Origin: a virus | Virus record (IMG/VR): IMGVR_UViG_3300047508_000090 | Location: 1-45,856 of that record | Direction: 5' to 3' (one strand) | DNA length: 45,856 nucleotides | Shown: positions 1 through 45,856 of the stretch, piece by piece | Layout of the letters: each line of letters starts with the position of its first letter | How positions within the stretch are numbered: position 1 is the first letter of the stretch | The notes under the pieces: model-generated | The model's input: only the letters and a program-made list of their open reading frames with translations | Told to the model about the DNA's origin: nothing | Database searches by the model: none | Made by a program: the position numbers and the translations under genes

Positions 1-299
1 CCCCCATTGGCTATAATCACTCCATTATTACAGGTAGCCAGTGAGTAATTTGGAGTAAGTGCCACTTTCCCAAGAAGTTTTATGATTATTTTTTGATATG
101 TATCATCATTGATTAGATCATCAATCCGATGCCCAGCTTGTCGGTATAGCTGATAAAAGCATAGCAGATCAGTCCATGCACTATTCTTGGCATAACATCC
201 ATTAGCAGCCCCCTGGACAAACTTTAGGTAATTTGTTCCCAGATAGTCTTTTGCTATCGCTACGATCTGTTTAGCTTTTGTCGCGTCAATGTATGGCAT
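1..299 (-). CDS. Partial gene, unknown, downstream end of the tail/cargo operon
   Basis: An open frame of 99 codons starts with ATG at 299 and runs off the left edge, so the C-terminus is missing. The visible N-terminus (MPYIDATKAKQIVAIAK...) is soluble, helical-looking, with three cysteines and no signal peptide or membrane segment. The start lies one base beyond the TAA of the upstream gene (stop at 301-303), so the two are almost certainly co-transcribed. Position at the end of a virion operon suggests a tail-associated or lysis-related role, but nothing in the fragment identifies it. Confidence 0.7.
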   Translation of the reverse strand, partial: MPYIDATKAKQIVAIAKDYLGTNYLKFVQGAANGCYAKNSAWTDLLCFYQLYRQAGHRIDDLINDDTYQKIIIKLLGKVALTPNYSLATCNNGVIIANG

Positions 300-300
300 A

Positions 301-813
301 TTAGCAACAATTTATGTGGTTATCGGCTACTTCATTTATCTGAGAAAGTATCTGTTGTGCGCCTGAAATATCAGCCGCACACGTCCTGGCACTTGCGGCA
401 TCTAATCCGCACTGTATCTGCTGTACAAGAGCGCAGTTATTGTTGCAATTACATCCGCAGCCTTCTTCCGAAAGGATTGTGCGGAGCTTTTTTAGTGTGT
501 ATTCAGTGGTTATAACTTGATTCGTAGCTGTATATTCGACCGCAACATTATCCGTAAGAACCATTCGTATGCTATAAACGTAATCCTGATCCTCTGTAAA
601 AGAATAGGTATCAATTATGCTATTAGTAGTATTTGTGTACGGAAAATCGATGGTAGTAGTTAGGAGTGTGTCACCCCTTGTGATATATAATGTCCTGGAC
701 ACCATATCCGCCTTATTAAAACTTCCGCCTGTGCCATAATTGCTGGTGTCGGAAATTGTGACGGTTGCTCCATCTATACTTTGCGTCACTGTAAAAGCCA
801 CCAAGAATGCCAT
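301..813 (-). CDS. Small Cys-rich structural-type protein
   Basis: A 170-residue protein. Residues 1-110 are rich in Thr, Val and Ile and read like alternating beta strands. A short segment then holds a Cys/Asn cluster (GCGCNCNNNCALVQQ), and the helical tail ends in CC. Similar small proteins with a beta N-terminus and a Cys-rich tail sit among tail-fibre genes of Bacteroidetes phages; this is a general impression, not a family assignment. A TATATTTG element lies 16 bases upstream of the ATG. Likely a tail-associated or baseplate accessory protein. Confidence 0.75.
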   Translation of the reverse strand: MAFLVAFTVTQSIDGATVTISDTSNYGTGGSFNKADMVSRTLYITRGDTLLTTTIDFPYTNTTNSIIDTYSFTEDQDYVYSIRMVLTDNVAVEYTATNQVITTEYTLKKLRTILSEEGCGCNCNNNCALVQQIQCGLDAASARTCAADISGAQQILSQINEVADNHINCC

Positions 814-828
814 ATGATGTTATTTTAG

Positions 829-836
829 CAAATATA
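829..836 (-). promoter_or_regulatory. Putative minus-strand -7 promoter element
   Basis: On the minus strand this reads TATATTTG, an exact match to the Bacteroidetes -7 consensus TAnnTTTG, 15 bases before the ATG at 813. No good TTG is seen 20 bases further upstream. The same octamer precedes the starts at 16101, 20615 and 26241. Confidence 0.5.
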
Positions 837-843
837 ATCAATT

Positions 844-3800
844 TTATCGCCCACTGCGTGAAGATTGCGCTCTTCCGCGTGATCCACCACGCACACTTCC
901 CCCACCTGCTGATGGTTTTTTCTCCTTCTTGCTAGTCTCTTTCAGTATTTGTTGCATTCTCATATTTAGCAACATCAAATCGCCTGATCCTGTAGCCATA
1001 GAGCCAATCCCTAATAATGCATTAAGCTGCTTACTGACTTTTTGTGATTCAGTATCTTCAACGGCATCTTTCACATCTATGTAATTAGCTCCTTCTATTA
1101 TTACATCAACTGCTTTTAATGCAAGAGCAGAGAAGAAATCGGCTGATCCGGCCGGCCCGTCTACGCCATAATAAGGTTTAAAGTATGGGGAAAGATATGT
1201 TCCACGTGAATCGAACTTTTCTCCACGCTGTTTTGCTGCGGCTTTCTTTTTCTTTACTGCAATCTTAGCTCCTTGGGAAAATGCATAGTTCGCCCCAATC
1301 TTAACAACGCTTTGATACGGGGCGGGCAATCCAGATAAGGCAAAGTCCGCAGCGATATTTGCTCCTAATTTTATCTTGTTTTTATCCTCTTTTGCCTCTT
1401 TTTCTTCCGGCGTATCATCATGCTTTAAACCAAAAGCGACATTAAGCAGAGCAGCAGCAGCGGCCATTTGGAATCCCCTCGCGTATTTGCCCAATAATTG
1501 ATACATGCCGATTTCACCGGCATACCCCCCAAAGTGCATTAATGCCTCTTTGCGCTCTGCATTAGTTGATCGGTTATCTGATACTATTTTCAGCTTATCC
1601 ATTGCATTCTGATATGCATTAAGAGAAAATCCTTGTAACATCCACAACAAGCGTGATTTATCAGAATCCTTTAATACATCTGGTCGGTATGCCTTTGCTG
1701 ATTCATTATTAATGTTTGATGCAAATTGTTCAGCAGCCGCCATCGCTACCTTATCAGGATTTTTAGCGGCTTCTGTAATATCAAACCCCTTTACAGATGA
1801 TATTTTACCTTGTCTTATTAAACTTGTAATATAACTTGATATATAAGCATCATTTTGGGCCATGTGATCAGCCTTTTCTAGGGCATAAGAGGATAGTTTG
1901 GCAACTTTAGTACGCCATAGTTTCGGGTACATCCACCAAGACATATCATCATTTACTGTCTTAACATACTCATCGAATGCTGCCGTTCCCATAGTAGACC
2001 GCTGTACACCGGTAAAGTTTTGTAGAAACTCCTGCCTAGCTTGGGCATATTCTGGACTGAACATCGCTTTCCCCCTAGACGTAATTGCCTCTAAGAAGGC
2101 TCCTGTATTGTTTATCGTGAAATTATGAAGGAGAGCCGGGAAGTATTGCTTAGGCGCTTGAAATACATTGCCCAATGTCATTTTAGTGCTTGTAGAAATT
2201 ACTTGATCCGCAAAGCTTTCTTTTCCCTTCCTGAAGAACGGCGCATACTTCTCTTCATTTATGGCATCAGATAGCTTCTCTTTAAACTTGATGTAGTTAC
2301 GATCTGTATTTCGATCTTTCCCAATATCGAATTGCCCATTAATGAACTTCTTAAAGTCATCACTGTTTACCATTTTAGCAGTACGCTGTAATTCTGGTAA
2401 TACTTCCGCGGTATATAATGAAGTATAATACCGGTTCACGAAGTTTGAGAAGAAATCGCCATCATAATAGATATTCGCACTTTTCTTATTGCTTCGGCTT
2501 ATCGTAGTATTGGCTGGTTTCGCGTTTATGGACTGCAAGTGGCCTGTTATATCGGTACTTTCCGATAAGTCTTTAATTCGATCTTCTGCGCCAGTCTTAG
2601 GCCGCGAAACTAGAGATACATAGTTCCGTTCATCCTGGAATTCTTTCCCGGCATATGTACGGGTAACGAATCTCAACTTATCAGTTAATTCGTCGTAATG
2701 ATCGCGAACGAATTTATATATATCCTGTTCTCCGTCAGTTAGTGTAGAGCGCAGGATATCGGGGGCATCATGAGCATTGTCTGGATCAATGGCATTTTTA
2801 ATATCAACTTTTAATTTGCCATCAGTAATCTCATAGTCCAGTAGTCCCATTGACTTTAGAGCCTCTAACCTATTGGTCGCATCTTTTACTAATGGCTGAC
2901 TTTCCGATTTCTTTCTATATCCTGAGCCTTTATCAAACAGATAGGTAGCATCATCAATCAACTCGTTCAAACGTTGATTAAGATTATCTGCAATTTCTCC
3001 GCTTTCTATTCCCCGGTATTGATTTAGATATGAGAATGCGAATAGCTTTGCGTTTGATAGTCCGTCTATTTTATGTTTCTTGTTCAATTCAACGAACTCT
3101 TTAACCACTTTTTGCGCTCGTTGCTTAACATGAGAGGTTTTATTCTCAATACCGCCTAATACTTTTCCCCGGAAACGGGATATAGCACCATCATTATAGA
3201 ATAATGAAGAAATGTAGTTTGATAGGTTCTTTTTAGACAATATTTGATCTGTAGGGAGTGCGCGTAATTTATCACCCGATTCCGCTAATTCTTTATTCAT
3301 TAGTTTGGCTTCATAGGTTGTGATAATATCCCCGGCAGCATCCAATGATCCATATTCAGCAATATTGTTTAGCACATTATTCAACCTAACTAATTCCGGC
3401 CCCTTCAAATCAGATATATCGATATCAGAAAGTTTAGATACAATCTCTTTTTCGGCGCCATCAAATTCTGATAATCTGTCTTTTATATATCCCAATCGTG
3501 TTTTCAGGTCACCGCGCAATATTTCCGCTTTTTTATTTATCTCTTCTGACAACATAGGCGGCGTTTCATAATCAAGCATTCCTATATAGCTCTCAAGTGT
3601 AATGTCATCAGGTATAACACCTTTCCCCTTTAATATATCCAAATCTCCTTGCATAGCGTCCATCTTTTCTTTATGGATACGTATATTCTCGTCCTGCACA
3701 AATTCTCCTATCTCTTCACGGGTATATTTCGGATTAGTATTATCTCCTTTTCGAGAAGTAACATAATCTTTAAGCATTTCCCGGTATGTTGCCAAATCAT

Positions 3801-6800
3801 CAACGCGGGAAGGTACTGGTAGTTGTAATTGCTTGATCCATTCCACATCCTGCAAGATCATGGATTTTGATCTTTTCAGTCCATTCACTGACTTAATCAG
3901 CTTTTTAGTATCTGCTATCTGTAGCTTATGTTTTGCTTCCCATACCATTTGCGTAGTCGCATCAATAGCACGATCTATGGACTTGCCAATATCGCCGCCA
4001 TGTATCGATTGCTGCAAGAGCGATATTACACGACGCATCTGTAACATAGACAGATTTATCCCAGATTCCTTAATCGTTTCATTGATAGCAGCTTTTACCG
4101 CCTTTACACGAATCTTTGCCTCTTCCAATCCGGACTTAACGCCTTCTGTTCTGCCTTTTTCACGTGCTTGAATCTTTCCTTTAATGTATTCTTTGAAGCT
4201 AACTCGATCTATGTTCTGTCCTAATACTCCTGGTATTTTCTTTATCTGTCCATAAGCATTATCGAATAATTCATTAAAATCGGAAATCCCGATTTTAATA
4301 CCTTCCGCATTCATCGCACGACGAATGGATGATTTGATCTGCGCTTTTTTCATCTTCGCAAATCCCTTTACTTGGTTCGCCCGATAAAGAATCTCTTCTT
4401 TTGCATAGTTAAGCATAGCCGCGTATAGCTTCTTATCCTGTATTGGATCGGGGAGATCAACTCCCTTTTTCTGATAAGGGCGATCTTTATTCTGGAAGTT
4501 AGACCATTCTTCACGGACACGTTGGGCTGCAGCATCTCGACGCGACTTGGCCTCTTCTGATCCTTTAGGCTTAACTGTCTTAGCCTCTATGGGCGCTTCT
4601 TGGGTGGTTTCGGTTTGGGCTTCTGGTTGCTGACTTTGTTCGGTAGGGATTTGATGTTCGGCGTTTCCGATCCCCATTCCTTGGCCATTTGGGGCTTGTT
4701 CGCGAACATCCATTTTTGCTGAGCTTTCGATTTCAGTGGCATTTTGTCTATTATTTTGTTTTATAGGATCTCTTGTTGTTTCTAATATTGGATTATATTC
4801 ATAGTCTTCTTCTCGTGCATTTTTTCTTAAATTATCAGCTACTTCAGAAACTGCTTTTTCTTTGTTTAATAATATTTCTTTAGGAAGTCCCTTAAGTATT
4901 ATTTGCCTAATCTGATCTGAAGTTGAAGACTTTCCTTTGTTGCCAATAACCTTCTTTATTAAATTAGATATCTTACTTATTACTGATTTATTTTGATCTA
5001 TTTTTATTTTATCAATTTTATCTGCGAACTTTTTATTTGAAAAAATTTCAGCAATGAATTCTTTTTCATTCAGTAATCCATAATTACTGATGTCCCTACT
5101 TCCGGTATGAGAATTAAATTCTCCTGGTGATACATTAAAATAATCTTCATTTATCCCTAATTTGTTTCTGACTTTCCTTAATAGAGAGCTTATTTCCTCT
5201 CTAAAGTATTTATTATTATCTATGGCGTTGACTGAGATAGAATGATATAATTCATGCACTACTACATATGCTAATGTTTTCTCGTCTCTAATACTGGATA
5301 ACTTTGCTGTCCATTCTCCACTTGGTAAGGAAAGTCCATTATTAGCTGAAAACATTTTTACAAATTTTATGTCTGGATTCTCCTCTAAATATGGCAGCAA
5401 AATATCAGCATGTTTCTTTAAAAAAGGATCATCTATCAATGTCATTAAATCAGATAGTATTTTCTTGCTAGAATGCTCTTCGTTAAAAATATCTTGTATT
5501 GGATTCTTTTTCTTGATTAATCTCAGTTGTCCAGGCTCCTCAGATGGGGCAGTTTCAATAAAAGCCCTGGCCGTTTTTTCTCCATTCTTATATTGCTGTG
5601 CTAATCGGTTCATTCCATCAATAATGCCGCCATCAGCGTCTATAACTACCGGCATATGAAGTCCATTCTTATCCGGACTAGGCTCTAACTTCTCGTTATC
5701 TATGTAAGATTTGAACTTGGGATCATTTTTATATAGATCGCCAAGGTTAATCTCATCAACTTTGTAGTCGTTATTAGTCAGCTTAGTTGACTTGTTTTGT
5801 CCGCCTGATTGTGCCATTAAGCCCTTTAGTTCGTCACTGGTAACAGTTTCGCCCTTTTCCGGAATGCCGATCAGTCCATCACGTATATCGCTTTCTGTTT
5901 TTGAATGAGCCTGATCTACTTGTTCATTGACAGACTTTAGACCTGGAATGCCAGATAGTGGTTTCGCCTGTTCAGATTGCATTTTATCCTTTAGGGCATC
6001 CAAAGCCATACGCGGAATGTCCGCATTAGGATTTTTGGGCAATGCCTGCGCTTTTAGTGCATCGTATATTCCCTTATAGTCTGTGAATTCTTTTTGTAAC
6101 TGAGGAACGCGATCCTCATGGATCGTACCCTGCTCAACCGCTTTCTGTAATCCGTTATTGAATAGCTCTGGTTTCTCAGCCGCTTGCGCCCATGCACTAC
6201 GCTCCATATTAGATGGTGCGCTTTCTTTCATAATTCGGCCACCGTGGAGCGTACCCATAGCGATACTGGTAAGTATCCCAGTTTCCAAAGCATCGCTCAT
6301 TGAAGGAGCCAAACTATGTTCATTGAAATGTTTCTCACCAGTCACGAGATCGGCCCCAGTGCGTAGAACATGATTTGCTATGTCAGTAGATAAGACGATA
6401 GCATTGGCTTCGCCCATAGTCCTAAAGGCACTTTTTATGCCATTCTTAACAGCGAACTTTATGGGAACTCCGCTTCTTATAGCATCAAAAACTGCTTTAT
6501 CTGCTACCGGTAATTTATTAAATTTACCCATGAAGGTTTCAGGGGATATCATTAATAAGGCGGAGTTTACACCTGCGCTGGTAGTGGCAAATTGATCTGC
6601 CTGTAGGTTGTTTAGCCCGGCATTCCTGGCCTGCTTATGATAATCTTCATAGGTCGCCATGTAATTTGATACAAATAAACCAGCAGCATCTCCCCCCATC
6701 ACCTTGCCACCAGCAATCAGGGTTCCCATGCTAGTAATAGCCTCCATAGCCCGTGGAAGGATATTCGCCTTACTGAGCTTACCTTCTTGGGATGTTGGTG

Positions 6801-7689
6801 TAACGTTTAAATAAGACGAACTATTCCCTTCACGAGATAGCCTATTGAAATCGAAGTAATCAGTTAAACCGTCAGCAGTTTTATCAAGAACCTTTTTTGA
6901 CTTTTCGAATCCTGGTATGCCTAACGTGGTTAACACATCGCCCATCTCTCCGGCTGCACGAGCTGTTCCCGCTAACACATTTCCACCGGTTCCCACCAAA
7001 CTCTGATACACAGGACGTACAAAACTATAATACAAACCACCGGCGGTAGTCTTTGCGAATGCATCTGCTTCTGCTTGTACAGAATGGAGGCGCTTATCCT
7101 GCTCGTCCATCTGATGGAGCTTATCTTGTATGCTTATTTCTTGATTTGTTGGGACTTCCGGTATACCAGACATGTTTACTTGTCCCAATTCAGATTTAGG
7201 TTGAGTAAGCAATTCCTTGCCACGCTGTAAATCAGCGTCATCTTTCTGCTGTTTGGCAGATATCAATGGCTCTATTGCTGATTGATCCGCAATTACACCG
7301 GGTTGCTGCTGATCTGGTAGTTGCAAGTCCTTACCTGATGCAAGTAATGCCGCGTTAGGATCAAGCGTTGTATCCTGTGCGGGTTCTGGCTGCGCGGTTG
7401 ATTGAACTTGCGGAGCTGTTTGCTGCATTGCCTGCTTAGGAGTAAGTACTTTCCCTTTAAATACGTCTAAAGACGAGTTGAATGCCCCGGCCTTCAATGT
7501 ACCGTTAGGGCCATATGCCGCATCTATCGCACTATATATCTTTTCTGCATATCCCGGATTAGATGATATTCTCTTAGAGAAATCATCTAAGGACATGGTA
7601 AAAACATTCTTAGCTATACTTCCCTGAGCGCCATAAGCGGTGTTCAGGGAGTTGTAAACTTTCTGTAGATATGGTTTATCTTCTGGCAT
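844..7689 (-). CDS. Giant 2281-residue polyvalent internal virion (cargo) protein
   Basis: The largest gene in the window. Residues 5-80 contain two related repeats of about 38 residues (YLQKVYNSLNTAYG... and YAEKIYSAIDAAYG...). A Pro/Gln-rich linker and a region with hydrophobic helices follow. Around residues 635-720 is a ParB/sulfiredoxin-like stretch with the motif DADGGIIDGMNRLAQQ. Around residues 811-815 is a zinc-protease HExxH motif (VVHELYHS). The long helical C-terminal half ends in a basic RGGSRGR-type tail. Fusions of this kind match the phage polyvalent proteins thought to be packaged and injected with DNA, and crAss-like virions carry very large cargo proteins. It overlaps the next upstream gene by one base (7689). 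Structural assignment is likely; the enzymatic roles are inferred from motifs only. Confidence 0.8.
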   Translation of the reverse strand: MPEDKPYLQKVYNSLNTAYGAQGSIAKNVFTMSLDDFSKRISSNPGYAEKIYSAIDAAYGPNGTLKAGAFNSSLDVFKGKVLTPKQAMQQTAPQVQSTAQPEPAQDTTLDPNAALLASGKDLQLPDQQQPGVIADQSAIEPLISAKQQKDDADLQRGKELLTQPKSELGQVNMSGIPEVPTNQEISIQDKLHQMDEQDKRLHSVQAEADAFAKTTAGGLYYSFVRPVYQSLVGTGGNVLAGTARAAGEMGDVLTTLGIPGFEKSKKVLDKTADGLTDYFDFNRLSREGNSSSYLNVTPTSQEGKLSKANILPRAMEAITSMGTLIAGGKVMGGDAAGLFVSNYMATYEDYHKQARNAGLNNLQADQFATTSAGVNSALLMISPETFMGKFNKLPVADKAVFDAIRSGVPIKFAVKNGIKSAFRTMGEANAIVLSTDIANHVLRTGADLVTGEKHFNEHSLAPSMSDALETGILTSIAMGTLHGGRIMKESAPSNMERSAWAQAAEKPELFNNGLQKAVEQGTIHEDRVPQLQKEFTDYKGIYDALKAQALPKNPNADIPRMALDALKDKMQSEQAKPLSGIPGLKSVNEQVDQAHSKTESDIRDGLIGIPEKGETVTSDELKGLMAQSGGQNKSTKLTNNDYKVDEINLGDLYKNDPKFKSYIDNEKLEPSPDKNGLHMPVVIDADGGIIDGMNRLAQQYKNGEKTARAFIETAPSEEPGQLRLIKKKNPIQDIFNEEHSSKKILSDLMTLIDDPFLKKHADILLPYLEENPDIKFVKMFSANNGLSLPSGEWTAKLSSIRDEKTLAYVVVHELYHSISVNAIDNNKYFREEISSLLRKVRNKLGINEDYFNVSPGEFNSHTGSRDISNYGLLNEKEFIAEIFSNKKFADKIDKIKIDQNKSVISKISNLIKKVIGNKGKSSTSDQIRQIILKGLPKEILLNKEKAVSEVADNLRKNAREEDYEYNPILETTRDPIKQNNRQNATEIESSAKMDVREQAPNGQGMGIGNAEHQIPTEQSQQPEAQTETTQEAPIEAKTVKPKGSEEAKSRRDAAAQRVREEWSNFQNKDRPYQKKGVDLPDPIQDKKLYAAMLNYAKEEILYRANQVKGFAKMKKAQIKSSIRRAMNAEGIKIGISDFNELFDNAYGQIKKIPGVLGQNIDRVSFKEYIKGKIQAREKGRTEGVKSGLEEAKIRVKAVKAAINETIKESGINLSMLQMRRVISLLQQSIHGGDIGKSIDRAIDATTQMVWEAKHKLQIADTKKLIKSVNGLKRSKSMILQDVEWIKQLQLPVPSRVDDLATYREMLKDYVTSRKGDNTNPKYTREEIGEFVQDENIRIHKEKMDAMQGDLDILKGKGVIPDDITLESYIGMLDYETPPMLSEEINKKAEILRGDLKTRLGYIKDRLSEFDGAEKEIVSKLSDIDISDLKGPELVRLNNVLNNIAEYGSLDAAGDIITTYEAKLMNKELAESGDKLRALPTDQILSKKNLSNYISSLFYNDGAISRFRGKVLGGIENKTSHVKQRAQKVVKEFVELNKKHKIDGLSNAKLFAFSYLNQYRGIESGEIADNLNQRLNELIDDATYLFDKGSGYRKKSESQPLVKDATNRLEALKSMGLLDYEITDGKLKVDIKNAIDPDNAHDAPDILRSTLTDGEQDIYKFVRDHYDELTDKLRFVTRTYAGKEFQDERNYVSLVSRPKTGAEDRIKDLSESTDITGHLQSINAKPANTTISRSNKKSANIYYDGDFFSNFVNRYYTSLYTAEVLPELQRTAKMVNSDDFKKFINGQFDIGKDRNTDRNYIKFKEKLSDAINEEKYAPFFRKGKESFADQVISTSTKMTLGNVFQAPKQYFPALLHNFTINNTGAFLEAITSRGKAMFSPEYAQARQEFLQNFTGVQRSTMGTAAFDEYVKTVNDDMSWWMYPKLWRTKVAKLSSYALEKADHMAQNDAYISSYITSLIRQGKISSVKGFDITEAAKNPDKVAMAAAEQFASNINNESAKAYRPDVLKDSDKSRLLWMLQGFSLNAYQNAMDKLKIVSDNRSTNAERKEALMHFGGYAGEIGMYQLLGKYARGFQMAAAAALLNVAFGLKHDDTPEEKEAKEDKNKIKLGANIAADFALSGLPAPYQSVVKIGANYAFSQGAKIAVKKKKAAAKQRGEKFDSRGTYLSPYFKPYYGVDGPAGSADFFSALALKAVDVIIEGANYIDVKDAVEDTESQKVSKQLNALLGIGSMATGSGDLMLLNMRMQQILKETSKKEKKPSAGGGSVRGGSRGRAQSSRSGR

Positions 7690-9173
7690 TATTGTTCCTC
7701 TTCTGGCGTTTCGGTATCAGGTACAGTTTCATTTTGCTCATCATCAGTAGAAAAGTCCAATGCTCCTACTGCTGTTGGCGGTTTCTGGGCATATATATTC
7801 TTGAAAACAGAACCTTTAACTGGTTTCTTTTGATTGGCAGAAAAGTTTATATGCGCTTGTAAACGCGGTTCAATATTGATCATATTAGATGGAGTAGCCA
7901 TGTAATCGTATATTGGAACCATCTTACCATTTTTGTCTTTCCCTTTTAAAATTTCTTTAGGTGCTGCTGGATTCATCCTAGGAACCATTGTAACTAAGAC
8001 GCCATTTTTATAATCTTCGTCCGTTAATGTCCTCGTTTTAGAATCTATTGCATTTGCCTTAATTGCTCTCTTCATTTCTTCCAATGATGCGGCAGGGGTG
8101 CGTCCATTTTTCAACACAAGAGATTGAGCGCCTGATGTTGCGGCTTCTAATGGTAAAAGCGCATCACTATATCTACCGGCTTTAAGCATCTTGGCCATAT
8201 CTGGTAAAACGCTATAGTTTTTATCATTTTCTCCCTTGGCTGCTTGCTGCTTGTTGAACATGGTTTCCTGGTGAGAAAAACTACGTTGTTGTTGTGCTGC
8301 TTGGAATGCTTGGTTAGCTTTATACGGAGATCCGACCACCTGCTGTCCCATGTCTTTTTCAACCTGCCCATACATGTTAGCTGCTATTGCTAGATCCTTT
8401 CCATTGTTTATCTGAAAATCAGGAATGTACTTTTTAGCATAGCCTTCTAATTCCTGTTTGTGAGGATCATCCATTTTCTCGAACTGATCATCATAGAATT
8501 TTTTAGCATGTTGTAGATCATTGTCATATGATTGACTTATAAATTCTCTTATTGCGGCAGGATCCCTGTATTGAGTCTTTGTATTCCTGTGCTGCCCGGT
8601 TGGCAATTCTTCCGTTGCTATCCGCTCAACTGGCTTTACTGCCGCATTAAACGTTGTCTGCCATTTCCCTTGGTCAAATTGAGCCGGTTTCCAGATAGCT
8701 TGTGTAATATCATAGTTTTTACCTCTTTCAAATTCAGGAGTACCAATTGGTGCATTGAAATCAGCAGCAGCAGCACGAAATGCATCTTGATCTATCTTCT
8801 GAGCATTCTTTGAATAAAATCCATATGCGGCTTTATTCATCTCTTTAGCCCCTTTTGATTCTGTAATAGTTGCTTGAAGTTGTCCAAGAGCATTTTGATA
8901 ATCCTGATAGGCTTGTGGGTTCTTGGCTGGATTACGGATGGCGTCGCGATTCCGAATGGACATATCCTTAACCGCTTGATATTGCTTCAAGAATATCGGC
9001 ACATCCTGTGGTCTAATACCCGCAGGGGTTAACTTAGCCTGTTCAGTAGCAATCTGCCGATCCAAGTAAAGATTTTCCGCCCGTTTCTGTGCGGCCTGCT
9101 GTAATGCTACTTGGGTTAATGGCCCAAAGTTATATACAACTGCTTCTCCTGTACCGCCATATCCTCTCGCCAT
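7689..9173 (-). CDS. Cargo/internal virion protein
   Basis: A 494-residue soluble protein, rich in Gln, Ala and Lys, predicted largely helical. The N-terminus (MARGYGGTGEAVVYNFGPLTQ) is followed by a coiled-coil-like stretch at about residues 25-130, and the C-terminus is acidic (DDEQNETVPDTETPEEEQ). There is no membrane segment or catalytic motif. It shares one base with the 2281-residue gene downstream and is separated by one base from the metallopeptidase-like gene upstream. Size and place match a packaged cargo protein of crAss-like phages. Confidence 0.7.
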   Translation of the reverse strand: MARGYGGTGEAVVYNFGPLTQVALQQAAQKRAENLYLDRQIATEQAKLTPAGIRPQDVPIFLKQYQAVKDMSIRNRDAIRNPAKNPQAYQDYQNALGQLQATITESKGAKEMNKAAYGFYSKNAQKIDQDAFRAAAADFNAPIGTPEFERGKNYDITQAIWKPAQFDQGKWQTTFNAAVKPVERIATEELPTGQHRNTKTQYRDPAAIREFISQSYDNDLQHAKKFYDDQFEKMDDPHKQELEGYAKKYIPDFQINNGKDLAIAANMYGQVEKDMGQQVVGSPYKANQAFQAAQQQRSFSHQETMFNKQQAAKGENDKNYSVLPDMAKMLKAGRYSDALLPLEAATSGAQSLVLKNGRTPAASLEEMKRAIKANAIDSKTRTLTDEDYKNGVLVTMVPRMNPAAPKEILKGKDKNGKMVPIYDYMATPSNMINIEPRLQAHINFSANQKKPVKGSVFKNIYAQKPPTAVGALDFSTDDEQNETVPDTETPEEEQ

Positions 9174-9174
9174 A

Positions 9175-9900
9175 TTATCCCGTATTTGATTGATTATAAT
9201 TCTTATTTACTGCTACCTTGTTCATGATCTCTATCAGGGCCTTATCATCAAATGAATCTTTGAGCCGCTTATAAATAAAGCTCCGATTTATCGAAGGGTC
9301 TTTGGCTGCCTGCTTCAATATATCTGGGCTTATATCTTCTTTTGATGCGTCATATAAGCCTCGTTTATTCATTAAATATCGCAAAGCATTAATGTCAGAA
9401 TGATTCTCAGATGGATTTATATCATGATTATTATCCTTTAAAACAACTTGAATAGGTTTGCCTGACTCTTTGGCCTGTACAGCAAATCTATTTAGGTCTT
9501 GCGGAGTTATATTCTTATTCCTTCGCAAAATAAAGTCTGCTTCCTGTGGCGATAATTGAGCGCCCTTAACACGATCGTTGCCATTTACAGCATGAGCAGC
9601 CTCATGGGCCAATATTTCATCTGTCGTTGCGCCTGCCGCTTTTGCCTGTAATGGACTTAATGCTATTTCATTCCCATTAGGATAATAACTACTTGCCGTT
9701 CCAGGATTATTCCTAACGGTTAATTGACCTGTTAATCCCGCACGTTGCTTCTGTATGTAATCCGGATATTTATAAAATGGTGTTAATCGCTCTTTATACT
9801 TAGGCGAATTAACATACTGATTCGTCCAGTCTAATACTTTCTTATTAGCTATTGGCGAAAATGTAGGTAATGCATTTATATTAATATCCGGAGCTGGCAT
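9175..9900 (-). CDS. HEAAH zinc-metallopeptidase-like internal virion protein
   Basis: The motif ILAHEAAHAVNG, an HExxH zincin signature, lies at about residues 98-109 of a 241-residue protein. An N-terminal segment and a long helical C-terminal tail surround it. The ATG at 9900 (MPAPDININALP) is preferred to one 51 bases upstream because the extra residues lie inside the upstream gene; even so, it overlaps that gene's end by 20 bases. A third zinc ligand cannot be fixed by eye, though NHSDINALRYL downstream is a candidate. Phage virion zincins are known to process virion proteins or degrade host barriers; which applies here is unknown. Confidence 0.75.
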   Translation of the reverse strand: MPAPDININALPTFSPIANKKVLDWTNQYVNSPKYKERLTPFYKYPDYIQKQRAGLTGQLTVRNNPGTASSYYPNGNEIALSPLQAKAAGATTDEILAHEAAHAVNGNDRVKGAQLSPQEADFILRRNKNITPQDLNRFAVQAKESGKPIQVVLKDNNHDINPSENHSDINALRYLMNKRGLYDASKEDISPDILKQAAKDPSINRSFIYKRLKDSFDDKALIEIMNKVAVNKNYNQSNTG

Positions 9901-10528
9901 AAGAAATAGTTGGAGTGTTACCCGATAAACCAGAATATATCCCACCACCATATCCGCTACGTATAGGATTAGTACCTAATATTCCTCTATTCTGCATACC
10001 TGCATAGCTAGTGCCGAATGTTCCCGATGTTGTATCAGGATTTGCACCCGCAATCGTCGCATAGCTCGCAGCATTGAATACATTATTGAGTGCAGCTCCC
10101 GTCATTTGCTGTCCAGAAGATAGCATATTGGCTGCACGTTGTCCAGTTAGTCCAGCTACTCTATTGCCCTGTTGTAATGCAACTCGTTCTGCTGAACGCC
10201 TAGCATTCGCATCCTGTGAGGCCAAGTTCATAAGAGCATCATTTGTCGTCTGCTGCAAAGCTGGTACACCCGCCAATGCAGATCTACGATCGCGCAAAGC
10301 TCCTAACCCTGCCGATTGATTTCGATAGATATTCTGCAGCGCGGCTTGATATTGCTCTTGTGGCAAGCCCGTTAAGGCCATCCTACGCGCATCAGAAAGG
10401 TTTGAAGCTTCTTGCTGATCGGCTTGCTGTTGTAGCTGTGCGGCTTCACGTTTTTGTTTCGCCCCTTTTACTCCTTGATATATTGCACTCGCTGCTGCAA
10501 TAGCTAATGGTATTAAGAATGCAGGCAT
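9881..10528 (-). CDS. Internal virion protein with hydrophobic N-terminus
   Basis: 215 residues. Residues 3-20 (AFLIPLAIAAASAIYQGV) form a hydrophobic, membrane-active-looking helix. A Gln/Ala-rich coiled-coil-like region follows (residues 22-125), and the tail is Gly/Ser/Tyr-rich. This layout resembles T7 gp14-like ejection proteins, which sit with large internal proteins and form the channel for DNA entry. It lies between the CxxCxxCC gene and the metallopeptidase-like gene in the same operon. The role is inferred from architecture and context. Confidence 0.7.
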   Translation of the reverse strand: MPAFLIPLAIAAASAIYQGVKGAKQKREAAQLQQQADQQEASNLSDARRMALTGLPQEQYQAALQNIYRNQSAGLGALRDRRSALAGVPALQQTTNDALMNLASQDANARRSAERVALQQGNRVAGLTGQRAANMLSSGQQMTGAALNNVFNAASYATIAGANPDTTSGTFGTSYAGMQNRGILGTNPIRSGYGGGIYSGLSGNTPTISYASSGY

Positions 10529-10530
10529 AA

Positions 10531-10833
10531 TTATATTTTTATCCTAAATGATTGATCGATGTTTAATTCGTTCATAAGTTCATTGCATTGTTGAGAAGCC
10601 AACTTATGAAACTCATTCTTTTTGATTCCAAACTCCTTCTTATAGAACTTGGCCGCGATATCTGTTCGACATACGTCTGGCCTATCATTATATACTGTAC
10701 ACCCAATTCCTTCCTCAAATTTCTCACATGTATTGCCATCTTCTTTATACCCAAAAGGGAATTCTATATCAAACTCCTTAAATAGATCGGCAGCTTTCCG
10801 GCAACATGCCCCACACTTCGTACAGTTAAACAT
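10531..10833 (-). CDS. YkgJ-type CxxCxxCC metal-binding protein
   Basis: 100 residues starting MFNCTKCGACCRKAAD, which carries the CxxCxxCC cluster of the YkgJ family (putative zinc/iron-chelate binding). Further cysteines follow in NTCEKF, GIGCTVYNDRPDVCR and SQQCNE. The spacing GCTVY..RPDVCR is typical of this family. It overlaps the 1055-residue tail gene by one base (10833) and has two bases before the downstream gene, so it is locked into the virion operon. Its role in the phage is unknown. Confidence 0.8.
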   Translation of the reverse strand: MFNCTKCGACCRKAADLFKEFDIEFPFGYKEDGNTCEKFEEGIGCTVYNDRPDVCRTDIAAKFYKKEFGIKKNEFHKLASQQCNELMNELNIDQSFRIKI

Positions 10834-13800
10834 TATTGATTGTTTTTCTGACTGATTATATATGACATCCCGACTGAATACAAAGATACCAAACTTTGCG
10901 CTGATGTTACTTTAAGTAAACATTTAATATAACTACCCTTCAATGTATCGCCATTAATCACTCCGCCGGGACTATTACTGTCCCTTAGTAAGCTTGCATG
11001 ATAATGTGATTCCAATAGCCGGAAGTCATCAGCAATCAAATTAGATTGCTGTGGCGCTGATCCATCAGGCTCGATTAAGGACGTAGATATCTCTGGCATT
11101 GGAATGACCACATTTGAAAGAACATCTATTGTCTGGAACGTTTTTTTAATAGCGAACTTATCATTAAAGACTACTTCAATGCCCCAATCTTCATCTACTC
11201 CATAGAACCGACATCTATTTACTTTGTCATTGTGTATATATGGTATCCCATTCTTGAATGTAACCAGATCGTTCTTTATGCAGGTCATCCACTCAGGATA
11301 GAAACGCAGGTCAGGAGATACGAATCGGTTTCTTACTTCATCCCACGATAATGTCTTAGGCGTGTTAATCACTGTTCTTACCGGCCCAGCTTCATAGGTA
11401 GCGATCTCCTGATAAGCGGAAATGTATGTGTTATTTTTCGTGTCAAACACGCCATATATATTAGCTCTCCCAGGTACGTCATCTACAAATGATGGCAAAA
11501 ATCCAGCATAGTCAGCATCCTTATATTTAACATCCTCTGTAATAGCAAAGCGATTCATCTTAGCCACAATAGATATAGGTGTAACCCCATCACGCGATAA
11601 CCGGCAAATAACCGATCTATTGGTATCATGGAAGTAATCTGCGAAGTTCTTCGTTGCTAACGAACATGGAGCATTGCCAATGCCAAAATCACCTAAATAA
11701 TATTGGATATTGTTTAATAATTGATCGCTTTGAGATACAACAGAGCCTCCATTTGCCGTACTCATGACGTTTTGTTGGATAGGAATCCAGCCGCATTTGA
11801 GTTCCTGGAACACCCTAAGCTGCCGATCCCGTACGGTCAATCTCTTAATCGCCCCAAAAGAACGATCACAATTATCAATGATATTTGCAGCCGGAAAGTT
11901 ATTCGTTTTATTCACATATGTATCCTGAATATATGCGCCGCCATATCTTATGTCAGATGGCAGGTTTTGCTCCTTGGCGTCCCTATCTACGATATACGGA
12001 CGACCATTCCCATTTACGGCACTTGAATATATATCAGAAAAATTAGGATCAGATATAGGTATATTGGTCAATGTGACATTAACAACAGAATTGCCAAATG
12101 TCATTTTCTCCCTTTTCCTATAATACACATCACCGTTTCTGGTAAAAACGAATCGTGCAGGTAATGTACTTGTTTGATCACCAGCTGATCCCTGATGATA
12201 TCTTGTTGGCGTTCCAGGGTTTAATATTTGATATTCCTTATCAAAATCAAAGTAAAATGAATTATTGTTAATATTTGATGGGCTATAAATCTCCACTAGA
12301 TACGCAGCTGGATCTCCCTCTATAGCAGTTGTTGCTTCGGTATTTTTCCTTATCTTAATAAAAGATCCACTGTATGTTGTGTTTATTATTGTAGGATCTT
12401 TCACTACGTTTATAATCTGCAAATCAATCTGTAAGTTTTCTGCCGAAGGCCCTAAAAAAGCCTTCATTCTCCTGACAAATCGTATTCTATCCCCTTCTAC
12501 AAAATCATAACTTAAGGCTAATTGTCCTTCTCTTGTAATCGAATCCGTTATAGGATCTAAGCGCATGTAGATATTATCTAAATCCCCGGTATTAATATTC
12601 GAAGCCACATAATATAAATACCTGCTACTCGTAAGGCAATTAGTCCTAACCCATTTATACGTTTTTGCCCATATCGGAGGTTGATGGAAAATAGCTGCAG
12701 ATATTTTAGGAATAAAGACGTTGTAATTATCGCTACCAAGATTGTCGCTGATGTAGAACGACGTATTCACTTCCATAGTCTTGGTTGGCGTGATGACTTG
12801 TGCGTTATGCACGCCATCTGTTCTTTTATACTCATCAAAATACACCAACCCAAATTTATATTTCCCAGACATTTTATAACCGAGAATATTATCTCCATTA
12901 TTTATTACAACTAATTCATTTTCATAACTTGACATTGAAACATCTACAGGATCGGGAAAATTCAACCCCTCTGTGATATTCCCATATGCTAATGTATTCC
13001 CATTTACTAGTGCCTGGGAACCAGCAGCTGTTGGGACAAAATCAGATACTTGGTTTGTATCTGCCGGGGTTTGAGGTACGCCACTGGTATCATTGTAGAA
13101 ACTATATGAATATGTAGAATCATCAGTAATGCCCAGCTCTTCTTTATTGAATGTTTCTAAAAGAGATAAATCTCCCCATAAAGAAGCGATATTCTGCCTA
13201 ACGCCTAACTCTATCTTTTTTACATTAGATGCCCCAGTAGGAATTACTAAAGAGATATAATTATTTATCGTAGGATCTGAATCTCTATCAGGATCAAATG
13301 GTGTTACGGGAATTGGATAATCACTCCATCCACTCCATGTAGATTTTTCAAAATCATCATAAACAAACCTTACCTGAAACTGGAATAGCTTAGCCCGCAC
13401 ATTGTTTGTAGTTCTGTCTAGGTCTGACAGCCAAGTGGCTAATGGAGAATCAGGTGGCCGTTTTACGACAGTAGTATAATCGTAAATAATCGGTGACGGA
13501 TAACCAGTGGCAGTCCCAAAGTTCTTCCCTTTTAGAATATTTATTTTCCTTGGCCGCCGAACGCCTTCCGTCCAAAAAAGTAAATCGCCTTCGTCGTCAG
13601 CTCGGTGAATGATGTCTATACTATGAATCTTAATCCATGGTTCAAATTGTGTAATATCTACATTATTAGTCCATGTAAGATTTTTGAAGATAGGTGTAAT
13701 TATGCCTGTTTCGGGATTAATCTCAATGATCTGATCGTAATTATTGCTATTGCAGATCATAGCGATAACTACGCTACGAAACTCATCCGGATAGGAGCCT

Positions 13801-14000
13801 ATGCAAATATTAGTACCGGCATCGTAATCATACGCGCCGATACGGACATTACCCTCAATATTGATAGCCGCTCCTTCCTGTTGTTCATCAGAAGCCGCCA
13901 TGCGCATATTAATGGCATTCGTCCAATCATTGGGCGGTAACAAATGTAACTCCGTATCCCAATTAAGCCCTCCTTCGGTAAATACTTTTATCTCTTGCAT
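10833..14000 (-). CDS. Large tail-hub/stabilisation protein (crAss-like 'muzzle' type)
   Basis: 1055 residues beginning MQEIKVFTEGGLNWDTELHLLPPNDWTNAINMR, the kind of N-terminus seen in crAss-like tail-stabilisation proteins: an FxGGLNxD-like opening followed by a beta-rich body with propeller-like repeats (LLFWTEGVRRPRKINI, IDIIHRADDEGD). It sits directly downstream of three ring-type genes with one-base overlaps at both ends, the order expected for the outer tail of these podoviruses. No enzymatic motif is seen. The family assignment is by recognition and has not been searched. Confidence 0.8.
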   Translation of the reverse strand: MQEIKVFTEGGLNWDTELHLLPPNDWTNAINMRMAASDEQQEGAAINIEGNVRIGAYDYDAGTNICIGSYPDEFRSVVIAMICNSNNYDQIIEINPETGIITPIFKNLTWTNNVDITQFEPWIKIHSIDIIHRADDEGDLLFWTEGVRRPRKINILKGKNFGTATGYPSPIIYDYTTVVKRPPDSPLATWLSDLDRTTNNVRAKLFQFQVRFVYDDFEKSTWSGWSDYPIPVTPFDPDRDSDPTINNYISLVIPTGASNVKKIELGVRQNIASLWGDLSLLETFNKEELGITDDSTYSYSFYNDTSGVPQTPADTNQVSDFVPTAAGSQALVNGNTLAYGNITEGLNFPDPVDVSMSSYENELVVINNGDNILGYKMSGKYKFGLVYFDEYKRTDGVHNAQVITPTKTMEVNTSFYISDNLGSDNYNVFIPKISAAIFHQPPIWAKTYKWVRTNCLTSSRYLYYVASNINTGDLDNIYMRLDPITDSITREGQLALSYDFVEGDRIRFVRRMKAFLGPSAENLQIDLQIINVVKDPTIINTTYSGSFIKIRKNTEATTAIEGDPAAYLVEIYSPSNINNNSFYFDFDKEYQILNPGTPTRYHQGSAGDQTSTLPARFVFTRNGDVYYRKREKMTFGNSVVNVTLTNIPISDPNFSDIYSSAVNGNGRPYIVDRDAKEQNLPSDIRYGGAYIQDTYVNKTNNFPAANIIDNCDRSFGAIKRLTVRDRQLRVFQELKCGWIPIQQNVMSTANGGSVVSQSDQLLNNIQYYLGDFGIGNAPCSLATKNFADYFHDTNRSVICRLSRDGVTPISIVAKMNRFAITEDVKYKDADYAGFLPSFVDDVPGRANIYGVFDTKNNTYISAYQEIATYEAGPVRTVINTPKTLSWDEVRNRFVSPDLRFYPEWMTCIKNDLVTFKNGIPYIHNDKVNRCRFYGVDEDWGIEVVFNDKFAIKKTFQTIDVLSNVVIPMPEISTSLIEPDGSAPQQSNLIADDFRLLESHYHASLLRDSNSPGGVINGDTLKGSYIKCLLKVTSAQSLVSLYSVGMSYIISQKNNQ

Positions 14001-14788
14001 TATCCTTTAGGTACTAGTCTTATTGCATCTTGTGATGCATCAATTGCATCTTGTAATATAAATGGTGTAAGTCTATTGCGTGCTAGATTTTTCTCCCGGA
14101 AATAAGCCCGTTTACGCTCTGTCTTATCATACACGCTCACTTTTCGGGAAGCCGCTAATTGGTTGATATCCTTCCATGAAATCCAGGCAATCAATGCTTC
14201 CTGTGCCATTATAGGCACTTTGAAATTCTCATCTGGCAAAGAAAGATATTCCAGGATGATATAATCATGATTGAAATTCGGATTTAGAACAATAGTACCA
14301 CTATCTGCATCTATCTCAAAGCTACCTTCACTCAGCAATTCATTGCCCGAAAGTCCAAATAACGTAACTCCATAATATCCATATGCAGGATTTGAGAAGT
14401 TTAAATAGAATAGGTCAATCGGTAGGCTTAGATCTGGTGGGCCGCTGGCATCTACCACTTTGGATAATCGCTTAGGATTATTAGCCGCCATTGTTGTCAA
14501 CTGCGGATTATGTTTCAATGTTGCAACTTCTCCACGACTATTTAATATCCCCACTTTGCTCCAATTAATATAATCCTCTGGTAATTGAGCTGTCTTATTT
14601 GCATCAACACATATCTCCACAGACTTTACCGCTCCTGTTGCGCCACCAGTTACATCGAATAGTAAATCAACAGCTCCACGCGCAGCAATTCCTCGAAGCC
14701 TACGATAAGTAGACTGATTCTGCATTGCTTCATCCTGATAGTAGGCTATAATCTTCTTTAAGGTCGTAAACTCTGCGGTTTCTCCCAT
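14000..14788 (-). CDS. Tail ring/tubular protein
   Basis: 262 residues. It has a helical N-terminus (residues 1-45), a beta-rich middle (VEICVDANKTAQLPEDYINWSKVGI), and a C-terminal helical part rich in basic residues (KTERKRAYFREKNLARNRL). The phrase LPEDYINWSKVG recalls the gp4/tubular-A-like ring proteins of podovirus tails. It overlaps the hub gene by one base and has three bases to its upstream neighbour. Probably one ring of the portal-tail assembly. Confidence 0.75.
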   Translation of the reverse strand: MGETAEFTTLKKIIAYYQDEAMQNQSTYRRLRGIAARGAVDLLFDVTGGATGAVKSVEICVDANKTAQLPEDYINWSKVGILNSRGEVATLKHNPQLTTMAANNPKRLSKVVDASGPPDLSLPIDLFYLNFSNPAYGYYGVTLFGLSGNELLSEGSFEIDADSGTIVLNPNFNHDYIILEYLSLPDENFKVPIMAQEALIAWISWKDINQLAASRKVSVYDKTERKRAYFREKNLARNRLTPFILQDAIDASQDAIRLVPKG

Positions 14789-14791
14789 ATA

Positions 14792-15433
14792 TTATCGCAT
14801 CTGTGGAGTCGGCTTTCCATCCTCCGATGAATCAATAGTAACATTCATTTGAATGCCCAATGTCTTATCAATGTACTCGATCATAAGCGGTAAATATGCG
14901 TCCGGTATATTCATCGGGGCATCAGGATCACTTGATTGACTGCTAATCATCCTCACATTTGCCTTGTATTTTGTAATATCGCTACATGAATGCAATGATG
15001 CAGTAGTGCCATTTACCCAAAAATATACCTCGTCGCACCCGCCATCAAGATCATACAAAAAATGCACCTCTCTCGGCGAAATCGGTTTTGCAAATATTTT
15101 AGCACCGCTGCCTGCTATCAACATGAAATCTGATATATCCCATCCAGCACCAATACCTACCGGTTGCTGCGGTAATGCGGCGCGATATTGACCAGAAACA
15201 GTATCTTTTGTTATTGTAATTCCTATAAATTCAGAATAAAAAGCATCTGAAATATTCTCGATGCCGTTAAGCTGTATTTCCTCCTTGTACTGGGCTTTAA
15301 CAGCATATCCCACGGCACTATTAATATATTGATTGATTAATCCCGAAGTCAATTCAGAATCCTGAGAAATTGTACCCCCAGATAATTGGCGTTGAACCAA
15401 TTCTATCAAATGTCGTCTTGTTGTAGCTGCCAT
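14792..15433 (-). CDS. Tail ring protein
   Basis: 213 residues. The helical N-terminus (RRHLIELVQRQLSGGTISQDSELTSG) is followed by a beta-rich core. The opening pattern, a helix and then a 'D-x-E-L' turn before IxQYINSAVG, is shared by many podovirus head-tail connector subunits. It is sandwiched between two other ring-type genes, with a one-base overlap at 15433. Assigned by context and fold impression only. Confidence 0.7.
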   Translation of the reverse strand: MAATTRRHLIELVQRQLSGGTISQDSELTSGLINQYINSAVGYAVKAQYKEEIQLNGIENISDAFYSEFIGITITKDTVSGQYRAALPQQPVGIGAGWDISDFMLIAGSGAKIFAKPISPREVHFLYDLDGGCDEVYFWVNGTTASLHSCSDITKYKANVRMISSQSSDPDAPMNIPDAYLPLMIEYIDKTLGIQMNVTIDSSEDGKPTPQMR

Positions 15434-16101
15434 TATTGACCATTATTTTTTGCCTCATTAAAATAGCCAGTTAAACTCTGAGCCTGGATGCTGATACCAA
15501 ACATAAATAACACCCTAATCATAATATCATTACATTCCAGATCGCCCCAAAGGCCCGTTGTTGATCCACCTAGGTCATATATAGGCCGTCCATCCACAAT
15601 AGTAAATCCATATATTACATCAGGGGCAACACGAATATATTCCCAATTGATATTCCCAATTGATACAGGAAATAATTTATAATAATTATCTTTTTCTGTA
15701 TATATTGGAGATTCGTCTATTGGATCAATTACTGATGACAAGTGAGATGCAATACGATCTTCCTCTACTCTCCATATTCTTTTTTTATCATCTGTTGTTC
15801 TCATGGAGAGAATATCTACCATATCAGGTGGTTTAAGCAAGTGTCCATCTCCTGATACAGTTACACCTTCTCCAACAACGATAAAAGGATCCAATTTCTG
15901 TTTAACTTGCTGCATATTGGCTGCCGGTAATTTGCCTCGTTTTCGATTAGCATCCCATCCTATGATTGTTTCAATAAGCTCATGTTGATATTGCTTCTGC
16001 GCAAGATTATAGGCATTTTGGAACTCCGATGGAGATAAATAACCCGACTGTTGCTTATTGGCAATGAAACGGCATAAATCGTACTGTAATCCAATATCCA
16101 T
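15433..16101 (-). CDS. Tail ring/connector protein, first gene of the tail operon
   Basis: 222 residues from the ATG at 16101 (MDIGLQYDLCRFIANKQQSG). A longer frame reaches 16155, but the shorter start is preferred because TATATTTG lies only five bases before it and the extra residues are not protein-like. The helical N-terminus with YLSPSEFQNAYNLAQ is typical of connector/ring proteins in Bacteroidetes podoviruses. It starts a continuous minus-strand unit running to 844 or beyond. The transcript is probably nearly leaderless. Confidence 0.75.
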   Translation of the reverse strand: MDIGLQYDLCRFIANKQQSGYLSPSEFQNAYNLAQKQYQHELIETIIGWDANRKRGKLPAANMQQVKQKLDPFIVVGEGVTVSGDGHLLKPPDMVDILSMRTTDDKKRIWRVEEDRIASHLSSVIDPIDESPIYTEKDNYYKLFPVSIGNINWEYIRVAPDVIYGFTIVDGRPIYDLGGSTTGLWGDLECNDIMIRVLFMFGISIQAQSLTGYFNEAKNNGQ

Positions 16102-16105
16102 ATAA

Positions 16106-16113
16106 CAAATATA
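16106..16113 (-). promoter_or_regulatory. Putative -7 element for the tail operon
   Basis: The minus strand reads TATATTTG, five bases upstream of the ATG at 16101, preceded by TTTGG. No clear -33 TTG is visible at 20-base spacing. It lies back to back with the plus-strand island promoter. Confidence 0.5.
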
Positions 16114-16147
16114 CCAAATAATTATGTGTGCAGATTGATGATTTTTC

Positions 16148-16190
16148 TTGGCCACTGTTGTTTCATTTGTTATATTTGCGCAAATGCAAA
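16148..16190 (+). promoter_or_regulatory. Promoter with overlapping palindromic operator, first plus-strand island
   Basis: A TTG (16148-16150), 20 bases, then TATATTTG (16171-16178) fits the Bacteroidetes -33/-7 promoter exactly. The -7 overlaps the 10-bp palindrome TTTGCGCAAA. The 20-mer TATATTTGCGCAAATGCAAA at 16171-16190 is repeated exactly at 26296-26315. The first plausible ATG follows four bases after it (16194), so the transcript leader would be very short. Confidence 0.65.
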
Positions 16191-16193
16191 CCT

Positions 16194-16679
16194 ATGAATG
16201 GGCTGAATCAAGATACTGAACTAAATAAAATTCCAGAGAGCGAAATAGTATATGCTAAAAATAGTATAATGTCAAATGCAAGGAGCCAACAATACTATTC
16301 ACCTGGAATATCCGATTTTTATATTGGATGTGAATTTGAGATTTCACAACATGGATCAGATAAATGGGAAACGGGAGCAAGTGATCCAACTGGACTGATT
16401 CATGTATATAAAACATGGAGAGAATATAATAGCCAATATAGGATTCCATACCTGACCGCAGAACAGATCGAAGCAGAAGGATGGACGCAGCAAATAAATG
16501 AGAATATATTTTTTATATCCATAAACTCTCTTTGTGGGTATAGAGTATATACAGAGCCGGAATTACATAGCATTGAAATTGAAAGGGTATTAATGGACAG
16601 TGATGATGTAATATACAAAGGACCATGCCGCTGTATCAACGATTTTAGACTAATTTGTAAACTATTAAACATTAACTAA
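16194..16679 (+). CDS. Hypothetical protein, first gene of plus-strand island 1
   Basis: 161 residues from ATG 16194 (MNGLNQDTELNK). An upstream ATG at 16128 would start before the promoter, and an internal one at 16270 (MSNARSQQYYSPGISDFYIG) is also possible. The motif SDFYIGCEFEI, a central TGLIHVYKTWREYNSQYRIPYLTAEQIEAEGW and a C-terminal RCINDFRLICKLLNIN give the look of a small soluble alpha/beta protein. Proteins of this style recur in Bacteroidetes phages; no function can be assigned. It overlaps the next gene as TAATG. Confidence 0.75.
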   Translation: MNGLNQDTELNKIPESEIVYAKNSIMSNARSQQYYSPGISDFYIGCEFEISQHGSDKWETGASDPTGLIHVYKTWREYNSQYRIPYLTAEQIEAEGWTQQINENIFFISINSLCGYRVYTEPELHSIEIERVLMDSDDVIYKGPCRCINDFRLICKLLNIN

Positions 16680-16852
16680 TGGCTATCGATTACGGTAAAG
16701 GAATCTCGAAGACAAACGAGAACATTTCCAAGATGAACAAAGCTGGAAAACATTTTATGGGTAAGAATGCGATGCAGGTAGCACCGGCTGCACCACCCAA
16801 ACCAGCACCAGCAACAAAACCAGTGTCAAAACCTAAATCAAAGAAAAAATGA
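16679..16852 (+). CDS. Small basic Pro/Lys-rich protein
   Basis: 57 residues from ATG 16679, missed by length filters. The N-terminus is MAIDYGKGISKTNENISKMN, with a Pro/Ala-rich middle and a KPKSKKK tail; overall strongly basic. It overlaps the previous stop (TAATG) and the next start (ATGA, 16849-16852), a tight translational coupling that argues it is expressed. Probably a small nucleic-acid-associated or virion protein; function unknown. Confidence 0.65.
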   Translation: MAIDYGKGISKTNENISKMNKAGKHFMGKNAMQVAPAAPPKPAPATKPVSKPKSKKK

Positions 16853-17007
16853 AAAAAGTAACTGGATTCAAATAAGTTCAGAAGAAAGTAGAAGGTGAAG
16901 GCTATAGTAAACAAGCAGCAGGAGCTATTGTGGCGTCTGCTGCCAGGAATGCTTCGCCGTCAGCCAAAGCAAAAAACAAAAACTTGTCCAAGGTGAAAGG
17001 TAAGTAG
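16849..17007 (+). pseudogene. Small basic phage protein interrupted by one in-frame TAA
   Basis: The frame reads MKKVTGFK, then TAA (16873-16875), then VQKKVEGEGYSKQAAGAIVA and on to SPSAKAKNKNLSKVKGK and a TAG at 17005. The part after the TAA looks intact and conserved-type: GYSKQAAGAIVASAARNASP...NPxLxKVKG is a pattern seen in small proteins of many phages. No ATG follows the TAA, so restarting is unlikely to rescue it. A single change (for example CAA to TAA) would explain it, as would readthrough. TAA is a normal stop elsewhere in the window. Confidence 0.6.
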
Positions 17008-17072
17008 CCTTTTATCATTGCGAAACTAACTGAACTATCCGGAATTACCGGATGGTATAAAAAAATTATACT

Positions 17073-17756
17073 TTGAAAGTGCCAAATAACAACATAGGAG
17101 AAAAGCGCCTTCTCGTTTCAACCTTTCCCGATCAGAAAGAAACGTTTCGCATAAAGAAAAATGATGGGACATATGGCAGTCTATTCCTTGGCTTTAAAGA
17201 GTGGAAATTAGACGGGTGGGAAGGCAATCCAACACTTGGTAAGGCGCTCATGGATTGCGACGAAATAAAGGCCGGAGATTACGTCCTGACATCACACAAT
17301 GCTTTCCAGAACGAGCGAATGCAGATTCAGCGGCACGATCTGGATAAATGCAATGTGTATGACCTGGAACCAGATGAGCAGGTATTTTCCATACCAAAGA
17401 GCTTTTGTTGGGTAGGCATTCGGGGAGAAGGTGAATTATTCTCCATTGGAGCTAGTTTAATCTGCAATCGCATCTACGAACCTGCAATAGAAACTATTCT
17501 GATTATTGAGGATAAAAAGAAGATGAAGAACTTCGTGCAAGTTAAACAGATGCCGGATAATCCAGGTCTATACTTTACCGAGGACAATGAGGTCTGCATG
17601 ACTGAAATAAGCGTGGGGGATATTATAGCGGTACACAAGAATGCAGACGTAGAGCATAAGTACGTGTGGGAAAACCAACCACGATCTCTTATCCGGGTTA
17701 ATTTTCAACGTGATTTTCTGTGCGTTCGTACAGAGGGATTAAAATATGAGTTATGA
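17073..17756 (+). CDS. Hypothetical protein, weak GroES-like impression
   Basis: About 227 residues. The frame has no ATG until about residue 60, so TTG at 17073 (or GTG two codons later) is the probable start. The protein is beta-rich with repeated turns of the form AGDYVLTS and, near residue 180, VGDIIAVHKN, which recall co-chaperonin GroES-type strands; this is weak and may be wrong. It ends four bases into the next gene (ATGA). No membrane or catalytic motif is seen. Confidence 0.65.
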   Translation: MKVPNNNIGEKRLLVSTFPDQKETFRIKKNDGTYGSLFLGFKEWKLDGWEGNPTLGKALMDCDEIKAGDYVLTSHNAFQNERMQIQRHDLDKCNVYDLEPDEQVFSIPKSFCWVGIRGEGELFSIGASLICNRIYEPAIETILIIEDKKKMKNFVQVKQMPDNPGLYFTEDNEVCMTEISVGDIIAVHKNADVEHKYVWENQPRSLIRVNFQRDFLCVRTEGLKYEL

Positions 17757-18118
17757 AGAAGCAGATTAACTTCATAGTTCCATTGGCGGTTTATCCATTT
17801 GATGTAATGTGTTCTTTTGGGGAATCGGACGATAAACTAAAGAGTGCGATACAGAAATATGGCGGCAAATGGAATAAAGTGATGATGATTAGTGAAAATG
17901 CAAAAGGAAGAACAGTTGTTTTAAATGGTGGTCAAACATTATTGCGACTATTTAAATATCCTATTGATTGTGAAGATTATGGCATATTGGCTCATGAAAT
18001 ATTCCACGCAGTAGATTTTCTAATGCGACGAATAAATATCAAATTAACAAAAAAATCCGATGAGGCTTATGCTTATCTGATTGGATACCTCACTGAGCAG
18101 ATTTATAAACGTCTTTAA
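17753..18118 (+). CDS. Metallopeptidase-like protein (LAHEIFH)
   Basis: 121 residues. YGILAHEIFHAVDFLMRRI at about residues 79-97 contains HExxH, and SDEAYAYLIGYLTEQIY downstream supplies a possible third acidic ligand (E of DEA). The same arrangement, a small protein with an HExxH followed by a DE-A-x-A-Y-L-xG helix, is common in phage zinc-peptidase-like proteins. It overlaps the previous gene by four bases and lies 11 bases before the AAA+ gene. The substrate is unknown. Confidence 0.75.
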   Translation: MKKQINFIVPLAVYPFDVMCSFGESDDKLKSAIQKYGGKWNKVMMISENAKGRTVVLNGGQTLLRLFKYPIDCEDYGILAHEIFHAVDFLMRRINIKLTKKSDEAYAYLIGYLTEQIYKRL

Positions 18119-18129
18119 CAAATAAAAGA

Positions 18130-19371
18130 ATGATTAACATTCAAGAAATACTGAATAACCCAATCTTAGGGACTGGATTGATAATGACTATCGGCGGTGG
18201 ATTGATATATTCATTGAAGGCATTACCTGGGCAGGCATGGAAAATCGTTAGCAAAAAGATATCTGCAAAACTCGTATACAGCGTTCGGATATATGAATAT
18301 GATGATCTATTCGAACTACTTGAAGCGTGGCTTCAAAAGAATCATCAGAAAGAATATAAGGATGTAGAAGGAAAATTGTTTTCTCCGAATAGTGAACCAC
18401 AAGCCGGGATTAAAAAGACGCCACAGATTTATTACAGCCAATCAACAAACGTATTTATTCTAAATGTGAATGGCAAGCGGCTCTTCATAACCAAAGAACG
18501 TGAAAAACTGGAATATGCTCAAAGCTTCAAATCTCTCTATGGTTATATCTATGTTATAAAGGGATTTAGAGGTAAAGAGGCGATTACCGAAATGCTGCAG
18601 GGGATAGTAAACGAGCATTATGATCAGTTCCCCAAGAATCAGATTCAGATAAGAACAAACGATAAATACGGCAATTGGGATCGCGCTAATTCTCTTACCG
18701 TTAAAGGATTGGAGAAGATAATCATTGATCCGGGATTAAAGACTATGCTGATGAATGATATTGATGAATTCAAGTTATCTAAGGATTGGTATCTTGAAAC
18801 ATCTATCCCTTATAAGAGAACCTATGCATTCCATGGCGGTCCAGGTAATGGTAAGACAAGCATTTGTTTAGCTATTGCCGTTTACACACAGCGGGATATA
18901 TACATATTGAATCCTTCTTCGTTAGAAGGTGACGCAGCATTACAGGCTGCATTTAATAACATAGGAAGTGATGTAGTATTAGTTATAGAAGACATAGATG
19001 CGTCCTTTACAAAACGTGATAGTGAATGTAATATTAGCTTTTCATGCCTATTAAACTGCACAGATGGCGCTTTTTATAAAGAAGGTCTGATTACCTGCAT
19101 CACGACCAATCATCTGGATAAATTAGATCCTGCGCTTCTTAGACCAGGAAGAACCGATATGATCATTGAAATAGACTTCCCTAAAGTACCACAGATTGAA
19201 AAATTCTTGTCAATATTCTACAAACAGGATATTTGCGTTGATTGCGATTGCGAAAATATCTTATTGTCTATGTCAAGTATTCAAGAGATTTGCATTACTA
19301 ATAAGAGCAATCCACAATCAGCAATAAATACAATAAAATCACAATTACTCACTAAACCAGTCTTCATATAA
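18130..19371 (+). CDS. Bcs1-like AAA+ ATPase
   Basis: 413 residues. A possible membrane helix lies at residues 13-30 (ILGTGLIMTIGGGLIYSL). A Bcs1-N-like region follows (residues 40-210), and then an AAA+ core with Walker A GGPGNGKTS at about 236, Walker B VVLVIEDIDAS at about 282, and the second region of homology LLRPGRTDM at about 336. Mitochondrial Bcs1 translocates a folded iron-sulfur protein; bacterial and phage relatives are uncharacterised or linked to defence contexts. Its partners here, a metallopeptidase-like gene just upstream and a small gene 12 bases downstream, suggest a protein-remodelling unit. Confidence 0.85.
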   Translation: MINIQEILNNPILGTGLIMTIGGGLIYSLKALPGQAWKIVSKKISAKLVYSVRIYEYDDLFELLEAWLQKNHQKEYKDVEGKLFSPNSEPQAGIKKTPQIYYSQSTNVFILNVNGKRLFITKEREKLEYAQSFKSLYGYIYVIKGFRGKEAITEMLQGIVNEHYDQFPKNQIQIRTNDKYGNWDRANSLTVKGLEKIIIDPGLKTMLMNDIDEFKLSKDWYLETSIPYKRTYAFHGGPGNGKTSICLAIAVYTQRDIYILNPSSLEGDAALQAAFNNIGSDVVLVIEDIDASFTKRDSECNISFSCLLNCTDGAFYKEGLITCITTNHLDKLDPALLRPGRTDMIIEIDFPKVPQIEKFLSIFYKQDICVDCDCENILLSMSSIQEICITNKSNPQSAINTIKSQLLTKPVFI

Positions 19372-19383
19372 AATCGTATACTA

Positions 19384-19662
19384 ATGGTAACTTCAATTCA
19401 AGAAATTATAGGGCTATCAAAAGAATTTAATAAATTTAAAACGGATAAAAAACGTCTTGACTATATTTATCAGCATAGAGATAAATTAAAGTTAATCTTG
19501 GATAATGATCAGACAAATGTAGAACCAATTTGCAATGAGGCATTAAGAGATGTTTGGCTTGGAAAGGATTTAGAGTTCAATTCATTTGATGAGTATATAG
19601 GATGGGCAGAAGGAGTATTTACACTGCTTGCTTTTTTTGGCATAAAAGCAGAAAGCGTATAA
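19384..19662 (+). CDS. Hypothetical protein, last gene of island 1
   Basis: 92 residues, helical and charged (FNKFKTDKKRLDYIYQHRDKLKLI), with a possible acidic Trp-containing C-terminal half (EALRDVWLGKDLEFNSFDEYIGWAEG). It starts 12 bases after the ATPase gene and ends just before a strong terminator. No family is recognised; it may act with the ATPase. Confidence 0.75.
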   Translation: MVTSIQEIIGLSKEFNKFKTDKKRLDYIYQHRDKLKLILDNDQTNVEPICNEALRDVWLGKDLEFNSFDEYIGWAEGVFTLLAFFGIKAESV

Positions 19663-19665
19663 ACA

Positions 19666-19695
19666 AAAGCCCCGACATTCACCGGGGCTTTATAT
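19666..19695. terminator. Bidirectional rho-independent terminator
   Basis: AAAGCCCCG (19666-19674), an 8-base loop, then CGGGGCTTT (19683-19691): a 9-bp stem, T-rich on the plus side and with TTTTGTTT on the minus side. It separates the convergent ATPase island and the 19719-20615 gene. Confidence 0.85.
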
Positions 19696-19718
19696 TGGGT
19701 ACTAAAGCAGGGTTACAA

Positions 19719-20615
19719 TTATTTCTCCATCGATTCTAAACGTCCACGTAATGCCTTGCCATCATTGGTAAGCATCAGTTCTGCCAGATAATCTGCAACC
19801 TTACCTTGATGGGATAATGGAACCTGACAGATATACGCCTTCGTATCAGCCCACAAACATTGACCATCAATGTAGATAATAAACGTTTTCTCGAAGGCTT
19901 TCTTCACTAGCATATGCATTTTAACAACTGGGTTGCTCACTGTTTTTAAGAACAGATCGGCCTTCTCTTCGGCATATTTAATGTAGTCATTTCTGAGTCC
20001 AGCTTCTGACTTAATCTCTCCCTGGTCATTGAGAAGATTACCACCCAGGTAAGCATAATGTACTGCAAGATCTTCCATCGTAGCCTTCCACGCCATGTCA
20101 ATAGCATCACGCTGCTTCTTCTTACGATCAAATTCCTTCTGTTCTGCAGCCTCGGTATCCAGTAACCGGTAACGGGTTTTACGGTTCTGAGCAGGTTTCT
20201 TACAACCTTCAAAATCGGAGCAACCCATCAGGAACTTTACAATATCCTCATTCATTGCGTTCACTACCATGCGGCCGTTAGAGAACGTCAATTGAACTGG
20301 GTTCCTTTTTACATAATTTGCATCCAGGTCTTTTTGTTCATCTTGCCAGATAGACCCGAATCCACGCAGTAGTCGTGCTTGACGTAGTTTCTGAGTATCA
20401 TCATCCCATATCATCTGAGAGTTTGATAAACTCAGTTGCGGATAGCGGATCGTCTTTGTTTCCGCGTCTACGGGGAAATTACCCACCATCTGAAAGATAT
20501 ATTCTTTAGGCGCTTTCTTAGGAGTTTTTATCACATCAGGCGTTTGGTCTTTCACTTCGCCTTTATCGCTCAAAATATTATCCAAATCAGTTAAACTTGA
20601 AGGAGGCTTTGCCAT
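19719..20615 (-). CDS. Conserved virion-module protein next to the capsid genes
   Basis: 298 residues. A charged, disordered N-terminus (PPSSLTDLDNILSDKGEV) leads to an alpha/beta body with KEYIFQMVGNFPVDAETKTIRYPQ and a Cys-containing loop (MGCSDFEGCKKPAQNRKTRY). No enzyme motif is visible. It has its own TATATTTG upstream and ends at a bidirectional terminator, so it is a single-gene unit beside the head genes. A head-associated or assembly role is inferred from position only. Confidence 0.75.
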   Translation of the reverse strand: MAKPPSSLTDLDNILSDKGEVKDQTPDVIKTPKKAPKEYIFQMVGNFPVDAETKTIRYPQLSLSNSQMIWDDDTQKLRQARLLRGFGSIWQDEQKDLDANYVKRNPVQLTFSNGRMVVNAMNEDIVKFLMGCSDFEGCKKPAQNRKTRYRLLDTEAAEQKEFDRKKKQRDAIDMAWKATMEDLAVHYAYLGGNLLNDQGEIKSEAGLRNDYIKYAEEKADLFLKTVSNPVVKMHMLVKKAFEKTFIIYIDGQCLWADTKAYICQVPLSHQGKVADYLAELMLTNDGKALRGRLESMEK

Positions 20616-20631
20616 AATATATAGTTTAAAG

Positions 20632-20639
20632 CAAATATA
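20632..20639 (-). promoter_or_regulatory. Putative -7 element for the 20615 gene
   Basis: The minus strand reads TATATTTG, preceded by TTAG. A TTTG (minus strand) lies about 17 bases further upstream, at 20657-20660, as a possible -33. The ATG follows 16 bases downstream of the element. Confidence 0.5.
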
Positions 20640-20670
20640 CTAATTTTACTTGTAAACAAATAGTTGACAA

Positions 20671-20698
20671 ACAAAAAGCCGGAACATTACGTCCCGGC
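20671..20698 (-). terminator. Rho-independent terminator after the decoration-like gene
   Basis: On the minus strand a GCCGG/CCGGC stem (20694-20698 with 20678-20682) around an 11-base loop is followed by TTTTTGTTTG. It closes transcripts from the 20728-21051 gene before the next unit. Confidence 0.75.
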
Positions 20699-20727
20699 CT
20701 ATTACTAACCCAAATAACAACGAGAAA

Positions 20728-21051
20728 CTATGCCTGTGCTATAATTTCAATACGATAAATACCTCCTATCCGCGCGATAGTGAGTTTTGAAGTCTTAGCG
20801 GCTACGGCTGATATAGCCGTAGATGGCCCAATAACTACGTTTGCACCACCAGCAGCGGCGGTAATGGTCAATGTACGACCAGCGGTAGCATCCTGTATTA
20901 CATACAAGGAAATTACTGCTCCTTCGTCCATACCATTAAGATTGATTGTTGTATTGCCGGTGAGGGTTCCATAGTACTTCTTACTGAAATAAACATCCAA
21001 AGTAAGCGTACCGGTCATGTTCCCCAGCGGTCTAGTTCTTTCGTAAGCCAT
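20728..21051 (-). CDS. Small beta-rich head decoration or fibre-like protein
   Basis: 107 residues, almost all beta-forming and rich in Thr, Ile and Ala: TLTGNTTINLNGMDEGAVIS, then LTITAAAGGANVVIGPSTAI. The repeating strand-turn pattern with few charged residues is typical of phage decoration or head-fibre domains. It lies immediately downstream of the major capsid gene, separated by a hairpin terminator, which would let it be made in a different amount from MCP. Role inferred. Confidence 0.75.
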   Translation of the reverse strand: MAYERTRPLGNMTGTLTLDVYFSKKYYGTLTGNTTINLNGMDEGAVISLYVIQDATAGRTLTITAAAGGANVVIGPSTAISAVAAKTSKLTIARIGGIYRIEIIAQA

Positions 21052-21103
21052 AGCCTTAAAGTTTTACCTTGTCCTGGAATAAAATATCTGCATAAAGGTA
21101 AAC

Positions 21104-21128
21104 AAAAAACCATGGAATAAATCCATGG
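21104..21128 (-). terminator. Terminator behind the major capsid gene
   Basis: On the minus strand CCATGG, 7 bases, CCATGG (21123-21128 with 21110-21115), followed by TTTTTTG. The 6-bp stem and T-run suggest a partial terminator between MCP and the decoration-like gene. Confidence 0.6.
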
Positions 21129-21130
21129 CC

Positions 21131-21162
21131 TTTGTGTGTTTAATATAAAATCATTACATTTG
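21131..21162 (+). promoter_or_regulatory. Plus-strand promoter pointing antisense into the capsid gene
   Basis: TTTG (21131-21134), 20 bases, TACATTTG (21155-21162): a full match to the Bacteroidetes -33/-7 layout. The nearest gene on that side is the 3' end of MCP on the opposite strand (stop at 21178), so any transcript would be antisense. Confidence 0.4.
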
Positions 21163-21177
21163 ATATACCACATATTA

Positions 21178-22554
21178 CTATGCAGCCTCCAATATAATCC
21201 ATTGATTTGCAGCGAATTGTCTAACACCACAGTACTGTAACCAGTGTACGGCAAGTTCTGCAACCTCAGTCTTATTGCCGCCCTGAGCATATCCACCGGT
21301 TTCCCAGGTATTCAATGCAGGGAAGCCTGGAACACTGTTAGAAACGATACTGATAGACGGAACAGATACTTTACGAACTGGGTCTGTAAATTGTTTCTGT
21401 GGCACCAACCAACCGAAGTTTCTGAATTCAGGAGCAGCTACAGTTGCAGCAGCACCATATACAGCTTCTGGGCTGAACAGGCGCTCATTGCGCAGATGGA
21501 ATACAACCCCACCGATTTCGATAGATGAGAATCCATATCCGATAGCGATATCGGAAGATCCACCTACAGAATTCCAGATGATAGCACCGCCATTGTAGGT
21601 CTGGAATATCTCATTGTCAACTTCTTGACGCTGGAAGATATCCATGAGCCAGTGGTATTCTGCAGCACCTCCGTTGAACTCTATCGCACGAACTACTTCC
21701 TGAATCTTTGGAATGTCCAAAGCACCGGGAGTATATGTGATAGTCTGTCCATCGACACGGGTACGAGGAATTGCACCTTGTGTACCCAATGAACCGCCCA
21801 ATGCGCCCAGATTATCAGCAGTGTCGCCCATCAAGAGCTTGAATGCTTTATCATTCATGAAGCGACGTTGAGTTTCGTCCATTCCTTTGTACTTGTAGTA
21901 CGGTTGGCCATCATATTCAAAGATCAATTGCTCGATCATTGAAAGATCGGTCTGTCTCCAACATTCACGAATCTCAGTGGTGGTGTTGGTGATCTTTCTT
22001 TCACGTCCGATCATAGGATCAGGGGCGGAAGAGCGTTCACCAGCTTCAGTAACACCTTTAAATTCTAGCAACTCACCTGCTAACAGGTTAGCGGAACCGG
22101 AAGAAACGAAAGCGAGAGTGGTTTTCTCAGGACGGATAACAGCAGAGTGTGCATTAGGCGTACCCTTATTGACACTTACTACTTTACCCTCAACGCCGCT
22201 AGAAGAAACTCTTACAACTTCCCCAACACGCCAAGGCGATTGAGTACCGGATGTTGCGTGGTCAGCAGCAGTTGCTACAACAGTAACATCAGTACCGGCA
22301 GCAGGAGCTACAACGGCAGTCTGAACACTTACTTTAGGATGCAACTTTCCTACATTTTCGTAGTGGAAATATGTTTTACCAGGAACATCTTCGGTTTTAC
22401 CGAGCATTTCCAGGATGGTAATATATGATTGCGGACCATAATTTTGAACGAAATCTTTATAACAGTGCGGTGCAAGCATTTGCAGGTCTGTCAAAAGCAG
22501 GCCCCGGTTTGCGACCGGGAGCGATATTGCTGATGGTAATCCAGGAGCAGCCAT
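21178..22554 (-). CDS. Major capsid protein
   Basis: 458 residues, starting MAAPGLPSAISLPVANRGLLLTDLQMLAPHC. Size, lack of enzymatic motifs, mixed alpha/beta composition and the place directly downstream of portal and scaffold-like genes fit the HK97-fold capsid protein of crAss-like phages. Features include a Trp/Arg-rich middle (IRECWRQTDLSMIEQLIFEYDGQPYY) and a conserved-looking PEFRNFGWLVPQKQF near the C-terminus. It is followed by a hairpin terminator. The call rests on gene order plus general likeness. Confidence 0.85.
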   Translation of the reverse strand: MAAPGLPSAISLPVANRGLLLTDLQMLAPHCYKDFVQNYGPQSYITILEMLGKTEDVPGKTYFHYENVGKLHPKVSVQTAVVAPAAGTDVTVVATAADHATSGTQSPWRVGEVVRVSSSGVEGKVVSVNKGTPNAHSAVIRPEKTTLAFVSSGSANLLAGELLEFKGVTEAGERSSAPDPMIGRERKITNTTTEIRECWRQTDLSMIEQLIFEYDGQPYYKYKGMDETQRRFMNDKAFKLLMGDTADNLGALGGSLGTQGAIPRTRVDGQTITYTPGALDIPKIQEVVRAIEFNGGAAEYHWLMDIFQRQEVDNEIFQTYNGGAIIWNSVGGSSDIAIGYGFSSIEIGGVVFHLRNERLFSPEAVYGAAATVAAPEFRNFGWLVPQKQFTDPVRKVSVPSISIVSNSVPGFPALNTWETGGYAQGGNKTEVAELAVHWLQYCGVRQFAANQWIILEAA

Positions 22555-22580
22555 GGTGATTATTTTTTAGTTTTTTAATA

Positions 22581-23756
22581 TTACCCTGCTTGGAAGAACT
22601 TCTTAGAGAATTCTCTAAGTTCTGCATCCGCGCTAGGTGTGAAATCGTTTCTCTGAGCGCCGTCCAAATTCACGTTTTTCTGTGCTGCCAATTGTGATTT
22701 GCGATCTTGCGCAATAGCTTGTTTTACTGTATTAGCCATTATTTTCTCCTTGTTATTCAGCCAGTATATATCTGATACCAACTGATTGGTGTCGTATGCA
22801 TCGCCCTTGATGTATCGCGACAGGAGAACGTCATTTACCAAGTCTTTCTCCATTAGATCCTTCTTCATATTCGCTACTTCCGTAGGGTCTATGGCATAAC
22901 TTACATCGACCTTGACACCCTCGTCATCGATCTTGAAAGGTATGGTTGTGAATTCGCTGGCGGATTTTTCCAGACTTGTGTCATACAGATTTTTCCATTT
23001 GGCAGCTTCTTGGGCTTGCGCTAACAAAGTAGCCTCGTCAGGACCAGTTTGCGCATTCGCCGGTGGAGCGGTGTGTATATCAGGTAAAACGATATTCGAT
23101 TTGAGTGAGCTGAGTTCGGAACGGGCCTCCGCAGCATCAAGTTTGAGTTGCCTGTCTAATTTGGCCTGCTGTTTTTCATACGACTTCATTTCTTTGTCAT
23201 ATGACTTAACGGCTACCTTGTAGGCATCGTCGTCAATGTATTCGCTCTCATCCGGAGCTTCTGGCTTTTCAGCCTTATATTTTGACTCGAATTCCTCAGC
23301 AATGTCATTGTGATCGAAATTCGAGTTCTTAAATTCTAATTGTAGTTTAATAGCATCGGCATCTGATACTTTATCAAGGTTAGATAACCGGTATTGGTCA
23401 TTTAGAACTTGACGAACATCGTCCAGCTTACCGTCCTTTATATATTGTGCAAGTTTTCTTGATTCCTCATTTTCGAAGGCCAGTTCTGCAGGCGTAGGCT
23501 GTTCGGTTAATTTACTTTGTATTTCATCCCAAGAATTAAACTTGCCGCCGGTACGTTCTGCCCAGTCAATCTCTGTAGTTGTAGGTGTGTCCGTAGTTGG
23601 TGGCACAACTGCTGCTGGCGGTTCGACAACGGCAGTATCAATAGTTGCAGTTGCTTCTACCGCAGGAACTACTACCGCGTCAGCGGGAGGCGTTGCTATC
23701 TTCTGTCCACTAGCATCATACGATGCCCCGTTCTCAGGATTGAATATGTTTGACAT
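22581..23756 (-). CDS. Scaffold-like protein
   Basis: 391 residues. A low-complexity Pro/Ala/Thr-rich N-terminus (residues 15-65) leads to a highly charged helical body with coiled-coil stretches (YKVAVKSYDKEMKSYEKQQA) and a basic/Gln-rich end. Acidic, helical, placed between portal and MCP: the classic profile of a phage scaffolding protein. No protease motif is seen. It lies 26 bases before the capsid gene. Confidence 0.8.
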   Translation of the reverse strand: MSNIFNPENGASYDASGQKIATPPADAVVVPAVEATATIDTAVVEPPAAVVPPTTDTPTTTEIDWAERTGGKFNSWDEIQSKLTEQPTPAELAFENEESRKLAQYIKDGKLDDVRQVLNDQYRLSNLDKVSDADAIKLQLEFKNSNFDHNDIAEEFESKYKAEKPEAPDESEYIDDDAYKVAVKSYDKEMKSYEKQQAKLDRQLKLDAAEARSELSSLKSNIVLPDIHTAPPANAQTGPDEATLLAQAQEAAKWKNLYDTSLEKSASEFTTIPFKIDDEGVKVDVSYAIDPTEVANMKKDLMEKDLVNDVLLSRYIKGDAYDTNQLVSDIYWLNNKEKIMANTVKQAIAQDRKSQLAAQKNVNLDGAQRNDFTPSADAELREFSKKFFQAG

Positions 23757-23776
23757 GTGTTGTTATTTGGTATACA

Positions 23777-23784
23777 CAAATTTA
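23777..23784 (-). promoter_or_regulatory. Putative -7 element for scaffold and capsid genes
   Basis: The minus strand reads TAAATTTG preceded by TTAG, like the element at 20632. It lies 20 bases upstream of the ATG at 23756. No good -33 is found at 20-base spacing. Confidence 0.4.
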
Positions 23785-23810
23785 CTAATAATAAATATTT
23801 AACTGTAAAA

Positions 23811-23835
23811 TTTGTTTTCGTGAAATTTCACGTTA
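23811..23835. repeat. Perfect 14-bp palindrome in the portal-scaffold gap
   Basis: CGTGAAATTTCACG (23819-23832) is perfectly self-complementary and is flanked by T-rich sequence on one side and A-rich sequence on the other. It may be a weak terminator or a protein-binding site just past the portal stop codon. Confidence 0.5.
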
Positions 23836-23838
23836 AAA

Positions 23839-26241
23839 TTATGCTACTTGTTGTTGCGGCATCTGGTCCGATTGTGGTTGGCCCTGCTGTGGGCCTCCTT
23901 GTTGCGGCTGTCCTTGACCTTGTTCCTGCTGTTGCTGCATAATCTGATCTGTAGCCTCCGCCTGATCCTGCTCCTGGTTAGCTTTATCCTCAAAGTAAGA
24001 ATCCACTATATCCTGAATATTGGGCGGTAATGGCCGCTGCTGTTCGAATGATAGTGTGAGCATTTGCTGTACCCAATTTTGTAGGGAAAGATCAGCAGCC
24101 CCTTTATTCGTAGTAGTCATTACCGCCATCTTGCCTTGATATTCTAATTGCAATTCCTGCTGCTTGGCTTGTGAGGTCGCGGCTGCTGATGCCTGCTGTT
24201 GTTCAGTGGTAGCCTTCATATTCGCCAAACCATCCTCCATTGTCTGTTTACGCTTTTTCTTCTGAGCGCGGGATAGGTAAAGTTCTTTTAGCTTAATATT
24301 ACGAATATTACCAATTTTAAATGCGTCTTGAAAGTCTATTAATCCGGCAGTGAGCGCCGCTTGTACCTGCGCATCTACACGCTGTTGCTGCTGTTCGTCT
24401 GGCAGCATTTCCACATTTACATCGAAACGCTTATCATCCAGCGCTTCATCACCAACAATATGCCGGTAAGCCTGCCCACCAAACATCACATTGTCCCAAA
24501 GCAGGATGGCAATATTTCGGCAAACGTTCTGCATGATTGACAAATAACCTTCATATATGAACTCGTTCGCCCGGTTAGAGGCGGCTACCTGGTTATCCAT
24601 CACACCTAACCCTAACTTAGGATTCACCGCCTGCCCTTCGGTGTATTCATTAGTCCCTACGTCCTGCCTAACACGTTCAAGATTGAAATTATAAACGCTG
24701 ATTAGCTGCTGGAATTGAGCGATAGAGGCTCCATTTGGCAACTCAGTAATGGGCATCTGCTGACGGGTTTCACCATCCTCTTTGAACGATCGATACCACA
24801 CATTACCCGTCTGATCATAGACCTTCATCAATTCCAGTGGGGTGATTTGTCCCCCACCTAAACCTAAGTCAAGATCATTCAGACCATTAATATCTACCGC
24901 AATACCGGGTGGCCTTAACTTCGCCATTAACACCTGGATCTTCAAAAGAGCCACCGTCATGTTATTAATGGAAGTTTCCATGCGTTCGCACATAGTACGA
25001 TTGGTCATCTTCCTATTCTTCGGCATGTATAAGCAAAAACTGAAATACACATCCGAAAGGTTACTCTGAGGGCGGATCATGTTCTGCATTAGCTCCCAGC
25101 AAAAGAGTTTGCCCAGCCGACGCACATAATATCCTCTGTAAATATTATAGATTTGCTTAACGACAACTTCTTTATTGTCGGATAGCTCTTTAGGCTTCTT
25201 ATCTTTCTTGTCAACCGCTATCAGCTTACCGTAACTATTGGTTTTAGCCGTGTAGTAGTCGTTATCTACTGTTTTGAACTCGAAGTCCATTACTTCTATT
25301 TCCCAGTCGTCATAAGGTCGGTACATAGAATTGTTCCAATCGTTGTTCCAAGTTAGTAAACTATTGTATCCAGGTGAATCGCTGGCGGCTTTCTTGATAT
25401 CATCGAAAAGGTTCTGTTCCGCGGCAGCTTCCCCGAATGCCTTAATATAGTCCTTGGCAAATCTGGCCCGGTATTCCGGCACCTTCATCTTATATAATTC
25501 ACCGCAATAGGTCAAATCCCGGAAATCATTCTGTTCAGACCATGAATAGAACAGATTTTCTGGCTTGCACTCCCTGACCTTAATTAGCCCATTCACATCG
25601 ATATAGGTTCTGGCACCTGCCAATCCGGCCTCTATCAAATCCTCTATCATTTTCCGCTTACGAACAGGTGACCAGTCATTATCCATCAACACCCAGTCAA
25701 TGCCTTTTTCAAATCGTATCTCTTCTGGCAATTGGTATTCGTAACCAAAGTGGAATTCAAGATCATCCTTATCATCCGGAACGTATGCGGAAGGATCTTC
25801 TACCGGTACACCGGCTTGTCCCTGTATATTATTGATCAGGTCTTTATTCTCCATGCGGAACTCCGCTTCTTTCTTTGAGTAGTCTTTTCGGTTAATAGAT
25901 ACCGGATCAACGGCTTCCGCGCTGGCATGCTCATCACGCTCCATAAACCGCTGGCAGATTATATCTACGTACTTAGGCGCGATCATCGGTGGCGTAAGAT
26001 CCACGTTAATAAATGAGTTCTTCCCTTCTATATTCATCAAGTCTAGGAACTTAGCCATGTCCTGCTCTCCGGCTGCGATCTTCCTGCTACGCTCTATCTT
26101 CTTATTTCGTTTGAGGTAATATCCATTAAACCCACTTTGAATAGTCGAGTCGATGGATTTAGCGATAAGTAATCCGAACTTAGGATCTGCCTTTTCCTTA
26201 TTAGTGCCTTTATGGAAGTCGAGTATCCGGTTATCGCTCAT
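23839..26241 (-). CDS. Portal protein
   Basis: 800 residues, starting MSDNRILDFHKGTNKEKADPKFG. The charged N-terminal half contains TPPMIAPKYVDIICQRFMER and a DWVLMDNDWSPVRKRKMIEDL segment. A long middle helix region (around GASIAQFQQLISVYNFNLERVRQDVGTNEYTEGQ) matches portal stems. The C-terminal 120 residues are Gln-rich (QQQQEQGQGQPQQ), as in crAss-like portals. It is the first gene of the head operon, with TATATTTG 16 bases upstream. Forms the DNA entry ring of the capsid. Confidence 0.9.
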   Translation of the reverse strand: MSDNRILDFHKGTNKEKADPKFGLLIAKSIDSTIQSGFNGYYLKRNKKIERSRKIAAGEQDMAKFLDLMNIEGKNSFINVDLTPPMIAPKYVDIICQRFMERDEHASAEAVDPVSINRKDYSKKEAEFRMENKDLINNIQGQAGVPVEDPSAYVPDDKDDLEFHFGYEYQLPEEIRFEKGIDWVLMDNDWSPVRKRKMIEDLIEAGLAGARTYIDVNGLIKVRECKPENLFYSWSEQNDFRDLTYCGELYKMKVPEYRARFAKDYIKAFGEAAAEQNLFDDIKKAASDSPGYNSLLTWNNDWNNSMYRPYDDWEIEVMDFEFKTVDNDYYTAKTNSYGKLIAVDKKDKKPKELSDNKEVVVKQIYNIYRGYYVRRLGKLFCWELMQNMIRPQSNLSDVYFSFCLYMPKNRKMTNRTMCERMETSINNMTVALLKIQVLMAKLRPPGIAVDINGLNDLDLGLGGGQITPLELMKVYDQTGNVWYRSFKEDGETRQQMPITELPNGASIAQFQQLISVYNFNLERVRQDVGTNEYTEGQAVNPKLGLGVMDNQVAASNRANEFIYEGYLSIMQNVCRNIAILLWDNVMFGGQAYRHIVGDEALDDKRFDVNVEMLPDEQQQQRVDAQVQAALTAGLIDFQDAFKIGNIRNIKLKELYLSRAQKKKRKQTMEDGLANMKATTEQQQASAAATSQAKQQELQLEYQGKMAVMTTTNKGAADLSLQNWVQQMLTLSFEQQRPLPPNIQDIVDSYFEDKANQEQDQAEATDQIMQQQQEQGQGQPQQGGPQQGQPQSDQMPQQQVA

Positions 26242-26257
26242 AATGTATATGTTACTA

Positions 26258-26265
26258 CAAATATA
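26258..26265 (-). promoter_or_regulatory. Putative -7 element for the head operon
   Basis: The minus strand reads TATATTTG, 16 bases upstream of the portal ATG at 26241. It is back to back with the island 2 promoter, a divergent arrangement like that at 16106/16171. Confidence 0.5.
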
Positions 26266-26274
26266 ACACTAAAT

Positions 26275-26315
26275 TATATTTGAGTAAACGTGAAATATAT
26301 TTGCGCAAATGCAAA
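26275..26315 (+). promoter_or_regulatory. Tandem plus-strand -7 elements with palindromic operator, island 2
   Basis: TATATTTG occurs at 26275-26282 and again at 26296-26303. The second copy is part of the exact 20-mer TATATTTGCGCAAATGCAAA (26296-26315), shared with the island 1 promoter. The -33 region of the second copy is poor (no TTG at 20-base spacing), so the palindrome may matter more than -33 contacts. Confidence 0.6.
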
Positions 26316-26416
26316 ACGTATCCTATCTTTGAATGGTGAAGATGATCGAGTGAATGTTATCCAACCATTGAATAAGAGGCTTGGTTGTATCCTGCAAGTC
26401 AGACCAAGCCTCTTTT
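26303..26416 (+). ncRNA. Candidate short RNA between promoter and terminator
   Basis: Transcription from the 26296 element would start near 26310 and meet a 12-bp hairpin at 26374-26414 within about 110 bases. No open frame of useful length lies between them. It may be a small regulatory RNA or an attenuated leader for the island. Predicted from signals only. Confidence 0.4.
26374..26416 (+). terminator. Strong hairpin terminator
   Basis: AAGAGGCTTGGT (26374-26385) pairs perfectly with ACCAAGCCTCTT (26403-26414) across a 17-base loop and is followed by TT. It lies only about 70 bases after the predicted start of transcription. Confidence 0.75.
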
Positions 26417-26656
26417 AAAGATCTTTTCTTGCGATTGGCGTAAGATTGTTTTGGTGTATAATTTTATCCTGCGTATTCTTACCCGGGATTACTTTTAAAA
26501 AGTTCTTTCAAATATATTCTAGTAATAAAGTTATGTAGCATGATTGTGTATCAGCATGCCGTGAGTAAACGGAAACACGTAAAAACCTAAACAGGCAGGT
26601 GATAGCCTTAAAATGGTCAACACGCGGCTACTGCGCAATAAAAAGTGTAGCAAAAT
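26417..26656. other. Gene-free leader region before the tRNA
   Basis: No open frame of note. It contains TTTAAAAAGTTCTTT (26494-26508), a near copy of which lies in the right-hand leader at 41494-41510. GTTCTTTGA-type motifs are common in non-coding leaders of Bacteroidetes. The role here is unknown. Confidence 0.5.
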
Positions 26657-26738
26657 GGTTTATCGCCGAAGCGGGAGAGTCGGGCCAGACTGTAAATCTG
26701 GTGCTTTAGCTGAAAAGGTTCGAATCCTTTATATTCCA
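26657..26738 (+). tRNA. tRNA-Tyr (GTA anticodon), weak acceptor stem
   Basis: The anticodon arm is clear: CCAGA-CTGTAAA-TCTGG, anticodon GTA. A variable arm of about 12 bases (class II, as in bacterial tRNA-Tyr) is followed by a perfect T-arm, AAAGG-TTCGAAT-CCTTT. The D-arm (CCG/CGG with GG in the loop) is acceptable. The acceptor stem GGTTTAT/ATATTCC has two adjacent T-T mismatches, and CCA is not encoded (ACCG follows). It is either a divergent phage tRNA or one beginning to decay. Confidence 0.65.
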
Positions 26739-26844
26739 CCGGGGTTAAAATAAACAATGGATGAAAGACGGCGGTTTGCCTTGTACATTCCGCCATTTCT
26801 TTTAAAATCGAACATTGTCCAGTTTCCGCATAGTAAAACCAAGC

Positions 26845-26873
26845 AAGTCCGGCAGAAAGTGTCGGACTTATTT
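26845..26873 (+). terminator. Hairpin, possible terminator after the tRNA
   Basis: AAGTCCG (26845-26851), an 11-base loop, CGGACTT (26863-26869), then ATTTT. A moderately strong stem placed between the tRNA and the next promoter. Confidence 0.5.
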
Positions 26874-26882
26874 TAAGAAAAG

Positions 26883-26915
26883 TTTTGCGCGGGTTATATA
26901 ATATCATTACATTTA
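26883..26915 (+). promoter_or_regulatory. Candidate promoter for the pseudoknot RNA and HNH gene
   Basis: TTTTG (26883-26887), 20 bases, TACATTTA (26908-26915). It matches the Bacteroidetes layout except for A in place of the final G. The expected start of transcription, about 26920, coincides with the first strand of the structured element. Confidence 0.4.
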
Positions 26916-26918
26916 CAA

Positions 26919-27034
26919 TGCGAAACAGATGTAAAAATATTACAGCATCACACCTAATGGTGTAAGTCCATCAAACTCATATTACTGACATTATTCTCTT
27001 CCTCTTGTCGGCTGTTTCGCAGGGATGTGATGCT
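26919..27034 (+). ncRNA. Pseudoknot-like structured RNA upstream of the HNH gene
   Basis: Two long perfect complementarities interleave. TGCGAAACAG (26919-26928) pairs with CTGTTTCGCA (27012-27021), and AGCATCACA (26944-26952) pairs with TGTGATGCT (27026-27034). Inside lies a small hairpin, ACACC-TAAT-GGTGT (26950-26963), which competes with the second pairing. The interleaved order means a pseudoknot or two mutually exclusive folds. It could be a 5' regulatory leader or part of a mobile RNA element. Confidence 0.5.
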
Positions 27035-27057
27035 ATTGTTTTTTATGCGAAATAGTA

Positions 27058-27711
27058 ATGAAGAAGATTATAATTCCATCTTTACCAAATTATTCAATTG
27101 ACATCCTAGGGAGAGTATATAAGCACTCAGGAAATATAGATAAACTATTAGAGAACACTTTTCAAGGGTCTAAACTAATAGTTGATATTTCTGGGAAAAG
27201 TTATGACATCTTCTATCTGCTCATAGAAGCATATTGCATAGTCATCACACCTACAGATAGAATTAAATTTAGAATTAATAAAAAGCATAAAACATTAGCA
27301 CTGGCATCGATTAGAATAACCAAGATAAAAGAAAGGGAGTTCTATGGATCACCAGAAGAAAAGGACATGTCAATATATGGATGTTCTCGTAAGGCAAGCA
27401 ATGCTAATATCAGATTTAATGAGAAGATAAGTGCTGTTGAAATTTATTCTGTAATTAAGACACAGAACTTTACATGTTATTATTGCGATTCAAAATTAGA
27501 ACCTGACAAGTGGCAAATAGATCATTTTTATTCTAAATCACATGGAGGTAAAAATGTATTCGCAAATTTAGTTGCGTCTTGTGAATGTTGTAATAGGATG
27601 AAGCATACATTAGACGGAAGGCAATTTGTGAAAAAATGCGTTATGATATCTAGTAATTTACAATACTTATTATCTGTTCATAATGATCCTAAAAAAGATA
27701 AAGTAATATAA
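27058..27711 (+). CDS. HNH endonuclease (homing-type)
   Basis: 217 residues. The N-terminus (IPSLPNYSIDILGRVYKH) resembles the NUMOD4-like opening of homing HNH enzymes. The C-terminal HNH core has CYYC at about 140, IDHFYSKSHGGKNVFANLV at about 157-175, and CECCNRMK closing the zinc knuckle. All core His/Asn/Cys residues are present, so it should be active. It stands alone between two non-coding structured stretches, the usual setting of a selfish endonuclease inside a structured RNA or intergenic space. Confidence 0.85.
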   Translation: MKKIIIPSLPNYSIDILGRVYKHSGNIDKLLENTFQGSKLIVDISGKSYDIFYLLIEAYCIVITPTDRIKFRINKKHKTLALASIRITKIKEREFYGSPEEKDMSIYGCSRKASNANIRFNEKISAVEIYSVIKTQNFTCYYCDSKLEPDKWQIDHFYSKSHGGKNVFANLVASCECCNRMKHTLDGRQFVKKCVMISSNLQYLLSVHNDPKKDKVI

Positions 27712-28027
27712 ACTATTTTTATAGTCATCCGTTTGACAGTTAGCTGAAATACTAACAATCGTGGTTGTAACCTGGAAGACCGGGTGCTGGATACGAAACG
27801 GAGGAGCCTAGCTTGATCGCTAGTGACAACTTAGTTGTAGTTTGTGAGATTGATTTAGCGAGACGAAAACGAAACGACCGACCGACAAAGAGTCATTGCT
27901 GTCCTACCTCTCTTACTTAATTGTGAGGGAGGACTAAGGAGGGTTTTGCTCTACAGCTCCTCTCTTCTCACTACTCCCTCTAAAGAGTTAACGTTTTATA
28001 ATCTTACATTTAAATAAAAAAATACGT
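27712..28027 (+). other. Structured non-coding stretch downstream of the HNH gene
   Basis: No credible open frame in about 315 bases. Several hairpins are visible: GTTAG..CTAAC (around 27740-27757), ACCTGG-AAGA-CCGGGT (around 27770-27785), CTAGC-TTGATC-GCTAG (around 27808-27823), and long purine/pyrimidine-rich complementary tracts (GTGAGGGAGG versus CTCCCTC and CCTCTCTTCTCAC, 27920-27985). GC content is higher than in flanking genes. It may be the 3' half of an RNA element interrupted by the HNH gene. Confidence 0.45.
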
Positions 28028-28300
28028 ATGACAGAAATAATTAAAATATCACATAGTTCCAAAGGAATAATTATAGATATTCCAACTAGTTTACTTGTAA
28101 ATGCGGCGAATGGTCATCCCGATGGTCTTATAGTGACGGATGAAGTTGGATTTATTGAGGAAGTTGCCTTTCTTTTAGAAAACGACCTTGGAGGGGATTC
28201 GGCTTCAAACGCATTAACTGGTCTACAAGAATTACTGGACAAGGCCATAGAATCCTGTTCAGAAAGTGGAACAAGTGTTGATCTGAAAGAAAACAATTAA
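28028..28300 (+). CDS. Hypothetical protein
   Basis: 90 residues, acidic. A short beta N-terminus (IIKISHSSKGIIIDIPTSLLVNA) is followed by a helical C-terminal half (SNALTGLQELLDKAIESCSES). First coding gene after the non-coding stretch and the start of a tightly packed run of small genes. No family is recognised. Confidence 0.75.
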   Translation: MTEIIKISHSSKGIIIDIPTSLLVNAANGHPDGLIVTDEVGFIEEVAFLLENDLGGDSASNALTGLQELLDKAIESCSESGTSVDLKENN

Positions 28301-28312
28301 ATCGCTTTTGAA

Positions 28313-28558
28313 ATGAACAATTCAATCACTGTAGATCAAACTGATTACTTTAACACATATAGCCTTTCAACTGATGGTTATACGTTCAAATATCGTCCTG
28401 ATAAATATGATAGTGACTGTATTAGGGCCGATCTTTATAAAGGGGAAAACCTTGTATCAAGCGTTAGGGTAAGTGCTGGATATGGATTACCGCATAGACC
28501 GCATCATAATGTAATCAACTTTTTTGAGTCGGAAATAACACTTGGAAGAATCAAATGA
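28313..28558 (+). CDS. Hypothetical protein
   Basis: 81 residues, beta-rich (YFNTYSLSTDGYTFKYRPDKYDSD), with a His/Pro-rich turn (GYGLPHRPHHNVI). It overlaps the next gene by four bases (ATGA). Function unknown. Confidence 0.75.
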   Translation: MNNSITVDQTDYFNTYSLSTDGYTFKYRPDKYDSDCIRADLYKGENLVSSVRVSAGYGLPHRPHHNVINFFESEITLGRIK

Positions 28559-28815
28559 AGAACAAGGCAGAAATATTGCAGTACATGGATCAGGGCGAGG
28601 AAATCCGGTTACTTCGTAGATTGATGGGCGTAAAGGCTGGCGAAATAGCAAAGCGTATCGGTCAAGGACAAGGTAACTATTCGAAGATGGAAAGCGGGTA
28701 TTTAAAAAACACCAATGTCCTTGTCTTGGTAAGACTGATGTACAACGAATGGTGTGAGAAGGAGATAATTTCTTTTCATAAACGCATCGAGTATTTAAAA
28801 TCGTTGATCAAATGA
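28555..28815 (+). CDS. Small HTH (XRE-type) DNA-binding protein, copy 1
   Basis: 86 residues. IRLLRRLMGVKAGEIAKRIG followed by QGQGNYSKMESGYLKNTNV is a Cro/C1-type helix-turn-helix (residues 17-55). A C-terminal helix ends in HKRIEYLKSLIK. The next gene is a clear paralogue with the same ending, and the two overlap by four bases, so this is a tandem duplication. Possible regulator of the island promoter palindromes; not shown. Confidence 0.8.
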   Translation: MKNKAEILQYMDQGEEIRLLRRLMGVKAGEIAKRIGQGQGNYSKMESGYLKNTNVLVLVRLMYNEWCEKEIISFHKRIEYLKSLIK

Positions 28816-29075
28816 GAATCCCACAAGAAGATAAATTTCGCTTTTTAGATCAAGCATCTTGTATTGGTAAAATGAGAGCATTGATGGGAATGAGAGGTAA
28901 AGACTGCGCGAAGATGTTTAAGGTTGATGCGCCTACATGGTCAAGGATGGAAAATGGCTTTCATAATAACGACGTGGTTTTATCTAGCATGAAATTGTTA
29001 TATAAAGACTGGGTTATAGAAGAAGAGACTAAACTCCTGCAACGAATCGAATACTTAAAATCAATTGTAAAATAA
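28812..29075 (+). CDS. Small HTH (XRE-type) DNA-binding protein, copy 2
   Basis: 87 residues, paralogous to the previous gene: CIGKMRALMGMRGKDCAKMF and VDAPTWSRMENGFHNNDV align with the copy 1 HTH, and the tail LLQRIEYLKSIVK is nearly the same. The recognition-helix residues differ (APTWSRMENG versus QGNYSKMESG), so the two may bind different sites or form heterodimers. Overlaps copy 1 by four bases. Confidence 0.8.
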   Translation: MRIPQEDKFRFLDQASCIGKMRALMGMRGKDCAKMFKVDAPTWSRMENGFHNNDVVLSSMKLLYKDWVIEEETKLLQRIEYLKSIVK

Positions 29076-29080
29076 ATAAC

Positions 29081-29305
29081 ATGAAAGAATTAATAGATGC
29101 CATCAAAAAGGGAATTGATTACATATTATTAGTATCCGAACTATCACAGGTCGTGCGAGAAAAAGAGGCTGCTGTTAAATCGCAAGATTTCCAATTAGCG
29201 GTTGAGATAAGAACTAAAGAAGAAGAACTAAGGAGGCAATTACCTACTTCTGACGAGTTAAAAGAGGTACGAGAATCATTAAACAATATTATTATAGTGC
29301 CATGA
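29081..29305 (+). CDS. Small UVR-motif-like protein
   Basis: 74 residues. REKEAAVKSQDFQLAVEIRT followed by KEEELRRQL resembles the UVR motif, a two-helix hairpin found in UvrB, UvrC, ClpC and McsA that mediates protein contacts. A free-standing UVR-like hairpin in a phage could mimic a partner of UvrBC or Clp proteins; that is inference. It overlaps the next gene by four bases. Confidence 0.65.
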   Translation: MKELIDAIKKGIDYILLVSELSQVVREKEAAVKSQDFQLAVEIRTKEEELRRQLPTSDELKEVRESLNNIIIVP

Positions 29306-29550
29306 AAGTTTACATAACGAAGTACTGGCAGACAAAGGGGATTATCGAAGCGGAGAAGGTAGATAAAAATACTAGTGAGGAAAAAGTTATCTGGGCTAAA
29401 TTGGATGGTCGATATGAAGATATCTTCTCTATAGGAAACGATTCTTTCTACACAGAAGATGAAGCCATAACACAAATTCGTATCAAAGCCAAGAAGAAGA
29501 TTACACAGCTTGAAAAGACGATAACTAAATTAAAGAAGATTTTACAATGA
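29302..29550 (+). CDS. Hypothetical protein
   Basis: 82 residues. A beta-rich N-terminal half (VYITKYWQTKGIIEAEKVDK) is followed by a basic coiled-coil-like C-terminus (RIKAKKKITQLEKTITKLKKIL). Start and stop both overlap the neighbours by four bases. No family is recognised. Confidence 0.7.
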   Translation: MKVYITKYWQTKGIIEAEKVDKNTSEEKVIWAKLDGRYEDIFSIGNDSFYTEDEAITQIRIKAKKKITQLEKTITKLKKILQ

Positions 29551-29831
29551 AACGAATATTCCAGTGGTTATTTAGATCAAAAAGGGGCATTGAATCTACG
29601 ACTGAAATACCGATCAAAATGAAAATTTTTGTTCTTGGTGGCTTGTATAGTGGGCAAGTTTCTTTTGGTGAGAATACCGTACTATATTGCACTTCGGGGT
29701 GTGGCACTTATGAGAAGTGTTTTTATGATCTACTTGATATAATTAGGAAAGATCGTTATATTAATATCATGGATCATAGTTTCACGATTACATTTATTAA
29801 TAAATCACAGGTTAAAGAAGTTGGACAATGA
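29547..29831 (+). CDS. Hypothetical protein
   Basis: 94 residues. A basic start (MKRIFQWLFRSKRG) precedes a beta-rich body with a Cys-containing loop (LYCTSGCGTYEKCFYDLLDI). Possibly small and soluble with an amphipathic N-terminal helix. Overlaps both neighbours by four bases. Confidence 0.7.
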   Translation: MKRIFQWLFRSKRGIESTTEIPIKMKIFVLGGLYSGQVSFGENTVLYCTSGCGTYEKCFYDLLDIIRKDRYINIMDHSFTITFINKSQVKEVGQ

Positions 29832-30016
29832 CTGAGGAGCGATTTAAGCTTATAGATAAAGTGCGAAACGAACTTTTTTATTTTAAGGAAGACAGAAAAA
29901 AGATTGCAGATTCAACACATATCCGTATTCCAATTTCCAATATTGTTCAGAAATATATTCTCGGGTGTTTAGATATGCAAATCACAGAACTTCAAAAAGA
30001 ATTCGATTCGTTATGA
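29828..30016 (+). CDS. Hypothetical protein
   Basis: 62 residues, helical and charged (ERFKLIDKVRNELFYFKEDRKK). It ends in ATGA, overlapping the start of the next gene. Function unknown. Confidence 0.65.
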   Translation: MTEERFKLIDKVRNELFYFKEDRKKIADSTHIRIPISNIVQKYILGCLDMQITELQKEFDSL

Positions 30017-30219
30017 CAACAGAAAATTTGATCAAGGGATTGCAGATAATAGAAAGCCGTAGACCACAAAGTAGTGATCCCAATAGTACACAAGTAGGAA
30101 GTGATGAAATATGGTCAGGATCTCTTGAATGGGCTTTCTCTCAGCAAGAAAGACATCAGCTAGAAGAATTAGGTTGGCATCCTAATGAAGAGTATGGCTG
30201 CTGGGGGGCTAACTTATGA
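30013..30219 (+). CDS. Hypothetical protein
   Basis: 68 residues from ATG 30013 (MTTENLIKGLQIIESRRP). A longer frame exists, but this start gives the four-base ATGA overlap seen at most junctions here. WHPNEEYGCWGANL at the C-terminus and HQLEELGWHPNEE resemble a small helical phage protein whose end typically reads 'LGW....WGxxL'. Function unknown. Confidence 0.7.
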   Translation: MTTENLIKGLQIIESRRPQSSDPNSTQVGSDEIWSGSLEWAFSQQERHQLEELGWHPNEEYGCWGANL

Positions 30220-30506
30220 GTAATCTAAAACATACATCACAAGATGAGAATGTAATTATCCATAATATGGAATGGATGGAACGTATTATCTGGATTATAG
30301 GAATAGCAACCTTCTTTGGATTAGCAATATATTCATCTCTGGAAAATGGAAAACAGAAATTGGTAATCTACAACCAATCATGGGAAATTAGAGATCTAAA
30401 ATTCGACAAAATGATGCTCCAAAAAGATGTAAAATTTTATAAGAATATGGATTCGTTAAATAATGTATACTACTTGAAATTATTTAATACTCTATTACGT
30501 AAATAA
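30216..30506 (+). CDS. Small membrane protein with coiled-coil tail
   Basis: 96 residues. One membrane segment lies at about residues 23-43 (MERIIWIIGIATFFGLAIYS), followed by a charged helical region (EIRDLKFDKMMLQKDVKFYK). The layout, an N-terminal anchor then a coiled coil, is compatible with a spanin-like or other envelope protein, but there is no lysis gene beside it. Overlaps the previous gene by four bases. Confidence 0.65.
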   Translation: MSNLKHTSQDENVIIHNMEWMERIIWIIGIATFFGLAIYSSLENGKQKLVIYNQSWEIRDLKFDKMMLQKDVKFYKNMDSLNNVYYLKLFNTLLRK

Positions 30507-30511
30507 AAGTT

Positions 30512-30643
30512 ATGGAAATAGAAGATGATCAGATAAGAAAACTAGCGGAAGACATTTCTCAGCAGATAGACAATGCGACAAGACATATTGGAGGGTATAA
30601 TGAAGAAGAGCTTAAGAAGATAACTGACTATTGGAGTGCGTAA
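30512..30643 (+). CDS. Very small acidic protein
   Basis: 43 residues from ATG 30512 (MEIEDDQIRKLAEDISQQID), helical and acidic, ending ITDYWSA. Spacing and direction fit the operon (five bases after the previous stop). Small enough to be missed by length filters. Confidence 0.6.
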   Translation: MEIEDDQIRKLAEDISQQIDNATRHIGGYNEEELKKITDYWSA

Positions 30644-30672
30644 TTAAATTGTTTTTTAAACAGATACATGTA

Positions 30673-30891
30673 ATGAAAACACGACTTCTAAAGAAGATTA
30701 GAAAACGATTTATATATTCATACGAGAATAATATTTCCTCATGGATAGTGTATGACAATTCCACAAAAAAATCATCACGAATTCATAAATTCTCTGATGG
30801 GTATAAAGCACTTGGGCATATGGTAAGTAATATTACCTCATTCGGGGAAAGAAAAAAATGGTTTAGAAAGATTTGCAGACTTTATTATTGA
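30673..30891 (+). CDS. Small basic protein, last gene of island 2
   Basis: 72 residues from ATG 30673 (MKTRLLKKIRKRFIYSYENN); an earlier TTG at 30631 would overlap the previous gene. Strongly basic at both ends (KTRLLKKIRKR, ERKKWFRKICRLYY). Its stop (30889-30891) is one base from the terminase stop on the other strand, with no room for a terminator between them. Confidence 0.65.
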   Translation: MKTRLLKKIRKRFIYSYENNISSWIVYDNSTKKSSRIHKFSDGYKALGHMVSNITSFGERKKWFRKICRLYY

Positions 30892-30892
30892 G

Positions 30893-32926
30893 TTAATTGT
30901 TCCGATTCAAAAGATTGTATGTAGCAATGAGCGGTTTTTCTTTTCTATCTTCTGCGGTTCTTGTCGCTTTTGTATCTCCCAACATGTCGATAAGCATAAT
31001 CAAGAAGGCTACCGTTTTATCGAATACCTGGCGCTCTGAATGGTCATATAATAGCATTTCTTCAAGTAGCTCGATGAACCAAATCTTATGGCAATGATGT
31101 TCGATAAAGGCGATCCCAAGTTCCAATTGCTTCGACAATGCAAATGGATCCTTAGAAGATGTTCCTGGAACTGGACGTCCCGGAGCAATTGGATTACGAG
31201 CGCAGGTAGGTGTCCAGCGGATATAACCGGTATAACCCTCTGCTTTGTAGTACTGATAGTAATCATCCCCGGCATCCGTTTCAAAGTGAACACGTACGCC
31301 ATAGAATATACCAGCAAATAACATTTGATCGTACATGTTCTTCTTTTCCTTGGGACGATCAAAGTAGAAAGCCACTGGCAGTCCTGTGTTTTCAGGATCA
31401 TTCGAATCATATCTTTCTCCGATCCATGCTGCTGTATGAGAAAGGTCTTTATTGCCTTTGGTGAATGAGTGCCGGTGCGGGTCAATTCCATTGGCATATT
31501 TGCCTGTATTCGCAGGCGCCCATCCCTTATCCGTCATCTGCCTACGATTACGCTCACTAATTTCAGGGAATTTAAGGATAAGCCATGGGCCATCTTTCAT
31601 GTCCATGAAATCACATGTTCCGTCATCCTTTTTGAAGAACTTACCACGACGTAAGGTTTTCGGCGCATTATTAATTGCTTCTATCTGATCGGTTATCTTC
31701 TCTACCGAAAAATGACATTTAGCCTGGGAGATCATAAATGCCTCACGCTCATCGAAAGGATTCATCCTGACTTCTTCCGAATATGCAGTTGGATCGCCTC
31801 TTTTCTTTTCTCGATCTTTTAATAGAAAATCTTTCGATCCTTCATAGGCTACACCATAATTCTCTAAATAAACTTTTCTCATGGCCGCAGAAGCGTTCTC
31901 CGTAATCGAGAAGCCATGCTCATCTATGAATCCAGCCAACCCCTCATATGCTGGACAGAAATATCTATATAGTCCAGTACCGGTAATCTTATCTGCGAAC
32001 TGATTTGAATTGTCCCAAACCTCCTTATATGCCCGACCACCGGACTCGGCATCATTTACTGTAGATACCATTAATGCAAATCCAACCCGCTTAAGTCCTT
32101 GGGTAAGAGTTTTCTTTACAATAGGCCAGTACTGATTGATTGGAACCTCTACACTCCATTTACCCGCCTCATCGATGATGATAACAGTAACGCGGCCAGA
32201 GTCATAGCTATTTAACGCCGTAGACTTGTAATCTATACGCGATTCAAGACCCCGATCCCTATTATAGAGTTGCCCCTTTTCTCTGGACTTCTGCTTCCGC
32301 TCCTTGGGCTTTTTAAATGATAAGCTAGTCTTGGATTCTGCTTCTTCAACGCGCGGCTTTAGGAATGCCGGCAGACCATTGAAGGCTTTTACGATCATGT
32401 CAGAGAACAATGTCTTGGCATCTGCCCCTGTCTTGGATACTATACCGCAATTAGACTGAGGCGTTGTTATTGCCGTCCAAAGCGCAAAACACGCCGCCTG
32501 GGAGCTGGCACCCTCACGACGTTTTTTTATCCGGATGATGCCGGTAATATACTTTTGACTCAGACAATAATCCAGGAAATAAAACCACTTCCGATCTGCA
32601 TCTCTAAATTCTGGCTTCGTGCCATCTTCAAGGGTATAGTACTGCAGGTAGAAATAATGGACACCGGTAAGGTAGGTTAACTCGCCACGGTTAAAGAAAT
32701 AGTATCCCTCTTTTATCCTCTCTAGTTCATTTACAACGTAGGACTCCTGCTCCACATCGAGGATCGCATTACCATCCAGGTCAAATTCAACATTGTCAAA
32801 TGAATCTGGTATTGGTTCCCGTACCCACTTCTGATCCCCAAACAATAACTTGTGTCCTTTTACCGTTTCTCTAACAGGATAGGGCGGTGGTGTATAATCT
32901 ATTCCATAGATACTATGACTTTGCAT
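30893..32926 (-). CDS. terL: Terminase large subunit
   Basis: 677 residues. The ATPase part has the Walker A-like segment IKKRREGASSQAACFALW (about 135-152) and Walker B VTVIIIDEAGKW (about 250). The nuclease part has GIDPHRHS (about 495) and HFETDAGDDYYQY (about 570), which supply acidic residues of an RNase H-like fold. Phage terminases cut and pump DNA into the portal. It overlaps the Arg-rich gene upstream by 14 bases and is separated from the portal gene by the whole second island, which is unusual for this pair. Confidence 0.92.
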   Translation of the reverse strand: MQSHSIYGIDYTPPPYPVRETVKGHKLLFGDQKWVREPIPDSFDNVEFDLDGNAILDVEQESYVVNELERIKEGYYFFNRGELTYLTGVHYFYLQYYTLEDGTKPEFRDADRKWFYFLDYCLSQKYITGIIRIKKRREGASSQAACFALWTAITTPQSNCGIVSKTGADAKTLFSDMIVKAFNGLPAFLKPRVEEAESKTSLSFKKPKERKQKSREKGQLYNRDRGLESRIDYKSTALNSYDSGRVTVIIIDEAGKWSVEVPINQYWPIVKKTLTQGLKRVGFALMVSTVNDAESGGRAYKEVWDNSNQFADKITGTGLYRYFCPAYEGLAGFIDEHGFSITENASAAMRKVYLENYGVAYEGSKDFLLKDREKKRGDPTAYSEEVRMNPFDEREAFMISQAKCHFSVEKITDQIEAINNAPKTLRRGKFFKKDDGTCDFMDMKDGPWLILKFPEISERNRRQMTDKGWAPANTGKYANGIDPHRHSFTKGNKDLSHTAAWIGERYDSNDPENTGLPVAFYFDRPKEKKNMYDQMLFAGIFYGVRVHFETDAGDDYYQYYKAEGYTGYIRWTPTCARNPIAPGRPVPGTSSKDPFALSKQLELGIAFIEHHCHKIWFIELLEEMLLYDHSERQVFDKTVAFLIMLIDMLGDTKATRTAEDRKEKPLIATYNLLNRNN

Positions 32927-33866
32927 ACCAAGGTGATTTTCTCTTTATCTGGAAATGGGTTCTTACCATCTTCTTTGTGATCCGCTTACCGGCATATGGC
33001 TTCTTAAATCTCTTCATATATCGGATAATTCTATTGTAAAATTCCTTTCCAAGCGGTGTAAAGGAATAGGTCTTTCTGAACCTAAAGGTACTGATATGCT
33101 GAATATATTCAATCCTTTTAAAATGTATTACCTTTTGTCTGATATAATTGACTGGTAACCCGGGATACATAAGAGCCAATGTGCCGGTATTGAATGTTTC
33201 AAAGTTGCCAAACCACAGCAGGCAGCACATATCTTCGAATTTCATTCCGAGTTTAGGTGCTATTTTTCGTATGATCAGACTATATATACCGATATATCTA
33301 CCGATACCTGGCAGTTTTTCCTTTTTAATGAGGCCAATGAATGCATTCTCTTTAGCTAGTGACTTGGCTTTATTTATTAGCAGGATTTTTCTTCTTGTTA
33401 ATCTTTTTTGGATAGTACGCCTGGACTTCTTTAACTGACCAGCTTTCATGACCCGAATATGTTTTCGGTATTTATTCAGCCTACGTGGTATTACCTTCTT
33501 AGCTCGTTCAAGTCGAATCTTAACGATTTTACGTATGGCGATCTTCGCATTTTTCTTAATTAGTGCGCGAGATTTTCGAATCTCTACCCTATGCTGCTCC
33601 CGTACCTGTTTTCTGATGTAAGAAGCCTTTAATACACGACGACGGAGCATAGCAATACGCCTACGCTTCCGTTTTTTGAGCCGGGCTTGGTACCCACGTA
33701 TACGATAGCTCAGATAGGTAGTATAGTGCCGACTATCCTTCATCACTTCGCCAAGTTTAAAGTATTCTTCCTTTAATTTGGCAATGGAAAGCTGATTTAT
33801 CCTCCTTTCTGATAAAATACCATCATCTTTAAATATCCATGGCTTCTCAGTTACCTTTTTCACCAC
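32913..33866 (-). CDS. Extremely basic protein with winged-helix-like C-terminus
   Basis: 317 residues. Residues 55-185 are dominated by Lys/Arg (LKKRKRRRIAMLRRRVLKAS and RRTIQKRLTRRKILLINKAK) and look like a long helical nucleic-acid-binding arm. Residues 195-290 (IYSLIIRKIAPKLGMKFEDM onward to FTPLGKEFYNRIIRYMKRF) resemble a winged-helix domain of MarR type. It overlaps terL by 14 bases and the next gene by 20. A terminase small subunit or DNA-recognition partner is a reasonable guess; not a known family to me. Confidence 0.75.
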   Translation of the reverse strand: MVKKVTEKPWIFKDDGILSERRINQLSIAKLKEEYFKLGEVMKDSRHYTTYLSYRIRGYQARLKKRKRRRIAMLRRRVLKASYIRKQVREQHRVEIRKSRALIKKNAKIAIRKIVKIRLERAKKVIPRRLNKYRKHIRVMKAGQLKKSRRTIQKRLTRRKILLINKAKSLAKENAFIGLIKKEKLPGIGRYIGIYSLIIRKIAPKLGMKFEDMCCLLWFGNFETFNTGTLALMYPGLPVNYIRQKVIHFKRIEYIQHISTFRFRKTYSFTPLGKEFYNRIIRYMKRFKKPYAGKRITKKMVRTHFQIKRKSPWYAKS

Positions 33867-34200
33867 GCTTATTGATTAATCTTTCTATTAATGGTTGACC
33901 TGCAGTCGATTCTTCTTTAATCTGTGGCCCATATTCTTGAATGAAGGCTTTAAAATCAGCCGTCCATCCCCTGGCTACAGTTGCCATCTTGATAAAACGA
34001 TCCAAGGTCTTGTCGTCTTTCCCAGTAAGGTCAATTTTCAGGTCTGCCATGTCTTTGGCCAAGTCCATAAGCTGCCGATTTAGCGCCAACATGAACTGTA
34101 CAGCGCCATTTCCATCCAATCCTTCTACCATGACCTCCAACTGCTCAATATATTCGAGGACTTCCTTTGGCGTTCCCTTTAAACTGGGCCTATTTAACAT
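33847..34200 (-). CDS. Small helical protein upstream of the terminase unit
   Basis: 117 residues, helical: PKEVLEYIEQLEVMVEGLDG, then LDRFIKMATVARGWTADFKA, and a basic tail. The length and helical make-up would suit a terminase small subunit, and the place, two genes before terL, supports that; no DNA-binding motif is evident. Overlaps both neighbours. Confidence 0.65.
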   Translation of the reverse strand: MLNRPSLKGTPKEVLEYIEQLEVMVEGLDGNGAVQFMLALNRQLMDLAKDMADLKIDLTGKDDKTLDRFIKMATVARGWTADFKAFIQEYGPQIKEESTAGQPLIERLINKRGEKGN

Positions 34201-34444
34201 TATTGAATCCCATTATGTAATTGTAATAATCATTGGCAATTTTATATACTAATCCCGAAATCACTTGCTCAGGAGTAGCATGAAGAGTTGCCATCTTTAA
34301 GCATTCTAATTTTCGATAACGAGATATCGTATCGCAATCTTTCTCATTGAATTTATTCAGAAATTGCATTGGCTGATTATTCATATCATCAATGAATTTC
34401 TGTAAATCGCCCTCTTCTTGTGTCGTTAATGGCTTTGTAAGCAT
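34190..34444 (-). CDS. Small helical protein, paralogue of the next gene
   Basis: 84 residues. The C-terminal half (LKMATLHATPEQVISGLVYK, then IANDYYNYIMG) resembles the C-terminal half of the 34462-34662 protein (LAIKAVQVSG..., then IAKDFYLFIIG). This short helix pair ending in FY-x-[FY]-I-x-G occurs in small phage proteins. Function unknown. Overlaps the downstream gene by 11 bases. Confidence 0.7.
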   Translation of the reverse strand: MLTKPLTTQEEGDLQKFIDDMNNQPMQFLNKFNEKDCDTISRYRKLECLKMATLHATPEQVISGLVYKIANDYYNYIMGFNNVK

Positions 34445-34461
34445 GGTTTAATTATTACTAT

Positions 34462-34662
34462 TTACTGTTCATCCTCTCCGATTATAAATAAATAGAAGTC
34501 TTTTGCAATCTTGACAATATTCGCCGGATCTTTAGTAGAACCTGATACCTGAACAGCTTTTATTGCCAAATCAATCGCATTAATTCGAGCATCTTGGTCA
34601 TTATCTCCCATTTCTTCATCATCCTCGAAATCATCTTCTGGTAATTCTTCTTCTTTTTTCAT
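34462..34662 (-). CDS. Small acidic protein with the same helix pair
   Basis: 66 residues. An acidic N-terminus (EEELPEDDFEDDEEMGDNDQ) precedes the helix pair described for the previous entry. Probably a diverged tandem copy that gained or kept an acidic tail. It has one base between its start and the upstream stop. Function unknown. Confidence 0.7.
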   Translation of the reverse strand: MKKEEELPEDDFEDDEEMGDNDQDARINAIDLAIKAVQVSGSTKDPANIVKIAKDFYLFIIGEDEQ

Positions 34663-34663
34663 G

Positions 34664-34879
34664 TTATTCGGTGCTTGGTTGGTTTAATTTGTTGACTAAG
34701 TCAAGTAAATCTTCGAATTCTGCATACGTGCAGGTAACTGAGTTGCGCATCATCCGATTAGCGTCATGGATAAATGTGAGCGTCACAGTACGCTTAGAAG
34801 GAGTTTTGTTAACCTCCCACTTGCCTGCACCTGACTTCCACATGCTATCCCGCGACCAGATGTTTTTAATGTTTGCCAT
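34664..34879 (-). CDS. Hypothetical protein
   Basis: 71 residues from ATG 34879 (MANIKNIWSRDSMWKSGAGK); a start 36 bases upstream is possible but less protein-like. Beta-rich centre with Trp and Lys (KWEVNKTPSKRTVTLTFIHD), which could suit a small nucleic-acid-binding fold, and a helical end. No family is recognised. Confidence 0.65.
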   Translation of the reverse strand: MANIKNIWSRDSMWKSGAGKWEVNKTPSKRTVTLTFIHDANRMMRNSVTCTYAEFEDLLDLVNKLNQPSTE

Positions 34880-34936
34880 GAGTATTGATTTATGAAAGGG
34901 GATCGACCCTCTCAACTATTTCCATTTAAGATAGAG

Positions 34937-35143
34937 TTACGCAGTAGCCGCTTTTACAGCCCACATTGCCGCATCTTCAAATCCAGTTTGTGCCAGAGAA
35001 GCCAAGCGGCCATCTTTAACTTTTAACTCTTCGCAGATATTAATCAACTCAGCAGCTTTCTGTTTGATTTGGAATACCAAATCTTCATTTGAAGGATTGA
35101 ATTCAATGCGAACTCTTTGTTCGCCGATTGTTTTTTCAGACAT
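34937..35143 (-). CDS. acb2-like: Acb2-like cyclic-nucleotide sponge (anti-CBASS)
   Basis: 68 residues: EQRVRIEFNPSNEDLVFQIK, then QKAAELINICEELKV, and the C-terminal ASLAQTGFEDAAMWAVKAAT. The two-helix build with the terminal E-x-A-A-MW-A-V-K-A motif matches the Acb2/Tad1 hairpin family as I know it. Acb2 binds CBASS signals such as cGAMP and cyclic trinucleotides and so blocks effector activation. ATG 35143 is chosen because a GGAG lies upstream. A Tad2-like gene sits about 580 bases upstream in the same operon. Family recognised by eye, not searched. Confidence 0.65.
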   Translation of the reverse strand: MSEKTIGEQRVRIEFNPSNEDLVFQIKQKAAELINICEELKVKDGRLASLAQTGFEDAAMWAVKAATA

Positions 35144-35144
35144 A

Positions 35145-35225
35145 TTACTTGATTTTTGCTCCTTTTTTAATGACATACGCCAGTAATAATATACAAGCGA
35201 ATGATGAAATAAACTTTACAATCAT
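35145..35225 (-). CDS. 26-residue membrane peptide
   Basis: ATG 35225 overlaps the upstream stop as ATGA and the frame ends two bases before the Acb2-like start. The product MIVKFISSFACILLLAYVIK plus a basic tail is a single hydrophobic helix. Coupled on both sides, so probably translated. Function unknown. Confidence 0.5.
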   Translation of the reverse strand: MIVKFISSFACILLLAYVIKKGAKIK

Positions 35226-35471
35226 TTCTTCGATCTTTTGCTAAGATCTTCAACAGATTCAACTTCCGCCGATTCGCTACCGATCCATTCATTAATAAAC
35301 TGTTTCGCGGCAGAATCGGCAATCTGACGAGCCATAAAAGCATCGACATGCACACCACTCCGTACGATCTCGTTAGATGATATCTGAATCCTGTAATACT
35401 AATGAGTCGAAATAAGTTCCCCCCTTCTTTAAGTGTGATTTCACGTTTTCAAGTTGTTCATTAATTTCCAT
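35222..35471 (-). CDS. Split small gene, +1 frameshift at a TAA-C
   Basis: Frame 1 runs from ATG 35471 (MEINEQLENVKSHLKKGGTY, then FDSLVLQDSDII) to TAA at 35375-35373. The +1 frame goes on directly as NEIVRSGVHVDAFMARQIAD, then SAAKQFINEWIG, to TGA at 35222-35224. Joined, they give one plausible 82-residue helical protein; the second part has no good start of its own near its beginning. The stop is followed by C, a weak termination context that favours frameshifting, but a one-base deletion is equally possible. Confidence 0.55.
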
Positions 35472-35481
35472 AGTATGTTGT

Positions 35482-35712
35482 TTAAAGTAAGTTTAATCCG
35501 ATAATTACCTTTTCCTTGTCTGTAATTTTACGATAAGATCTTTCGAAGACATCTTTTGGCGACCAACTCTGATATCCATCTTCATAAATAATAGTATATC
35601 CTTCTTCATCGATTGTATCACGAGGAATGACATCTCCTTTTATCATTCCATAAAAGTAATTCTTGTGCATTGGCGCTGCATTCACAATTTTTGTTCCGAT
35701 ATAAGATTGCAT
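35482..35712 (-). CDS. Small phage protein (W-S-P-K-x-V-F type)
   Basis: 76 residues. MQSYIGTKIVNAAPMHKNYF opens it, and GYTIIYEDGYQSWSPKDVFE forms the core. Small proteins with 'IGTKxIxAxPM' and 'EGYxVxYxDGYxSWSPKxVFE' are widespread in phages of many hosts; their function is unknown to me. It lies between the Tad2-like gene and the split gene, so it may belong to the same accessory set. Confidence 0.8.
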   Translation of the reverse strand: MQSYIGTKIVNAAPMHKNYFYGMIKGDVIPRDTIDEEGYTIIYEDGYQSWSPKDVFERSYRKITDKEKVIIGLNLL

Positions 35713-35721
35713 ATTATTTGT

Positions 35722-36150
35722 TTATGAGTTTACAATCTGCCAGTCATTGGCAAGAATATCTGTTTGAGATGGCAACCAGGGAGTTACTGTGCCATTAACA
35801 GATTTTATCTGTAGATATGGCGTAGCATCATATACTTCATCATTCATAGAGAATGTACCGCCGCCGACCATCTGAATCCACATTCCTTTACCATTCCAGC
35901 CATTACGCTCTATGCGTTTCCCGTTTTTTAGGAATCGTAAAGCCATATCAAATGACCATCTAGTCTCTGTAGCTATTTCCCAGTCATTCCTATTTTGATA
36001 AATAGAAACATTCGGCTTATCTAATATATCGCCATCTCTGGTAAACACTTTGATAAATTTACCATCTGGCATATACCAATAACCCAACCAATCGGAGAGA
36101 CGAACCCGTTTCCCGTCAATCATTTCTTGTACTGCTTGTTCAAAGTTCAT
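35722..36150 (-). CDS. tad2-like: Tad2-like anti-Thoeris protein with two DUF2829-like halves
   Basis: 142 residues. The C-terminal half (WSFDMALRFLKNGKRIERNG, then WNGKGMWIQMV, and PWLPSQTDILANDWQIV at the end) matches DUF2829, the family of Tad2. The N-terminal half (MNFEQAVQEMIDGKRVRLSD, then WLGYWYMPDGKF... NDWEIA) looks like a diverged second copy. Tad2 sequesters the Thoeris signal 1''-3' gcADPR; standard Tad2 is about half this length. The tandem form could be a built-in dimer. Upstream of the Acb2-like gene. Confidence 0.75.
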   Translation of the reverse strand: MNFEQAVQEMIDGKRVRLSDWLGYWYMPDGKFIKVFTRDGDILDKPNVSIYQNRNDWEIATETRWSFDMALRFLKNGKRIERNGWNGKGMWIQMVGGGTFSMNDEVYDATPYLQIKSVNGTVTPWLPSQTDILANDWQIVNS

Positions 36151-36152
36151 AT

Positions 36153-36371
36153 TTATGAGTTTTGTTTTATTAATAATCCGTGTACTTCGTCAAAGGTATG
36201 CTTTACTACTAACTCGCGGCCAGTCGATAAGCCAATCAGACAGCGGTTATCGCTAAGCGGTTCCGCAGATACAATTGATTCAATCCGTAATGCAATACCC
36301 TCAACTATAATATCTACAGGCTTATCTCCGCCACCCCAGATAGACTTCTCTTGATTGAATACGTGTATCAT
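36153..36371 (-). CDS. Small beta-rich protein, relative of the next gene
   Basis: 72 residues from ATG 36371 (MIHVFNQEKSIWGGGDKPVD), which overlaps the upstream stop as ATGA. Core IALRIESIVSAEPLSDNRCL and LSTGRELVVKHTFDEVHGLL: strands then a helix, a small SH3/FlbD-like look. It shares the 'I-x-S-V...I-x-L-x-[ST]-G-x-x-[FL]-x-[LV]' pattern with its upstream neighbour. Confidence 0.65.
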   Translation of the reverse strand: MIHVFNQEKSIWGGGDKPVDIIVEGIALRIESIVSAEPLSDNRCLIGLSTGRELVVKHTFDEVHGLLIKQNS

Positions 36372-36604
36372 TGGTTTATATTTATAGGTTCTATGCAAGT
36401 ACGCCATATTTCAACTATATCTTTATATTGATCCCTTAATGTAAATGAATCTCCACTCTTCATACAGATCACCGTCATACCAGCAGCCCTACCAGCAGTT
36501 CCGATATATACGCTTTCGACATTCTCCATGAGAATTGTTACTGGTTCATCCGGAACTTCCTTTTGGTAATCATCTTCGCGGAGAGACATAAATTCTTGTA
36601 GCAT
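36368..36604 (-). CDS. Small beta-rich protein
   Basis: 78 residues. VTILMENVESVYIGTAGRAA followed by GMTVICMKSGDSFTLRDQYK and DIVEIWRT gives the same strand-helix build as the downstream gene, so the two may be old duplicates. ATGA overlap downstream, one base gap upstream. Function unknown. Confidence 0.65.
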   Translation of the reverse strand: MLQEFMSLREDDYQKEVPDEPVTILMENVESVYIGTAGRAAGMTVICMKSGDSFTLRDQYKDIVEIWRTCIEPININQ

Positions 36605-36605
36605 A

Positions 36606-37109
36606 TTACTTTTGTTTGGTTTTTAGTAATAAATGTTGACGATTCCCGTTGTAAAAGATAGTTGGATTAATCCAGTAAGCAACCGCACTCCGTTTACCTG
36701 TATAAGCCCTGGCTAATACTAATTGAGTGCATAATGACTTTATCCCATCGTATACATAAGTTCTGGATATACTCAACTTCTCTGCGATAGTTGCTGCATT
36801 TAAATACACGATATCTTGCTTAGGCTTAGACGCTTCCAGTACATAAGTGAAAACCAATATTCCGGCTGGCGTGATCTCTCTCAGAATCTTCACATTATCT
36901 ATATATAGTTTAATGAACTCACAATCATCTTCGAAAGAAGGGAAAGAGCCGGTATGAGTAGTTACCATCACCAACCCATTATCATCCTGCACGAACTCAC
37001 CATCTGCATTCATGATCGGCCCCACCCGCTTCCGGCTGCGCATAATAACCCGCACCTGCTTACGCAGATCCTTTATAAATGGGTTCTCCTTATGATAAAA
37101 CTCAGCCAT
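36606..37109 (-). CDS. RepL-like replication initiation protein
   Basis: 167 residues. The C-terminal winged-helix region (AATIAEKLSISRTYVYDGIK, then SLCTQLVLARAYTGKRSAVA and YWINPTIFYNGNR) closely follows the RepL pattern in which the wing ends in W-I-N-P-x-x-F-x-N-G. RepL-like proteins start plasmid replication and have been noted in crAss-like phages. The N-terminal 60 residues are charged with no clear motif. Overlaps the IHF-like gene by eight bases, hinting at joint work at an origin. Confidence 0.8.
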   Translation of the reverse strand: MAEFYHKENPFIKDLRKQVRVIMRSRKRVGPIMNADGEFVQDDNGLVMVTTHTGSFPSFEDDCEFIKLYIDNVKILREITPAGILVFTYVLEASKPKQDIVYLNAATIAEKLSISRTYVYDGIKSLCTQLVLARAYTGKRSAVAYWINPTIFYNGNRQHLLLKTKQK

Positions 37110-37419
37110 TATCTATCTTTATTTTCTTTATTGTCGCGACCATTTCCTTATTGAATCTAAACTTTGGAGTTAACATAGGCTGAACAGTAAAATGTTCCTT
37201 CGTCTGAAAGTTATATGCACGTCTTGGTCGGGTCTTTACCAGATCAAATGATCCCAGTTTCTCAAAGTAAATCCGGCGCGTTTTACCCTCTTCCATCAGA
37301 ATGCGAATCTCTTCTACCATAGCATTCATGATCTTTGATACATCATCGATATGATAACCAGTTTTCTTGTGTACTCGGTGTCTGATCAAGCTAACACCTT
37401 GTGTATAGTGAGCTGCCAT
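37102..37419 (-). CDS. IHF/HU-like DNA-bending protein
   Basis: 105 residues. SLIRHRVHKKTGYHIDDVSK, a helical pair, then the beta-arm region TRRIYFEKLGSFDLVKTRPR and a basic C-terminus (KFRFNKEMVATIKKIK). The pattern 'I-x-F-x-x-L-G-S-F' with basic arms is that of HU/IHF. Such proteins bend DNA and are common in crAss-like phages. Lies next to the RepL-like gene. Confidence 0.85.
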   Translation of the reverse strand: MAAHYTQGVSLIRHRVHKKTGYHIDDVSKIMNAMVEEIRILMEEGKTRRIYFEKLGSFDLVKTRPRRAYNFQTKEHFTVQPMLTPKFRFNKEMVATIKKIKIDNG

Positions 37420-37423
37420 ATTA

Positions 37424-37564
37424 TTAAAGTATTATTGGTTCAACCATATTATCACAATTCGGACAATCTATCTCATCCATGGTGACAGGCCATATCCCAA
37501 CCCATCGATGTGTGCAAAGCGGACACTCTACCAGCGCTACGTTATATGGGCCGTCGTTATTCAT
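37424..37564 (-). CDS. 46-residue zinc-ribbon protein
   Basis: MNNDGPYNVALVECPLCTHR, then DCPNCDN: two CxxC knuckles about 18 residues apart form a zinc ribbon. ATG 37564 overlaps the upstream stop as ATGAATAA and the stop lies four bases before the IHF-like start. Missed by length filters. Probably a nucleic-acid or protein adaptor. Confidence 0.7.
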   Translation of the reverse strand: MNNDGPYNVALVECPLCTHRWVGIWPVTMDEIDCPNCDNMVEPIIL

Positions 37565-37994
37565 CTACCTTCATAATATATTTAATTAATATACTATGCG
37601 CATCACACTCCGCTGATTGAGGAATGATATTTCTTATTTCTTCAACCACTGGGACTAAAACCATTTCTTCGTATTCTATTTGTCCATGCCCTCTATAATC
37701 TGGTACCACATAATTCTTATCCCTTCCGAACAGCGTGATATACTTACCATCATATTCTATACGAAACGGTTCTTCCCAGTTATCTTCACGTTTTATTAAT
37801 ATCCTGTGTATAGCTGGTGGATTCGGAAGTTCTGGAATAGTTTCTAGGTTATAATTCTTAAGAGCATAGTTAAGCGCTTCAAAATCGTCAGTAAATTCAC
37901 ATATTGCCCCTAATGCATATTCCATTACCTCAACCAGTAGCCCGGAAGCTATCGCTATATCACAAGCGGTTCGTACATATCCTTCTGGTTTCAT
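37557..37994 (-). CDS. Hypothetical protein
   Basis: 145 residues: helical first third (YVRTACDIAIASGLLVEVME, ALGAICEFTDDFEALNYALK), then beta-rich (WEEPFRIEYDGKYITLFGRD) and a helical end. The N-terminal part has the look of a small helical phage regulator, but no family is recognised. Overlaps the zinc-ribbon gene by eight bases. Confidence 0.7.
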   Translation of the reverse strand: MKPEGYVRTACDIAIASGLLVEVMEYALGAICEFTDDFEALNYALKNYNLETIPELPNPPAIHRILIKREDNWEEPFRIEYDGKYITLFGRDKNYVVPDYRGHGQIEYEEMVLVPVVEEIRNIIPQSAECDAHSILIKYIMKVDE

Positions 37995-38019
37995 GCTATT
38001 TATCTTTTGTAATTATCGT

Positions 38020-38232
38020 CTAATATTCTCCGGTTGCTCCACCACCATCGCTCGTTCCACCGCCGAAATAGAAGTTACTCGAATCAGATAGCTGGTCATT
38101 ACTGCGGTTATCTAAGCTAGATGGGAACGGAAGTGATTGCAAGAATAATACTGGATCATGAACGTAATTGTCACGCTCATCGAACACAACCTTTTTCTTT
38201 CTCCTGAACAGATTCAATATCTTCTGTAGCAT
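38020..38232 (-). CDS. Small protein with Gly/Ser-rich tail
   Basis: 70 residues. A basic amphipathic start (MLQKILNLFRRKKKVVFDER) and an acidic to Gly-rich tail (FYFGGGTSDGGGATGEY). Phage proteins with a 'FGGGxxxGGGAxGxW/Y' end are common and unexplained. Shares one base with the secreted protein gene upstream. Confidence 0.65.
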   Translation of the reverse strand: MLQKILNLFRRKKKVVFDERDNYVHDPVLFLQSLPFPSSLDNRSNDQLSDSSNFYFGGGTSDGGGATGEY

Positions 38233-38603
38233 TATTTTAATATTTTAACGTTCCAAATAATAACATCCTTATTTAAGGGAGCCTTCCATGCATCTAAATA
38301 ACCAATAGCCTCCCATCTAGTATCATAATAACCCGGAACCCCATTCGGCATTGCATCTCCCATATACTCCTGCGCCTGTCTTATTACATATCCCCTAGTA
38401 TCCCTAACAACTCCATGCCAACTACATAACATGGATACCTGAACAGTAGTATCATACTGCTCTTGCGGATACCATCCCATAGGAACTGCCTTATACATTA
38501 CCGTCCGTGATGAATTCCACATGTTAATTTTAGATGGATTATTCTGCTGAGAGAATGCTGACAACTGGAATAAGATAAGAATTATAACGAGTAAATTTTT
38601 CAT
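38232..38603 (-). CDS. Secreted or periplasmic protein
   Basis: 123 residues with a clear signal peptide (MKNLLVIILILFQLSAFSQQ, cleavage near residue 18). The mature part is Trp/Tyr-rich (AVPMGWYPQEQYDTTVQVSM, LDAWKAPLNKDVIIWNVKIL), beta-like. Exported during infection; could modify the envelope or block superinfection. No family is recognised. Confidence 0.75.
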   Translation of the reverse strand: MKNLLVIILILFQLSAFSQQNNPSKINMWNSSRTVMYKAVPMGWYPQEQYDTTVQVSMLCSWHGVVRDTRGYVIRQAQEYMGDAMPNGVPGYYDTRWEAIGYLDAWKAPLNKDVIIWNVKILK

Positions 38604-38607
38604 ATAT

Positions 38608-38694
38608 TCATTTTAAAGGTCTAGTAAATCTATAGATTAATAATCCCATCATACCCAACACCACCATCCAAAATATCACAAGTACGTAGTCCAT
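38608..38694 (-). CDS. 28-residue membrane peptide
   Basis: MDYVLVIFWMVVLGMMGLLI followed by YRFTRPLK: one membrane helix with a basic inside end. It starts one base before the stop of the HAD gene and ends four bases before the secreted protein gene. Too short for most predictors; the tight spacing supports it. Confidence 0.55.
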   Translation of the reverse strand: MDYVLVIFWMVVLGMMGLLIYRFTRPLK

Positions 38695-39075
38695 TTATGA
38701 TGGTTTAAGTATCCCGATTTTGTTTATAAGAACATCTTTAACTTCTCCCCAATCTACATATGGCCTTTTACCTGACGGGTATTTAAGAGGGCATCCAAGA
38801 GCGGAATCATCTATGTACAACTGCGCATAACACTTATTCGATTCAGTCCAATCTTTCTGTGTAGGATTATACTGAACACCATATAATGGAATATTTTCAT
38901 CAGAAAACCAATTTTTAGCTGCTTCAAGTTCTTTACCAGAACGCATAGTATATAATATCAGCCTATGACCTGCAGCAACTAATTGCTTCAAAACTGGACC
39001 AGCCCCTATATCATTACCGATTTCGGGATATTCATGTGTTACACAGGTGCCATCAAAATCTATTGCAATTTCCAT
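38695..39075 (-). CDS. HAD-superfamily phosphatase
   Basis: 126 residues. Motif I is IDFDGTCV (residues 5-12, nucleophile Asp), motif II is LILYTMRS (about 40-47), and motif IV is LYIDDSALGCPL (about 86-97). Compact, without a large cap, like the small BT0820-type hydrolases of Bacteroides. Such enzymes remove phosphate from small molecules or nucleic-acid ends; the substrate here is unknown. Confidence 0.8.
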   Translation of the reverse strand: MEIAIDFDGTCVTHEYPEIGNDIGAGPVLKQLVAAGHRLILYTMRSGKELEAAKNWFSDENIPLYGVQYNPTQKDWTESNKCYAQLYIDDSALGCPLKYPSGKRPYVDWGEVKDVLINKIGILKPS

Positions 39076-39087
39076 ATTGTAGTCTTA

Positions 39088-39333
39088 TTAATAACGTTGT
39101 TTATATCTGGACAATTCTATCTTGGTTTCTTTTTGCAATGATACTAACGCCTGTTCATCCAACCCCTTCAATTCACCCAACACTTGCTCATCTTCCTCAG
39201 AGAATGGACTGGCAGAATCGAATCCATTATCCAGTATCTCCAAGATTAGCCGGAGTTTACTATTCAAAGCGAGTTCTTCTTTAATCTCTTTATAGATTAC
39301 CGGATCTAATCTCTTGACTGGCAGTTTATCCAT
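39088..39333 (-). CDS. Hypothetical protein
   Basis: 81 residues, helical and acidic (VIYKEIKEELALNSKLRLIL, SPFSEEDEQVLGELKGLDEQ) with a basic end. No motif recognised. It has three bases between its start and the upstream stop. Confidence 0.65.
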   Translation of the reverse strand: MDKLPVKRLDPVIYKEIKEELALNSKLRLILEILDNGFDSASPFSEEDEQVLGELKGLDEQALVSLQKETKIELSRYKQRY

Positions 39334-39336
39334 AAG

Positions 39337-39510
39337 CTATAGACTTGTAATTCCCTGATTTTTTGTCAATCTTTGAAAAAGCTCCTTATCCTGTTCCTTA
39401 TGTCCTATTATATTCGACAATTTATTCTGTTTCAATTTCCATTCACGAAACCTTTTCATATATTCTTGATGTTCTATATGCCTAATATCATTTAATGATC
39501 TCTCTAACAT
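39337..39510 (-). CDS. Small helical protein, first gene of the minus operon
   Basis: 57 residues from ATG 39510 (MLERSLNDIRHIEHQEYMKR). A longer frame to 39552 would begin inside the promoter element, so the shorter start is preferred. Charged and helical; function unknown. First gene of a run that extends through the anti-defence genes towards terL. Confidence 0.6.
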   Translation of the reverse strand: MLERSLNDIRHIEHQEYMKRFREWKLKQNKLSNIIGHKEQDKELFQRLTKNQGITSL

Positions 39511-39549
39511 GATGATGCCTTTTTTATATAAAATCAACATCGATTTACA

Positions 39550-39580
39550 CAAAGATATACGTTAGTCTTCATTCAACCAA
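39550..39580 (-). promoter_or_regulatory. Promoter for the minus-strand early/middle operon
   Basis: On the minus strand TTG (39578-39580), 20 bases, TATCTTTG (39550-39557): a full match to the Bacteroidetes -33/-7 layout. Confidence 0.65.
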
Positions 39581-39611
39581 GAGTTTACAAACTTCGTGTT
39601 TCATTCAACCA
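39568..39611. repeat. Direct repeats over the promoter
   Basis: TTCATTCAACCA occurs at 39568-39579 and 39600-39611, 32 bases apart. Between them lies the inverted repeat AGTTT-AC-AAACT. The first copy covers the -33 element. Likely operator sites. Confidence 0.5.
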
Positions 39612-39897
39612 TTTGATTAATTCGTAGATTTTCAACTACCTGATAATCAACAAACTAGTTTCATCTCATATTTATCTTATTGCAGGAAATAGTAAGAAAT
39701 AAGTATGCAGAAAAAATATCAATACCAGGATACTCAAAAACAAAATCCTAAACATCACACAGACGTAATGCGCCGTTTAAGGCGCTTTCTTTACCCAAAG
39801 ACACACAAATACCCACAACATATACAAAAGCCCGTAGAATCGCCTTAAAATGAGAAATACGGAAGAAAAGCGTGAGGTGAGAATTTTTACTATAAAA
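39612..39897. other. Non-coding stretch with one plus-strand hairpin terminator
   Basis: GCGCC (39770-39774), GTTTAA, GGCGC (39781-39785), TTTCTTT is a terminator-like hairpin on the plus strand, though no plus-strand gene precedes it closely. A 47-codon plus-strand frame (39705-39848) overlaps it and is not convincing. Nothing else is seen. Confidence 0.5.
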
Positions 39898-40380
39898 TCA
39901 TACTATTTTAATCCTATAATAGCCACATAATTCCCTTGTACACCTCTTTACAATATTATTAATCTTTGACTTTTGATAAATAAGTCGAATGTCAGTCATG
40001 CTTAAACGGCGACCATCAGGGAAACAATACAAATAAATACCTCTAGATTTACAATCCGTAAAATCAATACGCCTACTAGGATAAATATAAATACTGCTGA
40101 CATATTCTAGATTGTCAAAGCTATTATTATCCTTATCCCCATCCCGGTGCTTAATCCACCGGCTCAGCGGCTCATCTATGAAATATTTCGCCACTAATCT
40201 ATGAACATAAAACAATTTTCTAAATCCATCATTACATAACTGAACTGTACAATATCCAGCCTTCGTTTTACCATATCGAAGCCGTACCTCCTTATTACTA
40301 TTACGTCCATAAGACATTATAACCCCATCATCACTGATTGTATAATTTGGATAATCATCTATTCTCTTTATAGAAACCAT
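39898..40380 (-). CDS. HNH homing endonuclease (NUMOD4-HNH type)
   Basis: 160 residues from ATG 40380 (MVSIKRIDDYPNYTISDDGV); an upstream start at 40395 is possible. NUMOD4-like opening, then an HNH_3 core: FYVHRLVAKYFI (His) and IKHRDGDKDNNSFDNLEYVS (His, Asp, Asn-Asn). The C-terminus (LSMTDIRLIYQKSKINNIVK) could be a DNA-binding helix pair. A free-standing selfish endonuclease inside the switch region. Unlike the HNH at 27058, it has no zinc-binding Cys pairs. Confidence 0.85.
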   Translation of the reverse strand: MVSIKRIDDYPNYTISDDGVIMSYGRNSNKEVRLRYGKTKAGYCTVQLCNDGFRKLFYVHRLVAKYFIDEPLSRWIKHRDGDKDNNSFDNLEYVSSIYIYPSRRIDFTDCKSRGIYLYCFPDGRRLSMTDIRLIYQKSKINNIVKRCTRELCGYYRIKIV

Positions 40381-40871
40381 ATTTATGTTTATCACAAATG
40401 TATGTAGTTTACGATAAAATTAACCAGATATATCTACGCATAGGTCTTCCCCCACGCGCAGGGAGTCAAACGATTCTGGGGAAACGAAATCTGTTGACCC
40501 GGGTGGGCTAACTTTCAGGGAACAAACTTGCCGATTGTTTTTGTTTTTGTTGGCGAGGGGAACTTGTTGATTCAATAACTAATTGTTCTGTGATTGGAAC
40601 CTGGTTTGACATTGATAACCACAATATTCATGAATGGTATAGCTTAAAAAGGGGAAACGCGACAAACTAATAGTATATTGATTTAGTAGGATAATATTTA
40701 TTATGTTAAATAGACATAGATATAACGCTGTAACTGTTGCTGGTTGTACATCACAGCGTATTAATCATACTTATATGTGTTCACAACTTCGGATAATATA
40801 ACATCACGACACTATGTCACATATAAACCCGCGCACGTATCTTATATATACACCACATTATTCCATTTGTC

Positions 40872-40985
40872 ATGAAAACACACGAGTATTGTCACGCTGA
40901 AACGCCTGAGAATCGTCTGTACGAATTCAATCAAGGCATTCTCCCGTATAATCAATTCTCAGACAATTGTAGAAACTGTTGCTAG
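40872..40985 (+). CDS. Possible 37-residue Cys-rich peptide
   Basis: MKTHEYCHAETPENRLYEFN, then QGILPYNQFSDNCRNCC and TAG. Soluble, with four Cys, and with more normal composition than the flanking sequence. No strong upstream signal, so only a possibility. Confidence 0.3.
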   Translation: MKTHEYCHAETPENRLYEFNQGILPYNQFSDNCRNCC

Positions 40986-41186
40986 ACGGTCAAAGCAAGA
41001 TTGATTATCAATGTGTTATGGAAAACATGTGTAATATCGTAGTAAAATCTGTCATTGTCGAATGGGGGGAATAACGAGTAAACTGTAGGTTTCGCGTATT
41101 GTAGTATGTGTGAAAAGCGCTGTTGACTTCTTATATCGGGATATATCGATATTCCTATTAGTATTAAATAGGGGATGAGAGGATTT

Positions 41187-41208
41187 ACTTACTTAGTAGT
41201 AAGTAAGT
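41187..41208. repeat. Perfect 9-4-9 palindrome
   Basis: ACTTACTTA, GTAG, TAAGTAAGT. Built from ACTT/AAGT repeats. Possible operator or origin element within the switch region. Confidence 0.6.
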
Positions 41209-41356
41209 TTTGTGGATGGTGCGTGTTGATAGCTGTTTGCTTCGCGTACGGTGTGAATTGTCGATATAGTTGACTAAGTCAAATAGTTTTGTGTATAAGG
41301 TCCCGGGAATGCTCGTTTTGCATATAATTATAAATCTGACAAACTGGTGACTTTTG

Positions 41357-41390
41357 TTTTTGCGCAAATTGAAATAAAGGTGTATATTTG
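41357..41390 (+). promoter_or_regulatory. Promoter of the right-hand operon with palindrome at -33
   Basis: TTTTTG ending at 41362, 20 bases, TATATTTG (41383-41390): an exact Bacteroidetes promoter. The palindrome TTTGCGCAAA (41359-41368) overlaps the -33 here, whereas in the two island promoters it overlaps the -7. Confidence 0.7.
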
Positions 41391-41740
41391 TATTGTAGAA
41401 GGGATGGGGATTGATAAGGCTGCAGAGTGTTGATGGGCTTGTATTTCAAAGGAAATGCGGGCTAATTATAAAAGGCACTGCGTGCGGCAAGGATTTAAAA
41501 AAAGTTCTTTGAAAATGTGGTTAAATATCTTATTGGCAGGCGGCCCGCAAAAGTGGCTTAGGTGCGTGACAGGCATCTATCAACCGGCTAATGATTAAAG
41601 ATATAAGGACATATGTCTATCTCGCTACAGAGATTCATGTGTTCACCCTCTTCTTTGCCTGGACGGTCGATCTATCACCGGGATGCATGGCAGCATCGGA
41701 GCGGAACATTATTCACACTTCACACTTAAAACCTAATATC
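41391..41740 (+). other. Long 5' leader of the right-hand operon
   Basis: About 350 bases from promoter to the first convincing ATG. It includes TTTAAAAAAAGTTCTTTGAAA (41494 on), close to the 26494 copy, and G-rich stretches. Short frames cross it (41455-41598, and one from 41591 reading into the first gene), but their composition is not protein-like. Probably a regulatory leader. Confidence 0.5.
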
Positions 41741-41956
41741 ATGAACTTCAATTCAGAATTGCGCACAATATCACGTGATCTAGCAGATTATATAGCTAAC
41801 GAAATGTTCTATTCCGGGTTGCTTTCCCCTGCAGCAGAGGGAAAACTTTCTGAGCTTAACTTGACAATAGGTCAATTTATTTCCGATTTTGCTAGCGACT
41901 GCGAATCGGACAAAGCAGAAAATAACGAACGTAACGACTATATGCGTAACGACTAG
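41741..41956 (+). CDS. Small acidic protein, first gene of the right-hand operon
   Basis: 71 residues from ATG 41741 (MNFNSELRTISRDLADYIAN). The frame extends upstream to 41591, but that part reads as leader. Helical, ending in an acidic/Asn-rich tail (DCESDKAENNERNDYMRND). No family is recognised. The following 49 bases are an AT-rich spacer of the type found before each gene of this operon. Confidence 0.65.
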   Translation: MNFNSELRTISRDLADYIANEMFYSGLLSPAAEGKLSELNLTIGQFISDFASDCESDKAENNERNDYMRND

Positions 41957-42005
41957 AAACGCAGGAGTTTCACTCTTAATTCACTCATTATCAAAACATT
42001 GTGTT

Positions 42006-42290
42006 ATGAACACTTACCAGAAAAAACCTATTCAGATTTCAGCGATTCGCCTGACGGTGGAGAATGCCTACGATGTAATGACCTGGGCAAATCATATACA
42101 GCCAGCGGACAAACAGATTAAGTTGTCCATCGAATCTGGTACAACGACAGGGCTAATCATTCCTACAAAAGAGGGGGACATGCTTTGTGGGATTGGTGAC
42201 TATCTCATCAAGGAACCTTTTCCTACGGATGATCGTATGTTCTACCCTTGCAAAGCTGATATGTTTGAGTTAACATATGATCGTATATAG
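42006..42290 (+). CDS. Phage protein of the 'PGD-x-[IL]-I-K / YPCK-x-D-x-FE' type
   Basis: 94 residues from ATG 42006 (MNTYQKKPIQISAIRLTVEN). Pattern: PIxIxAIRLT at the start, TTTGLIIPTKEGDMLCGIGD in the middle, and YLIKEPF...FYPCKADMFELTYD at the end. Many phages of diverse hosts carry a protein of this shape, where the end reads 'G-E-x-Y-P-C-K-P-D-I-F'. Its function is unknown. Well formed and surely expressed. Confidence 0.85.
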   Translation: MNTYQKKPIQISAIRLTVENAYDVMTWANHIQPADKQIKLSIESGTTTGLIIPTKEGDMLCGIGDYLIKEPFPTDDRMFYPCKADMFELTYDRI

Positions 42291-42410
42291 TGTATCATAT
42301 AACTAATTCTTAACACATGTTTCAGGTTAACGGACGAGCTGTAAAGCAGCGAAACTGGCCGAAAGGGTTGATATTAACCAATATTCTTTACCCCTTAAAA
42401 CAATTAAGTT

Positions 42411-42614
42411 ATGAAAGCCTACGTATTCACAGCGGTTCTGAAAAATGGCACAAATGCACAGGTAAAGGCATACTCAAAGGACAAGGCGTTCGAGTATCTC
42501 GTTAGCCTGGACCCTTCCCTTACGCTTTCTCATGTTAAGCGTACTAAGCTAGAGAACTCTCATCAGGTTCCGGTTGATGAGCCGCGTTTCAATCTCAGCA
42601 AATCCGAACATTAA
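42411..42614 (+). CDS. Small hypothetical protein
   Basis: 67 residues (MKAYVFTAVLKNGTNAQVKA). A beta hairpin start, a helical middle (YSKDKAFEYLVSLDPSLT) and a polar tail. It has the usual AT-rich spacer before the ATG (CTTAAAACAATTAAGTT). Function unknown. Confidence 0.75.
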   Translation: MKAYVFTAVLKNGTNAQVKAYSKDKAFEYLVSLDPSLTLSHVKRTKLENSHQVPVDEPRFNLSKSEH

Positions 42615-42634
42615 ACCCTCTTAATCTTTTCATT

Positions 42635-42871
42635 ATGTTACGCACTTACACCTTGCTTGAAGCATTACCTCTTATTTCATTTTTTCGCAATATAAATATT
42701 GCTGGTATCACTACCATATTATAAGAAGATGGTTCGAGATATCGATTCAATTATATATACAACGAGACGGATTGCTACATTGATCTTAGTAGTAGTAAAT
42801 CATGCTCCCCTACAGGAGGAAGGTTTGGTAAAATACATATCAAACCACTGTCTTTTCGCGAGGCGGAATAA
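42635..42871 (+). pseudogene. Small phage gene with one in-frame TAA
   Basis: ATG 42635 opens MLRTYTLLEALPLISFFRNI, then NIAGITTIL, and meets TAA at 42722-42724. The same frame continues with EDGSRYRFNYIYNETDCYID, then LSSSKSCSPTGGRFGKIHIK and PLSFREAE, ending at TAA 42869-42871. Both parts look protein-like and join smoothly (ITTIL-x-EDGSRYRFNY). One base change, or readthrough, would explain it. A competing frame at 42729-42878 looks like a shadow. Confidence 0.55.
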
Positions 42872-42943
42872 ACAATAAATTCGGGCTAATGTCTTTTGGC
42901 CTTCGGCAGATAGGATTAAAAAAAACATTAAAATAATTTTCAC

Positions 42944-43183
42944 ATAGAAAGTTACACTATTGTAGATGCACAAATTGTACGCGCTCATGGGTATGGGCAA
43001 TACACTATCCAGATTGATTGCGTAATCGACAATCAAAAACGGAAATTAAGCCTACATTCTACTGATAGCCGATTGTTTGATAAGGCTAACGACCCGGACG
43101 TTGATCATTCCGCAATTGTTATGCAGGATGCGAAGTATATAATTCAAAGAGGAATAGAGAAATTTGCCTCAATTAATTGCTAG
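42944..43183 (+). CDS. Small phage protein with an apparent ATA start
   Basis: The frame reads (ATA)ESYTIVDAQIVRAHGYGQYT, then IQIDCVIDNQKRKLSLHSTD and SRLFDKANDPDVDHSAIVMQ, to TAG 43183. It is clearly protein-like ('HGYGQY-x-I-x-I-x-C...HSTDS' recalls small phage/prophage proteins). No ATG, GTG or TTG is in frame between the upstream TAA (42929-42931) and the core. The ATA at 42944 sits exactly where ATG is expected after an AT-rich spacer. It may be a mutated start or a real rare start. Confidence 0.6.
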   Translation: MESYTIVDAQIVRAHGYGQYTIQIDCVIDNQKRKLSLHSTDSRLFDKANDPDVDHSAIVMQDAKYIIQRGIEKFASINC

Positions 43184-43275
43184 TCGATACCGCGATGCGC
43201 AACGGCTGACCCGTTCAAATCTGGCTCATCACTGGATAGCGCACTAATCTATTGTTCATCACAAAAACCACTCAT

Positions 43276-43368
43276 ATGAAACTATTCTTAATAGACACTG
43301 GGCTTTGGTTGGTTGTGATATTCGGTTGTCTAGTTCTGTTATATTCATTTATCGGTATTTATCTTTAA
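43276..43368 (+). CDS. 30-residue membrane peptide
   Basis: MKLFLIDTGLWLVVIFGCLV then LLYSFIGIYL: one membrane helix. Spacer and ATG fit the operon pattern. Function unknown. Confidence 0.55.
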   Translation: MKLFLIDTGLWLVVIFGCLVLLYSFIGIYL

Positions 43369-43385
43369 CATGTAAATCTATTCCA

Positions 43386-43541
43386 ATGCATTCCGTACAT
43401 CTTCACGGCGTTAAGCTGACCTCGTTTCAGGCAACGAAGTTTGAAATATACGTCCGTATGAACTTCATAGCTATGAACACTAAATCAGCCCGGGAACGCA
43501 AGCGCATCGTTATAGATTTTCTCACACAATTACATAAATAA
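43386..43541 (+). CDS. Small basic protein
   Basis: 51 residues from ATG 43386 (MHSVHLHGVKLTSFQATKFE), with a basic helical end (KSARERKRIVIDFLTQLHK). A longer frame to 43305 overlaps the membrane peptide and is not used. Function unknown. Confidence 0.65.
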   Translation: MHSVHLHGVKLTSFQATKFEIYVRMNFIAMNTKSARERKRIVIDFLTQLHK

Positions 43542-43548
43542 TAATATC

Positions 43549-43674
43549 ATGACTGGTAATATTGCAGATATAGACTACATAGCCGGTTCAGACGGTGATC
43601 AGGAGGGCGGAATAACCGTTATTCTACGCGACAAAAAAGAAATAATCGCATCTGCTATAGAATTTAACATTTGA
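43549..43674 (+). CDS. 41-residue acidic protein
   Basis: MTGNIADIDYIAGSDGDQEG, then GITVILRDKKEIIASAIEFN I. Strand-rich and acidic. It begins seven bases after the previous stop. Function unknown. Confidence 0.55.
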   Translation: MTGNIADIDYIAGSDGDQEGGITVILRDKKEIIASAIEFNI

Positions 43675-43694
43675 AACATTATAAATAAATTACC

Positions 43695-43829
43695 ATGTTA
43701 CGTTTCAATCTTCATAAGCTGGATACCAAACTACACGTTCCGTATGTGGTTTGTACGTGCATTTGCTGCGCGATTTACGGAACATTTTTAGTCATTCACT
43801 CATTATTTATCTCACAGTTTAAAAAATAA
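43695..43829 (+). CDS. 44-residue membrane protein
   Basis: MLRFNLHKLDTKLHVPYVVC, then TCICCAIYGTFLVIHSLFIS: a basic N-terminus and one Cys-rich membrane helix. Starts after an AT-rich spacer and ends four bases before the next ATG. Function unknown. Confidence 0.6.
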   Translation: MLRFNLHKLDTKLHVPYVVCTCICCAIYGTFLVIHSLFISQFKK

Positions 43830-43833
43830 TTGT

Positions 43834-44139
43834 ATGAAAAATTACGAAATATCAGACGATCGTTCTACCGAAGAAGTTGCTAAAACTTATGGGTTTGTCG
43901 TAGCCAATGATAAATTTATGTCTGGCTGGGGCAAAGCACCGGGGCGTTCTATTTTGGCCGTACCTTTTGTTGATGAAAAAGACCGTGACACTATTCTTTT
44001 ACGCGTAGAAAAACGTTCAGAAATGAAACGCGTTCGTATTGTATATGGTAAATCATATCATCCCGCTATGCGCGAAGGAGATCACCTTCACATATATAAC
44101 ACTACCACCTCTTTCAGATATTCTCTAAATCCGGCTTAA
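43834..44139 (+). CDS. Hypothetical protein
   Basis: 101 residues: MKNYEISDDRSTEEVAKTYG, GFVVANDKFMSGWGKAPGRS, then a basic strand-rich half (RVEKRSEMKRVRIVYGKSYH). The middle motif 'DKFMSGWGKAPGRS' with 'A-V-P' recalls small phage proteins of unknown role. Well formed. Confidence 0.75.
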   Translation: MKNYEISDDRSTEEVAKTYGFVVANDKFMSGWGKAPGRSILAVPFVDEKDRDTILLRVEKRSEMKRVRIVYGKSYHPAMREGDHLHIYNTTTSFRYSLNPA

Positions 44140-44146
44140 ATATTTT

Positions 44147-44323
44147 ATGATGAAAATAGAATACCTAATTTACATATTCCTTTTCTTTTTGGGGCAGACG
44201 TTCGCTGGCCTTTACTTAGATCTCAAGAGGAGGAGAGAAATACACCCTATTACCATATGTATAATAGGAATCACGGCATTGTTGTTTTTGCTAATATCTT
44301 TTATGTGTATGCTTAATAATTGA
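44147..44323 (+). CDS. Small protein with two membrane helices
   Basis: 58 residues: MMKIEYLIYIFLFFLGQTFA (helix 1), a basic loop (DLKRRREIHP), then ITICIIGITALLFLLISFMC (helix 2). The hairpin topology with a basic loop is compatible with a holin-like protein, but no endolysin is nearby. A second ATG follows the first directly. Confidence 0.6.
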   Translation: MMKIEYLIYIFLFFLGQTFAGLYLDLKRRREIHPITICIIGITALLFLLISFMCMLNN

Positions 44324-44349
44324 GCTAAAAAATATAAACCTCGTTTGTC

Positions 44350-44526
44350 ATGAAAGTAGAAAATATTCCTTTCGAGTTGACGATTATCTGTCCAGCTCTT
44401 ACGGGTGGCTATCAATACCCTGCAGGTTATGAAGATTTGTTTGCTAAAGAGTATCCAGGCGCCCAAGATCGTACAACGGATAGCATTTTGATTGAATCAT
44501 TTTTGTCATTGCAAATTAAAAATTAA
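44350..44526 (+). CDS. Small hypothetical protein
   Basis: 58 residues (MKVENIPFELTIICPALTGG), with YPAGYEDLFAKEYPGAQDRT in the middle. Soluble; no motif recognised. Three bases separate it from the next ATG. Confidence 0.65.
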   Translation: MKVENIPFELTIICPALTGGYQYPAGYEDLFAKEYPGAQDRTTDSILIESFLSLQIKN

Positions 44527-44529
44527 CAG

Positions 44530-44979
44530 ATGTTAAATAACTTAATGTCAATCACCATTCCCGGTATTCCGGAACATCTATACGTCTTGTCTAACGATGA
44601 GATAAGAGAAGGTGACTCAGTGCTGTATAAGGAAACATTTCTTGACGGAACGGTTAAAACAGAGCTTGAATATCATAGCAACAACTGGGTATTAATGAAG
44701 GAGGTTCCTGCAGACTGCCTCCCAGCCTTTCACAGGGCGCAACAGGGGAGAAATGCACAAGCCGGTATTGCAGGATGTCACAAAATAATAATGTCCACGA
44801 ACACATCATTAGGCGTGCCATGTCCCATTATTTTATCTCCCGAACAATTGAGATCTATTATTAGCATTTCTCATGCGACTGGGTGGAATGACGCAAGATC
44901 TAATAAAATTACGTGGTCTGATACGTCTTTTAACCAATTGAAAAACAAATTAATTGATCTTTTTAACATTGAGTTATGA
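44530..44979 (+). CDS. Hypothetical protein
   Basis: 149 residues. DGTVKTELEYHSNNWVLMKE lies at about 40; HKIIMSTNTSLGVPCPIILS at about 85, of a 'K-I-I-x-T-T-x-x-S-L' type found in Bacteroidetes phage proteins; and a helical C-terminus (SFNQLKNKLIDLFNIEL). Overlaps the next gene by four bases. Function unknown. Confidence 0.75.
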   Translation: MLNNLMSITIPGIPEHLYVLSNDEIREGDSVLYKETFLDGTVKTELEYHSNNWVLMKEVPADCLPAFHRAQQGRNAQAGIAGCHKIIMSTNTSLGVPCPIILSPEQLRSIISISHATGWNDARSNKITWSDTSFNQLKNKLIDLFNIEL

Positions 44980-45284
44980 GTATGTTTTCCTCTATATGTC
45001 TATGGATATTCGCGGCAATCGCGTTAGGCACAATGGCGTTACCTATTTATCGTTCATTGGCCGAATTAGACGAGCCAATACCGCCTTCTTATCATGAGTA
45101 CACCGTGCTGGACATTGAAACAGGCATTCAAATGGTGATGGTTGGTGACGATAACGATCATCGATATAAAGCAAACGATACAGCGTGGCGTGATGATAAG
45201 TTTCTGTATGAAAATGTAGATAAGGCTACGGATAACGGCATGAAGGTCATAATTGTATCAACATTTAATCAACTCTACGAATAA
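44976..45284 (+). CDS. Membrane-anchored hypothetical protein
   Basis: 102 residues. An N-terminal membrane helix or signal anchor (SSICLWIFAAIALGTMALPI) is followed by an acidic soluble domain (VLDIETGIQMVMVGDDNDHR, DNGMKVIIVSTFNQLYE). Overlaps the previous gene by four bases. Function unknown. Confidence 0.7.
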   Translation: MSMFSSICLWIFAAIALGTMALPIYRSLAELDEPIPPSYHEYTVLDIETGIQMVMVGDDNDHRYKANDTAWRDDKFLYENVDKATDNGMKVIIVSTFNQLYE

Positions 45285-45323
45285 CAAACAAAATTCATTT
45301 ACTAATTACTTAAAAACAAGACA

Positions 45324-45641
45324 ATGAAACCAGCAAACATGTTTAAGAAAGACACATTTTACATCATCCGCGCAGAAAAGGCGGGTGTGTTTATCGGGAA
45401 AATCTCCTTTGTTGAAGGAGAAACTGTAGGCGTAAATGCGTTAAGGCGGTTGTACCGGTGGAGCGGCGCATTAGACGTAACAATGATTGCGACTAATGGC
45501 GTTACTAATACATCTGGCTGCAAATTCTCCGTTCAGCTTCCAGAAACTGATCTTAGCATCATCAACAACGTGGTTGAAATGCACCAGGTGTCAGAAAAAG
45601 CCTTAAATTCTTTAAATTCTGTACCCGTATGGAAGAGTTAA
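45324..45641 (+). CDS. DUF6948-like protein, partner of the Gly-X repeat gene
   Basis: 105 residues. RAEKAGVFIGKISFVEGETV, then NALRRLYRWSGALDVTMIAT, GCKFSVQLPE, and SEKALNSLNSVPVWKS. The pattern 'G-V-x-x-G-x-[IV]-x-x-x-x-G...[DN]A-R-R-L-[WY]-x-W-x-G-A...C-K-F...A-x-x-S-[IL]-x-S-V-P-V-W' is, to my recollection, that of DUF6948, often followed by a Gly-rich repeat gene that overlaps its end, as here (13 bases). The function of the pair is unknown. Confidence 0.75.
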   Translation: MKPANMFKKDTFYIIRAEKAGVFIGKISFVEGETVGVNALRRLYRWSGALDVTMIATNGVTNTSGCKFSVQLPETDLSIINNVVEMHQVSEKALNSLNSVPVWKS

Positions 45642-45856
45642 TTAAAAAGTTCCTTTCCGGCTACGGCGACGGCTACGGCGACGGCTACGGCGACGGCTCC
45701 GGCTACGGCTCCGGCGACGGCTCCGGCTACGGCGACGGCGACGGCTCCGGCTACGGCTCCGGCGACGGCTCCGGCTACGGCGACGGCTCCGGCTACGGCT
45801 CCGGCGACGGCTCCGGCTACGGCGACGGCGACGGCTCCGGCTACGGCGACGGCTAC
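45629..45856 (+). CDS. Gly-X repeat protein, runs off the right edge
   Basis: 76 codons with no stop: MEELIKKFLS, then only Gly-X dipeptides, X being Tyr, Asp or Ser. The X codons are TAC, GAC and TCC, each one base from TAC, and Gly is always GGC. Order is not random: a unit GSGYGSGDGSGYGDGD recurs, once shortened. It overlaps the upstream partner gene by 13 bases. The C-terminus is outside the window. Composition differs sharply from the AT-rich flanks. The chain should be flexible and disordered. Confidence 0.8.
   Translation, partial: MEELIKKFLSGYGDGYGDGYGDGSGYGSGDGSGYGDGDGSGYGSGDGSGYGDGSGYGSGDGSGYGDGDGSGYGDGY
45659..45856 (+). repeat. 6-bp-based GGC-NNC tandem repeat with 48-bp higher order
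   Basis: About 33 hexamers (GGCTAC, GGCGAC, GGCTCC) in a row, arranged after the first six in units of 48, 42 and 48 bp, the last copy being cut by the window end. GC-rich (about two-thirds) in a much AT-richer genome. No stop codon in any forward frame. Confidence 0.9.

Follow-up and report, generated by a model that had tools for sequence, protein, structure and literature searches.

A palindromic candidate operator within the core elements of three rightward promoters in a phage of Bacteroidota-type bacteria

Two groups of rightward genes interrupt the leftward virion genes of the 45,856-base virus record IMGVR_UViG_3300047508_000090 (the stretch analysed here, hereafter the window), and each opens with the same 20 bp, which raises the question of whether these units share one control and, if so, which protein exerts it. 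The minus-strand genes lie at 301-16101, 19719-26241 and 30893-40395, and the plus-strand genes at 16194-19662 (island A), 26657-30891 (island B) and from 41591 onward (the right-hand unit), with exactly three divergent minus/plus gaps, at 16102-16193, 26242-27057 and 40396-41590. The virus is a phage of Bacteroidota-type bacteria, whose terminase resembles those of Flavobacterium 'elemo' (Elemovirus) and Cellulophaga podoviruses (29% identity over 97%), and whose portal, ring and head proteins match PHROG head-and-packaging families. Annotated phage records contained no close relative of this phage and no match to its ring protein or to the XRE-type protein encoded at 28812; scans of viral contigs with the portal and XRE proteins gave few relatives, and a portal scan of genomes gave none. 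The nearest DNA is IMG/VR 3300037068_000045 (G001, 26 kb), with approximately 80-88% nucleotide identity across most homologous stretches; its sequence stops short of the third site described below, and the comparison covers the sites of islands A and B. Further off are G002 (78 kb, with direct terminal repeats and a portal of 63% identity) and two other relatives more distant than G001, L029 and L036. No completeness estimate accompanies the record; the window may therefore be only part of a genome, whose remainder could carry further sites or the actual regulator. At 45632-45856 a repeat with a 12-bp period (GGCTACGGCGAC and variants) almost reaches the right end of the window, and is possibly an assembly break point.

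The shared sequence TATATTTGCGCAAATGCAAA, placed by the preliminary description at 16171-16190 (site A) and 26296-26315 (site B), both on the plus strand, is indeed exact at both positions, and no third copy with up to three mismatches was found in the window (0 in 100 shuffles). It consists of a promoter -7 element, TATATTTG, fused to a candidate operator, CGCAAATGCAAA, which completes a 12-bp palindrome, ATTTGCGCAAAT (16174-16185 at site A, 26299-26310 at site B), and is followed by a third half-site, GCAAA. Three copies of the 10-bp core TTTGCGCAAA are present in the window, at 16175, 26300 and 41359, the last being site C (41359-41368, plus strand), and there is no further site in the window with up to one mismatch; 400 dinucleotide shuffles gave a mean of 0.08 copies and a maximum of two. 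Each divergent gap holds one palindrome, and the scan for copies within genes that had been proposed as a check found none (0 of 3). As in an operator-defined regulon, one palindrome is thus found at several promoters, above chance and outside genes, and the sites are non-random and sit only at plus-strand promoters. A limited set of full-text literature searches for the 10-mer or the site returned only unrelated papers, with nothing on the site.

Where the palindrome lies with respect to the promoters can be judged from the elements recognized in these bacteria. Bacteroidota promoters have two elements, TTTG at about -33 and TAnnTTTG at about -7; transcription starts 4-5 nt beyond the latter, which is much the stronger signal (PMC6847099). 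On the plus strand of the window, perfect TATATTTG occurs only at 16171, 26275, 26296 and 41383, all within divergent gaps. Of the five minus-strand copies, those at 836, 16113, 20639 and 26265 each closely precede a leftward gene, and the fifth is at 26516. The bare count (9 seen vs 5.2 expected, with at least 9 in 34 of 400 shuffles) is not clearly enriched, and the argument therefore rests on position: because four of the five minus-strand copies lie just upstream of leftward genes and the plus-strand ones lie only at A, B and C, TATATTTG is taken as a real -7 element here. The combined pattern TTTG-N20-TAHHTTTG was found three times vs 0.18 expected, with the palindrome in two of the three.

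Promoter C (TTTG-N20-TATATTTG, 41359-41390, plus strand), which serves the right-hand unit (genes from ~41591), matches the Bacteroidota sigma-ABfr consensus exactly, and promoter A (TTGG-N19-TATATTTG, 16148-16178, plus strand), found by the promoter scan ahead of the island A genes (16194/16269-19662), has a perfect -7. Site B can be read in an alternative register, B2 (TTTG-N20-TATCTTTG, 26300-26331, plus strand), which matches exactly and puts the palindrome on the -33, with a -7 that is degraded in G001 (TACCTTCG). The preliminary description had set the palindrome core at the -33 of the right-hand promoter, and this placement holds at 41359 (41359-41362 being the -33 TTTG); at 16171 the palindrome falls instead on the -7/start region, and 26296 allows either register. 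A -33 operator at all three sites was rejected, since A lacks a -7 at the required spacing and that of B2 is degraded in G001; the palindrome at B probably covers the -7 and start as at A. Thus the palindrome overlaps the core promoter on the -7/start at A and on the -33 at C and, unlike in ordinary sigma-ABfr promoters, part of a core element in the window doubles as a putative operator half-site. A leader peptide starting from the ATG inside the 20-mer was also considered and dropped, the ATG being missing at site A of G001.

The leftward promoters lack the palindrome, and the regulon as seen therefore consists of the rightward units. The portal promoter (TTTA-N19-TATATTTG, 26258-26288, minus strand) is without it and is identical in G001, and the ring gene has a leftward -7, TATATTTG (16106-16113, minus strand), with an ATG 4 nt on and a leaderless-looking layout that is shared with G002. 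The arrangement TATATTTG-N4-ATG is seen at the ring gene both in the window (16099-16113) and in L030 (ring-gene start 18350), which suggests that the ring-gene mRNA is leaderless, and conserved as such, across both phages.

From the observed sequences, positions, conservation and overlap with promoters, we infer, with somewhat more confidence than doubt, that one dimeric sequence-specific regulator, most likely a phage repressor, has the three sites as its operators, which lie within the core elements of three rightward promoters. Where the -7 TATATTTG runs into the palindrome, at A and in the simplest reading also at B, the protein would sit over both the -7 and the start, while at C the first half-site would double as the -33 TTTG. 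Operators on the -7/start or the -33 are classic repressor positions at bacterial promoters. The bound regulator would block host sigma-ABfr RNA polymerase, such that the right-hand unit, island B and island A would be shut off together, with the palindrome-free leftward virion promoters remaining on. The same overlap of 20-mer and core promoter could be read as an activator site, or as a phage-specific extended promoter class consisting of the -7 and a required downstream CGCAAANGCAAA, that switches on the rightward units at a given stage; the 20-mer does start at the -7 element, and conservation ends on its right side exactly with GCAAA at both A and B. However, the palindrome at C has no -7 ahead of it and occupies the -33 of a different perfect promoter, binding of activators is normally upstream of core elements and not on the -7/start, and searches covering part of the window's genes turned up neither a phage sigma factor nor a phage RNA polymerase, all of which makes such a site appear unlikely.

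Conservation bears on the repressor reading at two of the sites. G001 carries exactly two sites, at the junctions homologous to A and B, and thus at homologous promoters: site A there is TATATTTGCGCAAAAGCAAA, with 19/20 positions identical to the window within the 20-mer and 12/20 directly after it, and site B is identical (20/20, followed by 11/20). The block that follows site B (26316-26335, 11/20 identical) is an exception in noncoding DNA with 90-100% identity between the two. Conservation at B extends over almost all of the noncoding DNA and so does not single out the site. In G001 the first island A codon (TTG) comes 20 nt past the start of TTTG, which leaves no room for a later promoter; the palindrome there must therefore cover the -7/start region, with the start site at the 20-mer. 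In the 78 kb of G002 there is no exact palindrome site; its island A promoter retains the -7 (TACATTTG), followed by AGAAAACC, without the palindrome, and the promoter may well therefore be older than the operator. The comparison also bears on whether the repeats are a promoter cassette copied along with the islands, a relic of shared ancestry with no common regulator. Each of the two exact copies marks an island boundary, and the downstream words CCTAT..GAATGG are loosely alike at A and B in the window, as copying would have it; yet G001 retains both sites though the adjoining DNA has diverged, and C has only the palindrome in common with them and in another promoter register, an arrangement not expected from copying. 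We regard such copying as highly improbable.

The islands themselves, previously described as accessory cassettes, do behave as such. In G002, L029 and L036 the terminase-portal gap is only ~55-110 bp and lacks island B, and in G002 island A is shorter and lacks the AAA ATPase; the islands therefore vary between relatives, island B being absent from three distant ones. The ATPase of island A (18130-19371) is BCS1-like, with distant relatives in jumbo phages of Tenacibaculum and others. Island B contains a tRNA-Tyr (GTA) at 26657-26740 on the plus strand, and the same slot in G001 (L003:12994-13095, minus strand) holds a different, longer tRNA-like gene of 102 nt (Rfam tRNA, 41 bits), as if tRNA cassettes had been swapped.

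With regard to the regulator, the best candidates, and most likely the proteins that act on these sites, are the small XRE-type protein or proteins of island B, judged from co-occurrence across three genomes: there are two such genes in the window, one in G001 and none found in G002, and the site follows the same distribution. The first protein (28555-28815, plus strand, 86 aa) is a putative small helix-turn-helix protein that scores 19.9 bits against Pfam HTH_3, below the curated cut-off of 23. Its paralog (28812-29075, plus strand, 87 aa), of which there is a single ortholog in G001 and none found in G002, has no Pfam match at E up to 0.1; its predicted model is an HTH bundle (pLDDT 94), and its best Foldseek matches are ClgR, Cop, C.Esp1396I and HipB, at a probability near 1, but with E above 0.05 and TM of ~0.5; C.BclI and lambda repressor are also among the nearest solved folds. 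Such a protein would help to silence its own island. A regulator encoded by the host, whose operator the phage has borrowed so that the rightward units answer a host signal, would accord with the host-type promoter elements, and the site is a clean palindrome for which the phage regulator is only a candidate. Against this, the presence of the site tracks that of the XRE gene in the three genomes compared, and a scan of IMG/VR with the 16-mer TTTGCGCAAATGCAAA gave 21 matches, about the number expected by chance for the size of the collection by our estimate, which are mostly unrelated or coding (several being one recurrent coding sequence), with G001 as the sole real relative. A host regulator thus appears quite improbable.

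How directly promoter B serves these genes is another matter. A strong hairpin followed by a U-rich tail (26374-26414, plus strand, z = -4.8), conserved in G001 with a compensatory T-A to G-C change, may serve to terminate a short RNA transcribed from promoter B, and two more hairpins (26762-26804 and 26845-26869, plus strand) separate the tRNA from the protein genes. Upstream of the HNH gene there is also a promoter-like TTTG-N20-TACATTTA with a half-operator, TTTGCGC (26884-26915, plus strand), which is not conserved in G001. With three hairpins between promoter B and the protein genes, B may first yield a short RNA, and the XRE genes may be served by another promoter; the hairpins and the promoter-like sequence at 26884 therefore weaken simple self-regulation through B. 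The preliminary interpretation is thus supported in part: the sites are non-random, are conserved in G001 and overlap core promoters, and the islands behave as accessory modules, but a common regulator, its XRE identity and co-induction of the units are predictions, and the simple view that B drives island B is challenged.

The leaders of promoters B and C have features of their own. The leader of promoter C (41391-41520) folds strongly (-34.5 kcal/mol, z = -4.1), and AAAAAGTTCTTT is found at 26497-26508 and 41499-41510, only in the leaders of the plus-strand promoters B and C (2 vs 0.025 expected); it is absent from the 26-kb G001 sequence and from G002. We take AAAAAGTTCTTT to resemble the rrn boxA antitermination elements. 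The boxA reading was set aside as a resemblance only, a genome scan having given three matches with no rRNA gene at those loci. It is a rather doubtful idea that a short, structured and terminated RNA (~26308-26416) arises from promoter B under the operator that also controls two protein-coding units, and that the boxA-like elements (AAAAAGTTCTTT) of the B and C leaders would add Nus-type antitermination readthrough, taken from the host rRNA system, to repression.

The shared palindrome is real, but as a probable switch it is a fairly ordinary kind of phage gene control. The operators of Cro/CI-type phages, of C-proteins in restriction-modification systems and of HipB, all of the XRE family, are likewise short palindromes placed over core promoter elements at several promoters, and the window is like these systems in having a small HTH candidate regulator within one of the units. 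It differs from them in its Bacteroidota -33/-7 promoters, in its mixed operator registers (-7/start and -33) and in that the regulator is a candidate; no lysogeny genes were seen among the searched proteins of the window. Little seems to be recorded on the timing of genes in Bacteroidota phages, and an operator inside sigma-ABfr elements together with a candidate phage regulator provides a case in which this can be tested directly, and might also supply Bacteroidota genetics with a tight and portable repressor-promoter pair.

Follow-up and report, generated by a model that had tools for sequence, protein, structure and literature searches.

The window is a complete virus record of 45,856 bases. 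Between 36150 and 34937, its minus strand carries a compact run of small genes, situated shortly upstream of the genes for terminase. Along that strand, the run contains, in order, a Tad2-like gene (35722-36150; 142 aa, two Tad2-like domains in tandem), a stand-alone YIGT domain gene (35482-35712; 76 aa), the broken copy of an 85-aa gene (35222-35471), a 26-aa putative membrane peptide (35145-35225) and an Acb2-like gene (34937-35143; 68 aa). The genes of this cassette lie a few bases apart or overlap, the run reaches as far as the gene for the terminase large subunit (30893-32926), and the cassette may well be expressed as one transcript; a scan for Bacteroidota promoter motifs gave nothing above chance. 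A DNA-level search of phage records returned no match, and the window is therefore without a close isolate. Its terminase is nearest, at 29% identity, to those of Flavobacterium 'elemo' and Cellulophaga podoviruses, relatives of its Acb2-like protein occur at ~50% in Flavobacterium columnare phages, and an Acb2 profile search of genome contigs yielded only one relative, in a Flavobacteriaceae MAG. Because of these relatives, the host is presumed to be a member of the Bacteroidota. One near-identical relative at the locus, L002, served as the reference for comparisons of dN/dS and gene integrity.

The initial annotation recognized in this run a 68-residue Acb2-like protein and, about 580 bases upstream, a DUF2829-type protein, and proposed profile searches as the check on both. 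Both assignments hold. The two reported C-terminal sequences are in frame on the minus strand, 578 bases separate the tad2 stop (35722) from the acb2 start (35143), and the proteins score 48.9 bits (7.6e-13) against PF24729, the Acb2/Tad1 hairpin, and 100.4 bits (8e-29) against PF11195, over Pfam gathering scores of 27 and 25, respectively; judged by these scores, neither match is due to chance. The Acb2-like ORF measures 79 aa from its outermost ATG (35176) and 68 aa from an inner ATG (35143). The latter is likely the start of the gene, since it adjoins the stop of the upstream small peptide (TAATATG) and L002 starts there too.

Eighteen Acb2 homologues share the motif R-V-R-x-x-F-N-P-S, an invariant K27 and a C-terminal helix, A-Q-T...D-A-A-M-W-A-V-K. 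Two positions in the Acb2 of phage T4 are reported to affect binding: a Y8A mutant is deficient in it, and T68M reportedly weakens it (PMC12657230). When the window protein is aligned with Acb2 proteins of the T4 type, F15-x-P falls opposite Y8-x-P and T53 opposite T68, with F15 invariant and T53 nearly invariant in the 18 homologues; as aligned, the window protein keeps counterparts of both T4 positions, F15 being a conservative change. Like T4 Vs.4 (PDB 7uq2), it combines membership of the hairpin family with an N-terminal aromatic-x-P and a helix of the form A-x-T...A-x-M-W-A; it differs from Vs.4 in having Phe in place of Tyr at the Y8 position and in its much shorter hairpin, and the two are ~25% identical over 28 aligned columns. 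Outside the hairpin family, similarity is weak; in profile searches, T4 Vs.4 was matched weakly, on the same helix, and none of the solved Acb2 structures was matched by the window protein below E = 0.2. Between the window and L002, the dN/dS of acb2 is 0.019, as low as that of terL, and the gene is under extreme purifying selection. Carrying Acb2 comes at a cost, in that Panoptes systems sense sponges (PMC12657218, PMC12657230).

The Tad2-like protein has two parts. The canonical C-terminal Tad2 domain (residues 66-140; 35731-35955, minus strand) keeps the pocket loops, namely the WNGKGM loop, present as WNGKGMW, and PWxxSQTD...DW, including the PWLPSQTDILANDW segment. The N-terminal 62 residues (35965-36150, minus strand) lack the WNGKGM and SQTD motifs, score 19.5 bits against PF11195, i.e. 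below the cut-off of 25, and also match phrog_1048 and phrog_6670; they are read here, from the sequence, as a second, degenerate Tad2-like domain. The same tandem arrangement is found in a protein of a Ruminococcus phage. The best match in the PDB is ModTad2 (9eib) at 5.3e-16, followed by SPO1 Tad2 (8sme) at 4.8e-12. With ModTad2/MoTad2 (PDB 9eib, 8v3e; Myroides prophage), the closest solved structure, the window C-domain shares the motifs WNGKGM and S-x-(T/S)DILA-x-DW, and one difference is the additional degenerate N-domain of the window protein. A single-sequence AlphaFold2 model of the Tad2-like protein was too poor to keep (pLDDT 35). At L119:5734-6300 and L131:5764-6354, the domain at the N-terminus of the encoded Tad2 proteins is a different one (KKPVVIEA...GDW.I.G); that domain is common in phages and may be a distant analogue of YIGT.

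As regards ligands, MoTad2 is reported to bind His-ADPR, the signal of type II Thoeris, and SPO1 Tad2 to bind gcADPR (PMC13299392). Since the nearest solved relative is ModTad2, ahead of SPO1 Tad2, the candidate ligand is kept at His-ADPR or gcADPR, between which the sequence cannot tell. Some Tad2 proteins carry a cyclic-dinucleotide insertion in one loop (PMC12043709), and SPO1 Tad2 does not bind 3'3'-cGAMP (PMC11722364). In the window protein, this loop has 8 residues fewer than its SPO1 Tad2 counterpart, and a loop shorter by 8 residues also distinguishes the window protein from ModTad2/MoTad2. Because the loop is shorter than that of a protein that does not bind 3'3'-cGAMP, the window Tad2 is predicted to be specific for TIR signals and hence complementary to Acb2.

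Comparison with L002 sets the two Tad2-like domains apart, dN/dS being 0.034 in the N-domain versus 0.315, with indels, in the C-domain, where WNGKGMW and PWLPSQT are lost in L002; pocket motifs are thus missing both from the window N-domain and from the L002 C-domain. Given this motif loss, the anti-Thoeris half of the locus is less certain, and sponge function would not be strictly maintained in L002; the Tad2 half is evolving fast under changing selection, and its activity in the lineage is less sure. The same figures would suit an arrangement in which the Acb2-like gene alone works as a sponge, the Tad2-like protein having been turned to another use or ligand by an N-domain that is strongly conserved though without pocket motifs, with the C-domain drifting. 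That arrangement is improbable, because the window C-domain is intact, both by its score against the Tad2 family (100 bits) and by its match to ModTad2 (5e-16), and because the tandem form with an intact C-domain is found in distant phages.

The initial annotation had counted four other small genes between and beside the pair and had taken them for candidate anti-defence genes. That count needs revision, as a 43-aa ORF (35222-35353) is rejected as a gene, being the out-of-frame rest of the 85-aa gene, of which L002 has an intact version, and the 26-aa ORF (35145-35225) had been missed. In DNA alignment with L002:2821-3078, the 85-aa gene starts with an ATG at 35471, carries a 2-base deletion beside 35375/35376 and stops after 32 codons; the deletion may be genuine, or it may stem from an error in the assembly. 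Of the 26 residues of the small peptide (MIVKFISSFACILLLAYVIKKGAKIK), 24 are kept in L002; the peptide's ATG shares bases with the stop of the 85-aa gene, and its stop abuts the acb2 start. Next after acb2 comes a 71-aa gene of no known family (MANIK...; 34664-34879, minus strand), with a dN/dS of 0.054 against L002; this gene and the 66- and 84-aa genes that follow are under purifying selection in the same comparison and have no informative relatives in Pfam and PHROG searches. No gene of the cassette matches the PF13876 (Acb4) domain, which is matched only in YIGT relatives elsewhere. Among the small genes, only the 76-aa YIGT gene gains support for the proposed anti-defence role, through the fusions of its domain to known sponges.

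Other parts of the window hold further accessory features. A block of plus-strand genes at 17073-19662, amid minus-strand structural genes, encodes among others an AAA ATPase of 413 aa that is weakly similar to BCS1_N (phrog_7485); the block has the look of an accessory cassette that was inserted, and it could serve in defence or counter-defence. A tRNA-Tyr gene (26657-26740, plus strand) has the portal gene on one side and a block of small plus-strand genes on the other, and two HNH endonuclease genes (39898-40395, minus strand, and 27058-27711, plus strand), one with NUMOD4, are likely homing elements.

No Pfam family covers the 76-aa YIGT gene. In PHROGs, the gene matches phrog_9467 (1.5e-19) and is grouped with phrog_872, a family whose C-terminal half is Tad2-like. 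The YIGT-Tad2 fusions of phrog_872 comprise the same two domains as the window genes at 35482-35712 and 35722-36150, as a single polypeptide with YIGT first, whereas the window has two genes in the opposite order. A YIGT-only scan retrieved 70 distinct proteins, in 15 of which the domain stands alone and in 55 of which it is fused, the partners being Tad2 (34), Acb4 (11), crAss001_48 (PF21825; 8), Tad1 (1) and an unknown tail (1). Acb4 is the PF13876 family (PMC11722364). The YIGT-Tad1 fusion protein matches solved Tad1 at 9.5e-29. Of the 55 fused proteins, 46 carry a member of three unrelated families of proven sponges. In one Yersinia phage protein, YIGT is joined to an RyR domain. At L203:1713-2393, YIGT is C-terminal to an Acb4 domain, and a Tad2 gene of its own lies ~900 bases upstream; a sponge domain can have YIGT on either side.

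AlphaFold2 confidently predicts YIGT as a small beta-rich fold (pLDDT 93.6), SH3/Tudor-like in character. A sequence search of the PDB with YIGT gave no match, and a Foldseek search against the PDB gave nothing significant (best E 0.43), the nearest solved structures, at non-significant values, being the Tudor/RNA-polymerase-binding domains of Mfd and UvrD. Among predicted viral structures, the top matches include RyR and Tad2 fusion proteins. The YIGT gene is missing from L002 as a precise cassette, and the lineage therefore does not require it. In a literature search that had most subscription journals outside its reach, a description of the YIGT domain was not found.

The pairing of Acb2 with Tad2 extends to other viruses. 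Among loci fetched by Acb2, Tad2 or YIGT, same-strand adjacency of the two was seen in L048, L059, L112, L121 and L155, in addition to the lineage of the window and L002. The paired loci differ in their flanking genes and both gene orders occur; the unrelated viral contigs that show the adjacency number four or five. Within this set of loci, Tad2 was never found at a non-adjacent place in an acb2 locus, and Tad2-like proteins are the most sequence-diverse neighbour family occurring on both sides of acb2. Under uniform placement, the probability of the observed distances is ~3e-8, or 5e-10 with strand, values that overstate the surprise, as small accessory phage genes cluster. In L155 (5558-6294), an Acb2-like gene (PF24729, 58.9 bits) lies ~40 bases upstream of a fused YIGT-Tad2 with N-terminal YIGT, and the locus holds the window's three parts in more compact form. 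A second recurrent neighbour of Acb2 is a small zinc-ribbon protein (CPLCTHRW...CPNC), found in the window at 37424-37564 (minus strand), with relatives directly upstream of acb2 at L006:5463-5930 and L023:5829-5996.

Sponge pairs have a precedent in phage N4, and the notion that such a pair is unprecedented is rejected. There, gp48 (Acb4, PF13876; a verified sponge) shares one base with gp49, in which YIGT and Tad2 are fused. Like the window, N4 has two adjoining sponge genes that belong to different families, and both Tad2 and YIGT occur there; unlike the window, it has Acb4 in the place of Acb2, and its YIGT is fused to Tad2 rather than separate. N4 gp48-gp49 is thus an independent precedent.

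The locus is probably best explained as a small cassette for counter-defence, carried by a phage with hosts of the Bacteroidota type, in which YIGT would support Acb2 and Tad2 sponges for complementary signals. Most likely, the Acb2-like protein would assemble as Acb2 does and trap CBASS cyclic oligonucleotides, possibly along with those of type III CRISPR and decoy systems, and the tandem Tad2-like protein would trap an NAD-derived TIR (Thoeris) signal, i.e. His-ADPR or a cyclic ADPR isomer. With their alarm nucleotides held by the two proteins, the CBASS and TIR effectors would not be switched on, and the pair would cover complementary signals. The 76-aa YIGT protein would be a detached version of the domain that is fused elsewhere to Tad2, Tad1 and Acb4, probably supporting the sponges through assembly, recruitment or placement, or extra ligand contacts. 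The earlier suggestion that this phage blocks two signalling defences by ligand capture is thus borne out in part: the profile matches, pocket motifs, selection on acb2 and adjacency agree with it; gcADPR is one of two candidate Tad2 ligands, with ModTad2 nearest, and the loss of Tad2 motifs in L002 makes the Tad2 half less sure. Counting against a counter-defence reading, the cassette adjoins packaging genes and does not lie in an obvious early region.

Instead, proteins with the Acb2 and Tad2 folds might have everyday roles in the phage, for example in regulation or assembly, under family names that over-annotate. This would fit the many members of both families without a tested function and the position of acb2 near terminase genes in the window and other loci. 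It is nonetheless quite improbable: positions important in T4 Acb2 are conserved, precisely these two families are paired repeatedly, and N4 provides a link to proven sponges. On the counter-defence reading, the pair adds a Bacteroidota-type example to the stacking of sponges for different alarm molecules, which has already been seen in N4 and SPO1.

For YIGT itself, we tentatively propose that it is a previously unnamed companion module shared by phage nucleotide-signal sponges, fused or separate, that works with Tad1, Tad2 and Acb4, and whose other partners are thereby flagged. Somewhat doubtful is the alternative of a generic SH3/Tudor-like adaptor, for protein-protein or protein-RNA polymerase contacts, that is unrelated to sponges and was fused to them by chance; it would accord with the resemblance, albeit non-significant, to the RNA-polymerase-binding domains of Mfd and UvrD and with the 15 of 70 proteins in which YIGT stands alone, and it is opposed by the predominance of Tad2, Acb4 and Tad1 among the fusions and by RyR and crAss001_48 as further partners. 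What is new is a domain grammar, in which a single small domain is found repeatedly in the company of sponges from three unrelated families. The crAss001_48 family occurs in crAss-like gut phages, and we know of no function for it. If the companion-module proposal is true, YIGT would mark this family, the phage RyR-domain proteins and the genes next to stand-alone YIGT as sponges or signal binders yet to be discovered, and its recurrence would offer a straightforward handle in the search for new anti-defence proteins, crAss001_48 included.
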